From Methanosarcinales archaeon (GTDB lineage: Archaea > Halobacteriota > Methanosarcinia > Methanosarcinales > Methanocomedenaceae): a DNA stretch of 46,131 nucleotides. Position 1 is the first letter of the stretch. Each line of letters begins with the position of its first letter. Shown here one piece after another: positions 1 to 46,131 of this stretch. The position numbers were made by a program, and so were the translations under genes. Where the stretch lies: assembly GCA_014859725.1 (NCBI GenBank), contig JACUTQ010000003.1:1-46131 (forward strand), in the 5' to 3' direction. A model generated the notes under the pieces. The model was not told the DNA's origin. It searched no databases and worked only from the letters and a program-made list of their open reading frames with translations.

Positions 1-196
1 CTCCAATGTCCTGTTTGATTTCATTCTCTTTTACGCTTCAAGGCACGCCAGTCAATGACCCCGGACCAGAGGTCCGAGGCCTGTATATAGCGTTTTTTCA
101 GGATTCTCTCCTAATATTCTCATATATATTCCATGCCGGCTCAACCACATCCCAGCCAGCGCCTACAGAAACGTGGTAGCAACCTGGAGCCCGTAG
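1..196. other. Non-coding left edge, nothing identified
   Basis: No convincing reading frame is visible on either strand. The stretch is richer in GC than the promoter region that follows. It contains a perfect 6-base-pair inverted repeat, CGGACC at 62-67 and GGTCCG at 71-76, with a 3-base loop. It could be the end of a gene or mobile element lying outside the window; I could not identify it. Confidence 0.4.
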
Positions 197-336
197 ATGA
201 TCTCTAAACCATTTCTCAAGTGGGGAAATTCTGAGCACCCTGCTACTTACCTTTTATCAACTTTGATATATAACTTACGGAATATTGGGGCTGTAAAAAA
301 GTTTGGTGTTAGCATTACATACCAACCCGACCAAAT

Positions 337-407
337 CTTTGCGGTCTTTGCGCCCTTTGCGGTTACAGAAAAAAAAAACCACCGCAAAGACCACGAAGTA
401 CGCAAAG
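337..407. repeat. Palindromic dispersed-type repeat upstream of glnA
   Basis: Two 27-base arms, 337-363 and 381-407, form an imperfect inverted repeat around a run of A residues. Each arm contains CTTTGCGGT or its complement. The sequence style, alternating CTTTGCG and CTTTGCGGT units, is like short repeats I have seen scattered in euryarchaeal genomes. The repeat lies about 60 bases upstream of the glnA TATA box, so it probably sits outside the core promoter. A small open frame that runs through it (197-457) is explained by the repeat and is not a gene. Confidence 0.55.
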
Positions 408-470
408 TTAAAAAGGTCAGAATATTACTAAAGAACCGACTTTTTAACAGATTTTAAAAACAAACATTTA

Positions 471-521
471 CTTATATAAACATCATAATTCGCACATCAC
501 AACCTTTTGCGTATCAGGTGA
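471..521 (+). promoter_or_regulatory. glnA promoter and ribosome binding site
   Basis: A TATA-like box, CTTATATAAA, lies at 471-480. This predicts a transcription start about 25 bases downstream, near 503. A Shine-Dalgarno AGGTGA is at 516-521, four bases before the ATG at 526. No GGAA-N6-TTCC type NrpR operator was found by eye in the upstream region, although the regulator gene is the next gene downstream. Confidence 0.55.
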
Positions 522-525
522 AATA

Positions 526-1845
526 ATGAGTCCGAGTGAGGAAATTCAAAAAAAAATCCAGGAGACAAATGTAAAGTTCATACGATTGCAGTTCGTGGAT
601 ATTCAGGGTATTGTCAAGAATGTAGCCATACCAATATCCCAGATAGAAAAGGCCGTCAATCAAGGCATATCCTTTGACGGCTCCTCTATAGAAGGATTTG
701 TCAGAATTGAAGAATCCGATATGGTACTAAAACCCAATATCAACACTTTCCAGTTACTTCCATGGCGTAAGAATGGCAGTGTTGCCAGAATGGTCTGTGA
801 TGTTTATAAACCGGACGGAACACCTTTCGAAGGTGACCCCAGGTTTGTGTTAAGGCGCGCCATAGCAGAAGCGGCATCCATGGGATTTGAAATGAATACC
901 GGACCCGAACTGGAATTCTTCCTTTTCGAGAAAAAAGACGGTCGCCCCACCACCACTCCCCACGATTCAGCCGGATATTTTGACTTCGGTCCTGTGGACC
1001 TGGCTGAAGATATCAGGCGGGAAATCGTGATTGCTTTGGAAGGCATGGGATTTGAGATAGAAGCCTCCCACCATGAAGTAGCCTCAGGCCAGCATGAGAT
1101 CGATTTCAAATACGGTGATTCGCTTACTACTGCCGATAATGTTGTCACATTCAAATATGTAACCAGGACCATTGCTAATAATATGGGACTGCATGCAACC
1201 TTTATGCCAAAGCCCCTGTTTGGTGAGAACGGTAGCGGTATGCATACCAACATCTCACTATTCAAGGAAGGTGCAAATGCTTTTTATGACCCTGATAATG
1301 AATACGGGATCAGCGACACATTGAAATATTTCATTGGTGGAGTACTTAAACATATCAAAGCAATCACTGCTATTTCCAATCCCACAGTCAATTCGTATAA
1401 GAGATTGGTTCCGGGTTATGAAGCCCCTGTATATATTTCATGGTCGGGTGCCAACAGGACATCACTTATCAGAATACCGGCTGCCCGTGGATCAAGTACT
1501 AGGACAGAGCTGCGCAGTCCGGATCCCTCATGCAATCCTTATTTGACCTTTGCTGTATTACTTATGGCAGGACTTGAAGGTATCAAAAATAAGATAGACC
1601 CTGGAGAGCCGGCAAATGAAAATATCTTTGAAATGACACCCGAGGGTCGCCTGGAACGGGGCATAGATTATCTTCCAATCAATCTGAGGGATGCGCTGGA
1701 TGAACTGGAAAAGGATGAATTTATTAAAGATGCCCTGGGACCACATGTATTTAAGGACTTCATGAGGATGGGCAGGGCCGAATGGGATGCTTATAGGATT
1801 CAGGTACACGACTGGGAGATCCAGCGCTACATTAACATCATGTAA
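526..1845 (+). CDS. glnA: Glutamine synthetase, type I
   Basis: Makes glutamine from glutamate, ammonia and ATP in the cytoplasm, the entry point of ammonia assimilation. The 439-residue length fits the type I (GSI-alpha) family. Visible signatures are the N-terminal beta-grasp region, FDGSSIEGF near residue 50, the metal-binding GPELEFF near 127, and the ATP-binding NPTVNSYKRLVPG stretch with its catalytic region near 290. No Tyr-containing adenylylation motif is evident near residue 370 onward, where GEPANENIFEM is found, which agrees with a form not controlled by adenylylation. The start is fixed by AGGTGA four bases upstream. It is followed after 15 bases by nrpR, so the two are probably co-transcribed. 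Confidence 0.96.
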   Translation: MSPSEEIQKKIQETNVKFIRLQFVDIQGIVKNVAIPISQIEKAVNQGISFDGSSIEGFVRIEESDMVLKPNINTFQLLPWRKNGSVARMVCDVYKPDGTPFEGDPRFVLRRAIAEAASMGFEMNTGPELEFFLFEKKDGRPTTTPHDSAGYFDFGPVDLAEDIRREIVIALEGMGFEIEASHHEVASGQHEIDFKYGDSLTTADNVVTFKYVTRTIANNMGLHATFMPKPLFGENGSGMHTNISLFKEGANAFYDPDNEYGISDTLKYFIGGVLKHIKAITAISNPTVNSYKRLVPGYEAPVYISWSGANRTSLIRIPAARGSSTRTELRSPDPSCNPYLTFAVLLMAGLEGIKNKIDPGEPANENIFEMTPEGRLERGIDYLPINLRDALDELEKDEFIKDALGPHVFKDFMRMGRAEWDAYRIQVHDWEIQRYINIM

Positions 1846-1860
1846 GATAGGTGAATTTTC

Positions 1861-2844
1861 GTGATCTCTTCAAACACTGACCCACAGGTACAACGAAAAT
1901 TAATGGAGATCCTTAGGATCATCAATGAAAGCGATGGTCCCATAGGTGCCCGTATCATTGCTGATAAGATGAGAGAACGAGGATATCAGATAGGAGAAAG
2001 AGGGGTCAGGTACCACCTCAGGATCCTGGATGAGCGGGGACTTACCTCAAGGGAAGGTTATTCGGGCCGTATTCTTACAGAATTGGGTCTAACTGAGCTG
2101 GAAGACGGTCTGATCGGACACAGGGTTGGATTTATTACTACCAATATCGATGAACTGGTCTATAAAACTGACATTGATATAGAGACTGGTAAAGGTAATG
2201 TAATTGTTAACACTGCATTGTTAGATAAGGACTTTTTTGAGCAAGCAATCGAGATTATTGCGTCGTTATGTGACAGTCCGTACTCTATAAGTCCTTATGT
2301 TAAGATAATGGAAGAAGACAATTATGAATTCAGGGTGCCTGAAGGCATGGTTGGGATCGCCAATGTTTGCAGTATCACCATTGACGGGATACTGGCTAAA
2401 AAAGGGCTCCCTGTAAATACAAAATGCGGGGGGCTAGTCCAGGTAAGAGCAGGTATCCCAACTTCCTTTACTGATATCATAATGTATGAAGGGACTACCA
2501 TCGATCCCATGAGGATTTTCATGGCCCGTAATATGACCTCGGTATTGGAAACAATGCAAACAGGAAATGGAAAAATCTTAGCAAATGTTAGAGAAATTCC
2601 TATGTCAGCAAAAGATTATGCAATAGATATTCTGGAAAAGGCAAAAGAGATTGATATCAATGGTCTGATCAAGTTAGGAGAACCAGGGAAGTCTATTCTC
2701 AGGGCACCTATTAATCCGGGAAAGATAGGATTATCCATATATGCGGGTATCAATAGTCTGGCAGCTGTACAGGAGAGTGGAATTGATATATCTGTCCATC
2801 CAATTTCAAGTATTATGAATTATAAGGATATGAAAAAATTATAG
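1861..2844 (+). CDS. nrpR: NrpR-type nitrogen regulator (NrpRI architecture)
   Basis: Transcriptional repressor of nitrogen-assimilation genes in methanogens, relieved by 2-oxoglutarate. The 327-residue protein has an N-terminal winged-helix DNA-binding domain (about residues 10-70, with ERGVRYHLRILDERGL) followed by a single NrpR/DUF128 effector domain (about 85-320). One winged helix plus one effector domain matches NrpRI of Methanosarcina rather than the two-domain form of Methanococcus. The start is GTG, supported by AGGTGA at 1849-1854. Its placement directly behind glnA suggests that it shares the glnA promoter and may control its own expression. No ordinary NrpR operator was seen in the glnA leader. 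Confidence 0.9.
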   Translation: MISSNTDPQVQRKLMEILRIINESDGPIGARIIADKMRERGYQIGERGVRYHLRILDERGLTSREGYSGRILTELGLTELEDGLIGHRVGFITTNIDELVYKTDIDIETGKGNVIVNTALLDKDFFEQAIEIIASLCDSPYSISPYVKIMEEDNYEFRVPEGMVGIANVCSITIDGILAKKGLPVNTKCGGLVQVRAGIPTSFTDIIMYEGTTIDPMRIFMARNMTSVLETMQTGNGKILANVREIPMSAKDYAIDILEKAKEIDINGLIKLGEPGKSILRAPINPGKIGLSIYAGINSLAAVQESGIDISVHPISSIMNYKDMKKL

Positions 2845-2849
2845 GTTCT

Positions 2850-3246
2850 ATGGAAATATATGAAACCACAGATGCTGATTTTGAAAAACTAAAAGAATTC
2901 ATGGAATTAGTGGATTCTGAATTTTTTCCACCATTATCCAGTCGGCCTGGAGGTATTAACGGCCGCATTTCTGGCAATCTTGCAAGGCACCATCTTATTG
3001 CTGAGATAGAGGGCAGAGTAGCTGGAGTAATAGGATATCGGAAGAACTGGAATGGAACTGGAGAAGCATATGTCTCATTTATCGCGGTCCATCCTGAATA
3101 CCGGAGAAAAAGGATCGCTTGTTCCCTGGATACTGCATTGATGCAAAAGCTATCTGTTGATGGGATATCATATCTTCCGGATCCTGGAAGATGACAGAGG
3201 TGTGGGTGTGGATACTATATATTTTAAAAAAACTATTGAATGTTGA
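2850..3246 (+). pseudogene. GNAT acetyltransferase, frameshifted and internally deleted
   Basis: The open frame of 114 residues (2850-3194) begins like a GNAT N-acetyltransferase. It has the acetyl-CoA binding strand and loop VSFIAVHPEYRRKRIA near residue 90, and then stops early. Immediately downstream, in the +1 frame, the sequence reads RILEDDRGVGVDTIYFKKTI up to a stop at 3244-3246, which is the usual C-terminal end of this family. About 30 residues between the two parts (the motif B region) are missing, so both a deletion and a frameshift are implied. It starts 5 bases after nrpR and probably was the third gene of the glnA operon. A functional truncated protein is unlikely. Confidence 0.65.
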
Positions 3247-3509
3247 CAATTAATTTCTTAAAATATTGTGAGCGGGTTGGGGAGTGGGGGGTTGTTTATA
3301 AAAGAATTGAACCCGCTCAATATTCTAACATAATGACCTTCTATAAATATGTTTCCATTATTCAACATCAGTTGCCCCTTTATTTCAACTGGAGGATTAA
3401 TTAATTTATGAGGTTTGAACAATAATCCAGATCAAGAATTTTAACCGCATGAATGGTCTAATGTGCAAAACCATTATATTTGATTAAATATTACAATAGA
3501 GAAATCGGA
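3247..3509. other. Intergenic region with a long G-rich-loop inverted repeat
   Basis: No gene is seen. Arms at 3262-3278 and 3310-3324 can form 15 base pairs with a single bulged T. The 31-base loop begins with a run of G-rich sequence. There is no T-run after the right arm, so it is not a typical terminator. A short structured RNA or the remains of a mobile element are both possible. TATA-like stretches occur near 3340 and 3400. Confidence 0.45.
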
Positions 3510-3563
3510 GTAACACATTTTAATAAAATAGTGTTACGGTTATAAAAATAATTTTATGAGGAG
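3510..3563 (+). promoter_or_regulatory. cfb operon promoter with a perfect dyad
   Basis: GTAACAC at 3510-3516 and GTGTTAC at 3531-3537 form a perfect 7-base inverted repeat. The 14-base AT-only spacer between them looks like a TATA-box region. A further TATA-like stretch is at 3540-3549, and a GAGGAG ribosome binding site at 3558-3563, five bases before the cfbA ATG. A dyad that straddles the core promoter is what a repressor operator would look like. The regulator is unknown; because the operon makes a nickel cofactor, a metal-responsive protein is a reasonable guess only. Confidence 0.45.
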
Positions 3564-3568
3564 ATCAT

Positions 3569-3967
3569 ATGACTGGAAAAATCGGAATACTGGCACTGGG
3601 ACACGGAAGCAAGCTCCCGCATAATAAAGAGGTTGTGACTGGAGTCGCTAACCTGATAGCTGAAAAATATGAAACTGCTGTGGTAAGGACCGGGTTCATG
3701 AACATGAACAATCCAACCATGGATGAAGGATTGAAAGCTTTTGAGGGCACAGGTGTAACCACTATTGTGGCAGTCCCCATATTTTTGGCTCACGGAGTAC
3801 ACACCACTGAAGACATTCCCCAGATACTGGGTATCAGCCGGGAAGACCGCAAGACTACCATCCAGCTAAACGGGAATAACGTCACATTAGTTTATGCCGA
3901 ACCCCTGGGCGCCGATCCTTTGATTGCGGATCTGGCTTATAAGAGGGTCTTGGAAGCATTGAATTAA
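3569..3967 (+). CDS. cfbA: Sirohydrochlorin nickelochelatase CfbA
   Basis: Inserts Ni2+ into sirohydrochlorin, the first dedicated step of coenzyme F430 synthesis; the family also acts as a cobaltochelatase (CbiX small form). The 132-residue length fits the short archaeal enzyme, which works as a homodimer. The metal-binding histidines are visible as His12 in LGHGS and as His75 and His78 in FLAHGVHTT. It opens the cfb operon: cfbE starts only 8 bases after its stop. The order here is cfbA, cfbE, cfbD, cfbC, and cfbB (the a,c-diamide synthase) is not in the cluster. Confidence 0.93.
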   Translation: MTGKIGILALGHGSKLPHNKEVVTGVANLIAEKYETAVVRTGFMNMNNPTMDEGLKAFEGTGVTTIVAVPIFLAHGVHTTEDIPQILGISREDRKTTIQLNGNNVTLVYAEPLGADPLIADLAYKRVLEALN

Positions 3968-3975
3968 ATTCGCTT

Positions 3976-5301
3976 ATGCTGTTCGAAAATCAAGATGTAA
4001 CTGTTGTGGATTTGACCCACGGCGGCATTCCCCTGGCCCTGAATATCGCACAATTTGCCCGTGGTGTTACTGGTATAGACGTATACGGCACCGTGGATAG
4101 CGTAGTCCTTACAGGGCTTGAAAAGGACGGCATCGAAATTTCCAAGACAATTCAAAGTGATACCGACCTGATAGTGGCACCCGTACACCTGGACCCGGAC
4201 TTATTACCTGACAGTAATAGCAATGAAATAATTACCCATCACAGAGCAGTAGGCGAGATTCTATTGAATACTGATATGGGAGCAAAAGTCATCGAGATCA
4301 CAGGGACAGGCGCCAAAACAAGCACTGCTACATTACTGGCAGACATGATGTCCCGACAGATGTCTGTGATATCCCACACAAGCCGGGGGGTGGAACAATG
4401 GCAAAATGGAGCACCAGAAATGGTGCATCACGGCCTGAGCATTGCCCCGGGCAGTATACTTGAAGCATTGGAATACACACGAGGCATCAATCCTGATCTA
4501 TATATTTTCGAGATTTCGCTGGGAGGAACGGGAGCTGCTGATCTGGGAATAATTACTAGCCTGGATAATGAATATACCATAGCTGGCGGCAGCAGGTCAT
4601 CATCTATGGCAAAAAAACAGATCATTGATTATGCAAAGCAGGGCAGTACACTGCTGATAAATGCAAATGCGGGTGAAATTGATCTGCCAAACAACATAAA
4701 ATCAGTAAGTTTTAGCGATACCTCAAAAGATGCTGAATTTTCGATTGATAATTCCAAAAGTGACTGGATTATTCGTTTCAGCAAACAGACCTTCAGGTTT
4801 GCCCCAAATACCGGTTATGATCCAAATGCATATACAACCGCTATTATTTGCGCAACAGCCGCATCCACACTGATGGGGGTGAGTCCTGAAACAATTGAAT
4901 CGACCCTATCTGAATTCCATGGAGTCAATGGCAGGATGCAGGTTGTGAAGCACTCAGGCCGGATAATGCTTGATAATTCCAACTCTGGTATGAATCCAGC
5001 ATCATTAGAGCATGCCCTGGAATATTCCCGCAATATTTCAGAAAATAACAGCAAGCGTGTATATATTATAGGTGAGGAAGCAGAGCAGGTATGCGAAGGT
5101 CTTGACCCCGAAGCTGTCAATACTTTTGTCAGTGAACACGACCGGGAACTTGATAATATCATTCTGGTGGGGGAGCGCATGCATGCCATTACCGGAGATA
5201 ATATTCAACATGCCGGTAGCCTTAAAGATGCTATTGGAATCGCAGAATCACTGACTTTGAAAAACGACATGATAATCTCATGTGTTAAATGTTTCAGATA
5301 A
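3976..5301 (+). CDS. cfbE: Coenzyme F430 synthetase CfbE (Mur-ligase-like)
   Basis: Catalyses the last step of F430 synthesis, an ATP-dependent closure of the carbocyclic ring of 15,17(3)-seco-F430. The 441-residue protein resembles MurD-type ligases. An ATP-binding loop, TGTGAKTST, lies near residues 111-119, after an N-terminal domain of about 100 residues. The central and C-terminal ligase domains follow, with GVNGRMQVV near 315 and [10 protein letters not shown] near 332. No strong Shine-Dalgarno is seen before the ATG, and the 8-base gap from cfbA suggests translation coupled to it. The stop is 16 bases before the cfbD start. Confidence 0.88.
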
Positions 5302-5317
5302 ATCGGAGGATAATAGA

Positions 5318-6448
5318 ATGAGCCCAGTACCTTTACAAAAAGAACCCACGATCATACATCCCAGACCCAGTTCCATTGTAGCTGCCCTTTACACACTTCG
5401 GGACCTTGATGTGGACGTGGTCATCCTGCACGGCCCTCCGGGATGCAGTTTCAAACATGCCAGGTTACTGGAAGAGGATGGGCTGCGTGTAGTTACTACT
5501 GCCCTGGACGAATCGGGTTTCGTGTTCGGAGGACACGACCAGCTGGTTAAGCTGCTTGAAAAAGTCATTGAGAAATTCGATCCTAAAAGGATCGGGATCG
5601 TAGGAACCTGTGCCAGCATGATCATTGGTGAGGAACTGCACGAAGCTGTTCTGGAGGTAAATCCCGATGTACCTGTTATTGAAGTTGAGGTCCACGCAGG
5701 TTACCCCAACAATACCAAAGGTGTTATCATTACACTGGAATCGGCATTGTCTGCCGGTATCTTGAGCGAGGAAGAATTCCAGCGCCAGAAGGTTCTGCTT
5801 GAAAAGGCCACTGAAGTGGAAAAACGCCACGGTGCGGCTTCCAAAGAGTATCTGGAACCCAGCCGGGGTGATACCAAATACACAGTGGCGAAAAGGATTA
5901 TAGAGTTATTAAAGGCAGGCAAGAAAGGTCTCAACATCCTGAATGCCAAAAAGGAGACGGGTTACATGTTCGCTGATATCAATGCGGCTGTGAACCAGGT
6001 GGCAAAGGAACTTGGCTCCACATCTGAAATTATCAATATGGCAAACCTTGATGAGAACCTGGGACTTGACAGGGTAAAATCCCATGCCAGAAACATTAAT
6101 CGTGATCTTCAGAAAATGGGCATTGAGGTACACGAGATTATCGGCGGGCTGGATGAATACCCTGTTGCAGGAGAGCTGGTCAACCGGCTCATAGCTGAGA
6201 AATATTCAGATTTTGATTTTGCAGTGATAACAGGTGTGCCCCATGCCATTCCAATGGACAACCTTCAGGGCATGGAGGTTATCTCAGTGACCAATGGTCC
6301 CAGGCAGGTACTGCCGTTAAAGGAGATGGGGCATGAATATGTGGTGGTTGAGATAGACCTCCATCCCAAGACTCTTGGTGTTAGCAGCATCGTGGAATCC
6401 GAGTTCGGGGCAACTCTGCGGGAGTTGGCACGGGAGGAGGGGACATGA
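5318..6448 (+). CDS. cfbD: NifD-like subunit of Ni-sirohydrochlorin a,c-diamide reductase, CfbD
   Basis: Partner of CfbC in the nitrogenase-like complex that reduces Ni-sirohydrochlorin a,c-diamide in F430 synthesis. It has the NifD/BchN-like fold, with a [4Fe-4S] cysteine in GPPGCSF and a second in VGTCAS. The ATG at 5318 is chosen because GGAGG at 5305-5309 stands 8 bases upstream; an in-frame ATG at 5282 lies inside cfbE and has no such site. This gives 376 residues, a normal length. It overlaps the cfbC start by four bases (ATGA), so the two subunits are translationally coupled. Confidence 0.92.
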
Positions 6449-7230
6449 AACAGATCGCTATTTATGGAAAAGGGGGGATCGGGAAGAGCAGTACAGCATC
6501 CAATGTTGCAGCTGCCTGTGCTGATGAAGGATACAAGGTCACGATTGTCGGCTGCGATCCAAAAAGCGATTCCTCAATTACACTACTGAGAGGCGAGCGC
6601 ATCCCTACGGTTATGGAACTGATGCAGCAGGGATTTGAAATCTCAGAAGAAGATGTTGTATTTGAAGGTTACAAAGGAGTTAAATGTGTGGAAGTCGGGG
6701 GGCCTGAACCCGGGATAGGCTGTGCTGGCCGGGGGATTATCGTGGCTATTAAAATGCTGCAGAAAAAATCCTCTGTAATGGCGGACAGTGACCTTATCAT
6801 ATATGATGTTCCAGGGGATATTGTGTGCGGGGGGTTCGCTGCCCCGATCAGGAAAGGGCTGGTCAATGATACGTATGTTCTGACATCTGGCGAATATATG
6901 CCATTATATGCGGCAAATAATATCTGCAAGGGTTTTTCCCGTCTCGGTAACCATTTGAACGGCGTGATCTGCAACAGTCGAAATGCTGAGAACGAAGAAG
7001 CCATTGTCAAAGCCTTTGCTCAGGAATTGGGCAGCGAGCTGCTGGCTTTTATACCCAAGGACCCCATTGTCCAGACCTGTGAGCGGGCGGGATATTCTGT
7101 GATTGAAAAGCAACCTGACAGTGAGATCGCTGGAGTGTATCGCAAACTTGCCAGGTCGATAATGGATGGGATTTCATCCTGCAAACCCCAACCTTTGACA
7201 GATGCCAGATTGCGGGAGTTAACAGGATAA
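6445..7230 (+). CDS. cfbC: NifH-like reductase component CfbC
   Basis: ATP-dependent electron donor to CfbD in F430 synthesis, homologous to nitrogenase iron protein. The 261-residue protein starts with the P-loop GKGGIGKSS (about residues 8-16). The two cysteines that bridge a [4Fe-4S] cluster between the subunits of the homodimer are visible in GIGCAGRGI and [10 protein letters not shown]. It ends the four-gene cfb run. It differs from true NifH by its context: no nifDK genes are nearby, and cfbA and cfbE flank the pair. Confidence 0.93.
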
Positions 7231-7291
7231 GGGTATATTTTTTCACAAGTTTTTTAACGTAAGGACATCCTCTTTCAACTGGGTAAACTGA

Positions 7292-7549
7292 ATGAAAGAA
7301 GATATATATGATGTTGATTTTCCCTGCAAACGGCTCAGGGTCATTCTTGAACAGATCGTCCCTGATATTGTAGCACGCTGGAAATCCCAGAAATTGGATC
7401 GGGATGAAATAAGAAAGAACCTTGGAAACAGACGCCGCAGGGCGTATGAATTGCTGGAAAAATGCCCGTCAGAAAAATATACTCCTGAAATTATTGAAGA
7501 AAAATTCAAATGGGCTTATAAAGAATTGAAAATGGAGTATCCTCATTGA
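7292..7549 (+). CDS. Small charged protein of unknown function
   Basis: An 85-residue reading frame that I do not recognise. It is rich in charged residues, with a basic RRRRAYELLEKC segment at about residues 49-60 and probable helices throughout. Cysteines occur at about residues 12 and 60. It lies 61 bases after cfbC and 56 before purH, on the same strand. An overlapping minus-strand frame (7243-7509) exists, but the plus-strand one has the more protein-like composition. The ribosome binding site is weak (GGGTAAAC). Function cannot be stated. Confidence 0.55.
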   Translation: MKEDIYDVDFPCKRLRVILEQIVPDIVARWKSQKLDRDEIRKNLGNRRRRAYELLEKCPSEKYTPEIIEEKFKWAYKELKMEYPH

Positions 7550-7605
7550 CGTTCATTTACAGTAATATTTATTTAACTTATCCTCTTATCTGAAGCGGTG
7601 ATTGA

Positions 7606-9225
7606 TTGGCAAGTGTAAAACGGGCACTAATAAGTGTATCAGATAAGACAGGAATAGTCAATTTTGCAAAAACTCTTGCTGATATGGGTGTCGAGATAAT
7701 CTCAACCGGAGGTACAGCAAAAACCTTACGAGCAGCCGGGATATCTGTACGGGATGTTTCAGAGGTCACTGGTTTTCCAGAGATGATGGACGGCAGGGTC
7801 AAGACCTTGCATCCAAAAATTCATGGAGGATTACTATGTCTTCGGGATAACATAGACCACATGAGCCAGATTCAAAAACATGATACCAGACTTATCGATC
7901 TTGTAGCAGTAAACCTGTATCCTTTCAGGGAAACCGTGGCAAAACAGGATGTCACCCTGGAAGAGGCAATTGAAAATATCGATATTGGCGGACCTACCCT
8001 TGTCAGGGCATCGGCAAAGAATTACAGGCATGTGGTCATAATCACAGACCCTGCGGACTATTCGTCTATCAGTGCAGAATTACAGGAAGAAGGGGAGGTG
8101 TCACTTGCCAGCAAGGAAAAGCTTGCTGTTAAGGCCTTCGGGCATACTGCAGATTATGATTCAGCCATTGATACATACCTCAGCCATCAACTGGCCAATG
8201 AGGATATTTTAAGGCTCAAATTTGTGGAAGGCAAGACACTTCGCTATGGTGAGAACTGGCACCAATGGGCAAAATTCTATAAAGAGACCGGAGTGGACGG
8301 ACCCAGCCTTTCAAAGATCGTCCAGCATAACGGCAAAGAGATGTCATATAACAATTACGTTGATACTGACAATGCGCTGCAAACCATTCTGGAATTTGGT
8401 GACAAAACGGCAGCATGCGTGGTCAAACACAACAACCCATGTGGGTTGGCAACTGGTAGAACGTTAAGGGATGCACTGGCTGCTGCCTGGGATGGGGATC
8501 CCATTTCGGCCTTTGGCAGTATCATATGTTTCAATAAAACTGTTGATATTGATACTGCCCAGTTTACGAAAGGGAAATTTGTGGAGGTAATCCTGGCTCC
8601 CGGATATGAACCGGATGCCCTGGAATTTTTAAAGAAAAAAAGCAAGGACCTGCGAATCCTGGAGCTGCCTGAGATGGTTGAGGAGATTGAGATTGAGAGT
8701 AGATTTACCAACATCGTAGGAGGAATGCTCCAGCAGTCAAGGGATGTTGGTGTGTTCGAGAAATGGGATGTGGTTACGGATACGACATTCCCTGAATCCA
8801 AAAGAGAACTGGCTGAGTTCTCAATGACAGCCTGCAAAAGGACAAAATCCAATTCAGTTATCATTGCCTGGGAATATGTACCAGGGAGCTTCATGGTTCT
8901 GGGTATGGGGGCAGGTCAGCCCAATAGGGTTGATTCTATACGCAAACTGGCAGTGACAAAGGCCAGGGAGAATCTTGAGGTCATATATGAGCGGCAAAAG
9001 CCTGGAATATCTTTTGACCGGTATGTGAGGGATGTGATGTCTGAATCCGTACTGTCATCTGATGCTTTCTTCCCATTTGACGATAGTATTATACATTCTG
9101 CAGAGCATTACATCAGGTATATCGTGTCTCCTGGAGGTAGTATCAGGGATAATGAGGTAATTGCCACTGCAAACAGGCTGGGAGTTTCACTGGTATTTAC
9201 AGGTATGCGACATTTCAATCATTGA
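7606..9225 (+). CDS. purH: Bifunctional AICAR formyltransferase / IMP cyclohydrolase PurH
   Basis: Performs the last two steps of purine synthesis, formylating AICAR with 10-formyl-tetrahydrofolate and closing the ring to IMP. The 539 residues contain an N-terminal MGS-like IMP cyclohydrolase domain (about 1-195, with GGTAKTL and MMDGRVKTLHPKIHGG) and a C-terminal formyltransferase domain, with KHNNPCG near 275 and AWDGDPISAFGS near 291. It is a bacterial-type two-domain enzyme, whereas many archaea use PurP and PurO. The start is TTG, placed four bases after GGTGAT. The following FKBP gene begins after a short gap, so they may form an operon. Confidence 0.93.
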   Translation: MASVKRALISVSDKTGIVNFAKTLADMGVEIISTGGTAKTLRAAGISVRDVSEVTGFPEMMDGRVKTLHPKIHGGLLCLRDNIDHMSQIQKHDTRLIDLVAVNLYPFRETVAKQDVTLEEAIENIDIGGPTLVRASAKNYRHVVIITDPADYSSISAELQEEGEVSLASKEKLAVKAFGHTADYDSAIDTYLSHQLANEDILRLKFVEGKTLRYGENWHQWAKFYKETGVDGPSLSKIVQHNGKEMSYNNYVDTDNALQTILEFGDKTAACVVKHNNPCGLATGRTLRDALAAAWDGDPISAFGSIICFNKTVDIDTAQFTKGKFVEVILAPGYEPDALEFLKKKSKDLRILELPEMVEEIEIESRFTNIVGGMLQQSRDVGVFEKWDVVTDTTFPESKRELAEFSMTACKRTKSNSVIIAWEYVPGSFMVLGMGAGQPNRVDSIRKLAVTKARENLEVIYERQKPGISFDRYVRDVMSESVLSSDAFFPFDDSIIHSAEHYIRYIVSPGGSIRDNEVIATANRLGVSLVFTGMRHFNH

Positions 9226-9242
9226 TATTTGAGGAGAACAAC

Positions 9243-10145
9243 ATGGAAAGAGATGATAATTCAACAAAATATATTATTGCGTTTATAATATTAGCTGCCA
9301 TGGTAGTGGCAATGATATATCTAGGCAATACTGGTAATAGTGGAAAAGTGGAAGTAGGAGATACAGTGTTTGTCAATTATGTTGGCAAGGAATTAAATGG
9401 CGAGATATTTGATACCTCACTGGAAGATGTGGCAATCGGGGCAGGTATCCAGCAGCCAGATCGACCTTATCAACCATTACAATTCCTGGTTGGGGCAGGT
9501 AGGCTTATTGAAGGTTTTGATAGTGGTGTCCTGGGTATGAAAGTGGGTGAAAAAAAGACAATTAACATCCCACCTGAAGAAGGATATGGGGACATTGATT
9601 CTTCAAAGATCCAGGTAATTCCATTAATTGATGAGATTCCTTTAATACAGGATATCCCGTTCCCCGAAACAATTGAGTTAGAGCTATTCAAGTTCAACCA
9701 GACCTTTGGCACCGGTTATATTGTGGGTGATTCAGTACAGCTACCTGATACTACCATTGATTTAACCATCAAAGAAATCGGTGAGACTGTAAATCTTAGC
9801 CGCGATCTGAAAGTGGGAGATACCTACGATCCTGGTGAGGGGTCACCCTGGAATGAGACTGTGACGGCTATGAATGAAACACATTTGACAGTGAAGCATA
9901 ATGCGCAAGTAGGTGATGTGCTTCAATTAGCCCCATGGAACAGCACGGTGATCGATGTGGATGAGACTAATATCACAGTCCGGCACAATCCTATCCCCGA
10001 TACCACAGTGGATACATATTCAGGATCTTTTAATATACATTTCAATGAGACTGCGATTACTCTGGACAATAACCACTTTCTAGCAGGAAAAACCCTGGTA
10101 TTTGATATTGAAATCGTGGATATTGTAAAACCAAATAATAACTGA
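9243..10145 (+). CDS. Membrane-anchored FKBP-type peptidyl-prolyl isomerase
   Basis: A 300-residue protein with one N-terminal transmembrane segment (about residues 10-30, YIIAFIILAAMVVAMIYL), so the rest should face the outside. An FKBP domain follows, with GDTVFVNYVGKE, GRLIEGFDSGVLGMKVGEKK and PPEEGYGD visible. The long stretch between PPEEGYGD and the end includes an insert like that of archaeal SlyD-type long FKBPs, plus two similar repeats containing ETHLTVKHN and ETNITVRHN, perhaps a duplicated beta unit. The ATG at 9243 is chosen because GAGGAG lies seven bases upstream; a TTG at 9222 overlaps purH. Its role is probably folding of exported proteins. Confidence 0.88.
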   Translation: MERDDNSTKYIIAFIILAAMVVAMIYLGNTGNSGKVEVGDTVFVNYVGKELNGEIFDTSLEDVAIGAGIQQPDRPYQPLQFLVGAGRLIEGFDSGVLGMKVGEKKTINIPPEEGYGDIDSSKIQVIPLIDEIPLIQDIPFPETIELELFKFNQTFGTGYIVGDSVQLPDTTIDLTIKEIGETVNLSRDLKVGDTYDPGEGSPWNETVTAMNETHLTVKHNAQVGDVLQLAPWNSTVIDVDETNITVRHNPIPDTTVDTYSGSFNIHFNETAITLDNNHFLAGKTLVFDIEIVDIVKPNNN

Positions 10146-10176
10146 GCCCTTATTTTTCCGGGCTCTTATTTTTTTT
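10144..10176 (+). terminator. Hairpin-T-run terminator after the FKBP gene
   Basis: GAGCCC at 10144-10149 and GGGCTC at 10160-10165 form a perfect 6-base-pair stem that overlaps the stop codon. It is followed by TTATTTTTTTT. It separates the purH-FKBP pair from the convergent XPB operon. Confidence 0.75.
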
Positions 10177-10232
10177 ATATTTTGGCAAAGTGACTTCTTC
10201 CATCTGATATGATTTTCATCTGTCTGGAAATC

Positions 10233-11891
10233 TCAAAAGTATCTGATCTGATACCTATATCCCTGCTCCACCAAAAATAACTGACGATTGGTCCCGAAGG
10301 TTTGTTCAATGGTACCCTTTGATACCAGTGTGTAGAAATGAGATGTTTGCTCTTTGGGTCGAAGAATGCGCCCTAATCGTTGTGCTTCCTCCTGACGCGA
10401 ACCAAATGTACCTGAGACTTGAATCATGACGCTGGCATCAGGCAGATCTACGGCAAAATTTGCGACCTTGGATACCACAAGTATATTTATGCCTCCTTTT
10501 CTGAACTCATCATAAAGTTTCTCTCTCTCATCATGCCTGGTCTTACCTGTGATAATTGGCAGCCTCAATGATATGGCAAGCTTTTCTAACTGCGAAATGA
10601 ATTGACCAATGATCAGGATGCTCTCACCTGCGTGGTTTTCCAACAGTTCACAAACAAGCTCTTTTTTACGCTGGTTCTCCGCAGCGATGCGAAACTTAGC
10701 GCGTTTATCAGCATGAGCGTACTTAAGCTCTTCTTCAGACGATAGAGGAACGCGATACTCGGTACAGATGGCTTTAGCGATATAGCCGCGACTCTCAAGC
10801 GTCTTCCATGGAACATCATATCGCTTAGGACCTATCAGTGCAAAGACATCATCCTCTTTACCATCTTCTCGCACCAAAGTTGCAGTCAGTCCAAGTCGCC
10901 GTCTGGCTTGAATTGCCGTTGTTGCACGAAATACCGGAGCCGGGAGCATGTGTACCTCGTCATATATAATAAGCCCCCAGTTATGCTCAGTAAAGATGTT
11001 CAGGTTATGCAACGGTTCGTCCTTTGTGCGGCGATATGTCAACATCTGATATGTGGTGATCGTAATTGGCTTGATCTCTTTAACACGTCCTGTAAACTCG
11101 CCAATGTCTGTTTCTTCGGTGTGAGTCTTGGAGAGAATTTCATCGCGCCATTGCCGAACCGAGACATTATTGGTGGCGATGATCAAAGTGTGGCTTGATA
11201 TCTGAACCATAGTTCCAAGTCCTATAATCGTCTTACCTGAACCGCAGGGAAGAACAATCACTCCACTACCCCCCGTCTTCTGTCCTGCACAGTAAAATAC
11301 ATCTACGGCATCTTTTTGATAATCGCGCAACTGAAATGACTTACCTTCAAGGTCAATGCTGCGCAAAGTGAGATCGAACCGTTCTCCATCCAGATATCCG
11401 CACAAATCTTTGACAGGGTAGCCTGCCTTTATCAATGCGTGCTTAAGATCACCGCGTCTGACTTGCGGTATGAAAAGTCCAGGGAGACCGTCATTATCAA
11501 CCCAAAACTGTTCTAATGACTTATTGTTACGGATTCGTTCCAGAATACGGAAATCTTTCACTTCAAGCTCTAAGCAATCATGTGCGGCTTTCTGTAACAC
11601 CAGCTTGCCATAGGTCTCATACCACTCCCTAATATCGACAATGACATTTGATGGAATGCCGTAACGCGAGAAGTCTTCAAGACCTTCGACAATCTCTTTA
11701 AAAGGCACACCTAATGCTGCTGCATTCCAGAGCGACAATGGCGTGACCCTGTAGGTGTGGATAAACTCGGGTGATTTTACCAGCTCGGTAAAAAGAGCTA
11801 AAAAGTCCCGACATTCTACGTACCCGGGGTGTTCAACCTCAAGCATTAACGTGCGATCGCTCTGGATGATGAGTGGCTTTTGTGATCTCAT
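10233..11891 (-). CDS. xpb: XPB/Ssl2-type DNA helicase (bacterial-like form)
   Basis: Superfamily 2 DNA helicase of the XPB family (DNA opening in repair or transcription). The 552 residues have an N-terminal XPB/Ssl2 accessory domain (about 1-110, starting PLIIQSDRTLMLEVEH). Motif I follows as PCGSGKT, the DEVH box as IIYDEVHM, the family RED motif in TATLVREDGK, and motif VI in QRLGRILRP. The extra N-terminal domain makes it more like the bacterial XPB than the short archaeal XPB that pairs with Bax1; no Bax1 gene is adjacent. It is the last gene of a three-gene minus-strand operon and overlaps the preceding gene by four bases. Confidence 0.9.
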   Translation of the reverse strand: MRSQKPLIIQSDRTLMLEVEHPGYVECRDFLALFTELVKSPEFIHTYRVTPLSLWNAAALGVPFKEIVEGLEDFSRYGIPSNVIVDIREWYETYGKLVLQKAAHDCLELEVKDFRILERIRNNKSLEQFWVDNDGLPGLFIPQVRRGDLKHALIKAGYPVKDLCGYLDGERFDLTLRSIDLEGKSFQLRDYQKDAVDVFYCAGQKTGGSGVIVLPCGSGKTIIGLGTMVQISSHTLIIATNNVSVRQWRDEILSKTHTEETDIGEFTGRVKEIKPITITTYQMLTYRRTKDEPLHNLNIFTEHNWGLIIYDEVHMLPAPVFRATTAIQARRRLGLTATLVREDGKEDDVFALIGPKRYDVPWKTLESRGYIAKAICTEYRVPLSSEEELKYAHADKRAKFRIAAENQRKKELVCELLENHAGESILIIGQFISQLEKLAISLRLPIITGKTRHDEREKLYDEFRKGGINILVVSKVANFAVDLPDASVMIQVSGTFGSRQEEAQRLGRILRPKEQTSHFYTLVSKGTIEQTFGTNRQLFLVEQGYRYQIRYF

Positions 11892-13600
11892 GCAATATCC
11901 TCGATCTGGATGGTATAATCTTGTTTAAGTGCCTTAATGATTTTCTTTGCCTCTGATTCGTAATGCCTGGCAAAGGAGAGTGTCAATTTGCCCCAATCTG
12001 CAGCAACAGGGCATCTGGCAGCTATAAGTCCTTTGCGGAATTCTTCCATCAACTCTTTTGCTGGAAAGTGAAATGTGATCTGGACTTCCCGTTTTATTGT
12101 CCCAGGCTTCTTTGCTTTTGCTCCTGCTTTTGATTTTGAAACGCTTGAACCTCGTTTGGGAAAGACTGTGTGTGCACCGTCTGGAAGAGGCGTAAGTGCT
12201 GATGAGCGATGTTTTATGTGAAGAGGGATCAACTCCTTCTGCTCAAGATGTGTGAACAACCTGTCAGGTGAATGCACGATTCTTATCGTCGGTGATATAC
12301 ATTCGATCGTGAATCGGTCGATGTCAGGGAGATCTTTATCTCCCTCAAAAAGCACACCATTCTCATAGAGAGTAAACGCTTCTGAAGCCCCAATCCACTC
12401 TTCGAGTTCGATTCGAACATTCTGTGGCAGTTCCTGATCGCTTATGTTCTCCAAAAACTTGATCACATCAAGGTCTCCTCTTTCGCTCAATTGAGTCAAA
12501 ACCTTCTTTTTTCGAAGTTTTAAAATGCTTGTTTTATCCTTTGCCACAACATCTGCAAGTTTTATCAATTGCGCAAGAATCCGAACCGGATATAATTCCG
12601 ATTCCACGTGCATCTCGAAATTCGGCTGCACTGTAACTCTGGGCTCTATGATCTTACCGCTCATCACGTGCAGGAACTTATCATTAACTCGAAACGCCTG
12701 AAGCTGATTTATCTCGGGCAGGTATCCCTTATACTCTGTCTTGGAATAGGCAACCTCGATATATCCTAAAATAATGGGTAATCCTTCTAGGAATCGTTCC
12801 ACATATCGACCCTCCACTCGCTCAAATGCATCTGCATCACTCTCTGAGATCTGTATCTCCCTACTCCATGTGCTCTTACCCTCATGAAAATTGCCATATC
12901 GACCATTCTTTGCATCGTGTTTATGTCGATATTTGGGCTTCCCGGGGATAAGAAAGTATGGATGATGCTCTTTCAGGTATTGGATCAATGAAGAGGTAGT
13001 GTACCAAACACCAGGTGTACAGTATTGCAGAACCTCAATTAGAAATCGCCGGGCTCTGGCAAAATCCAATTCTGGCATAATACCAGTCGCTGATCCCCAG
13101 GTCGAGAATCCGGATAGCCTGCCAAGCGAACTTGTAACATAAAACTCATTGTAATCATCAAGATAATTTTTTACTAATAAATCCAGAAGCTTCTTCTCCT
13201 GCTCTATTAGTGGTAGACCAATAAACTTTTCATATATTATGGTATCGACTTCTATGTAATTGTCAGGAAATGATGGTTCACTACTTGTGTATCCTGCATA
13301 TATCCCCTCAGTGTCATATTTTACGAACTTGAATAGAAGCGCTAGTTTATCGATATAATTTATCCAATTAGAAAATCCATATGATTCTACAAATTCTATT
13401 ATAGAAGAATCACTCATAAGTTTTGACAATCGCTTTAAGTCAGATCGGTTCAACTCATTACTTCGGTGTAACCGTTTCACATCACGGTCTTGCACATACT
13501 CAACATAGGCATGCAGATCATGACGTATATCATTTTGGTTGGAAAAGATGCTCAGTTCGTTGATATTTGCCGGAGTTAAGTTTGGTTTTGGTTGCATCAT
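11888..13600 (-). CDS. XPB-operon companion protein with a helicase-accessory-like domain
   Basis: A 570-residue protein without helicase motifs. Near residue 320 it has VTVQPNFEMHVESE followed by a helical region. This resembles the beta-strand signature of the XPB/Ssl2 N-terminal accessory domain (the family called Helicase_C_3) and the start of the XPB protein next door. The C-terminal part has a Lys/Ala-rich linker (KSKAGAKAKK) and then a short alpha/beta domain. Overlaps of four bases on both sides show that it is translated together with its neighbours, so it probably acts in a complex with the helicase. In mycobacteria a helicase-associated gene stands beside XPB; this gene and the next may correspond to such a partner in split form. 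The biochemical role is unknown. Confidence 0.65.
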   Translation of the reverse strand: MMQPKPNLTPANINELSIFSNQNDIRHDLHAYVEYVQDRDVKRLHRSNELNRSDLKRLSKLMSDSSIIEFVESYGFSNWINYIDKLALLFKFVKYDTEGIYAGYTSSEPSFPDNYIEVDTIIYEKFIGLPLIEQEKKLLDLLVKNYLDDYNEFYVTSSLGRLSGFSTWGSATGIMPELDFARARRFLIEVLQYCTPGVWYTTSSLIQYLKEHHPYFLIPGKPKYRHKHDAKNGRYGNFHEGKSTWSREIQISESDADAFERVEGRYVERFLEGLPIILGYIEVAYSKTEYKGYLPEINQLQAFRVNDKFLHVMSGKIIEPRVTVQPNFEMHVESELYPVRILAQLIKLADVVAKDKTSILKLRKKKVLTQLSERGDLDVIKFLENISDQELPQNVRIELEEWIGASEAFTLYENGVLFEGDKDLPDIDRFTIECISPTIRIVHSPDRLFTHLEQKELIPLHIKHRSSALTPLPDGAHTVFPKRGSSVSKSKAGAKAKKPGTIKREVQITFHFPAKELMEEFRKGLIAARCPVAADWGKLTLSFARHYESEAKKIIKALKQDYTIQIEDIA

Positions 13601-15000
13601 TCATTCCTCACCTTCTTGATCACATGTCCTGACATCTCCACAAGTTTTTGTATTGCGGGAAGAAGGGCACATGGAAATGCGATATAATCATCTGGAAGCG
13701 AAACAAGGCTTTGCGAATCAGCAAATGAGTTTTCAATCTGCACCTTAAGGGTCAGATCTTTCACCCTTGCAATCATGAGGTGTTCATGAATTATCTGTTT
13801 ACCCCATCTCTTTTCAGCCATCTCGATTGCGGTACGAAAATCTATTGAATTCTCTTTTAGCCACTCAAACACACTCTCTTTGCGAACTGTCGTAAGCGCA
13901 TTCCCGATCTTGATGAGGCTGGCGCTCGCTCGCAGATTGGAATCATGAACATCCAGAATGGCAACCGAAGCCAGCACTTCCAGTGCAGTATATGGGATGG
14001 TCATCAGATTCAAAGCTACTGTACCGTCTGGCTCGATCTGAAGATAATGTTCAGGTGAAGATGAAGTCGTATCTTCCATGGAATCTTCAGGTAACCGGTA
14101 GTATGCCTTTCCATTTACCACAACTTTTATCAGGCAACCCCACTCCCAGCCGACCTCACATATCTTTTTACAGGGGTGATCCGCCGTCTCTCCTGTAAAG
14201 ATCTTTAGCATCACAGAGAGACTATCTGCGGGCAGCCATTCATGCTCTTTTAGTTGTGAGAGTGCATAGAGTGTAACTTCAATGAGACTCATATCGTCAC
14301 TCTTCGTACTGGTATCGGTTGTAACAGACGCACGCCAGCAGGCTTGCTGCCATTTCAACAGACGACTTACTCTGAACTTTTCAGCTCCAATGGACAGATT
14401 GCCATCTTCGATAGTGAGCGTGAAAGATTTTTGGTTTGATAAAGTAGATTGTTTTTGCTCCCCTCCGATAATCTCCAGTAGTTTATCACGTAGTACCTCT
14501 CTCTTGACATCCCCGGTTTTTGTAAATTTCGAAGCTTTGACAACAGGTGGAAGAAAAACTCCGAATTCCGTAGGAAAATAGAATCGCAAACGTTCCAGCT
14601 TCGTAGAGCTGAAATATGCACTCGCTTCCTTCTCTATGATAATGAGCACACCCTTTCGCACCAGATTATTCTTTACTGTTTTGAATGTTTCATTATACCG
14701 CTGGTTAAAAGTCCCGTAATAGTACCCTTTCGCAGGTTTTGCGCTGCCGTATAGTCTCTCGAAGTACTCGATACTAACTTCTTTGTTTATCTTATTGAGC
14801 AAGTGGAGGAATACAACTTCCTCATAGGTTAATGAGTTCAGTGCTTCCTTTATGCCAATCGGGGAGATGAAGAAGTTTTCAAAAATATCACGAGAAGTCG
14901 CCTCCTTGGCAGGAAAACCACGGCTTTTGCAGATTGCTTTAATATCAGAGTCATTGAGATCACTTTTGCACATCTGCTTCAACATAATTTGCATATCCAT
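13597..15000 (-). CDS. First gene of XPB operon, helicase-associated protein
   Basis: A 467-residue protein with no helicase motifs of its own. Its N-terminal third is helical, with winged-helix-like segments (LTYEEVVFLHLLNKI, and a later NNLVRKGVLIII). Near residue 330 it has YLQIEPDGTVALN followed by helices rich in L and R (ALTTVRKESVFEWLKENS). This again fits the XPB/Ssl2 N-terminal accessory domain. The ATG at 15000 is preceded by AGGTG (15009-15013). It leads the operon, with a four-base overlap to the next gene. All three proteins of the operon seem to share this accessory fold, which is unusual. The function is not known. Confidence 0.65.
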   Translation of the reverse strand: MDMQIMLKQMCKSDLNDSDIKAICKSRGFPAKEATSRDIFENFFISPIGIKEALNSLTYEEVVFLHLLNKINKEVSIEYFERLYGSAKPAKGYYYGTFNQRYNETFKTVKNNLVRKGVLIIIEKEASAYFSSTKLERLRFYFPTEFGVFLPPVVKASKFTKTGDVKREVLRDKLLEIIGGEQKQSTLSNQKSFTLTIEDGNLSIGAEKFRVSRLLKWQQACWRASVTTDTSTKSDDMSLIEVTLYALSQLKEHEWLPADSLSVMLKIFTGETADHPCKKICEVGWEWGCLIKVVVNGKAYYRLPEDSMEDTTSSSPEHYLQIEPDGTVALNLMTIPYTALEVLASVAILDVHDSNLRASASLIKIGNALTTVRKESVFEWLKENSIDFRTAIEMAEKRWGKQIIHEHLMIARVKDLTLKVQIENSFADSQSLVSLPDDYIAFPCALLPAIQKLVEMSGHVIKKVRNE

Positions 15001-15100
15001 TCAATCACACCTATTTGTATATCTTAACTCCTCTGTGTCAATGATTATTTCCTTCTTTTTAGAAGCGGACCTTAATTATAATACTTACAAAAAGACTAAA

Positions 15101-15330
15101 AACGTTACGATTTTTTGTAACGTTCACGCTAATCTCTAAAGTCCCAATCAAGGATTTGATCAGGAAGCGTGCCAGCGCCGTAGCCGGATATGAGCATGTT
15201 ATCCGATGCTAAGGGCAGGCGTCCGCAGATATGATGGCGGGCAGCGGGAGATTAATGGAACGGATGGAGGCGAGGTTTCTGCTTAAATTAACCGGCCGAA
15301 TAAGAAAGAGCGATTACTCGCTCTCCCTCT
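15101..15330. ncRNA. GC-rich hairpin cluster, candidate structured RNA
   Basis: This stretch lies between the divergent XPB operon and ychF and is clearly richer in GC than its AT-rich flanks. By eye it holds at least five hairpins: AACGTTAC/GTAACGTT (15101-15124, 8 base pairs), ATCAA/TTGAT (15147-15160), CGGATA/TATCCG (15185-15205), a GTCCGC/GCGGGC stem near 15220, and AGAGCGA/TCGCTCT (15307-15324, tetraloop TTAC). Open frames are short and interrupted. The pattern suits a structured RNA, but a decayed gene is also possible. The strand is not determined, because hairpins read on both. Confidence 0.35.
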
Positions 15331-15385
15331 TCTGAGAACGGTAGAAAATAGTAACTATAAATGGTATGAAAAATCATATTCAAAT

Positions 15386-15400
15386 ACAAAACTATAAAAT
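15386..15400 (+). promoter_or_regulatory. ychF TATA-like box
   Basis: An ACTATAAAATAAAAC stretch lies about 25-35 bases before the ATG at 15424. There is no clear Shine-Dalgarno, so the transcript is probably leaderless or nearly so. Confidence 0.4.
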
Positions 15401-15423
15401 AAAACAACACAAAAGATGAAATA

Positions 15424-16602
15424 ATGTCAATATCTATCGGACTGGCTGGAAAACCCAATTCTGGAAAGAGCACTTTTTTTAAAGCTGCCACTCTAGCAGA
15501 TGTGGATATAGCCAATCATCCATTTACCACAATAGATGCCAATCACGGAGTAGCATATGTTCGAGCCCTTTGTGCATGCCAGGGTTTTGGCAAACTCTGC
15601 GGGCAGTGCAAAGACGGTGCAAGATATGTGCCCGTGGAAATAATCGATGTAGCAGGACTTGTCCCGGATGCTCACAAGGGCAGAGGTCTTGGCAATGCAT
15701 TCCTTGATAACCTCAGGCAGGCTAATGCCATCATCCATGTGATAGATGCTTCGGGTGGAACAGACATCGAAGGAAATCCTGTCGGGATAGGTCAGCATGA
15801 CCCGTTAGAGGATATCGAATTTCTGGAATACGAGATCACAATGTGGATGTTCAGTATCCTGAAGCGCAACTGGGATCGCCTCTCACGAAAAATACAGGCA
15901 GTGGGTCTGAAGATCGAACAGGTCATATCTGATCAACTGCAGGGGGCTGGTGTCAGTGTTGTCCATGCAAGGAGAGCTTTACAAAAGACCAATCTTGCAT
16001 CAGAAAATCCTGCCACATGGACCGATGACCAGATGATAGCATTGTCAGACGTCATCAGGCTGGAAAGCAAACCACTGATCATAGCTGCAAACAAGATGGA
16101 TATTGCACCCCCCGAATTAATTGAGCGTTTAAGATCGGCAGACAGGATAGTAGTTCCAACATCAGCGGCAGCTGAATTGGCACTTCGAATGGCGGAAAAA
16201 AGCGGTGCAATAGACTACCGTCCAGGTGATAAGGAATTCAAGATCACTGGAGAATTGTCTGAACAGCAAAAGAGTGGATTGGATAAGATCAAGATGCTCC
16301 TGGATGAAAATGGTGGAACAGGTATTCAGGAATGTATTAATACTGCAGTCCTGAAACTGCTGGACCAGATCGTGCTATATCCTGTAGAGGATGAGAATAA
16401 ATACACTGATAAGAATGGAAAAATGCTACCCGATGCATATTTGATGAAACAGGGTTCCTCGCCCCACGACCTTGCTTACATGGTGCATACAGATATTGGT
16501 GAAGGTTTCTTATATGCTGTGAATGCCAAGACCAAAATGCGTCTCGGTGAAAAACATGAAGTGGAAGATGGCGATGTTATAAAGATCGTCTCTACAAAAT
16601 AA
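15424..16602 (+). CDS. ychF: YchF/OLA1-family nucleotide-binding protein
   Basis: Universal P-loop ATPase/GTPase linked to ribosomes and stress responses. The 392 residues contain the G1 motif GKPNSGKST (about residues 9-17), a G3-like DVAGLVPDAHKGRGLGN segment, the G4 motif ANKMD near 219, and a C-terminal TGS domain (about 325-392, with AYLMKQGSSPHDLAY). A cluster of cysteines near residues 49-62 (CACQGFGKLCGQC) precedes G3 and may bind metal; related cysteine inserts occur in archaeal members. It stands alone between a hairpin-rich region and a convergent pair of exonuclease genes. Confidence 0.92.
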   Translation: MSISIGLAGKPNSGKSTFFKAATLADVDIANHPFTTIDANHGVAYVRALCACQGFGKLCGQCKDGARYVPVEIIDVAGLVPDAHKGRGLGNAFLDNLRQANAIIHVIDASGGTDIEGNPVGIGQHDPLEDIEFLEYEITMWMFSILKRNWDRLSRKIQAVGLKIEQVISDQLQGAGVSVVHARRALQKTNLASENPATWTDDQMIALSDVIRLESKPLIIAANKMDIAPPELIERLRSADRIVVPTSAAAELALRMAEKSGAIDYRPGDKEFKITGELSEQQKSGLDKIKMLLDENGGTGIQECINTAVLKLLDQIVLYPVEDENKYTDKNGKMLPDAYLMKQGSSPHDLAYMVHTDIGEGFLYAVNAKTKMRLGEKHEVEDGDVIKIVSTK

Positions 16603-16605
16603 TAA

Positions 16606-16655
16606 AGCATCATCATCACCTGATTTTTATTCATAATAATAAAAAACAAGATGCT
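16606..16655. terminator. Probable bidirectional terminator between ychF and xseB
   Basis: AGCATC (16606-16611) and GATGCT (16650-16655) enclose an AT-rich inner arm pair, ATTTTTATT and AATAAAAAA. The hairpin lies between the convergent ychF and xseB genes, so it could stop transcription in both directions. Confidence 0.45.
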
Positions 16656-16676
16656 GCAGATAAATATTTATTCAGA

Positions 16677-16913
16677 TTAATCCATCTCCATATCTTCGAC
16701 CATGTTCTCATCTATTAGTTTCTCGATCCTCTGCCTGGCATGTTCAAGTTTAGAAGAGCAAAGCCTGGTCAATGAAATACCCCGCTCGAACAGTTCGAGG
16801 TTCTCATCAAGAGATAGATCACCGGTCTCGATCTTTTTTACGATCTCTTCAAGTTCTGCCAGGGCTGTTTCAAAATTATTATCATCCTGAATGTCCTTAT
16901 TCTCCTTTGTCAA
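16677..16913 (-). CDS. xseB: Exodeoxyribonuclease VII small subunit
   Basis: Small subunit of the single-strand-specific exonuclease that trims DNA ends. The 78 residues carry the family pattern ETALAELEEIVKKIETGDLSL and ENLELFERGISL (coiled helices that bind the large subunit). It overlaps the xseA stop by four bases, so the two are made together. This is a bacterial-type enzyme found in some Methanosarcinales. Confidence 0.93.
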   Translation of the reverse strand: MTKENKDIQDDNNFETALAELEEIVKKIETGDLSLDENLELFERGISLTRLCSSKLEHARQRIEKLIDENMVEDMEMD

Positions 16914-18163
16914 ATATCTTCCTCCCTTTGTAAAACTTTACTTTTTATTTTCCCATCAATAAGTCGTATCTCCAGCGCATCTCCCTTGTTAACCTGGTTA
17001 ATACTCTTTACCACCTTTTTATCCACCATGGTGATACTATAACCCCTTTTGAGTGTATTTAGAGGACTTATAGCATTGAGCCGTCCTACAGAAGATTCAA
17101 GCATTTTTTTATGTTTATCAATATCGTGTTCTGCAATTTGCCTCATACGCAGCCCAAGTTCGTCCACACGCTGGACGTGTTGGTTCAAATTACTGATAAA
17201 TCCGGAGCCGTTTACAATTTTTTCGAGATGCATAAGATGATTAGTGTGATAATCTATAATATTTCCAAAAGATGATATCAAACGTGACCAGTTGGTATCG
17301 ATATGTTTTTTCACATCTTCCCTGTCAGGCACCACCAGTTCTGCAGCAGCCGATGGCGTAGGTGCTCGTACATCTGCTATAAGATCGGTTATGGTAAAAT
17401 CTGTCTCGTGTCCAATAGAACTAACAACCGGGATATTGGAATTGAAGATAGCCATGGCCACTTCCTCGCTATTGAAAGGCCACAGGTCTTCCAGAGCCCC
17501 TCCTCCCCTTGCAAGGATAATAACATCCACATCTGTTAGGTTCAGGCGCTTAATTGAGTTCACAATACTCTTGATGGCATTTTCACCCTGTACTACAGTG
17601 GGTGAGAGCAGAATATCCACCGGAAATCTTCTCTTGCTGACATTTATGATATCATGCAGCACAGCCCCTGTAGGTGATGTTGCTACGCCGATGCGTCTGG
17701 GAAAAACAGGAAGGGGTTTTTTATGTGCTTCATCAAACAGACCCTGGGCTGCCAGTCTTTTTTTCAGGATCTCAAGTGCCTTATGCAGCTCACCCACACC
17801 ATCGGGTTTTAGGGCAGTCGCCACAAGCTGGTAGTAACCCCTCACCTCGTATACATCGATGTCACCGAATGCCAGTATTTTCATACCAGCTTCAGGTACA
17901 AATGCAAGATTCCGGCATGAGCTCTTGAACATCACGCAGCTGAGCTGCGAATTGGCATCTTTCAAAGTGAAATATTTATGTCCGGACCCATGATTGGTAA
18001 GATTGGATATCTCTCCCCTCACCCACACACTATGAAGCAGGGGGTCATTATTGATAACGTCGTGCACATAATGATTGAGTTCAACGACAGAGTAAACAAA
18101 GGTTTTATCTTTGGTCTTATCTGTAGTTTTATCTATACCAGATTGAAAATCAAACAGGTTCAC
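16910..18163 (-). CDS. xseA: Exodeoxyribonuclease VII large subunit
   Basis: Catalytic subunit of exonuclease VII. The 417 residues start with an OB-fold domain (about 20-125, with SVWVRGEISNLTNHGSGHKYFTLKD). The catalytic domain follows, with RRIGVATSPTGAVLHDI, ILARGGGALEDLWPFN and SIGHETDFTITDLIADVRAPTPS visible. A coiled-coil C-terminal part ends with LKRGYSI. Length and motifs are normal for the family. The start is 63 bases downstream of the DUF151 gene stop, so it may be read from the same transcript. Confidence 0.94.
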   Translation of the reverse strand: MNLFDFQSGIDKTTDKTKDKTFVYSVVELNHYVHDVINNDPLLHSVWVRGEISNLTNHGSGHKYFTLKDANSQLSCVMFKSSCRNLAFVPEAGMKILAFGDIDVYEVRGYYQLVATALKPDGVGELHKALEILKKRLAAQGLFDEAHKKPLPVFPRRIGVATSPTGAVLHDIINVSKRRFPVDILLSPTVVQGENAIKSIVNSIKRLNLTDVDVIILARGGGALEDLWPFNSEEVAMAIFNSNIPVVSSIGHETDFTITDLIADVRAPTPSAAAELVVPDREDVKKHIDTNWSRLISSFGNIIDYHTNHLMHLEKIVNGSGFISNLNQHVQRVDELGLRMRQIAEHDIDKHKKMLESSVGRLNAISPLNTLKRGYSITMVDKKVVKSINQVNKGDALEIRLIDGKIKSKVLQREEDI

Positions 18164-18226
18164 AACAATATATTAGAATAGTATAGCATGATACTTTTCA
18201 TAGGGGACTGAAAGTAATCTATGGTT

Positions 18227-18685
18227 CTATAACATAGAGTCCAGTGTCATCATCCCTTCTACTTCATCCTCATCTATTATTGAGTACTCAAACACAGATC
18301 TGCGTATGCTGATTGGTGATCTGGCCCTGACAGCCAATGAAATGCAATCACTGGGCCTGGCATCTATTTCGATAGTGGAACCATTATATGAAATACTTAA
18401 CCTGGCATAATAGATACCATCTTTAATCTCGTCAATAAAAACTTCATTTATTTTCGCATCCATGCGGTCAATAATGTTTATCACGAGGTCATGGGTCATT
18501 GGCCTGGGAGTGACTTCATCATTTAGTGCAGAGTTTATCGAAATCCCCTCTGACACCCCTACATATATGGGCATGATCTTCCCATCTTTATTAGAGATGA
18601 TGACAATAGGAGTAAGACCATGGATGGTACTGGTCATAAAAACGCCATCTACTTCCACCTGGATAAAGTCATCCATAATATTCAA
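18227..18685 (-). CDS. Bifunctional nuclease (DUF151) family protein
   Basis: A 152-residue protein of the BFN/DUF151 family, described in plants and bacteria as having RNase and DNase activity. Recognisable are IVIISNKDGKIMPIYVGVSEG near residues 27-47, RPMTHDLVINIIDRM near 61-75 and ARPSDCISLAVRARSPI near 108-124. The C-terminal acidic tail is IDEDEVEG. It lies 36 bases downstream of metE on the same strand. The true job in archaea is unknown. Confidence 0.88.
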   Translation of the reverse strand: MNIMDDFIQVEVDGVFMTSTIHGLTPIVIISNKDGKIMPIYVGVSEGISINSALNDEVTPRPMTHDLVINIIDRMDAKINEVFIDEIKDGIYYARLSISYNGSTIEIDARPSDCISLAVRARSPISIRRSVFEYSIIDEDEVEGMMTLDSML

Positions 18686-18721
18686 TTCCCAGAGGATAAT
18701 AAAAAGGTTTTGTAGAGAAAA

Positions 18722-19759
18722 TTAATGATCCTGATAGAATATCTTGATTCCGGCTGCAGTATTGGCAAGCAGCTGCTGTGCCAGCTCCTGGGTTGGCCAT
18801 GAGCCCAGGCCGCAATCAGGTCCTGCATATTTTATACAACCATCAAATATCTCATGGATATTACCTAGCCTTTTGGCTATTACTTCAGGTGTTTCCATCC
18901 GGGTGATAACCTCAGGGAGTTTATCCTGTTCTTTCCAGACATTGGTATTATATTTTTCATTTAGTACAGCTGTCAGTCCGAATATGTCAGTACGGGCTAT
19001 ACCCACCCTTAGAAATGTATCTGATGCTTCCAGGTCCTTGCGGTCGATAAGTTCCAGATATGATGGGTTAGCCGCAGATTCAACTCCGATAACATTAATG
19101 GTCGGAACCTCACACACCAATTTATAATTTAAGGGGGAATGGAGGTGTATCTCGGTATCTATACCATGCTCGTGTGCAGTCTCGCCTGCAATGGTAAGGG
19201 CCTGGATAATATAGTCATCGCTATGCATGATCTGGGGGTGTATTCCAATACTGGGTTCGTCGATAGAGACTGTTTTGACCTGAATGTCGCTGTGCTGTTT
19301 TATGGAATTCTTTATAAACCTGTCAATACTTCTGGCAAAGGTAAGCAGGATGTCCCCATATGATGTACTTCCGAACTCTTGCTGGTATAATTCAATGGGT
19401 CCTGTAACACACACCCTGATCTTCAAAGGCTCCCCGTTTTGCTCTTTATATTTTTTAGCAAGGTCAGAAATGGCTTCAAGTTCCAGTATCTTTGCCTCGG
19501 ACTTTTTGACCATTAACGGTGATTCAGTGCATTTCGGATTATCGATGATTCTGAGGAACTGCCTGTTCATATCCTGAAACTGGGGATATGTGGGTACTTC
19601 CACTCCTGCAGTTATTTTCTGTTCCATTGCCTGTGAAATGATCTCGAATAAACGTTCATCCTCGTTCCTGGTCGATACGGCCTGTTCAATCCATTCCCTT
19701 GAAACACCAGCAGGAAGAGGGAAGCTTCCAATATCATCATAAATTATTTCAAAATCCAT
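18722..19759 (-). CDS. metE: Core-MetE type methionine synthase
   Basis: Transfers a methyl group to homocysteine to make methionine. The 345 residues match the C-terminal (catalytic) half of MetE only. In methanogens such core-MetE enzymes take the methyl group from a corrinoid protein or methylcobalamin rather than from methyl-tetrahydrofolate polyglutamate. Zinc ligands appear as the His of EIHLHSP and the Cys of GPDCGLGSWP. The ATG at 19759 was preferred to a GTG nine bases earlier (19768). The gene faces thiC across a divergent promoter region and is followed by the DUF151, xseA and xseB genes. Confidence 0.85.
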   Translation of the reverse strand: MDFEIIYDDIGSFPLPAGVSREWIEQAVSTRNEDERLFEIISQAMEQKITAGVEVPTYPQFQDMNRQFLRIIDNPKCTESPLMVKKSEAKILELEAISDLAKKYKEQNGEPLKIRVCVTGPIELYQQEFGSTSYGDILLTFARSIDRFIKNSIKQHSDIQVKTVSIDEPSIGIHPQIMHSDDYIIQALTIAGETAHEHGIDTEIHLHSPLNYKLVCEVPTINVIGVESAANPSYLELIDRKDLEASDTFLRVGIARTDIFGLTAVLNEKYNTNVWKEQDKLPEVITRMETPEVIAKRLGNIHEIFDGCIKYAGPDCGLGSWPTQELAQQLLANTAAGIKIFYQDH

Positions 19760-19822
19760 TACGACCACATATGATATATCTTATGTAAATAATACTATTG
19801 CCAGATTAATAAAGACTGTTTG

Positions 19823-19922
19823 ATTTAAACAAGTTTACTTGATTTAAATGAAAGGATATTTTTTGGGTACTCTTATATATATGTATGCAATGTAAATCCC
19901 GAATGAGCCAAAAAAGGAGTGA
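19823..19922. promoter_or_regulatory. Divergent metE/thiC promoter region with an AT-rich dyad
   Basis: An imperfect dyad at 19823-19849 has arms ATTTAAACAAG and CTTGATTTAAAT around a TTTA centre (one extra base in the right arm). A TATA box for thiC is at 19873-19882 and a ribosome binding site AGGAGTGA at 19915-19922. The predicted transcript leader is only about 20 bases, which leaves no room for a TPP riboswitch. The dyad would suit a protein operator that acts on thiC and perhaps also on metE. Confidence 0.45.
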
Positions 19923-19927
19923 AAATA

Positions 19928-21208
19928 ATGAATTTAATCGAGGAAGCACAAAAAGGTAATATTACAGAAGAAATGAAGGAAGTGGCTGTGGCAGAAGGAG
20001 TGGAGCCGGACTTTGTAAGAAGGGGAATAGCTGCTGGTAGGATAGTCATTCCGATTACACCTTACAGGGACATCAAATATTGTGGAATAGGTAAGGGTCT
20101 TCGCACAAAGGTCAATGCTTCAATAGGCACATCATCAGATATCTCAGACATCGATATGGAAATCGAGAAAGCAAAAGTTGCTGAAGCTGCGGGTGCAGAT
20201 ACCCTTATGGAACTTTCCACTGGCGGAGATTTTCTCGATATAAGAAAACGTGTAGCAGATGCCATCTCGCTTTCAATAGGTTGTGTTCCTCTGTATCAGG
20301 CATTCATTGAAGCTGCCAGGAAATATGGATCAGTGGTGGATATGAAAGAGGACGAGCTCTTCAAAGCCACCGTGGATCAGGCAAAGCTGGGTACGAACTT
20401 CATGGCAATTCATACAGGTATTAACCGGATTACAGTAGACCGGTTAAAAGCCCAGGGCCGGTACGGAGGACTCTGTTCCAGGGGCGGCTCTTTCATGACT
20501 GCCTGGATGATCCATAATGAAAAGGAAAATCCCCTGTACAGCGAGTTCGATTACCTGCTGGAGATCATGAAGGAACATGAAGTTACCCTGAGCATGGGTA
20601 ACGGGATGCGTGCCGGCGCAGTACACGATGCTACTGACCGGGCCCAGATCCAGGAACTTGTAATTAATTCAGAACTCTCAGACATAGCACACGAGGCTGG
20701 TGTCCAGGTAATAGTGGAAGGTCCGGGACATGTACCCATTGACGAGATCAAGACCAATGTGACCCTGATGAAACGCATGAGCGGTGAAAAACCGTTCTAT
20801 ATGCTGGGTCCGCTGGTATCTGATGTGGCGCCAGGATACGACCATATTGTCACCGCGATCGGAGCTTCCATATCCAGTGCTGCAGGTTGCGATTTCCTTT
20901 GCTACGTTACACCTGCCGAGCATCTGGCTCTCCCTAACGTGGAAGACGTAAGAGTGGGCGTCATCACCTCAAGGATAGCTGCACATATCGGTGACATGAT
21001 CAAACTGGGCAAGCGCGATCAGGATCTGGAAATGGCCCGGGCCCGCAGGGACCTGGACTGGGAGAAGATGTTTTCACTGGCCATTGACCCTGAACATGCC
21101 AGGGCGATCAGGGACAGCAGGGCACCTGAGGATAATGAAGCATGTACCATGTGCGGGGAATACTGCGCCCTTAAAATCGTAAAAGAGAATTTTGATATTG
21201 GGAAATAG
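19928..21208 (+). CDS. thiC: Phosphomethylpyrimidine synthase ThiC
   Basis: Radical SAM enzyme that rearranges aminoimidazole ribotide to the pyrimidine moiety of thiamine. The 426 residues match the shorter ThiC form common in archaea. Visible landmarks are MELSTGGDFLDIRKRV near residue 93, HTGINRITVDR near 160, and VIVEGPGHVP near 262. The C-terminal cluster-binding segment CTMCGEYCALK shows a CX2CX3C spacing rather than the CX2CX4C of the long bacterial forms. ATG at 19928 is chosen over a GTG at 19919 because AGGAG sits at a proper distance. Confidence 0.92.
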   Translation: MNLIEEAQKGNITEEMKEVAVAEGVEPDFVRRGIAAGRIVIPITPYRDIKYCGIGKGLRTKVNASIGTSSDISDIDMEIEKAKVAEAAGADTLMELSTGGDFLDIRKRVADAISLSIGCVPLYQAFIEAARKYGSVVDMKEDELFKATVDQAKLGTNFMAIHTGINRITVDRLKAQGRYGGLCSRGGSFMTAWMIHNEKENPLYSEFDYLLEIMKEHEVTLSMGNGMRAGAVHDATDRAQIQELVINSELSDIAHEAGVQVIVEGPGHVPIDEIKTNVTLMKRMSGEKPFYMLGPLVSDVAPGYDHIVTAIGASISSAAGCDFLCYVTPAEHLALPNVEDVRVGVITSRIAAHIGDMIKLGKRDQDLEMARARRDLDWEKMFSLAIDPEHARAIRDSRAPEDNEACTMCGEYCALKIVKENFDIGK

Positions 21209-21218
21209 GAATTTTTAG

Positions 21219-21250
21219 AGACTGCCCCTCGATCGGGTAGTCTATTTTCT
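21219..21250 (+). terminator. Terminator after thiC
   Basis: AGACTGCCC (21219-21227) and GGGTAGTCT (21235-21243) pair over 9 bases with one mismatch (a G-U type pair is possible). A T-rich tail follows. Confidence 0.6.
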
Positions 21251-21520
21251 TGTTAGATTATTTTATCATTTCTCGGATTTTTTCGGCAGTCTTGGTTATC
21301 TCATACAATCCCATTCCGAATTTTATGTCTGGTCATATGATTTCTTTGTCAGGGATTCAACTTGTTTTTGACTACCTCGTCCTTTTCCCATTTTATTTAT
21401 CGTTTTGGACAAAGTTTGTTAGGATCATTATTATCATCTAAAGTATATTAAATATTATTCGATAGGTTTATACTTATAGTTTTCATTCCAAGTACGAATT
21501 ATAGAGGAATACTAGCTAAT
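21251..21520. other. Intergenic region, possible minus-strand coding relic
   Basis: No intact gene is seen. On the minus strand, short pieces of open frame in two registers read MGKGRGSQKQVESLTKKS and then KFGMGLYEITKTAEKIREMIK before a stop. They may be the remains of one small gene broken by a frameshift. The argG promoter with a TTTATACTTA box near 21467-21477 lies at the right end. Confidence 0.3.
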
Positions 21521-21537
21521 AAAGGAAAGGATATTAT

Positions 21538-22716
21538 ATGAAAAGTAAAGTGGTTTTGGCTTATTCAGGCGGTCTTGATACATCAGTATGTATCCCGATT
21601 CTAAAAGAATATTATGACTTTGAATATATTATTACTGTGATAGTTGATGTCGGCCAGCCTGAGGACGATGTGAAAAATGCTGAAAAAAAGGCCAAATTGA
21701 TCAGTGATAAGAATTATACAATCGATGCCAACGCCGAATTTGTTAACGATTACATTTTTCCGCTTATTAAGGCCAACGGGAATTATGAGGGTTACGTACT
21801 GGGGACAGCAATAGCACGGCCCCTTATTGCTAAAAAGGTGCTCGAAGTGGCAAATTCTGAAAATGCGCAGGCAATTTCCCATGGCTGTACAGGGAAAGGT
21901 AATGACCAGTTAAGATTTGAAGCTGTCTTTCGCTCATCTGATAAGAAGATACTTGCTCCCATGAGGGATATGAACCTGACCCGTGAATGGGAGATCGATT
22001 ATGCTTTAAAGCACAATATCCCGGTTTCTGTAACAAAGGAGAAGCCGTGGAGCATTGATGAGAATATCTGGAGCCGCAGCATTGAAGGCGGCCGGCTGGA
22101 AGAACCGGATTATATTCCGCCTGAGGAGATCTACGAATGGACCCAATCCCCTGAAAATGGGCCTGAAGCCGAAATTATCGAGATCGGATTCAGGGCGGGA
22201 ATTCCAATATCCTTGAATGGTACTGAAATGGATGGCGTTGCCCTGATAAAGGAACTTAACAGGATCGGCGGAATTCATGGTGTGGGACGAACCGATATTA
22301 TCGAGGACAGGATTCTGGGCCTTAAAGCCAGGGAAAATTACGAACACCCGGCAGCCACTATACTGTTGACTGCCCACAAGGACCTTGAAAAGCTGGTTCT
22401 TACAAGGCGTGAATTGAGTTTTAAAGGACGAGTCGATGAGGAATGGTCTGAATTGGCATATATGGGACTGGTGGATGAGCCGTTGTATAGCGATCTAAAT
22501 GCATTTATAGATAGCACACAAGCCCATGTAGAGGGAATGGTTAAGCTCAAACTGTATAAGGGATGTGCAACCGTAGTTGCCAGGCATTCACCCTATATGC
22601 TGTATTCGACAGACCTGGTCTCATTCAATGAGTCCTGCATTGACCAGAAGGATGCTGAAGGGGTGGCCAAATATCACGGATTCCAGGGTAGACTGCATCA
22701 GAAGGTAAAGAAATAA
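21538..22716 (+). CDS. argG: Argininosuccinate synthase
   Basis: Joins citrulline and aspartate with ATP in arginine synthesis. The 392 residues carry the N-terminal ATP pyrophosphatase loop [11 protein letters not shown] (about residues 8-18). Other landmarks are [11 protein letters not shown] near 114, [15 protein letters not shown] near 140 and [14 protein letters not shown] near 164. The length is close to the family norm. AAGGAAAGGA (21521 onward) serves as ribosome binding site. Confidence 0.95.
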
Positions 22717-22873
22717 GGATTATATTATCGGACTACACAACAGTCCCCCTTCACAGAAAATCTTATAAATCATGACCATACTTTATTTTATTCAGAGTTG
22801 GTATGAAAATTGTATTAAGTCAAAGTGCATAATTTTTATATTAATTCTTTTTTCGTTAAATGGAGGGTTAATA

Positions 22874-23308
22874 ATGTCAAAACTTGCAGTTGTATATCTA
22901 AGTACTCAGGGAAATACTAAAATTATGGCTGAAGCAATAGCTGATGGTGCAAAATCGAGGAATATGGATGTAGAAATTAAGAGTTTCTATGATTGGAAAC
23001 CCGAAGAGGCTGCGGCCGCTGATGCGATAGCTATAGGTTCTTCCACATTTCATTATACCATTCTTCCACCTATAGAAAAATTCATAGATACGATGGTAAA
23101 GACAGGAATTAAAGGAAAAGTAGGTGTAGCATTTGGCTCATATGGGTGGAGCGGTGAAGCCCCGGGAATGATCGCAGATAAGATGCGAAAAGGGGGAATG
23201 GAAATATTAGATCCGGTACTGAGGGTACAATATAAGCCGGGTGATAAGGATATCAAAGAGTGCAACCGGTTAGGTAAGGATATTGCCGAGAAACTCAAGA
23301 AAGGATAA
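22874..23308 (+). CDS. Flavodoxin-like protein (FprA-type flavodoxin domain)
   Basis: A 144-residue stand-alone flavodoxin fold that should bind FMN. The phosphate loop is STQGNTKIMAEAIADG (about residues 9-24), and the flavin-facing loops are IGSSTFHYTILPP near 57 and FGSYGWSGEAPG near 91. It resembles the C-terminal domain of F420H2 oxidase (FprA) or a small rubredoxin-oxidoreductase partner, but the metallo-beta-lactamase domain is absent. ATG at 22874 is chosen because GGAGG lies at 22862-22866; a longer open frame upstream has no such site. It may carry electrons between low-potential partners; the partner is unknown. Confidence 0.85.
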   Translation: MSKLAVVYLSTQGNTKIMAEAIADGAKSRNMDVEIKSFYDWKPEEAAAADAIAIGSSTFHYTILPPIEKFIDTMVKTGIKGKVGVAFGSYGWSGEAPGMIADKMRKGGMEILDPVLRVQYKPGDKDIKECNRLGKDIAEKLKKG

Positions 23309-23333
23309 CTAATCGATAGGTAAAAGTGGGATT

Positions 23334-23903
23334 GTGGCATATTTTATAGATATGCCCAACCTTCTTGAAGAATCATTAAAAGCAGCTCCTATCGTTAAAC
23401 GGGGGGAATACCATTATTTTATTCACCCTATTTCAGATGGTGTACCATACCTGGAGCCCAGTCTATTAGAAGAGGTCACAGACAGGATATTAGCAGTAGC
23501 AGAACCAGGATTCGATAAGATACTTACTATTGAAGCTATGGGAATCCATATTGGAACCGCCCTTGCACTAAACACTGGTATACCTCTCTCAATTATCAGG
23601 AAAAGACCTTATCATCTTCCCAATGAAGTTGAGATCGACCAATCTACAGGTTACTCAAAAGGCAAACTGTTCTTGAACGGAATATCTAAAGGAGATCGTC
23701 TGATTATTATCGATGATGTGATCAGCACCGGGGGCACGATGAAAGCAGTCTGTTCGGCTGTTGAAAAGATCGGTGCAGTAATCTGTGATGTGGTGGTAGT
23801 AATTGAGCGGGGTGCAGGGGCTGAGCAGTTCAGACGTACGGGATATCCGCTTAAGACCCTGGTGAGACTTGAAGTAGATTCGAAAGGCGTGAAATTAATT
23901 TAA
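23334..23903 (+). CDS. hpt: Hypoxanthine/adenine-type phosphoribosyltransferase (archaeal HPRT)
   Basis: Purine salvage enzyme that makes IMP or GMP from a free base and PRPP. The PRPP-binding loop is visible as [16 protein letters not shown] (about residues 122-137). An N-terminal [23 protein letters not shown] segment is typical of the archaeal family. A GTG at 23334 gives 189 residues; an ATG at 23352 would give 183 and starts closer to family members, but it has no ribosome binding site, so the start is uncertain. It probably heads a run of genes with dph2, a 46-residue protein and a SAMP. Confidence 0.88.
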
Positions 23904-23919
23904 TTAATTTTCTTCAAAT

Positions 23920-24918
23920 ATGAACAATTCTTCTATATCAAGCAGTTTTGATTTCGACCTGGACAGGGTTGTTGGATTAATAGAAAAATCAGGTGCCAGC
24001 ACCGTAGGGCTCCAATTTCCTGAAGGGTTTAAAAGGCTTGCGTTCTCAATTGTCCGGGAAGTTAAGAACCGGACATCAGCTGATGTAATTATTTCCGGGA
24101 ATCCGTGTTACGGGGCATGTGATATCGATATGGCAATTATGGATTCTGTGGATATACTGTTCCATTTTGGCCATTCTGAATTAGAAGGTGGGCTTGATAA
24201 TGTTATATATATTGAAACACCCTCAAAAGCCGATATTAGACCGGTTGTGGAAAAAGCAGCAATCGAATTGGGATCAGGTACTCTTGGGTTATTGACAACT
24301 GTACAGCATGTTCATCAAATGGAAGAGACAAGATCTATCCTGGAATCAAAAGGGATTACCTGCAAATTTGGCCCTGGTGATTCCAGGATAAAATATCCGG
24401 GTCAGCTGCTCGGATGCAATTTTTCAGCAGCAGATGTGGAGTGCGACCAGTATATGTACATTGGATCTGGCAAGTTCCATCCACTCGGAGTAGCAATTGC
24501 AACCAAACGAAAGGTCTTGGCAGCCGACCCTTTTACAGATACAATAGAATGGATTGACCCGGAAAGGATATTGCGTATTCGATATGGGATAATTACAAAA
24601 TGCCTTGATGCTAAAATCTTTGGGATTATCGTATCAACCAAGATCGGGCAGAACAGGGAGATGCTGGCAGAAGAACTGGGACGATTAGCTGAAAAACACA
24701 ACAAACAATACCTCATAATATCACTGGATAATATCACCCCGGATGCACTGTTGCAGTTCAAGGTAGATGCTTTTGTAAATACCGCATGTCCACGCATTGC
24801 AATAGATGATTCAAATCGGTACAATATACCTATACTTACACCAATGGAGTTCGAGATCGTGCTTGGGGAGCGGGATTGGGACCAGCTGGTATTTGATGAG
24901 ATCAGGGATGATACGTAA
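23920..24918 (+). CDS. dph2: Diphthamide synthase Dph2
   Basis: Non-canonical radical SAM enzyme that attaches the 3-amino-3-carboxypropyl group to the diphthamide histidine of elongation factor 2. Archaeal Dph2 works as a homodimer. The 332 residues show three separated cysteines that bind the [4Fe-4S] cluster, in NPCYGACD near 66, in LLGCNFS near 166 and in VNTACPRIAI near 288. The length agrees with archaeal homologues. It starts 16 bases after hpt, which suggests co-transcription. Confidence 0.92.
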   Translation: MNNSSISSSFDFDLDRVVGLIEKSGASTVGLQFPEGFKRLAFSIVREVKNRTSADVIISGNPCYGACDIDMAIMDSVDILFHFGHSELEGGLDNVIYIETPSKADIRPVVEKAAIELGSGTLGLLTTVQHVHQMEETRSILESKGITCKFGPGDSRIKYPGQLLGCNFSAADVECDQYMYIGSGKFHPLGVAIATKRKVLAADPFTDTIEWIDPERILRIRYGIITKCLDAKIFGIIVSTKIGQNREMLAEELGRLAEKHNKQYLIISLDNITPDALLQFKVDAFVNTACPRIAIDDSNRYNIPILTPMEFEIVLGERDWDQLVFDEIRDDT

Positions 24919-24961
24919 GGTTATTAAATATTGAATATAATGTGAGATTGAGGTGACTTCG

Positions 24962-25102
24962 ATGTCCAAATATAAAAAAAGAGATATGGAACGAAAAGGC
25001 GATCGAAAACAGGAAATTCTTGAAAAAAAACTGATTGAGAATAATCTTGAATCTTTGACAACATCGGAAGGGGAAATTGCTGAGTTGCCTGAAGAGGAGT
25101 AA
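24962..25102 (+). CDS. 46-residue highly charged small protein
   Basis: A short reading frame, too short for many gene finders. It is supported by a good AGGTGA ribosome binding site at 24951-24956, five bases before the ATG. The protein is Lys/Arg-rich in the first half (SKYKKRDMERKGDRKQEILEK) and acidic at the end (GEIAELPEEE). Its last codons contain GAGGAG (25094-25099), which serves as the ribosome binding site of the SAMP gene that follows. It may be a partner or leader of that gene. Function unknown. Confidence 0.6.
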   Translation: MSKYKKRDMERKGDRKQEILEKKLIENNLESLTTSEGEIAELPEEE

Positions 25103-25108
25103 TACTTT

Positions 25109-25315
25109 TTGAAAATACGGGTTAAGGTCCTGGCCGGTGGGGTTAATGAAAAATCTATTGATGTTGAACAGGGAAGCACTTATTATGATGTGTTAGCCTG
25201 TCTTAAGATAAATCCGGAGACCGTTATTATCATGGTGGACGGGAGGCCTGTTCCAATGGATGAGATGGTATCTGCTGACTATCTTGAAATATTAAGAGTC
25301 GTATCAGGCGGATGA
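25109..25315 (+). CDS. Small archaeal ubiquitin-like modifier (MoaD/ThiS fold)
   Basis: A 68-residue beta-grasp protein ending in the diagnostic Gly-Gly (RVVSGG), which can be activated by an E1-like enzyme. Such proteins donate sulfur for tRNA thiolation or molybdopterin, or are attached to proteins as SAMPs. The start is TTG, nine bases after GAGGAG. VIIMVDGRPVPMDEMV is a typical beta-grasp middle segment. Its position behind dph2 hints at a role near translation-factor or tRNA modification, but that is only context. Confidence 0.85.
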   Translation: MKIRVKVLAGGVNEKSIDVEQGSTYYDVLACLKINPETVIIMVDGRPVPMDEMVSADYLEILRVVSGG

Positions 25316-25339
25316 ATCTGGTAGTTGGTTTTCTTTTAC

Positions 25340-25999
25340 CTATCCTCTGATGATCTCCCAACCTGACCTTAACACCTGCCTGTTGGTAACGAATCTGACA
25401 ATGGGCGGAAATATCCGAACTGGGGTGATAGCAGCTGATGCACTCATGTCCCAATCCAATATTGACCTGGTAAAATCCGGAGTGAATTGGAAATTCTGCC
25501 CCATTTGCGACGACCCTTTAACAGCATGAAGGTACCCTGTAAGAATACCTGTAAGTCCTGGGTCTTCCATGCCGTAAGTGGTATCAATTGAGAGATGCCT
25601 GAACCTGATAGTGGTGAGTAGTTCTCTGAAAAACCTTAATAGCGGTTTTATAACATTGTGGGATTTAATTAGTGGGATTTTTCGGGTTTTCTTAGATTCC
25701 GGGGGTTCTTTAGTATCTGCGGATTCTTCAGTATCTTGTAGTTTGGCAGTATCTTTGGTTATTGTTGGTTTTTGTTTATGCTGGAAACTGATCATTCTAT
25801 GGCTGAAAAGCAGGATGTCGGTTTTTTCATCCTTCAATGAATGTCTTAATTTGATTATCAGCCATTTGATAGATATCCTGCCGTCGATTGTTCCTCTGAA
25901 TCTATTAGATTCGACATGGACTATTACCGGAAACAGCAAAAGACCCAGGACTATTAATATCAATGCAATGAGAATCCCGGGTATCAGCTGCCAGGTCAT
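25340..25999 (-). CDS. DUF2953 membrane protein
   Basis: A 219-residue protein with one N-terminal transmembrane segment (LIPGILIALILIVLGLLLFPVIVHV, about residues 5-29), a charged linker rich in Lys, Glu and Thr (about 78-107) and a conserved C-terminal part. The sequence IDTTYGMEDPGLTGILTGYLHA is the recognised core of the DUF2953 family. In Bacillus the equivalent gene (ytfI) lies beside ytfJ (gerW); here too the next gene upstream is a GerW-family gene, separated by 25 bases. Function unknown. Confidence 0.8.
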   Translation of the reverse strand: MTWQLIPGILIALILIVLGLLLFPVIVHVESNRFRGTIDGRISIKWLIIKLRHSLKDEKTDILLFSHRMISFQHKQKPTITKDTAKLQDTEESADTKEPPESKKTRKIPLIKSHNVIKPLLRFFRELLTTIRFRHLSIDTTYGMEDPGLTGILTGYLHAVKGSSQMGQNFQFTPDFTRSILDWDMSASAAITPVRIFPPIVRFVTNRQVLRSGWEIIRG

Positions 26000-26024
26000 A
26001 CAATCCTGAATTGGAATGTCTTAT

Positions 26025-26405
26025 TTATTCCTCAGTTTGTTCGGATTTTGCAGCCTTTCTCTCTTCCATTACTGATTTACATTTATCCATCACATCTGGC
26101 AAAACATCGGCTAGTTGGGCCAGCGTACCTTTATCTTTAATGGTAAGCAGTTTGATGTCGTCCTGGGTCATCACAAGAAAAGCCACGGGTGTGATTACAG
26201 CTCCACCGCCGCCGCCGCCGCCTGTACCTTCATCTTTGCCGTTTTTCTTACCTTCTCCACCGCCGCTGCCAAATCCAAAACTTACCTTTGTGACAGGAAT
26301 TATCGTTCTGCCGTCAAGTGTAATATGTTCTCCCACAACGGTCTTTGTGGAAATCATCTCACTGATTTCTTCGGTAATTGTCTTTATCATTTCTTCAACT
26401 ATCAT
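26025..26405 (-). CDS. GerW / YtfJ family protein
   Basis: A 126-residue protein of the GerW (sporulation protein YtfJ) family. The archaeon of course makes no spores, so the name only marks homology. Visible are KTVVGEHITLDGRTIIPVTKVSFGFGSGGGEG (about 22-54), a poly-glycine stretch near 60-70 and the conserved AVITPVAFLVMTQDDIKLL. It comes before the DUF2953 gene on the minus strand, forming the same partnership as in Firmicutes. Role unknown. Confidence 0.85.
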   Translation of the reverse strand: MIVEEMIKTITEEISEMISTKTVVGEHITLDGRTIIPVTKVSFGFGSGGGEGKKNGKDEGTGGGGGGGAVITPVAFLVMTQDDIKLLTIKDKGTLAQLADVLPDVMDKCKSVMEERKAAKSEQTEE

Positions 26406-26639
26406 CGATTACAACCCCTTGTTGAAGTAAAATTAAACGTGATTATATTTGTAGTATTTGGTCAACTGGTAATTGAAAAGTCCCAGGATATTTTTTCATG
26501 TATAGTTCTGAAAATATTTCGAATCAGATTTTGCCAGTAAATATCAGGCCAAGAAGATTTTTTAAAGAGGCTCAAAGCTCAGAAACGGATCAATCCATCA
26601 CGACATCTTACAATAATCGTTGAAGCAGCAGTAATGTGA

Positions 26640-26830
26640 TAAATAGCCCCTTTTTAAAAGTGTTTCTCGATAAATCGAGTTTCTCTGCAATTGCCCTTGT
26701 TCCCATTTTGGGATTTCGCTTCTTTAAGTTCCTTATTGTTATCCAATCTTCCACTAAGATCATCCCCCAAAACCTCCTACAATAAAGCAGGAGTATTTTA
26801 ATAATAGGGTGGGTCAATTTTTGGTGGGAA
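26640..26830 (-). mobile_element. IS21-like transposase (IstA) N-terminal relic
   Basis: On the minus strand an ATG at 26763 opens a frame reading MILVEDWITIRNLKKRNP, then TRAIAEKLDLSRNTFKKGLF. This is the N-terminal helix-turn-helix of IS21-family IstA proteins. The similarity stops after about 42 residues and no catalytic domain follows. Upstream at 26805-26825 a tract reading AAAATTGACCCACC on the minus strand looks like an IS end. It is a dead fragment. Confidence 0.6.
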
Positions 26831-26970
26831 TTTTCATAAATATCGATTTTCCGATTATTAAAAGCAATTTGTTGGTATAAACCAGAAAAAATACAGATAA
26901 TTTTAAAAAAAAATGGGATAATCAGAATCCCTTTAACTTCCATTTTTGCTTATTTTTCTAATTTGTTAAT

Positions 26971-27240
26971 TCAACACCTAGTTATCTGTTTGTCATAATG
27001 TCTGTGTTTGTCATGTCTGTGTTCGTCGTGATCCTCGTGTTCTTCATCGTCTTCATCTGCATCATCATCATCGGGTGCTGGATCAGGTGCTGGTTCTGGC
27101 TCAGGTGCCGTATGATGGCACTGGCCATCGCAGGCGCTGCTATCGGGTCCGTAGCTCGGTAATGCTGAAGCTGCCGGTATTGCAACAATAGCTAATACCA
27201 TTACTACCAGCAATCCACTAATAAAATATTTCTTTTTCAT
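26971..27240 (-). CDS. Small secreted His/Asp-rich protein
   Basis: An 89-residue protein with a good signal peptide (KKKYFISGLLVVMVLAIVAIPAASALP; cleavage likely after ASA). A short Cys-containing stretch CDGQCHHTAPE follows, then a proline-acidic region, an Asp/Glu run and a His-rich tail (HEDHDEHRHDKHRHYDK), ending in Cys. GGAGG lies ahead of the ATG. The sequence suggests metal binding outside the membrane, such as nickel, zinc or copper, but this rests on composition alone. A TCGCAC/GTGCGA inverted repeat (27287-27310) lies in the promoter region. The gene sits among IS relics and may be recently acquired. Confidence 0.65.
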   Translation of the reverse strand: MKKKYFISGLLVVMVLAIVAIPAASALPSYGPDSSACDGQCHHTAPEPEPAPDPAPDDDDADEDDEEHEDHDEHRHDKHRHYDKQITRC

Positions 27241-27286
27241 TTTATTTCCTCCATTCTCTAGTTTTATGGATTTGATTTACACATTA

Positions 27287-27310
27287 TCGCACCCCTAATT
27301 TTGAGTGCGA
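27287..27310. promoter_or_regulatory. Inverted repeat upstream of the His-rich secreted protein
   Basis: TCGCAC (27287-27292) and GTGCGA (27305-27310) are perfect inverted copies, 12 bases apart, located 47-70 bases upstream of the gene start on the minus strand. They could be a protein operator or a weak hairpin. Confidence 0.3.
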
Positions 27311-27424
27311 AAATATAAAATTAATAATATATGGACATGGATATAATAATTATGACCATATGTTTCTCAATTATGGGAAAAACAAAAATTTTGAATGATT
27401 CAACTTAAAGGTCATGTCTCCGAT

Positions 27425-27650
27425 CAATTGAAAATATTTGATATGTGGAACGGCAAGAGCCACCGGGTATGATAAAGATACTATTTGCAGATGGCTGACA
27501 TTGCAGGAACACATTGTAAAGAAGTTACCGATTACTTTTTTCAAGAGCTTGAGCTTGGCCAGGTGTAAATAGATGAGATATGGTCATATAAAAAAAAGGA
27601 AAAAAAGTGACTGATGACAATCCTGATGAATATGGTGATGTTATGCACTA
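27425..27650 (+). mobile_element. IS1-like transposase relic
   Basis: A decayed plus-strand frame with internal stops and shifts reads GTARATGYDKDTICRWL, then AGTHCKEVTDYFFQELEL, then IDEIWSYKKKEKK, then DDNPDEYGDV. These pieces follow the order of archaeal IS1-family transposases (helix-turn-helix followed by the DDE core). At least two frame changes and one in-frame stop show it is dead. The rest of 27650-28000 contains nothing that I can identify. Confidence 0.65.
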
Positions 27651-28011
27651 ACAGCAAATTTCAAATGTTGCATCCTTCATAGATGGATATTTTAATTTCT
27701 TAATTTTCAGTACCTCACTAAAAAACCTCATTGATTCATTCATCTGATACACCCTACTGAGGACTTAACTTTTAATCTATGTCTCACCCATTCTTCAATA
27801 AGAAGAATAAAGACAAAGCCATACATTTTTAAGAAGAAATGAGATCATGCATAAAAATATCTAACCGTTGTATTTTTGGATGATGTTCTTGGTTAATAGC
27901 CAAAAAAATTATGGGATTTAGATGAAAAACCAGGAATGGATATATTCCCTAAAAAGCAGAGTTAAGGTTTTATAATATAATATAAGTATAAATTTAAAGG
28001 TTGTGGGATAT

Positions 28012-28260
28012 ATGTTTAATAATTATGGTAAATGTGGTAATGCTTGTCAGATATGCATGCATTTTGACTTGACTTGCCGGGGTTGTCTAGCTGAAAGCGA
28101 AGATAATCCTGATACTTACAATTGTGTCATCTTCAATTGTGCTACAAATAAAAATGTCCAATCATGTCTTAGTTGTATTGATTTCCCCTGTGATCTCATT
28201 GAAAGCCTCTCAAGGGATTATTGCCCCATACGCAGCAAAAAACATTTACAAGTTCCATAG
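28012..28260 (+). CDS. Cys-rich DUF3795-like protein, copy 1
   Basis: An 82-residue protein with about 11 cysteines arranged as in the DUF3795 family: KCGNACQICMHFDLTCRGC, then NCVIFNCATNK, then SCLSCIDFPCDL and DYCPI. They probably bind metal, either zinc or an iron-sulfur cluster. The ATG at 28012 is preferred to a GTG nine bases before it. A closely similar copy follows 43 bases downstream. Function unknown. Confidence 0.65.
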   Translation: MFNNYGKCGNACQICMHFDLTCRGCLAESEDNPDTYNCVIFNCATNKNVQSCLSCIDFPCDLIESLSRDYCPIRSKKHLQVP

Positions 28261-28303
28261 TGAATTTTATTTTTACATAATCAAACAGATGGATGAATGA
28301 TAT

Positions 28304-28561
28304 TTGATTAAGAGCTACGGTAAATGTGGTAATGCATGCGAGTTATGCATACATTATGATTTATCCTGTAATGGTTGCTTAGCTGAAAACAAAGATAAGT
28401 CTAAAATTTACAATTGTATCATCTTCGATTGTGCTACTGATAAAAAAGTTCAATCATGTCTCAGTTGTATTGAATACCCATGTGATCTTATCAGAGGTCT
28501 TTCAAGGAGTTATTGTCCAATACATAGTGTGAAATTCGTAAGGTTTCACAGAAAAAAATAA
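28304..28561 (+). CDS. Cys-rich DUF3795-like protein, copy 2
   Basis: An 85-residue paralogue of the gene before it, clearly a tandem duplicate. It keeps the same cysteine pattern (KCGNACELCIHYDLSCNGC, then NCIIFDCATDK, then SCLSCIEYPCDL and SYCPI). By eye about two-thirds of residues are identical to copy 1. The start is TTG and the ribosome binding site is weak. Divergence is spread across the gene while the cysteines are kept, which suggests that both copies are under selection. Confidence 0.6.
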   Translation: MIKSYGKCGNACELCIHYDLSCNGCLAENKDKSKIYNCIIFDCATDKKVQSCLSCIEYPCDLIRGLSRSYCPIHSVKFVRFHRKK

Positions 28562-28611
28562 TTTTTCATTCAGGTTTCATATTAATCTTAAAATATCAAG
28601 AGTAACAGCTG

Positions 28612-28830
28612 ATTGCAGAGGCAAGAATTTCCATCCCTGCTTCACACGGCTATCCGAAGAAGTATGACTATGAATACAGGCTTAGCGGTGTATGTAATAT
28701 TTTTCTCGCTGTAAGCTATCGGCGCATGGTGTAGATAACCGAAAAAAAAGCGGTACTGGGTTTATTTTCTTGAAGAGATTGCAGATCAATACAAACCGAG
28801 CATAGGACAAACATCTTCAGCCCCAACCAC
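28612..28830 (+). mobile_element. IS630-like transposase relic
   Basis: A plus-strand frame broken by stops and a shift reads EARISIPASHGYPKKYDYEYRLSGVCNIFLAVSYRRMV. After a change of frame it continues with KKKRYWVYFLEEIADQYKPSIGQTS. This is the order found in the catalytic region of IS630/Tc1-type transposases (the YEYRR-N-G-A-N-F-A segment followed by EIADQY). No intact ends are seen. A CCCCG/CGGGG hairpin follows at 28835-28855. Confidence 0.6.
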
Positions 28831-28884
28831 GCCACCCCGTAATAAAATTGCGGGGCATCCGTGCACATTTTGGATTGTTAGCCA

Positions 28885-29528
28885 TTAATCAAGTCTATTT
28901 TTAATTATTTTCGCAATTCTTATGGCTTCTTTTTTGCTTTTACCTTTTTCGTCTGTGACCGCCAAATTTACGTGATTATTATTATAAACAAACAATATTC
29001 GAGTTTTTTGGATATCTGTATTTGTGTCAGTGTGTGTCAGAACAATCCCCAATGTGTGGATCGCCCCAATTTATATCAATACCTGATCCAAGTTCGCCCA
29101 CGAATTCGATAATAAATTCTTCTTTGGAAGTACCCTTTAAGTTGGTAATATATTCTATCGTTGTAGAAGGATTCGAATCGTATTTATATAAGATAATTCT
29201 CACTACTCGGCCTGATTGATCCGTCCAACGCGATTTTTCCCCGACATTTCGATAACCTATTGGCAGAGTGGCTCCATAAGTCAGATCGGTCAGATTACCA
29301 AATACATATAACGTGTTTTTTGGAACGGCAAAAAAATGATAATTAGGATCTAACGTAAGTCCCCGAACATCACTCTGTATAACAATCGAATCGGTTGTTT
29401 GATCATCAGATTCCTGATTATTCTGGTGGCTCGCTGGAGTGTCAGTATCTGTTTTTTCTTCACCGATACAACCAGCAATAAAAACAATGCCCACAATTAA
29501 AATGCAGGTCAGCAATAAATTTCTTCAT
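28885..29528 (-). pseudogene. Lipoprotein gene with two frame breaks
   Basis: The main frame (29515 to 29027) codes for a lipoprotein: hydrophobic ILIVGIVFIAGC lipobox, then a Thr/Asp-rich linker, then a soluble domain of unknown family. An ATG with MKKFI at 29528 lies in another register, one base off, so the true signal peptide start seems separated from the rest. At the other end the frame stops at 29027-29029, but the next frame continues with TDTNTDIQKTRILFVYNNHV and runs to a stop at 28885-28887. The break lies in a TGTGTCAG repeat prone to slippage. Either the gene is decaying or two sequencing errors are present. Confidence 0.5.
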
Positions 29529-29748
29529 GGATTGCCCTTTGATGTAATCTTTTATTTTGAGTTTCATTCCATTTCACTTCTTTTCAGTCACTATACCCCG
29601 TACTTGAAGGATATGGGGCTTGTTAACGTTTTTTGGCATATAATGGTTTTTATTTAAATCCTCAGATTAATGTAAATATCTTTGACATCTTGCATGATTT
29701 TACTATTTCGAAATACCATTATTAAATATTTACCACATCACAACTCTA

Positions 29749-32700
29749 TTATTTTATATCCCTGTGATATGACTGCAAAGATCTAACATCAATGCGCTTT
29801 TCCCGGGTAGCTCTAATACCTCTGGCAGCAGCCAGTGCGGCGGCTGTTGTTGTGTAGTATGGGATATTGTACTTGATAGCAGATTTTCTGATATAGCTAT
29901 CCTCATAGACACTCTCCTTGCCAATTGGCGTATTGAGCACATATTGAATCTCGCCGTTATGCATGGCATCGACGATATTGGGCCTGCCTTCATGCAATTT
30001 CTTTATAATCTCACATTCAATTCCGTTCTCTTTGAAATAAGCAGCAGTGCCACTGGTAGAAAGAATTCTAAAACCTATGGAGACCAGGTCCCTGGCAACC
30101 GGAAGAGCGCGCTGCCTGTCGCTGGCAGCAACAGTGATCAGCGCAGTACCGTTCAAAGGTGGTGTAAATCCGGCAGCCACCTGGGACTTGAAAAAAGCGA
30201 TCTCGAATGATTGGGCAAGACCAAGCACCTCGCCTGTTGAGCGCATCTCAGGTCCCAATACAGGATCCACCTCAGGGAACATGTTGAACGGGAATACAGT
30301 TTCCTTTACTCCGAAATGTGAGTATGTGCGCTTATGCACATCCAGACTTTCCAGTTTCGCACCCAGCATCACTTCCGTTGCCATGCGTGCCATGGACACG
30401 CCGGTAACCTTTGACACCAGCGGTACGGTACGCGAAGCCCGGGGATTTGCCTCAAGAATGTAGATCTTGTCATCCATTATGGCATACTGGATATTCATAA
30501 GGCCAATGATCTTGAGTTCAGTGGCAATTCGTTTGGTATATTCTTCCAGGGTCTTGATGTGTACCTCTGATATCCCGATCGGTGGCAATACACAGGCGCT
30601 GTCCCCGGAATGGATGCCGGCCAGCTCAATGTGTTCCATAATGGATGGAATGAAAACATTCGTACCATCAGATATGGCGTCCACTTCACACTCAAGAGCA
30701 TCTTCCAGGAACTTATCAATAAGCATGGGTTTCTCAGGTGTGATCTCGATGGCACCCATGACATATTTTGTTAACATTTCCTCGTCAAAGACAATTTCCA
30801 TGCCCCTGCCGCCAAGCACGTATGAGGGACGAACTACCAGAGGATACCCAATACGTTCAGCCACCTTCAAGGCTTCATCCAGGGATGTGGCAGTACCGGG
30901 ATCAGGCATGGGAATTTTAAGTTTTTCAATGATCGCCGCAAACCTTTCACGGTCTTCTGCCAGGTCAATGCTGGTTACAGACGTTCCCAGGATCGGCACC
31001 CCGGCAGCTTCCAGTTCTTCGGCAATGTTCAGGGGGGTCTGACCTCCGAACTGCACGATCACGCCATCCGGTTTTTCTTTTTCATAAATGCTGAGCACAT
31101 CTTCCACAGTTATGGGCTCGAAATAAAGTTTATCTGAGGTGTCATAGTCCGTGGAAACCGTTTCAGGATTGCAGTTGACCATGATCGACTCATATCCCAG
31201 GTCTCTCAGTGCAAAGGCAGCATGTACACAGGTATAATCGAATTCGATGCCCTGCCCAATACGGTTCGGCCCGCCGCCCAGGATCATGATCTTCTTTCTG
31301 TCCGAGACCGGTACCTCATCCGGGGCATTGTAGGTTGAATAATAATAGGCTGCATTTTCAGCTCCGCTGACAGGCACAACATTCCATGCTTGCCGCAGGC
31401 CCAGGTTCAGACGCTGCTTGCGGATATCCTTTTCAGGTACTCCCAGTATCTTACTCAGGTATTTATCTGAAAAGCCGTCTTTCTTGGCTTGAATAAGCAG
31501 GTCACCGGGCAGCTCCTCACCCTTATAGCTGAGAATTTCTTCCTCCAACCGGACCAATTCTTTCATCTGATTGATGAACCAGGGTTTGATGTATGTGATC
31601 TCATATAGTTCATCGACAGACACCCCTTTTCGCAGCGCTTCGTACATGATGAACTGGCGCTCTGATGACGGCTCCATGAGCAACTTGCACAATTCGTCCA
31701 GTTCCAGGTCATTGAAATTCCTGGCAAACCCCAGGCCGTAACGACCGATCTCTAAAGACCGTATGGCTTTCTGAAAGGCTTCCTTGTAATTCTTGCCGAT
31801 ACTCATGGCCTCCCCGACGGCTCTCATCTGGGTGCCTAATCGATCAATCGATCCCGGGAACTTTTCAAACGCCCAGCGAGCGAATTTTATAACCACATAA
31901 TCCCCGGAAGGAGTGTATTTATTAAGTGTTTTGTCCCGCCAATAAGGAATGTCCTCCAGAAGAAGGCCTCCTGCCAGCTTGGCTGACACCAGTGCAATAG
32001 GGAACCCGGTCGCTTTGGATGCAAGGGCCGATGAGCGGGAGGTACGGGGATTGATCTCGATGACAACAACCCGGTCGGTCTCAGGATCATGTGCGAACTG
32101 GACGTTTGTACCCCCGATAACACCGATGGCATCAACAATTAGGTATGAATACTCCTGCAGCCGTTTTTGAAGTACTTCATCAATGGTAAGCATGGGAGCA
32201 GAACAGAAGCTGTCGCCAGTATGTACACCCATTGCATCGATATTCTCAATAAAACAGACAGTGATCTTGTTACCGTCGGCATCCCTCACCACCTCCAGTT
32301 CCAGTTCTTCCCACCCCATTACTGATTCTTCCACAAGAATCTGCCCGATCAGACTGGCTGATATGCCACGGGCAGCAATGGTGCGAAGTTCATCCACATT
32401 ATATACGAATCCTCCGCCGGTCCCACCCATGGTATAGGCAGGTCGGATCACTACAGGATAACCGATCTCCTTTGCGATTTTTTCTGCACCCTCAACAGTT
32501 TCTGTGGTCTCGCTGATGGGGATTTCCAGGCCTATCTTATTCATGGTTTCCTTGAACAAGGTCCGGTCTTCCCCTCTTTCGATGGCATCAGCCTGGACTC
32601 CTATGATCCTGACACCGTATTTTTCCAGCACGCCTTTTTTGTAAAGCTCGGATGAAAGGTTCAATCCTTTCTGGCCGCCCAGGTTTGGCAGCAATGCATC

Positions 32701-32949
32701 AGGTCGCTCTTTCTCGATTATCTTCTCGAGAGTTTCGAGGTTTAGCGGCTCTATGTATGTTATATCTGCCATCTCAGGATCGGTCATGATGGTAGCAGGA
32801 TTGGAATTAACCAGAACAATTTCATAACCTAACTGACGCAGCGCCTTGCATGCCTGCGTACCTGAATAGTCGAACTCTGCAGCCTGGCCGATGAGTATGG
32901 GCCCGGATCCTATAATTAATACTTTATGGATATCATTCTGTTGTGACAT
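29749..32949 (-). CDS. carB: Carbamoyl-phosphate synthase large subunit
   Basis: Makes carbamoyl phosphate for arginine and pyrimidines from bicarbonate, ammonia and ATP. The 1066 residues contain two homologous ATP-grasp halves (starting near KVLIIGSGPILIGQAAEFDYSG and KIMILGGGPNRIGQGIEFDYT). The C-terminal MGS-like regulatory domain (about 930-1066) contains NGEIQYVLNTPIGK. The length agrees with the family. No carA (glutaminase subunit) gene is adjacent, which is unusual, since the two are commonly neighbours. It is divergent from the RecA/PEP-synthase fusion gene. Confidence 0.95.
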   Translation of the reverse strand: MSQQNDIHKVLIIGSGPILIGQAAEFDYSGTQACKALRQLGYEIVLVNSNPATIMTDPEMADITYIEPLNLETLEKIIEKERPDALLPNLGGQKGLNLSSELYKKGVLEKYGVRIIGVQADAIERGEDRTLFKETMNKIGLEIPISETTETVEGAEKIAKEIGYPVVIRPAYTMGGTGGGFVYNVDELRTIAARGISASLIGQILVEESVMGWEELELEVVRDADGNKITVCFIENIDAMGVHTGDSFCSAPMLTIDEVLQKRLQEYSYLIVDAIGVIGGTNVQFAHDPETDRVVVIEINPRTSRSSALASKATGFPIALVSAKLAGGLLLEDIPYWRDKTLNKYTPSGDYVVIKFARWAFEKFPGSIDRLGTQMRAVGEAMSIGKNYKEAFQKAIRSLEIGRYGLGFARNFNDLELDELCKLLMEPSSERQFIMYEALRKGVSVDELYEITYIKPWFINQMKELVRLEEEILSYKGEELPGDLLIQAKKDGFSDKYLSKILGVPEKDIRKQRLNLGLRQAWNVVPVSGAENAAYYYSTYNAPDEVPVSDRKKIMILGGGPNRIGQGIEFDYTCVHAAFALRDLGYESIMVNCNPETVSTDYDTSDKLYFEPITVEDVLSIYEKEKPDGVIVQFGGQTPLNIAEELEAAGVPILGTSVTSIDLAEDRERFAAIIEKLKIPMPDPGTATSLDEALKVAERIGYPLVVRPSYVLGGRGMEIVFDEEMLTKYVMGAIEITPEKPMLIDKFLEDALECEVDAISDGTNVFIPSIMEHIELAGIHSGDSACVLPPIGISEVHIKTLEEYTKRIATELKIIGLMNIQYAIMDDKIYILEANPRASRTVPLVSKVTGVSMARMATEVMLGAKLESLDVHKRTYSHFGVKETVFPFNMFPEVDPVLGPEMRSTGEVLGLAQSFEIAFFKSQVAAGFTPPLNGTALITVAASDRQRALPVARDLVSIGFRILSTSGTAAYFKENGIECEIIKKLHEGRPNIVDAMHNGEIQYVLNTPIGKESVYEDSYIRKSAIKYNIPYYTTTAAALAAARGIRATREKRIDVRSLQSYHRDIK

Positions 32950-33125
32950 GGTGCACCTTTCCTGGGGTACCTTATTCCTAATACACGTTAAATATCCTTT
33001 TGTTCTTGAATCTTAATAAAGCAGAAAAATAACATAGCTATTCTGCTTTTAGTTCCCATACTGCCAAACGTATCAAGATATGGATAACATTTGCTGGGGA
33101 GGGTTTATGATCGTTGGGTGAAATA

Positions 33126-35771
33126 ATGGAAAAAAGGCACATGGAGAAAATACAATCAAGAATGATAAGTAGCGGTGTTCCTTCCCTGGATGAGGTAATA
33201 CAGGGTTTCAGGCTGGGTGATAATATAGTCTGGCAGGTTGACGACCTGGATGACTATTCCTTTTATGCTGACAGGTTCATTCACCAGGGAATCAGGGACG
33301 GTTATCAATGCGTTTATATCAGTTTTGCTCCCCATAACCCGGTGCTCAAACCAAGGGAATATCTGGATCTAATAGAGGTTGACCCGGGCAAGGGGTTTGA
33401 TTTCTTCAGCAGTGAAGTGCACAGGATAATAGAGAAATACGGCAAACAGGTTTTTTATGTCTTTGACAACCTGTCCTCCCTGGTCGTTGAATGGGCCACA
33501 GATGAACTTCTTGCCAACTTTTTTAAAGTCACCTGTCCTTACATGTTCGAACTTGATACGATTGCGTTTTTTGCCCTGACAAGGGGCAAGCACAGTCATT
33601 CTGCGGTTGCCAGGATACGGGATACAACTCAGATACTGATCGATGTGTACCGTGTGGACTCCAGAATTTACTTGCATCCTTTGAAAGTCTACGACCGTTA
33701 TTCTCCACAGATGTTTTTGCCCCATGTTATTTCCAATGGAAAGCTGGTGCCTGTATTCAATAGTGGGGATGCTGCAGCAGTTTCCACCAGCCATCGTAAG
33801 AAGGTCCTCCAGAGTACCAGTACCATTGCTCCATGGGACAGCGTGTATAAAAAACTAACACAGTACTGGGAAACCGGTATGGTGTCACAATCCACAGAAA
33901 CAATAGCCCTCAAACAGGAACTTTCACGGATGATCATAGGGAATCATCCCCTTTTCAATAAACTTGCTGACAATTATTTGACCCTCGAAGACCTTTTGAA
34001 TATTAGAGACCGCATGATCGGGTCTGGCAGGATTGGGGGGAAAGCCGCGGGCATGTTGATTGCCAGAAGCATTCTGCTTAAAGACGGTGAAAACCGCGAT
34101 TTTTCAGGAATTCTGGAGGCACATGACTCATTCTATATCGGATCAGACGTATTTTTCACTTTTCTGGTGGATAACGACCTTTTTCGTCTGAGGCTGCAGT
34201 TATCAGAGAACTCCAGGCTTACGAGGGAAATGTTCAAAGAGGTGGAAAATCGTTTCCTTAACGGAAAATTTCCGGAAGAGATTACAGAACAGTTTCGCAA
34301 CCTGATAGACTATTTTGGACAGGCACCCATAATTGTGAGGTCCAGCAGTTTACTGGAGGACAGTTTTGGCAATGCGTTTGCAGGCAAATACCGGAGCGAA
34401 TTCTGTACCAACCAGGGCAACCCTGATGAAAGACTTGAAGAATTTATAGGCGCCATTAAGCTTGTATATGCAAGTGCATTAAATCCAGACGCCTTTTCAT
34501 ACAGAAGGGTCCACGGTCTCGAAGATACCGATGAAAAAATGGCAATTCTTGTACAGCGTGTATCTGGTATACCATATAAGCACTATTTCTTTCCGACCCT
34601 TGCCGGTGTGACATTTTCAAAAAATCTTTTCGCCTGGACTCCCCGTATAGACCCAGAGAAGGGAATGATCAGACTGGTATTCGGTCTGGGTACCCGTGCA
34701 GTGGACAGGGTTGGCAGGGATTATCCCAGAATGATAGCAATCAGTCATCCGGAACTCAGACCCGAGATAGGCATGGAAATTACAAAATATTCCCAGTGGG
34801 AGGTCGATCTGCTTGACCTTAAGGATAATGAGTTCAGGACACTGCCTGTTTCTGAACTGAACACTGATGGTGACTACCCCAATCTTAAATTATTTATGTC
34901 CTTATACAAGGACGGTTATCTTTATGACAAGCATACCGGACGTATAGACGGGGTATCGGGCAATCTTATTCTAACTTTCAACAACCTCATAAGAAAGACC
35001 GATTTTGTAGAGAACATAGGAGAAATGTTGAAAATAATCGAAAAGGGTTATGACTACCCGGTGGATATGGAATTTACAGCATTTGTGGATTCAAATAACA
35101 GGACGAGAATCAACGTATTACAATGTCGTACCATGAAGATACCAGGTATAACCGGTCCCGTTGTCATACCGGCTGATATACCTCAGAAAAATATCTTATT
35201 CAGGTCCAGCAAGATCATTAATGGGGGAGTGATTAGTGATATTCGGTACATAGTCTACATAGACCCGAGAGTGTATGCAGGGATTGAAGAACTGCATGTG
35301 AAGAAATCAGTGGGGCGTGTGGTTGGCAGGATCAATGAACGACTTCGTCTGGATGGGGAAGCATATATTTTAATGGGACCCGGGAGGTGGGGCAGCAATA
35401 ATATTGACCTTGGTGTAAACATAACCTATTCAGATATAGACAATACTGCCGTTCTTGTTGAAATTGCCAGGGGGGGAGGCGGCCATACACCTGAAGTATC
35501 CTATGGTACACATTTCTTCCAGGATCTGATGGAAGGCCATATCATCTACATGCCTGTGTATCCTGATACACCTGAATCAGAGTTCAATGAGGAATTTTTC
35601 GAAGTATCAAAAAATATACTGGCCGAACTGTTGCCTGATGACAAGATGTTTTGCAGTTTTATCAAACTGATAGATGTTCAATCCTCAGAATCTGTTGCAC
35701 ACGCTGCAGTCGTGGCCGATCCCCAGAGCCAAAGCTCTCTCTGTTATCTTATGTCCGCTTCCTCGCCCTGA
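33126..35771 (+). CDS. Fusion of a degenerate RecA/KaiC-like domain with a PEP-synthase-like ATP-binding domain
   Basis: An 881-residue protein. The N-terminal ~220 residues resemble KaiC/RAD55-type domains (SGVPSLDEVIQGFRLGDNIVW, then YVFDNLSSLVVEWATDE), but the Walker A lysine loop is missing, since LGDNIVWQVDDLDDYS takes its place. A domain like the ATP-binding part of PEP synthase/PPDK (about 285-560) follows, with RIGGKAAGM and IIVRSSSLLEDSFGNAFAGKY. The C-terminal part has GPGRWGSNNIDLG near 760 and GGGGHTPEVSYGTHFF near 790. No phosphohistidine domain or PEP-binding barrel was recognised. GGGTGA before ATG 33126 fixes the start. Related large proteins occur in other anaerobes; the function is unknown. 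Confidence 0.75.
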   Translation: MEKRHMEKIQSRMISSGVPSLDEVIQGFRLGDNIVWQVDDLDDYSFYADRFIHQGIRDGYQCVYISFAPHNPVLKPREYLDLIEVDPGKGFDFFSSEVHRIIEKYGKQVFYVFDNLSSLVVEWATDELLANFFKVTCPYMFELDTIAFFALTRGKHSHSAVARIRDTTQILIDVYRVDSRIYLHPLKVYDRYSPQMFLPHVISNGKLVPVFNSGDAAAVSTSHRKKVLQSTSTIAPWDSVYKKLTQYWETGMVSQSTETIALKQELSRMIIGNHPLFNKLADNYLTLEDLLNIRDRMIGSGRIGGKAAGMLIARSILLKDGENRDFSGILEAHDSFYIGSDVFFTFLVDNDLFRLRLQLSENSRLTREMFKEVENRFLNGKFPEEITEQFRNLIDYFGQAPIIVRSSSLLEDSFGNAFAGKYRSEFCTNQGNPDERLEEFIGAIKLVYASALNPDAFSYRRVHGLEDTDEKMAILVQRVSGIPYKHYFFPTLAGVTFSKNLFAWTPRIDPEKGMIRLVFGLGTRAVDRVGRDYPRMIAISHPELRPEIGMEITKYSQWEVDLLDLKDNEFRTLPVSELNTDGDYPNLKLFMSLYKDGYLYDKHTGRIDGVSGNLILTFNNLIRKTDFVENIGEMLKIIEKGYDYPVDMEFTAFVDSNNRTRINVLQCRTMKIPGITGPVVIPADIPQKNILFRSSKIINGGVISDIRYIVYIDPRVYAGIEELHVKKSVGRVVGRINERLRLDGEAYILMGPGRWGSNNIDLGVNITYSDIDNTAVLVEIARGGGGHTPEVSYGTHFFQDLMEGHIIYMPVYPDTPESEFNEEFFEVSKNILAELLPDDKMFCSFIKLIDVQSSESVAHAAVVADPQSQSSLCYLMSASSP

Positions 35772-35815
35772 TACAGAGCCTGGAAAAAGCGCAAAATTGA
35801 AAATCATTATGCCAA

Positions 35816-35850
35816 TTTCTGTGGCCTAAAGAGATACAGAAAGTTTTATG
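35816..35850 (+). terminator. Hairpin after the PEP-synthase-like gene
   Basis: TTTCTGT (35816-35822) and ACAGAAA (35836-35842) form a perfect 7-base-pair stem, followed by GTTTTATGTT. It probably ends the upstream transcript. Confidence 0.5.
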
Positions 35851-35860
35851 TTAATTTTAA

Positions 35861-36020
35861 GGTAATAGGTTGCCTCTGGATAATTTTTCACGATTTTTAG
35901 TAGAAAGCTTTTAATAAGAAATAAGGAAACGGCAAGTCCATACCTATTATATTTGTTTTGAAAAATAGTTATACTTTTATAGTATTTAGTAAGTAAGTGT
36001 GTGAAATTATCAGGAGGAAG
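35861..36020 (+). promoter_or_regulatory. gdhA leader with a conserved motif and predicted stem
   Basis: GGTAATAGGTTGCCT at 35861-35875 can pair with two later segments. TAATAGG (35863-35869) pairs with CCTATTA (35943-35949), and TTGCC (35870-35874) pairs with GGCAA (35931-35935). Together they make 12 base pairs with a 7-base bulge on the 3' side. A nearly identical first motif (14 of 15 bases) and the GGCAAGYCCA second motif recur at a like spacing before the nuoE gene at 39220-39296. A later dyad, ATACT/AGTAT at 35971-35985, and AGGAGG complete the leader. It may be a regulatory RNA or a pair of protein sites; the transcript start is not known. Confidence 0.5.
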
Positions 36021-36026
36021 AAAATT

Positions 36027-37271
36027 ATGGAGAATAATCCGTTTGAGATATCGCAGCGGCAGTTGGATGAGTGTGCAAGGATTCTCGAGTTAGAACCCAG
36101 TGTACAGGCAGTCCTTCGAGTACCGATGCGTGAACTGCACATGTCATTACACGTACGTATGGATGACGGCAAGGTCCGTGTATTTCCAGCCTACAGGGTT
36201 CAATATAATGATGCCAGAGGCCCAACAAAAGGTGGAATTCGATTCCATCCTGATGAGACCATTGACACTGTGAGAGCTCTTGCTGCCTGGATGACATGGA
36301 AGTGTGCACTGCTTGATCTGCCTCTTGGCGGAGGGAAAGGGGGAGTGATCTGTAATCCCAAGGAGATGTCTGATGCTGAACTGGAACGCTTAAGCCGGGC
36401 CTATATTCGGGGTTTATCCCAGTTTATCGGTCCGGATAAGGATATCCCTGCACCTGATGTCTATACAAATCCGTTAATCATGGCGGCCATGATGGATGAG
36501 TATTCAAAAATTCAGGGTAAGAATGTATTCGGTGTTATTACCGGTAAACCGCTATGTGTGGGTGGCAGCTGCGGGCGGCAGGATGCAACAGCCCGTGGCG
36601 GCTGGTATACTATTAGAGAAGCTTCCGATGAAATTGGACTGGACATTCAAAATGCCACCGTTGCCATCCAGGGCTATGGGAATGCAGGATATTATGCAGC
36701 ATCCCTTGGTAAATCCCTGTTTGGGTGCAAAATAGTGGCTGTCAGCGATAGCAAAGGTGGAATATTCAACAAGGAAGGACTTATTCCGGATGCAGTGTAT
36801 GAGCATAAAACCAAAACCGGTTCTGTAATCAATTTCCCGGATTCTGAACCCATTACTAATGAAGAACTCCTGGAGTTGGATGTTGATATACTTATTCCGG
36901 CAGCGCTGGAAAATATCATCACAGATAAGAATGCTCAGAACATCAAAGCCAAGATCGTCGCTGAGCTGGCTAACGGTCCCACCACGCCGGAAGCAGATGA
37001 CATCCTGTTTGAAAATGGTGTTCATCTGATACCTGATTTCCTCTGCAACGCCGGTGGAGTGACAGTATCCTACTTTGAGATGGTACAGAACCTGTATATG
37101 TACTACTGGGATGAGGATGAGGTTTACAGGCGTTTGGATAAGAAAATATCTGATTCATACCATTCCACATTGCATGCTTCCAAAAAATACAGCATTAATA
37201 TGCGTAAGGCTGCATATACGGTCGCTGTGGAACGTGTGGTTGAAGCAATGGAACATCGCTGTTGGGTTTAA
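36027..37271 (+). CDS. gdhA: Glutamate dehydrogenase, NAD(P)-dependent
   Basis: Interconverts glutamate and 2-oxoglutarate plus ammonia with NAD(P)H. The 414-residue, hexameric-type enzyme has the substrate-binding motif RVFPAYRVQYNDARGPTKGGIRFHP (about 50-75). The catalytic lysine loop is LPLGGGKGGVICNP near 97, and the coenzyme fold has VAIQGYGNAGYYAA near 211. DKDIPAPDVYTNP is also conserved. AGGAGG precedes the ATG at 36027. The gene faces a paralogous glutamate-synthase-like gene across a terminator and opens a nitrogen-assimilation island. Confidence 0.94.
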   Translation: MENNPFEISQRQLDECARILELEPSVQAVLRVPMRELHMSLHVRMDDGKVRVFPAYRVQYNDARGPTKGGIRFHPDETIDTVRALAAWMTWKCALLDLPLGGGKGGVICNPKEMSDAELERLSRAYIRGLSQFIGPDKDIPAPDVYTNPLIMAAMMDEYSKIQGKNVFGVITGKPLCVGGSCGRQDATARGGWYTIREASDEIGLDIQNATVAIQGYGNAGYYAASLGKSLFGCKIVAVSDSKGGIFNKEGLIPDAVYEHKTKTGSVINFPDSEPITNEELLELDVDILIPAALENIITDKNAQNIKAKIVAELANGPTTPEADDILFENGVHLIPDFLCNAGGVTVSYFEMVQNLYMYYWDEDEVYRRLDKKISDSYHSTLHASKKYSINMRKAAYTVAVERVVEAMEHRCWV

Positions 37272-37307
37272 TTCCCTAAACAAGGTTAAAAAGAAGAAAA
37301 TATGTGA

Positions 37308-37335
37308 GACGTTGCTTATGAAATTGAGCAACGTC
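37308..37335. terminator. Bidirectional terminator between gdhA and the glutamate-synthase-like gene
   Basis: GACGTTGCT (37308-37316) and AGCAACGTC (37327-37335) form a perfect 9-base-pair stem with a 10-base loop, between the ends of two convergent genes. Confidence 0.7.
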
Positions 37336-37351
37336 ATTTGAGTTATACTTG

Positions 37352-38959
37352 TTATGCCAGGATAGTCTCTGTTTGGTAGAGGATATCTTCCGCTTCTTGT
37401 CTGTAGGCATCCATCACATATGGTATACCTGATATTCTGGTAGCCTCTTCAGTAAGACTCATGAGGTCGTTTCTGGATATTGTGGACAAAGAGAAATTCC
37501 TGCTTCCTGCCATCAATTGTTGCAATCCTGTCCTGGTCTTCTGGCAGTAACTGTATATTCCAATAGCGCCCAGCGGGATGTCCTTGACATCACTGCCGTA
37601 CTTATCAAGTAGTTCCTCGTAGTGTACAAAGATTTCCTCTGGTCTGCGCCCGAATTCTGACACAGTCTTTGGCAGGTCATCTTCCTCGATCCATTTCGCA
37701 ATGTTCTTCCCCACCATACCAGGGATCATAAGTCCACGACCCATGCATACTGCTTTCACATCGGGGGCGCCCATTGCCAGAGCTTTGAATATCCCGTCCT
37801 CGCTTGAGAATCCTCCGGCCATTGCCAGATCAGGTACTCTCTTACCCCGAGCTTTTAGCTTCTCTGCAAACTCATGTACAAGGCTCTGGAGATAGAACGT
37901 GGGTATGCCCCATTCATTCATCATGGGCCAGGGGCTCATACCTGTGCCGCCTGGTGCACCATCAAAGGTGACAAGATCCAGTTTTGCTTCGGTCCCGTAT
38001 GCCAGCGCCATGGCAGTTTCCACCATTGAATATGCGCCAGTCTTAAGTGTAATCCGCTTGAATCCCAGATCACGCAGCCGGTCGATCTCTGCCATAAAGT
38101 CTTCTCTGGTAACGAATCCCAGGCGGGAATGTCGTTCAAATTCCCTTATAGCTCCGATCTTATAGGCTTCTTTGATATCGTGTGCTTCAGGATCAGGTGT
38201 AACTAAGTATCCCCTTGCCTTCAATTCTCTGGCTCTGTCAATATCTTTAACCTTGATCTCGCCGCCTATGCATTTTGCACCCTGGCCCCATTTGAGCTCA
38301 ATGGTATCCAGATCGTGTTTACTGCTTACATATTCGGCTACACCCAGTCTGGTGTCTTCTACATTCATCTGGACCAGGATCTCGCCATAACCCTCATGGA
38401 ATTTTCTGTAGGTATTGATCCTTCTATCCATCTCAGGGGATTTGTTGATCTTGCCCTGGGAATTTAGTTCCAGTTCAGGATCAACGCCGCAGACGTTCTC
38501 TCCGCAGACCAGGGTAATGCCCGAGATGGCCGCACCTATGGCAAAATGTTCCCAGTTCTTTCGTGCAATATCTGTGGAGCCCAGGGCACCCGTGAATATG
38601 GGCAGTTTCATCTTGACCTTATGGTTCCAACCGTATTCGGTCTCGGTATCGACATTCGGAAATATGGCAGTGTCGGGCCCCGGCATCACATCGATCGGGA
38701 GTCCGTACGCACCCACTGCATATCCCTGTATGTTCAGGTGGGAATAGTCTACCGGGTAATTTTTATCGGCTCCTGCCGTACTTTCGCCAAAGGGTCCGGG
38801 GTATAATACTTCCCTGCCCCTGAATGTGGCTTTAAATATCTCGCAGTTGCCTCTGCACCCGTCTACGCACCGGGTACAGATTCCGGAAACCGGAGCCACA
38901 CTCCTAGAGCGGTTAGAGGTTCCGGTAGCTTCATTTGCATTTGGTATTCTAAGATTCAC
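37352..38959 (-). CDS. FMN-binding glutamate-synthase-like protein (paralogue 1)
   Basis: A 535-residue protein of the FMN-binding glutamate synthase (GltB central domain) family. The N-terminus carries four cysteines at residues 28, 31, 35 and 39 (CX2CX3CX3C) that could hold an iron-sulfur cluster. The FMN barrel shows ELKWGQGAKCIGGEIK, LVTFDGAPGGTGMSPWPMMNEWG and CMGRGLMIPG. It lacks the N-terminal glutaminase and the GXGXG domain of bacterial GltB, and no such genes or gltD lie nearby. It runs divergently from the nuoEFG-like genes, with a regulatory region of 417 bases between. The product may be a glutamate synthase subunit or a different flavin-dependent oxidoreductase. Confidence 0.8.
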   Translation of the reverse strand: MNLRIPNANEATGTSNRSRSVAPVSGICTRCVDGCRGNCEIFKATFRGREVLYPGPFGESTAGADKNYPVDYSHLNIQGYAVGAYGLPIDVMPGPDTAIFPNVDTETEYGWNHKVKMKLPIFTGALGSTDIARKNWEHFAIGAAISGITLVCGENVCGVDPELELNSQGKINKSPEMDRRINTYRKFHEGYGEILVQMNVEDTRLGVAEYVSSKHDLDTIELKWGQGAKCIGGEIKVKDIDRARELKARGYLVTPDPEAHDIKEAYKIGAIREFERHSRLGFVTREDFMAEIDRLRDLGFKRITLKTGAYSMVETAMALAYGTEAKLDLVTFDGAPGGTGMSPWPMMNEWGIPTFYLQSLVHEFAEKLKARGKRVPDLAMAGGFSSEDGIFKALAMGAPDVKAVCMGRGLMIPGMVGKNIAKWIEEDDLPKTVSEFGRRPEEIFVHYEELLDKYGSDVKDIPLGAIGIYSYCQKTRTGLQQLMAGSRNFSLSTISRNDLMSLTEEATRISGIPYVMDAYRQEAEDILYQTETILA

Positions 38960-39376
38960 GATTTAGCCTCTTGGTTTTTAGGCAGCTAGTGATGGCTACA
39001 GTAACACTTTTCCTGAAATGTAACCCCCTGATAAAAAAGGTATGATTTCTGGAGTTTTCCAGGTATTAGATGTGTTGGCAAAATGAATCTGGAGGGGTTA
39101 TATTTCAGGTAAGTATTCTGTCGACCGCCAATAGGCAACCGGTAGATTACTATCTAACTATACTATAAATAATTATCCCTAACTTGGGTGTAAATGAATA
39201 AATTTTTTATGTGATTGTGGGTAAAAGGTTGCCTTTAATAGGGTTAACTTTAAATATAATATAGTAAGAAAGTGGCGTATGGCGTTGGCAAGCCCACAAA
39301 AAAATTGTTTAACCTATGTTAAAAAATTTTGAATTTGAATAAATCTGGAGAATTATATGAAAACAGGAGGTATTAG
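38960..39376. promoter_or_regulatory. Divergent regulatory region between glutamate-synthase-like and nuoE-like genes
   Basis: This stretch holds a nearly perfect 16-base inverted repeat, CCTGAAATGTAACCCC (39012-39027) and GGGGTTATATTTCAGG (39094-39109), with a nested CTGGA/TCCAG hairpin at 39049-39062. A GGTTGCC core occurs on the minus strand at 39133-39139, and GGTAAAAGGTTGCCT on the plus strand at 39220-39234, followed by GGCAAGCCCA (39287-39296). An AT-rich TATA-like core (39160-39178) could serve both directions. A TTTAAC/GTTAAA hairpin (39308-39323) and AGGAGG (39365-39370) precede nuoE. The region is dense in structure and probably holds shared regulatory sites. Confidence 0.55.
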
Positions 39377-39832
39377 ATGACGGATAGCGAATCCAAACTT
39401 TGTTCAATAGTAGACAAATATAATGCTGAACAAGGTTCGCTGATCTCCATATTACAGGATATCCAGGCAGAATATCAGTTTTTGCCCCAGGAAGCCCTGA
39501 AATATGTGGCAAACAGATTGAATATACCTGGAGTTCAGGTATATGGAGCAGCTACCTTTTTTAAGGCATTCAGCTTGAAACCCAAAGGCAGGCAGCAGAT
39601 ACATGTGTGTATGGGTACGGCCTGCCACGTGAGGGGGTCACAGATCGTGCTGGAAGAACTTGAACGCGAACTGGGTATTAATGCCGGAGATACAACATCG
39701 GACCGAGAATATACGCTTGAAAAAGTCAACTGCGTGGGAGCATGTGCTCTGGGTCCGGTTGTAGTTGAGAACGAGACATATCACGGACAGATGACCCCTA
39801 TCAAGATCGAAGGTCTGTTCAACGGTAAATAG
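39377..39832 (+). CDS. NuoE / HydC-like [2Fe-2S] subunit
   Basis: A 151-residue thioredoxin-fold protein with the four cysteines that bind a [2Fe-2S] cluster. They are two in VCMGTACHVRGS (about residues 76 and 81) and two in NCVGACALGPVV (about 117 and 121). It is homologous to NuoE of complex I and HydC/HndA of NAD-linked hydrogenases. AGGAGG stands six bases before the ATG. It is the first gene of a run with NuoF-like and NuoG-like genes and a glutamate-synthase-like gene, so it likely carries electrons within that complex. No hydrogenase subunit is near. Confidence 0.88.
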   Translation: MTDSESKLCSIVDKYNAEQGSLISILQDIQAEYQFLPQEALKYVANRLNIPGVQVYGAATFFKAFSLKPKGRQQIHVCMGTACHVRGSQIVLEELERELGINAGDTTSDREYTLEKVNCVGACALGPVVVENETYHGQMTPIKIEGLFNGK

Positions 39833-39850
39833 GTCTGAAGGTGAATTAAT

Positions 39851-41701
39851 TTGAAGCTAACTTCAATTGAGGAACTTGAGGATCTGCATCAGCAAATACT
39901 GGCAGGTAAAGATCCTGATAAGCAGTGCATTGCAGTATGCGGTGGACCTGGATGTCTGGCAAAACAATGCACTGAGGTCAGGGATGCTTTTGAAAAAGAG
40001 ATTCTGGACAAAGGTCTAACTGACAAAGTGGATCTAAGGACTACCGGATGTCACGGATATTGTGAAGCAGGACCTATTGCCCTGATATTCCCGGATGAGA
40101 TATTCTATCAGAAATTGACAGTCCAGGATGTCGCTGAAATAATTGATACTACGATAACCAGTGGTAAAGTGGTTGACAGACTGCTCTTTAAAGATGCCCT
40201 GACCGGTCAGTCAATTATAAATGAAAAAGATATCCCGTTCTATAAAAAGCAAACACAGCATCTCCTGGGTAATAACAAAAAGATCGATCCCCACAGCCTG
40301 GAAGACTATCTTGCTAATGGTGGATACTCAGCTCTTACTAAAATGCTGGGCAAAATGGGACCACTGGACGTACTTAATGAGATCAAACGATCAGGTCTTC
40401 GGGGTAGAGGTGGCGGTGGTTTCTCTACAGGACGAAAATGGGAGTCAACCCGAAATGCTAAAGAAGAGATCAAATATGTCATATGCAACGCTGATGAAGG
40501 TGATCCCGGTGCTTTTATGGACCGCAGTATCCTTGAGGGCAACCCCCACAGCGTACTTGAGGGCATGATTATTGCAGCGTATGCCATTGGATCCAATGAA
40601 GGGTATATCTATGTGAGGAATGAATACCCGCTGGCACTGCAGAATATTATTATAGCTATTGAACAGGCTAAACAATACGGAATACTGGGTTCCAACATTT
40701 TGAATTCAGGATTCAGTTTTGATGTTAATGTAAACCGCGGTGGCGGCGCCTTCATATGCGGTGAGTCAACAGCCCTTATGGCCTCACTGGAAGGTAAGCC
40801 AGGTGAACCCAGAGCCAAGTATATCCACACCTCTGATATGGGACTGTGGGATCGCCCTTCCAATTTGAACAATGTGGAAACCCTGGCCAATGTGCCCCTG
40901 ATCATAAACAAAGGGGCAGACTGGTATTCAGGTATAGGCACCGATTCCAGTAAGGGTACCAAAGTGTTCAGCCTAGTAGGCAAGATCAACAATACCGGAC
41001 TGGTGGAAGTGCCAATGGGCAGGACCCTGCGTGAGATCATCTATGATATCGGCGGCGGCATCCCCAATGGTAAGTCCTTCAAGGCGGTACAGACCGGGGG
41101 GCCCAGTGGTGGTTGTATCCCTGAAAGCCTGATCGATCTGCCAGTTGATTACGACCGGTTGACAGAAGTCGGTTCAATGATGGGATCAGGCGGTATGATC
41201 GTGATGGACGAGGATACCTGCATGGTGGACCTGGCCAAATATTTCGTCAACTTCCTGGAAGAAGAATCATGCGGTAAATGTGTACCCTGCAGGGAAGGAC
41301 TGCTGCGTCTGGGTGAGCTGCTCACAGACATTACCGAAGGAAAGGGCAGGATGGAAGACCTGGAACTTATCGAGGATCTCTCAGAGGTAATGAGGGATGC
41401 AGCACTGTGCGGTCTGGGCAAGACAGCACCTAATCCTGTTATGTCCACATTGAAATATTTCAGGGACGAGTACGAAGCTCATATCAGGGACGGTGTGTGT
41501 CAGGCAGGCGTATGCGAGGAACTGATCACATACAAGATCGATCCTGAAAAGTGCAATGGCTGCGGTCTATGCCTGAAGCATTGTCCGTCAGATGCCATAT
41601 CAGGAGAAAAGAAACAGCCCCATGTGCTGGATACTGAAAAATGCATCAAATGCGACATGTGCTATGAAGTATGCAGGTTTGATGCTGTGGGAAAGAAGTG
41701 A
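39851..41701 (+). CDS. NuoF / HydB-like flavoprotein with extra ferredoxin domains
   Basis: A 616-residue NADH-binding, FMN-containing subunit. In order it has: a thioredoxin-like [2Fe-2S] domain (Cys30, Cys35, Cys67 and Cys71), the FMN/NAD domain (GLRGRGGGGFSTGRKW at 182-197, CNADEGDPGAF at 212-222), an SLBB-type region, a [4Fe-4S] site (ESCGKCVPCREG with a later C near 519), and a C-terminal 2x[4Fe-4S] ferredoxin (CNGCGLCLKHCP and CIKCDMCYEVC). This domain order matches HydB/HndC of electron-bifurcating hydrogenases more closely than complex I NuoF. It may read NADH to drive a partner enzyme. The probable partner, from context, is the glutamate-synthase-like protein. Confidence 0.9.
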   Translation: MKLTSIEELEDLHQQILAGKDPDKQCIAVCGGPGCLAKQCTEVRDAFEKEILDKGLTDKVDLRTTGCHGYCEAGPIALIFPDEIFYQKLTVQDVAEIIDTTITSGKVVDRLLFKDALTGQSIINEKDIPFYKKQTQHLLGNNKKIDPHSLEDYLANGGYSALTKMLGKMGPLDVLNEIKRSGLRGRGGGGFSTGRKWESTRNAKEEIKYVICNADEGDPGAFMDRSILEGNPHSVLEGMIIAAYAIGSNEGYIYVRNEYPLALQNIIIAIEQAKQYGILGSNILNSGFSFDVNVNRGGGAFICGESTALMASLEGKPGEPRAKYIHTSDMGLWDRPSNLNNVETLANVPLIINKGADWYSGIGTDSSKGTKVFSLVGKINNTGLVEVPMGRTLREIIYDIGGGIPNGKSFKAVQTGGPSGGCIPESLIDLPVDYDRLTEVGSMMGSGGMIVMDEDTCMVDLAKYFVNFLEEESCGKCVPCREGLLRLGELLTDITEGKGRMEDLELIEDLSEVMRDAALCGLGKTAPNPVMSTLKYFRDEYEAHIRDGVCQAGVCEELITYKIDPEKCNGCGLCLKHCPSDAISGEKKQPHVLDTEKCIKCDMCYEVCRFDAVGKK

Positions 41702-41705
41702 TATC

Positions 41706-42407
41706 ATGTCAGAAAAGAGAGGCCAGATGGTCAAGTTCATGTTAAACGGTGCAGAAGTGCAGGCTGATCCCAACTGGAACCTGCTGGAAGCAGTACGGTT
41801 CTATGGAATAGACATCCCCACATTGTGCTATAATGAAGGGCTTACTCCCTATGGTTCATGCAGGCTCTGTGTGGTGGAGGTCGGCGGCGGGGACAGGACC
41901 AAACTGGTCACCTCATGCATGCATCCTGTGGAAGAAGGGCTGGAGGTACGCACCCACAGCAAACGGGTGATAAAGACCAGGAAAATGATAATGGAACTGC
42001 TGGTTGCCCGCTGTCCCAGCTCAAAGACGCTGCAGGATATGGCTTCCAGGCTTGAATTACAGGAGGTCAGGTTCACACCCTTAAACGACGACTGCATACT
42101 GTGCGGCCTGTGCGTGCGCATGTGCGAGGAACAGATGGTGGCCAGAGCCATAGGGTTTGCCGGCAGGGGTGTTGACAGATACATCACTACGCCTTTTGAT
42201 ATGAACTCAGAGGAATGCCGCAAATGTGGTGCATGTATGCATATCTGTCCGGTCTGTGAACTTAGGTGCCAGGGACCCCAGGCAGAGACCGTACTGTGCA
42301 GCGGGTGTCTCAACACCGAACCGGTATGCGCCAATACCTATGATGATGCCATGTGTTTCATGGTTCCGTGCCTGTCATGTGTGAAAAGACCAGAGGATGT
42401 GAAATGA
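41706..42407 (+). CDS. NuoG / HydA-N-terminal-like iron-sulfur protein
   Basis: A 233-residue protein that resembles the N-terminal part of NuoG/HydA. It has a plant-type [2Fe-2S] domain (CYNEGLTPYGSCRLC near 39-53, with SCMHP near 69) and a 2x[4Fe-4S] part (CILCGLCVRMC near 122, CRKCGACMHIC near 166). The usual histidine-bearing HxxxCxxC site between them is absent, since ELLVARCPSSKTL takes its place. A C-terminal tail has about eight more cysteines (CELRC, VLCSGC, PVCANTYDDAMC and PCLSC) without a hydrogenase domain. The start at 41706 lies just past the preceding stop. The electron exit is probably here. Confidence 0.82.
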   Translation: MSEKRGQMVKFMLNGAEVQADPNWNLLEAVRFYGIDIPTLCYNEGLTPYGSCRLCVVEVGGGDRTKLVTSCMHPVEEGLEVRTHSKRVIKTRKMIMELLVARCPSSKTLQDMASRLELQEVRFTPLNDDCILCGLCVRMCEEQMVARAIGFAGRGVDRYITTPFDMNSEECRKCGACMHICPVCELRCQGPQAETVLCSGCLNTEPVCANTYDDAMCFMVPCLSCVKRPEDVK

Positions 42408-42472
42408 GAATTGAATCAAATTATTGAATTTAAATAAATTGAAGAAAGTTATAAAATATTTGGAGGATCAAA

Positions 42473-44053
42473 ATGTCATTGACAAGAATAAATGCGACAG
42501 CGGCTACGCTGACAAAGAACAGAACAGAGGGATCGGTAAGTCCCTTAAGTGGCATGTGCGTTACCTGTGTAGACGGGTGTATCGGCATGTGCGAGATCGG
42601 TAAGTCTGCATACCGGGGCTCGGAGGTAATTTACCCCCAGCCCTACGGGATCACTACTTCGGCTTCTGAAAAGGACTATCCAATAGATCTGAGCCATTTC
42701 ACCATCCTGGGGACCGCAGTAGGGGCTCATGGAATTGAGGCAAACAGCGAAGTTGCCATTTTCCCGAACGTGAACCTTGAGGTGGCAATCGGCAAGGATA
42801 AGAACATTAAACTGAGACTGCCGTTCATCATTCCAGGTCTTGGCAGCACAGCAGTTGCCAGCAATAACTGGGACGGACTTGCCATTGGTTCTGCCATGGC
42901 AGGCATACCTCTGACAATTGGCGAAAATGTGTGCGGTATGGACCCTGACTCTGTCATAGAGAATGGAAGGGTGGTGCATTCACCTGACCTTGCCAGCAGG
43001 GTCAAACTGTACAAGGACTGGCAGCGGGACGGATACGGTGACATCATTCTTCAGGCCAATGTGGAGGATACGGGCCTGGGCGTCCAGGAGTATGGTCTGG
43101 AAAAACTGGGTGTGGAGACCGTTGAACTGAAATGGGGCCAGGGAGCCAAGGATATTGGCGGCGAGGTAAAGCTCAATACCCTGGATCGGGCACAGCTGCT
43201 GCGCAGACGTGGGTATGTTGTATTGCCTGATCCAATGGATCCTGACGTTATTGCTGCTTTCAATACTGGCAGTTTCCATGAGTTCGAGAGGCACAGCCGG
43301 ATCGGCATGGTGACAGAGGAAGGATTCATGAGCCGTGTAAAGGAACTGAGAGATGCCGGTGCCAAGCACGTGTTCCTAAAGACCGGTGCATACAGGCCGG
43401 CAGACCTGGCCAGGGCAGTGAAGTATGCCAGCAAGGCTGAACTTGACCTGCTTACCGTGGACGGTGCCGGCGGCGGTACAGGTATGAGTCCCTGGAGAAT
43501 GATGAACGAATGGGGTATGCCCCAGGTTGAGATCTACTCACTGCTGTACCAGTATCTGAAGAAGCTGGACGATCGCGGCGAGTATGTGCCCGACGTAGCT
43601 GTAGCAGGCGGTATTACCCTTGAGGACCAGGTCGTGAAGGCACTGGCTCTGGGAGCACCGTACTTCAAGCTAGTCGGTATGGCCAGGGCACCCCTGGCAG
43701 CGGCCATGGTTGGCAAGACCATTGGCAGTAAGATCAATGAGGGACGCGTACCTGTGTATATCAGCAGGTTCGGCAAATCTGTTGATGAGATATTCATATC
43801 AGCTCCTGAACTGAAGAAGATGTATAATGGCAGATATGACGGGATCCCGCCAGGTGCTATAGGTGTGTACACGTACTTCCAGAGGCTTGCTCAGGGTATG
43901 CGTCAGATGATGACAGGCAACAGGAAGTTCGCTCTGCAATATATTGAAAGAGACGATATTGCAGCCCTTACCAGAGAAGCGGCTGAGGTTTCCGGCATCT
44001 CCCATGTGATGGATGTGGACAAGGACGAAGTGGAAACGATCCTGAATTCCTGA
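42473..44053 (+). CDS. FMN-binding glutamate-synthase-like protein (paralogue 2)
   Basis: A 526-residue paralogue of the minus-strand gene at 37352-38959. It has the same four cysteines (29, 32, 36 and 40) and the same FMN-barrel landmarks (ELKWGQGAKDIGGEVK, TVDGAGGGTGMSPWRMMNEWG). It differs at the substrate loop (VGMARAPLAA in place of VCMGRGLMIPG). It follows the NuoG-like gene by 65 bases with GGAGG ahead of the ATG, so it may share that transcript, although a TTATAAAATA stretch at about 42449 could be a promoter. No glutaminase domain is present. Together with NuoEFG-like proteins it may form an NADH-linked glutamate synthase or an unrelated flavin oxidoreductase. Confidence 0.8.
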   Translation: MSLTRINATAATLTKNRTEGSVSPLSGMCVTCVDGCIGMCEIGKSAYRGSEVIYPQPYGITTSASEKDYPIDLSHFTILGTAVGAHGIEANSEVAIFPNVNLEVAIGKDKNIKLRLPFIIPGLGSTAVASNNWDGLAIGSAMAGIPLTIGENVCGMDPDSVIENGRVVHSPDLASRVKLYKDWQRDGYGDIILQANVEDTGLGVQEYGLEKLGVETVELKWGQGAKDIGGEVKLNTLDRAQLLRRRGYVVLPDPMDPDVIAAFNTGSFHEFERHSRIGMVTEEGFMSRVKELRDAGAKHVFLKTGAYRPADLARAVKYASKAELDLLTVDGAGGGTGMSPWRMMNEWGMPQVEIYSLLYQYLKKLDDRGEYVPDVAVAGGITLEDQVVKALALGAPYFKLVGMARAPLAAAMVGKTIGSKINEGRVPVYISRFGKSVDEIFISAPELKKMYNGRYDGIPPGAIGVYTYFQRLAQGMRQMMTGNRKFALQYIERDDIAALTREAAEVSGISHVMDVDKDEVETILNS

Positions 44054-44069
44054 ATCGGATAGTTACTTT

Positions 44070-44107
44070 GACCGGGGGTTTTCCCGGTCGGCTTTTTTTT
44101 TATTTTT
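44070..44107 (+). terminator. Terminator after the second glutamate-synthase-like gene
   Basis: GACCGGG (44070-44076) and CCCGGTC (44083-44089) form a perfect 7-base-pair stem, followed by GGC and a long T-run broken by one A. Confidence 0.8.
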
Positions 44108-44150
44108 TAATGCTATTTTAAAGACCTTAATGACCTTTTGGTTCATATCA

Positions 44151-44897
44151 ATGGATAATCTTATGGTAAATTCTTATAAAATAAAACTGGCAAAAAGGTA
44201 TTCAGATTTATTGAAAAACGTGCTGGACGATAATTTAATTTCAACTTTTTTATACGGTTCAGTGGTTCGAAATGAGGATAACGAATCAAGTGATATTGAT
44301 CTAATGGCGATTGTTAATAAAAGTCCTGCTGCTGAGCAATTGAAGATTCTTGGAGAATCCGGGCGATTTAATGAAATTAAGGGTTTTGGAGATTTCAAGG
44401 ATATTTCCTGTGCAATTCTGACACAAGATAACTTTTTAAATCTTCTCGAACTGGGTGCACCAAGGGAAGCAGTCAACCCTCTAAGAGAAGCTGTTGTATT
44501 ATTGGATACCGGATTTATTGAAGGTCTTAAGAAGCAACTCGAAGACGGTTATATTTCTCTGAGGAAAGATGCATACCGGGATTATTTACGATATGGGGAT
44601 ATCCGCCGATCATATCTGATGAGAAGTATTGAGAATGAGGACCTGGAGGCCGCCCGCTCAGATGCTGCGGCGGCTGCGTCTCATTATCTGCGTGCGTATT
44701 TTCTTTGTGAGGCTGGAGAGATGATTGTCTCAAAGAGGGCGCTGGTTGAGGGGATACATGAGGGGTGTCCTGGGATTGCGAGGGTGTATGATGGGGTTTT
44801 TGGGGGGGAGCTTGATGTGGATGTTGTATTGGATTCGCTGGATGAGATAAGGGAGTGGGTGACTGAGCATATTTTTGCTTTGAAAAACCGCGGATGA
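44151..44897 (+). CDS. Nucleotidyltransferase with a HEPN-like C-terminal region
   Basis: A 248-residue protein beginning with a minimal nucleotidyltransferase domain: LYGSVVRNEDNESSDIDLM near residue 31 has the GS-x10-DxD signature that holds the catalytic metals. The C-terminal ~110 residues are helical (IRRSYLMRSIENEDLEAARSDAAAAASHYLRAYFL), like HEPN-type partners. Such pairs are usually encoded as separate genes (toxin-antitoxin or defence); here they seem fused. No clear ribosome binding site was found, and starts at 44130, 44151 or 44163 are all possible. The last part of the gene is richer in G than its surroundings. Function not known. Confidence 0.7.
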   Translation: MDNLMVNSYKIKLAKRYSDLLKNVLDDNLISTFLYGSVVRNEDNESSDIDLMAIVNKSPAAEQLKILGESGRFNEIKGFGDFKDISCAILTQDNFLNLLELGAPREAVNPLREAVVLLDTGFIEGLKKQLEDGYISLRKDAYRDYLRYGDIRRSYLMRSIENEDLEAARSDAAAAASHYLRAYFLCEAGEMIVSKRALVEGIHEGCPGIARVYDGVFGGELDVDVVLDSLDEIREWVTEHIFALKNRG

Positions 44898-45047
44898 ACG
44901 CAAATATTGGAATAATTATTACTAAATACTTTCACAACGCACTAAGTAATATTTTATTAGTGATGTGTTCTCTTTGAATGCCAGGGAGAAAAGAATAACA
45001 ACCTATTTGACTTTATAAAAGATGTAATCAAAAAGTGCTGAAGCCAT

Positions 45048-46131
45048 ATGAACAATAATATAATTGCACCAAATATTATAGATAACAGCCCAGATAGGGA
45101 ATTCATAAAGGTTGTTAAAGACCAACTTAAAAGATCTAAGGAAGCAAAATTTGCCATTGGTTATTTCTTCCTTAGCGGTTTCTCACTTGTAAATGATGAT
45201 TTTCCTGAACCTGATAGATATACAAGTGAACCATTTTTGCAGATTGTAATGGGGGATGAAACCACTTATCCGACAAAAGAAGAATTGGTTGCAGGATATA
45301 ATTTAAAAGATATCTTCAAACAACGGATGATAGAAGAACTACAAAAAACTGAACCGAATGAAGAAAAAATAATACATCTTTCAACTCTTAGAGAGTTTAT
45401 AGCCAATAATATTATCGATGTAAGGCTTTTTGACAAGTCAAGACTTCATGCAAAGTTGTATTTGTTCTTAACCAGTCCTGATGAAGAATTCTCATCTCCA
45501 GGTCTGGCTGCTGTGGGTTCATCTAATTTTACCTCAAGTGGTCTAACTACAAACAGGGAATTGAATGTGTTACTTACTTCAAGGGAAGAAGTTCGGTATT
45601 TAGAAAAGTGGTTTGATAATCTTTGGGAAGATGCAATTGAATTCAGAGAAGACTTATTGAAGGTTATTGACCTTTCAGGAGTTTTGCCAGACAGTCCTTA
45701 TCCAAAGATAGGTCAGATGGTAGAACCTGAAATATTGTTTAAGTATCTTGTTTATAACTGGTTTGAAGGACGTGTTTTAAATCTACTTAAGAAAGATATT
45801 CTGATGGAATTTCAGCTTGTTGGAGTGGTGAATGCTGTCAATATACTCAATTTCTATAATGGTGTTATACTGGCGGATTCTGTAGGATTGGGTAAGAGTT
45901 TTATGGCTTCTGCTGTAATTGAGGAATTCATTTATGGAAAACACCCCACATGGACTGCAAATGATGAAAAAGAACCTTCTGTCTTATTGATTTTACCACC
46001 TTCTGTAATATCTCAATGGGAAGAGTTATTGATTGGTGAGATAGGTGAGGATATAAGGATTCGATTATCTTCAGGCGAAAAAGTGAATGTTACTTCTGGT
46101 TATTTCCTTACAAACAGGTTAAAGAAAGTCA
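45048..46131 (+). CDS. PLD-domain SNF2-type helicase, truncated by the window end
   Basis: An open frame of 361 codons still running at the right edge. The first ~200 residues have a phospholipase-D-type domain, with RLHAKLYLFL (an HxKx motif) and VGSSNFTSSGL followed by NRELNVLL. A SNF2-like helicase begins near residue 285, with motif I as ILADSVGLGKSFMA and a motif Ia-like LLILPPSVISQWEE. PLD-SNF2 fusions of this sort are known in restriction and other anti-phage settings. TGA at 45039-45041 shows that no upstream extension is possible. No strong ribosome binding site is visible. The C-terminal half cannot be described from this window. Confidence 0.8.
   Translation, partial: MNNNIIAPNIIDNSPDREFIKVVKDQLKRSKEAKFAIGYFFLSGFSLVNDDFPEPDRYTSEPFLQIVMGDETTYPTKEELVAGYNLKDIFKQRMIEELQKTEPNEEKIIHLSTLREFIANNIIDVRLFDKSRLHAKLYLFLTSPDEEFSSPGLAAVGSSNFTSSGLTTNRELNVLLTSREEVRYLEKWFDNLWEDAIEFREDLLKVIDLSGVLPDSPYPKIGQMVEPEILFKYLVYNWFEGRVLNLLKKDILMEFQLVGVVNAVNILNFYNGVILADSVGLGKSFMASAVIEEFIYGKHPTWTANDEKEPSVLLILPPSVISQWEELLIGEIGEDIRIRLSSGEKVNVTSGYFLTNRLKKV

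Follow-up and report, generated by a model that had tools for sequence, protein, structure and literature searches.

The upstream regions of gdhA and nuoE studied here probably contain tandem predicted operators for a dimeric nitrogen regulator, set within a nitrogen-assimilation promoter that is common to both genes. The window, i.e., the whole stretch of DNA that was analysed, comprises 46,131 nt of contig JACUTQ010000003.1 and belongs to a genome of 2.4 Mb. The initial annotation had proposed a leader element shared by gdhA and nuoE and tied to glutamate or nitrogen genes, acting either as a cis-regulatory RNA or as two protein sites. The shared element and its tie to these genes are upheld, and the option of protein sites fits the data best.

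Gene content of the window

The genes relevant to the analysis are listed below.

526–1845, forward strand: glnA, at the left end of the window
About 1903–2844, forward strand: nrpR, the candidate regulator gene, with a winged helix (PF08461) and an NRD domain (PF01995), directly behind glnA (glnA and nrpR together, 526–2844)
33114–35771: gene upstream of gdhA, with a PPDK_N domain
36012–36017, forward strand: ribosome-binding site AGGAGG of gdhA, assigned from the sequence
36027–37271, forward strand: gdhA, glutamate dehydrogenase (PF00208, PF02812)
37352–38959, reverse strand: gltB1, glutamate synthase domain protein, divergent from nuoE
39377–39832, forward strand: nuoE-like gene (PF01257), the first gene of nuoE-nuoF-Fe/S protein-gltB2
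39377–44053: nuoE, nuoF, a small Fe-S protein and gltB2, taken together

Besides gdhA, the genome encodes at least three further ELFV-type dehydrogenases (contigs C6, C13 and C22), with 37–50% identity. The comparisons below were made with family relatives, all belonging to genera other than that of the window.

Motifs shared by the gdhA and nuoE leaders

The motif strings, base pairing, matches and spacings given in the initial annotation are all present in the sequence. In the gdhA leader, TAATAGG (35863–35869) and TTGCC (35870–35874) can pair with CCTATTA (35943–35949) and GGCAA (35931–35935), respectively. Motif 1 of gdhA, GGTAATAGGTTGCCT (35861–35875), is identical to motif 1 of nuoE, GGTAAAAGGTTGCCT (39220–39234), in 14 of 15 positions, while motif 2, represented by GGCAAGTCCA in gdhA (from 35931) and GGCAAGCCCA in nuoE (from 39287), is identical in 9 of 10. 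The spacing between motifs 1 and 2 is 70 in gdhA and 67 in nuoE.

The chance levels of these features vary widely. A 14/15 match between the leaders was obtained in 13 of 400 shuffles, and a 9/10 match of ten bases at a similar spacing in 472 of 2000. The occurrence of GGCAA in both leaders at a matching spacing was reproduced in 1 of 2000 shuffles, this 5-mer having been picked after the fact. The pattern GGTTGCCTN{40,70}GGCAAG has exactly two matches in the 2.4 Mb genome, which are the gdhA and nuoE pairs, and its reversed control has none; in 60 relatives, the exact two-motif pattern gave a count of a few dozen scattered matches outside the window. The motifs common to both leaders are real and probably not due to chance. 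The stem as such is unremarkable: when the gdhA leader was dinucleotide-shuffled, a Watson–Crick helix of 12 bp or more with one bulge appeared in 27 of 200 cases.

Dyad sites A, B and C

Comparison with the relatives resolves the shared motifs into a series of 14-bp sites positioned around a promoter block, designated P2. Site definitions and pattern choices were refined after the data had been seen. The features in the window are as follows.

35861–35874, forward strand: site A of gdhA, 14-bp dyad GGTAATAGGTTGCC, corresponding to motif 1
35931–35944, forward strand: site B of gdhA, GGCAAGTCCATACC, enclosing motif 2
35960–36004, forward strand: P2 of gdhA, with a TATA-like box at about 35975–35982, then AGTAAGTAAGTG; homologous to the nuoE promoter
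39220–39233, forward strand: B-like site of nuoE, GGTAAAAGGTTGCC, corresponding to motif 1 of nuoE
39236–39278, forward strand: P2 of nuoE, with TATA-like TTTAAATA at 39249–39256
39281–39294, forward strand: C-like site of nuoE, GGCGTTGGCAAGCC, containing the start of motif 2 of nuoE

In the relatives, the region upstream of P2 contains an element GTAAATTGCC (A), followed 70 bp downstream by a 14-bp GG-N10-CC site (B), mostly of the form GGCTA...TTCC. A second GG-N10-CC site (C), which reads GGCTGACTATATCC in most relatives, lies 60–61 bp after B, just past the TATA box. Site B of the window gdhA aligns with sites of the GGCTA-N5-TTCC type in all ten relatives compared, and its GG and CC occupy the same columns in the window gdhA, the gdhA of relative G004 and nine relatives. 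The A–B spacing of 70 bp is likewise common to the window gdhA and the relatives. Site A is more variable. In most relatives it is GTAAATTGCC with no GG-N10-CC dyad, whereas in G004 it is a perfect palindrome, GGTAATGGGTTACC, and GGTAATGGGTTACC and GGTTAGTTTTTTCC are 61 bp apart. The dyad half-sites are mostly imperfect.

The two nuoE sites (39220 and 39281) are 61 bp apart, which agrees with the 60–61 bp between B and C in the relatives. The nuoE pair is best fitted as B and C, an assignment made from spacing and geometry only; the B-like site lies 7 bp nearer to the TATA box than B does in the relatives. The spacing of about 70 in both leaders, previously read as the mark of a single element, is thus not retained as such: the gdhA motifs lie at A and B, those of nuoE most plausibly at B and C. 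As far as alignment and geometry indicate, the motif pairs of gdhA and nuoE represent different members of a single series of sites.

The 46 kb window contains six copies of the consensus GGYA-N6-TRCC, of which only those at 35861, 35931 and 39220 are intergenic. The related pattern GGTAA-N4-TTRCC was not enriched over its reversed control in 17 family genomes, and most of the matches inspected lie inside coding genes. A longer pattern, GGYA-N6-TRCC-TNTT, searched in the window's own genome with one mismatch, was dropped as too unspecific.

Promoter block P2

The best-conserved promoter block begins downstream of both gdhA motifs. It is of the type AAAAATAGTTATA-TTTAAATA followed by GTCAGTAAGTGGCTGA and is gap-free through the TATA box and the next element in the gdhA and nuoE upstream regions of the window and the family. 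When the gdhA leader served as DNA query against 186 genomes of the order, P2 was recovered blind, upstream of gdhA in G011 and of nuoE in G009, and the gdhA leader of G004 was also found. Outside these gdhA and nuoE loci, none of the family genomes contains another exact copy of the GGTCAGTAARTGGYTGA block.

A TATA-to-start distance of 19–22 nt was reported for Methanolobus (PMC5378194). Applied to P2, this distance places the inferred start of the gdhA transcript near 36003, downstream of both stem arms. As the predicted start is downstream of both gdhA sites, RNA made from P2 would not contain the stem. Transcription from a point downstream of the motifs is therefore predicted for gdhA from this block, while weaker TATA-like sequences, which are also found upstream of motif 1, might give a longer transcript.

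The homology of the two P2 blocks, together with the 14/15 match reached by 3% of shuffles, could be taken to mean that the likeness of the motifs has no function and is a remnant of common promoter ancestry combined with chance in AT-rich DNA. We consider this unlikely. The distance from motif 1 to the TATA box is about 107 bp in gdhA vs. 25 bp in nuoE, so one co-inherited block fails to explain motif 1, and the relatives show no variation in the GG and CC of site B.

Gene order in related genomes

In four relatives (G003, G010, G001 and G011), gdhA is located behind the nuoE promoter. The order in G003 and G010 is gltB1, the shared promoter, a nuoE stump (residues 7–45 or 13–44 recognisable) and gdhA, and G010 retains a gltB2 stump (residues 446–490) after gdhA. 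In G009 and G006, the full nuoE-to-gltB2 operon follows the shared promoter. Judging from these arrangements, gdhA and nuoE are interchangeable behind one promoter, which supports their joint control.

The loci of G010 (L320, 3354–6059) and G003 (L321, 5221–7283) have gdhA between the nuoE promoter with the degenerate nuoE stump and, in G010, the gltB2 stump. It appears that, in these two genomes, glutamate dehydrogenase has taken the place of the glutamate synthase operon downstream of that operon's promoter. The locus of G004 (L323, 2605–2703) has the last 33 residues of gltB1 alone recognisable beside gdhA, and nuoE is absent; here gltB1 seems to have been deleted, and the promoter of gdhA has retained both A and B.

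RNA structure

The cis-regulatory RNA option assumes a riboswitch- or attenuator-like leader of about 150 nt, transcribed from an upstream promoter and acting via the bulged stem. In a related methanogen, long 5′ UTRs are frequent and so are multiple starts (PMC5378194), and the weak TATA-like sequences upstream of motif 1 would offer such a promoter, although boxes of this kind are easily found in AT-rich DNA. The rarity in shuffles of GGCAA at the matching spacing and the conservation of both TTRCC and GGYWA also speak for an RNA.

However, neither the two leaders nor the isolated elements folded more stably than shuffled sequence (z-scores from −0.64 to 0.13, four folds), and the bulged stem is absent from the predicted full-leader folds. 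An Rfam scan of the leaders up to E = 5 gave no relevant family. When nine homologous upstream regions were aligned, pairing was found in 38% of cells for the outer helix (TAATAGG/CCTATTA) and in 82% for the inner helix (TTRCC/GGYWA). The inner helix has a single double change, which is in G004, and one of its pairs is broken in eight of the nine regions; RNAalifold gave −2.4 kcal/mol. The compensatory changes by which the initial annotation proposed to judge the stem are limited to that one double change; the homologue alignment does not support a conserved stem, even if conservation of the inner motif pair is clear. With P2 predicted to start downstream of the gdhA stem as well, a leader RNA is very improbable, and this half of the original proposal is not supported. 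The RNA-like stem is a by-product of two copies of one near-palindromic sequence: two copies of one dyad are always mutually complementary, which explains the stem.

Glutamine and 2-oxoglutarate riboswitches are nitrogen-related leader RNAs. They resemble the present case in being placed before nitrogen genes, but the leaders described here have no Rfam match, no fold signal and no convincing covariation.

Candidate regulator

The nitrogen repressor known from this group is NrpR. Genes with an NRD domain were found in all 17 family genomes. The window's own genome has three; one with a winged helix is located in the window, and a second, likewise with a winged helix, lies ahead of nifH on contig C54. 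The NrpR operator of Methanococcus maripaludis is GGAAN6TTCC and is located before nif, glnA and glnK-amtB (PMC2723118); two operators per promoter are known for nif, according to the title of Lie 2005, cited in PMC2723118. The sites at 35861, 35931 and 39220, all GGYA-N6-TRCC, have the NrpR-type geometry of a 14-bp dyad with a 6-bp spacer. Like the M. maripaludis operators, they are 14-bp GG-N10-CC dyads with a 6-bp core before nitrogen-assimilation genes. Unlike those operators, the present site series has half-sites GGYA/TRCC or GGCTA/TTCC instead of GGAA/TTCC, the B sites of the relatives carrying TTCC on one side only, and the dyads are directed to gdhA and the glutamate synthase operon. 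No GGYA-N6-TRCC is found upstream of nifH, amtB or glnA in the window's own genome. The NrpR operator sequence of M. mazei was not found in the open literature searched.

The nifH and amtB promoters of the family contain a TATA box followed by CTACAGTARATTRCCGTT (own contigs C54, locus L203, and C76, locus L202; also L182, L191, L176 and others). This is likely a separate nitrogen-control element of nifH and amtB. It resembles the gdhA and nuoE sites in belonging to nitrogen genes and in having a TTRCC core similar to site A of the relatives, GTAAATTGCC, but it has no GG-N10-CC dyad, and a weight matrix built on the nifH and amtB promoters does not single out the gdhA and nuoE sites.

In the gltB1 promoter (39129–39190, reverse strand), GGTTGCCT is found at about 39133 after a TATA-like box, and GGYTRCCTATT is kept there in the relatives.

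NrpR may be tentatively named as the likeliest regulator of the candidate sites. It is unproven in this role, since the half-sites differ and nifH, amtB and glnA lack the dyad. The same lack of dyads, and the presence of the P2/C block once per relative, solely at this promoter, would agree with protein sites for a non-NrpR regulator (e.g., of the Lrp type) specific to glutamate synthesis genes. Such a regulator is a realistic but somewhat less probable possibility: no protein of this kind was identified here, and the group already has its nitrogen repressor in NrpR.

Proposed mechanism and significance

Under the preferred reading, a dimeric nitrogen regulator acts on tandem operators, and the regions upstream of gdhA and nuoE are two versions of one nitrogen-assimilation promoter. 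Comparison shows the conserved P2 in both, together with 14-bp GG-N10-CC sites at fixed spacing: A and B in gdhA, both upstream of P2, and in nuoE a B-like site upstream of P2 and a C-like site near the predicted start. Each site would bind a dimer of a winged-helix regulator. When nitrogen is sufficient, two bound dimers may block or bend the promoter; when nitrogen is scarce and 2-oxoglutarate is high, the dimers would be released.

It is conceivable, though less likely than not as a whole, that a lineage-specific module with tandem 14-bp dyads co-regulates both competing glutamate routes (glutamate dehydrogenase and glutamate synthase), that it does so via a regulator whose operator code is new and that gdhA took over the promoter of the glutamate synthase operon. 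A palindromic protein site present in two copies can mimic a long RNA stem. The relatives provide an apparent example of glutamate dehydrogenase having displaced the glutamate synthase operon while the promoter stayed the same, and the dyads offer a testable candidate operator through which nitrogen may control glutamate synthesis in this lineage of uncultured archaea.

Follow-up and report, generated by a model that had tools for sequence, protein, structure and literature searches.

The question raised by this locus is which enzyme a NuoEFG-like trio builds when the gene behind it encodes a GltB-like FMN protein (here GltB') and no hydrogenase gene adjoins the operon in the window, a stretch of 46,131 nucleotides from a Methanosarcinales archaeon related to methane-oxidisers (contig JACUTQ010000003.1). 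We read the locus best as encoding a glutaminase-free enzyme akin to glutamate synthase that couples to NAD(H) and to ferredoxin (or NADPH); its complex formation, substrate, direction and coupling are all deduced from genes and protein sequences. We give a probability of roughly 0.45 to the proposal that positions 39377-44053 encode one soluble Bfu (HydABC-like) complex, in which GltB' would be the third-substrate subunit and glutamate would be formed from 2-oxoglutarate and ammonia in a ferredoxin-coupled reaction. The gene positions and orientations given in an earlier note on this DNA (GDH, paralogue, NuoE, NuoF, NuoG and GltB-like) all match those in Table 1. The listed NuoG-like ORF starts at 41592 and overlaps NuoF; the ATG at 41706, 4 nt past the NuoF stop, fits the relatives. 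The NuoE-NuoF-NuoG-GltB' architecture is well supported.

Table 1. Features of the locus, in window positions, with the evidence for each.
Feature	Position	Strand	Evidence
GDH (context)	35997-37271	+	PF00208/PF02812
A-type GltB-like paralogue (context, outside the proposed complex)	37352-38959	-	49% identity with GltB'
Divergent promoter region, A-type gene / NuoE	38960-39376		
NuoE-like / BfuC, thioredoxin-like [2Fe-2S] protein, 151 aa	39377-39832	+	PF01257, E=8.8e-48
NuoF-like / BfuB, FMN and NAD(H) site, 616 aa, TTG start	39851-41701	+	PF01512, PF10589, Fer4
NuoF B2-cluster ligands H544, C550, C555 (with C457)	41480-41515	+	alignment to A. mobile BfuB
NuoF C-terminal 2x[4Fe-4S] ferredoxin tail (B3/B4, proposed ferredoxin contact)	41528-41689	+	Pfam Fer4
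NuoG-like / Type 2 BfuA, 233 aa	41706-42407	+	PF13510, Fer4_7
NuoG Cys-rich C-terminal tail, residues 181-225	42246-42380	+	Cys conservation in homologues
GltB' (B-type), GltB-like FMN TIM-barrel protein, 526 aa	42473-44053	+	PF01645, E=4.7e-17
GltB' N-terminal CxxCxxxCxxxC, predicted [4Fe-4S] entry cluster	42557-42592	+	89-90/90 homologues

Judged by its ligands, the trio is not a generic NuoEFG, and NuoF has the residues diagnostic for the bifurcating BfuB core. Its domain set is that of BfuB, with PF01512, PF10589 and Fer4 above cut-off and SLBB at 26 bits against a cut-off of 27. The top PDB matches of NuoF are bifurcating HydB/BfuB chains (770-800 bits), while non-bifurcating NuoF/FdsB chains reach at most 376 bits. 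Residues H544, C550, C555 and C457 align with H525, C531, C536 and C438 of A. mobile BfuB, and with a Thr they make up the B2 ligand set; the Cys/His ligands are present in 80/80 homologues, and the B2 His is missing from non-bifurcating homologues. The HydB-like C-terminal 2x[4Fe-4S] ferredoxin that had been noticed on NuoF was borne out by Pfam Fer4. A NuoE-like gene (PF01257) is encoded alongside, as expected of BfuC, and its four Cys ligands are kept in 66-67 of 67 homologues.

The NuoG-like subunit is indeed short, with neither a histidine-cluster site nor a hydrogenase domain, and its sequence ends after a ferredoxin domain and a Cys-rich tail. It has one [2Fe-2S] and two [4Fe-4S] sites and is devoid of the His-Cys3 site and of a catalytic domain. 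Neither an H-cluster domain nor NiFe subunits (the marks of HydABC and NiFe-HydABCSL) were present in this protein or in its operon neighbours in the window, and Pfam placed no GltD domain, the mark of Stn, within its 233 aa. With Fer2 and Fer4 present, A3 (His-Cys3) and A5 absent and a separate GltB' gene directly downstream, it corresponds to a Type 2 BfuA, which requires an added third-substrate subunit (PMC9304861); its best PDB match is a BfuA of 247 aa (9mqx_A). In the tail, C181, C188, C198 and C225 are found in 72/72 homologues and C201 in 71/72, and this Cys-rich segment is a candidate electron exit toward GltB'.

The same gene order was sought in other genomes, with one genome per species and the best 80 GltB' loci retained, and it recurs in about 20 phyla, an arrangement beyond chance. 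As far as the contigs reach, NuoE-NuoF-NuoG-GltB' is found in nearly all of these loci (where contigs allow, NuoG in 78/79, NuoF in 69/74 and NuoE in 61/62), so that the trio and the downstream GltB-like gene form a single conserved module, as had been proposed. Nor is the trio found mainly with other partners, given its presence in nearly all of the best 80 loci and the lack of a second NuoF elsewhere in the genome studied here. Lineages with the module include methane-oxidising archaea, Aminicenantes, Zixibacteria, Planctomycetes, Dehalococcoidia and Bacteroidetes, and it is common in uncultured lineages. At 46 of the 75 resolvable loci a GltD/NADPH domain stands in place of the NuoF ferredoxin tail, and the state of this position has changed at least 7 times; Aminicenantes and Ignavibacteria are examples of lineages with GltD-fused operons. 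GltD is the natural partner of GltB. The earlier statement that no glutaminase or GltD lies nearby stands at the locus itself, GltD being absent from the window, and is to be qualified beyond it: GltD is fused to NuoF in the 46 homologous operons, and another contig of the same genome carries the canonical split archaeal glutamate synthase GltB1/GltB2/GltB3.

The divergently oriented paralogue, which the earlier note had pointed out on the other side of the module, does not belong to it. The B-type GltB' proteins form one clade in the tree and the A-type proteins a separate one, which is widespread in Halobacteriota and often stands without NuoEFG in the relatives examined. A single heteromeric enzyme of the two GltB-like paralogues was considered and rejected, as A-type genes commonly occur apart from the trio, and the trio with its B-type gene commonly occurs where there is no A-type gene. 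The A-type gene is preceded by NrpR-type operators in 5/5 Methanoperedens genomes, in three of which they sit in the promoter region common to this gene and NuoE; the window's own promoter region contains none. The motif GGAA-N6-TTCC is not enriched genome-wide (one Methanoperedens genome of 3.3 Mb has 83 occurrences, against 81 for the control), so that the informative point is solely its constant placement ahead of the A-type gene in these five genomes. These sites attach to the A-type gene in a single lineage.

GltB' is a remote glutamate-synthase-like protein. PF01645, whose C-terminal part only is covered, is its sole Pfam match, and neither a GXGXG domain nor, in GltB' or its immediate neighbours, a PurF-type glutaminase was found. 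A profile comparison with archaeal GltB gives E=1.4e-17 and 28% identity over the aligned part, with 24 residues strictly common to both and the GltS-type FMN-domain motifs kept. Cysteines C29, C32, C36 and C40 align with a ferredoxin motif of canonical archaeal GltB, and the canonical [3Fe-4S] cysteines C419/C425/C430 align to K415/I421/V426. By these motifs the putative complex is not a canonical GltS, being devoid of both glutaminase and [3Fe-4S] site. Near the GltS active site the sequence carries a long insertion and has other residues in place of the PPHHD stretch, so the substrate may differ. Foldseek with the AF2 model of GltB' retrieved FMN TIM barrels as a class, among them lactate oxidase, IDI-2 and GltS, and the fold alone therefore gives no substrate identity. 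Sequence searches of the PDB with GltB' gave no matching chain, and no NCBIfam model matches the GltB-like proteins.

A first alternative is a Bfu-type bifurcating complex in which GltB' acts on another 2-oxo acid, imine or amine, such as an N-substituted glutamate. The distance from canonical GltB, with the lost [3Fe-4S] site and the long insertions, a fold search that does not separate FMN TIM barrels, the canonical glutamate synthase already encoded in the genome and the better fit of a mid-potential substrate to Bfu energetics all speak for this alternative, which we consider less likely than the main reading but the strongest of its rivals. The 46 GltD fusions, the active-site motifs in common with GltB and the neighbouring genes point instead to glutamate. 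GDH lies within 10 kb of the operon in 14/80 loci and belongs to two different subfamilies, Amt-GlnK-GlnA stands beside the operon in several archaeal and Dehalococcoidia loci (L034, L096 and L174), and GlnA/GltB1/GltB2 in another (L175); most of the 80 loci have no GDH or GS genes near the operon. A role in glutamate or nitrogen metabolism is favoured by these neighbours and by the GltD fusions. The proposal of the earlier note is supported in part: the conserved module, the HydB/BfuB-type NuoF and a favoured nitrogen role stand, the divergent paralogue drops out, and glutamate synthesis, by NADH alone or with ferredoxin, would be the predicted reaction.

In the glutamate-forming reading, NAD(H) would exchange hydride with the FMN on NuoF, and ferredoxin would exchange electrons with the same subunit by way of its 2x[4Fe-4S] tail and of B2; in other lineages NADPH would enter by the GltD fused to NuoF, replacing the ferredoxin route. 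Both streams would join on NuoF/NuoE and run over the clusters and the Cys-rich tail of NuoG into GltB', first to its N-terminal [4Fe-4S] cluster and then to its FMN, which would most likely reduce 2-iminoglutarate (from 2-oxoglutarate and free ammonia) to glutamate. Free ammonia is proposed as the nitrogen source because GltB' has no glutaminase domain. Ferredoxin coupling could give extra drive when ammonium is scarce and glutamate abundant; the couple would then be at about -0.33 V and NADH alone too weak, and this confurcating route would spare the ATP of GS/GOGAT. The BfuB diagnostics, the Type 2 BfuA, the order kept in about 20 phyla, the one GltB' clade and the 46 GltD fusions argue for such a complex, as do the retained GltS-type motifs, the nitrogen-gene neighbours and the NrpR-type operators ahead of the A-type gene. 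Against it count the GltS features missing from GltB' and its altered active-site region, the high potential of the glutamate couple under standard conditions, at which ferredoxin is unneeded, the many loci with neither GDH nor GS genes close by, the tie of the NrpR-type sites to the A-type gene of one lineage, and the canonical glutamate synthase and GDH already in the genome.

The same potential, well above that of NADH, would let a single donor suffice in a plain NADH-driven glutamate synthase-like enzyme, in which NuoEFG only feeds NADH electrons to GltB' with neither bifurcation nor confurcation, and non-bifurcating NuoEF-type diaphorases are common (PMC9304861). We find this improbable, since all B2 ligands including the His are kept in 80/80 homologues and each resolved NuoF has one of two modules at the same position, the ferredoxin tail or GltD, which indicates selection for a second redox partner. 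Under the main reading, too, the complex may run in reverse and oxidise glutamate in bacteria that degrade proteins. An enzyme that mainly oxidises glutamate (amino acids) and passes the electrons to NAD+ and ferredoxin/NADP+ in a catabolic bifurcation would suit the many presumably fermentative or protein-degrading hosts (Aminicenantes and Bacteroidetes, for instance) and the GDH in the neighbourhood; it is very improbable, being energetically tight (a couple of about -0.12 V under standard conditions and near -0.35 V at high glutamate, above the NAD/ferredoxin mean) and at odds with the Amt-GlnK-GlnA neighbours, which indicate assimilation at least in archaea and Dehalococcoidia. That NuoEFG and GltB' are separate enzymes in a common operon is hardly credible: the A-type paralogue without NuoEFG suggests that the fold can work alone, and a Dethiobacter sister copy (L068, 4129-5712) has no NuoEFG directly upstream, but the order is kept over about 20 phyla and GltB' is the sole constant gene to serve the Type 2 BfuA, which by definition needs a third-substrate subunit.

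Among known systems, the Type 2 Bfu enzymes (Wor-Bfu, Por-Bfu and Bam-Bfu; Schut et al., 2022, PMC9304861) likewise combine BfuB, BfuC and a short BfuA, with equal cofactor ligands including the B2 His, and an extra third-substrate subunit; here that subunit is GltB-like, and over half of the homologues that could be resolved have GltD instead of the BfuB ferredoxin tail. A search of PMC9304861 for the words "glutamate" and "Glt" returned nothing, no GltB-like third subunit is listed there, and 17 of its BfuB clades are unassigned. PDB entry 9mqx (Bfu-type, chains A and B), the best match to NuoF (799 bits) and NuoG (130 bits), also has a short BfuA, but none of its chains resembles GltB' in sequence. 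The Stn (Sporomusa-type Nfn) transhydrogenase (PMC7483475, PMC10482914) resembles the GltD-fused homologues in joining a bifurcating core to a GltD-type NADPH module; its GltD lies within the NuoG-like subunit and it has no GltB, whereas in the homologues GltD sits on BfuB at the ferredoxin-tail position. Bacterial GltBD and the archaeal split GltB1/2/3 have the PF01645 FMN domain and motifs in common with GltB', and GltD as donor in common with the fused homologues; they differ in having the glutaminase, [3Fe-4S] cysteines and GXGXG that are missing here, where electrons would enter by the Bfu core. The FGltS candidates of ANME (FrhB10 clusters; PMC9012536) are another proposed case, also from ANME-related archaea, of a glutamate-synthase domain coupled to an unusual redox module, but that module is FrhB/F420 and no BfuABC genes are described. 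No published description of a NuoE-NuoF-NuoG-GltB' cluster was found in the literature searched, which comprised papers outside subscription.

We propose, tentatively and with less assurance than for the complex itself, a widespread electron-confurcating ammonia assimilation in which NADH and ferredoxin (or NADPH in the GltD forms) would drive glutamate formation without ATP, a third route beside GDH and GS/GOGAT; the low-potential entry domain of its bifurcating core has been repeatedly exchanged between ferredoxin and GltD. Whatever the substrate, this repeated swap on a core that is conserved in other respects serves as a natural test of how much of the B2-B3-B4 branch bifurcation requires. 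If the proposal is true, the Bfu family would gain a further class of third substrate and ammonia assimilation a third basic route, and anaerobes short of energy, such as methane-oxidising archaea, Aminicenantes, Zixibacteria, Planctomycetes and Dehalococcoidia, would assimilate ammonia to glutamate by redox energy and not by ATP.

The genes for glutamate dehydrogenase (GDH), a divergent GltB-like paralogue (A-type), the NuoE-, NuoF- and NuoG-like subunits and the GltB-like protein 3' of them (GltB', B-type) were all confirmed where an earlier note had described them (Table). The C-terminal 2x[4Fe-4S] ferredoxin tail that it ascribed to NuoF is present, and NuoG, as it claimed, is devoid of the His-Cys3 site. 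The gaps separating NuoE, NuoF, NuoG and GltB' are 18, 4 and 65 nt, in that order. The NuoG ORF as listed, from 41592, was too long. GltB' and the A-type protein are 49% identical. The source genome, that of an archaeon related to Ca. Methanoperedens, encodes no other NuoF, and its canonical split glutamate synthase is located on another contig.

Table. Coordinates of the operon, its context genes and other features of the window
Feature	Coordinates	Strand	Remark
Glutamine synthetase (GlnA), then nitrogen repressor NrpR	526-2844		Second nitrogen locus of the window
Putative coenzyme F430 (cfb) cluster and nitrogenase-like pair	3569-7230		Identified by eye only
PPDK_N-only protein	33114-35771		N-terminal extension RecA/KaiC-like by eye
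GDH	35997-37271	+	Context gene
A-type GltB-like paralogue	37352-38959	-	Context gene
NuoE-like	39377-39832	+	
NuoF-like	39851-41701	+	
NuoG-like	41706-42407	+	Start set by relatives and alignment
GltB' (B-type GltB-like)	42473-44053	+	
Nucleotidyltransferase-like gene, then PLD/SNF2-type protein	44130-46131		Latter runs off the window end and weakly resembles an anti-phage phospholipase D protein

Among all PDB sequences, the best matches of NuoF were HydB/BfuB chains of bifurcating enzymes (top four, 770-800 bits), versus at most 376 bits for non-bifurcating NuoF/FdsB. The electron-bifurcating Bfu family is defined by its BfuB and BfuC domains, and in virtually all BfuB the ligands of the B2 [2Fe-2S] cluster include a His that is missing in non-bifurcating homologues (Schut et al., 2022, PMC9304861). 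The B2 ligands of A. mobile BfuB are C438, C476, H525, C531 and C536, about two thirds of BfuB having Thr in place of C476 (PMC9304861); aligned with it, the window's NuoF has C457, Thr, H544, C550 and C555. These Cys/His ligands were kept in all 80 NuoF homologues. NuoG has a [2Fe-2S] site and two [4Fe-4S] sites and lacks His-Cys3, matching Type 2 BfuA; in its Cys-rich C-terminal tail, C181, C188, C198 and C225 were found in 72/72 homologues and C201 in 71/72. All testable defining features of a Type 2 Bfu enzyme were present, with the SLBB domain 1 bit under the Pfam cut-off. Judged by sequence, the trio is a bifurcating-type core; the earlier note had likened the ferredoxin tail of NuoF to that in HydB/HndC of bifurcating hydrogenases.

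The scan, with one genome per species, returned at least 580 relatives, A- and B-types counted together. The best 80 of these, 66-86% identical and mostly from metagenome-assembled genomes, span about 20 bacterial and archaeal phyla according to record titles. In loci with sufficient contig, GltB' was directly preceded by NuoG in 78/79, NuoF in 69/74 and NuoE in 61/62. Three missing NuoF correspond to GltD-bearing pieces truncated where the contig ends, and the miss at L098 to an over-extended ORF start. Two loci look like real exceptions: L055 (1-5313), with GDH immediately 5' of NuoG-GltB' and no NuoE/F between, and L067 (9489-11578), with a truncated NuoG and unrelated upstream genes. The gene order was conserved in other genomes, and among the window's relatives the trio was found only with GltB' and not, as would have spoken against the earlier note, mainly with other partners. 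The GltB' proteins formed one clade (SH-aLRT 99), to which neither the A-type nor an ANME-1/methanogen group belongs. Of 295 Halobacteriota genomes sampled, 141 encoded a GltB-like protein of one type or the other.

Several other observations were made in homologous loci. A Dethiobacter genome has, at L068:4129-5712, an additional GltB-like copy that is more distant and branches as sister of the GltB' clade; it is flanked by two putative IclR-type regulators and lies 1 kb upstream of a complete operon. A GltB' fragment with an in-frame stop lies beside an A-type gene without NuoEFG (L042:3040-4092, genome G036), apparently a decayed operon. Many bacterial NuoE are extended at the C-terminus by about 110-130 aa that include Cys pairs resembling a zinc ribbon (L079:5011-5901, L070:6412-7347). 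Just 5' of NuoE, 16 loci have a small Cys-rich ORF that matched no Pfam family (e.g., L070:6102-6443), and sigma-54 response regulators occur near the operon in 33 loci (e.g., L057:2714-4081), including many bacterial ones. PPDK_N proteins with other N-terminal regions were near the operon in 7/80 loci (L069, L078, L095, L098, L105, L124, L129), often accompanied by GDH.

At its C-terminus NuoF has the ferredoxin tail, the putative site of contact with ferredoxin, in 29 of the 80 loci. At the same junction the tail is replaced by a Fer4_20 plus Pyr_redox_2 unit in 40 loci with NuoF and 6 truncated ones, 5 being left unassigned. This unit, in which the nucleotide-binding motifs are conserved, is the FAD/NADPH module of the GltD/NfnB type. 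Counting well-supported branches only, the NuoF tree and the GltB' tree each require at least 7 changes of state in the tail, and parsimony gives 12-15. The swap suggests that ferredoxin and NADPH are interchangeable as second donor of the same enzyme. NuoEFG-GltB' is not a hydrogenase, nor is it the Sporomusa-type Nfn transhydrogenase (Stn), in which the NuoG subunit, instead of NuoF, bears the fused GltD (PMC10482914).

GltB' belongs to the glutamate-synthase family (PF01645) and is an FMN TIM-barrel protein. Its AF2 model (mean pLDDT 81) has glutamate synthases 1llw/1ofd among its fold neighbours, and no PDB chain matched the family by sequence, except for short matches to designed TIM barrels that are due to chance. 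Compared as profiles, GltB' and canonical archaeal GltB matched with 98.9% probability (E=1.4e-17, 347 columns) and had 24 residues strictly in common, those of the KxGQGAK..GG and DG.GGTG motifs among them. A motif of four Cys (residues 29-40), kept in 89-90 of 90 homologues, aligns with one ferredoxin motif of archaeal GltB. The three invariant [3Fe-4S] cysteines of canonical GltB are all lost, and glutaminase and GXGXG, which also define glutamate synthase, are absent. NuoEFG-GltB' is therefore not a glutamate synthase as defined, though it may function in a similar way. Glutamate-synthase-like chemistry is favoured because GltD, fused in homologues, is the natural electron donor of GltB.

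With regard to genomic context, GDH lay near the operon, in the up to 10 kb covered either side, in 14/80 loci, versus about one locus expected on a generous assumption of 4 such genes per 3 Mb genome; ten proteins checked were all GDHs, of two different subfamilies, in about ten phyla. At L065 the GDH gene and the end of GltB' overlap. The operon is flanked by Amt-GlnK-GlnA in L174 (an ANME-1-type genome), L096 (a Dehalococcoidia genome) and L034 (related to the window), and by GlnA/GltB1/GltB2 in L175, also ANME-1-type. In several relatives the A-type gene has Amt, GlnK, GlnA or GltB1-3 as neighbours. GGAA-N6-TTCC, the consensus of the NrpR operator (PMC2723118), was found 38-152 nt upstream of the A-type gene in 5/5 Methanoperedens-family genomes, which represent one lineage; 7 sites were observed, the expectation for all 32 promoters examined being 0.24. 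In three of the five, this region is the divergent promoter common to the A-type gene and the operon; the site is absent from the window's own A-type/NuoE promoter.

No published description of NuoEFG-GltB' was found in the open literature searched. Cofactor ligands, conserved linkage, the domain swap and genomic context were observed directly. We infer as most likely, not as established, that electrons from NADH and from ferredoxin (or NADPH) would meet on the NuoF/NuoE core, travel via NuoG to the predicted [4Fe-4S] cluster of GltB' and from there reach the FMN of GltB', where 2-iminoglutarate derived from 2-oxoglutarate and free ammonia would be reduced. The main rival reading gives the same proposed complex a different substrate. 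The textbook potential of the glutamate couple is about -0.12 V; at 0.1 mM 2-oxoglutarate, 0.1 mM ammonium and 100 mM glutamate we calculated a value close to -0.33 V, which is lower than that of NADH (about -0.28 V) and higher than the NADH/ferredoxin mean (about -0.39 V). Lying between the two, it implies that confurcation would permit a GDH-like reaction at low ammonium without ATP.
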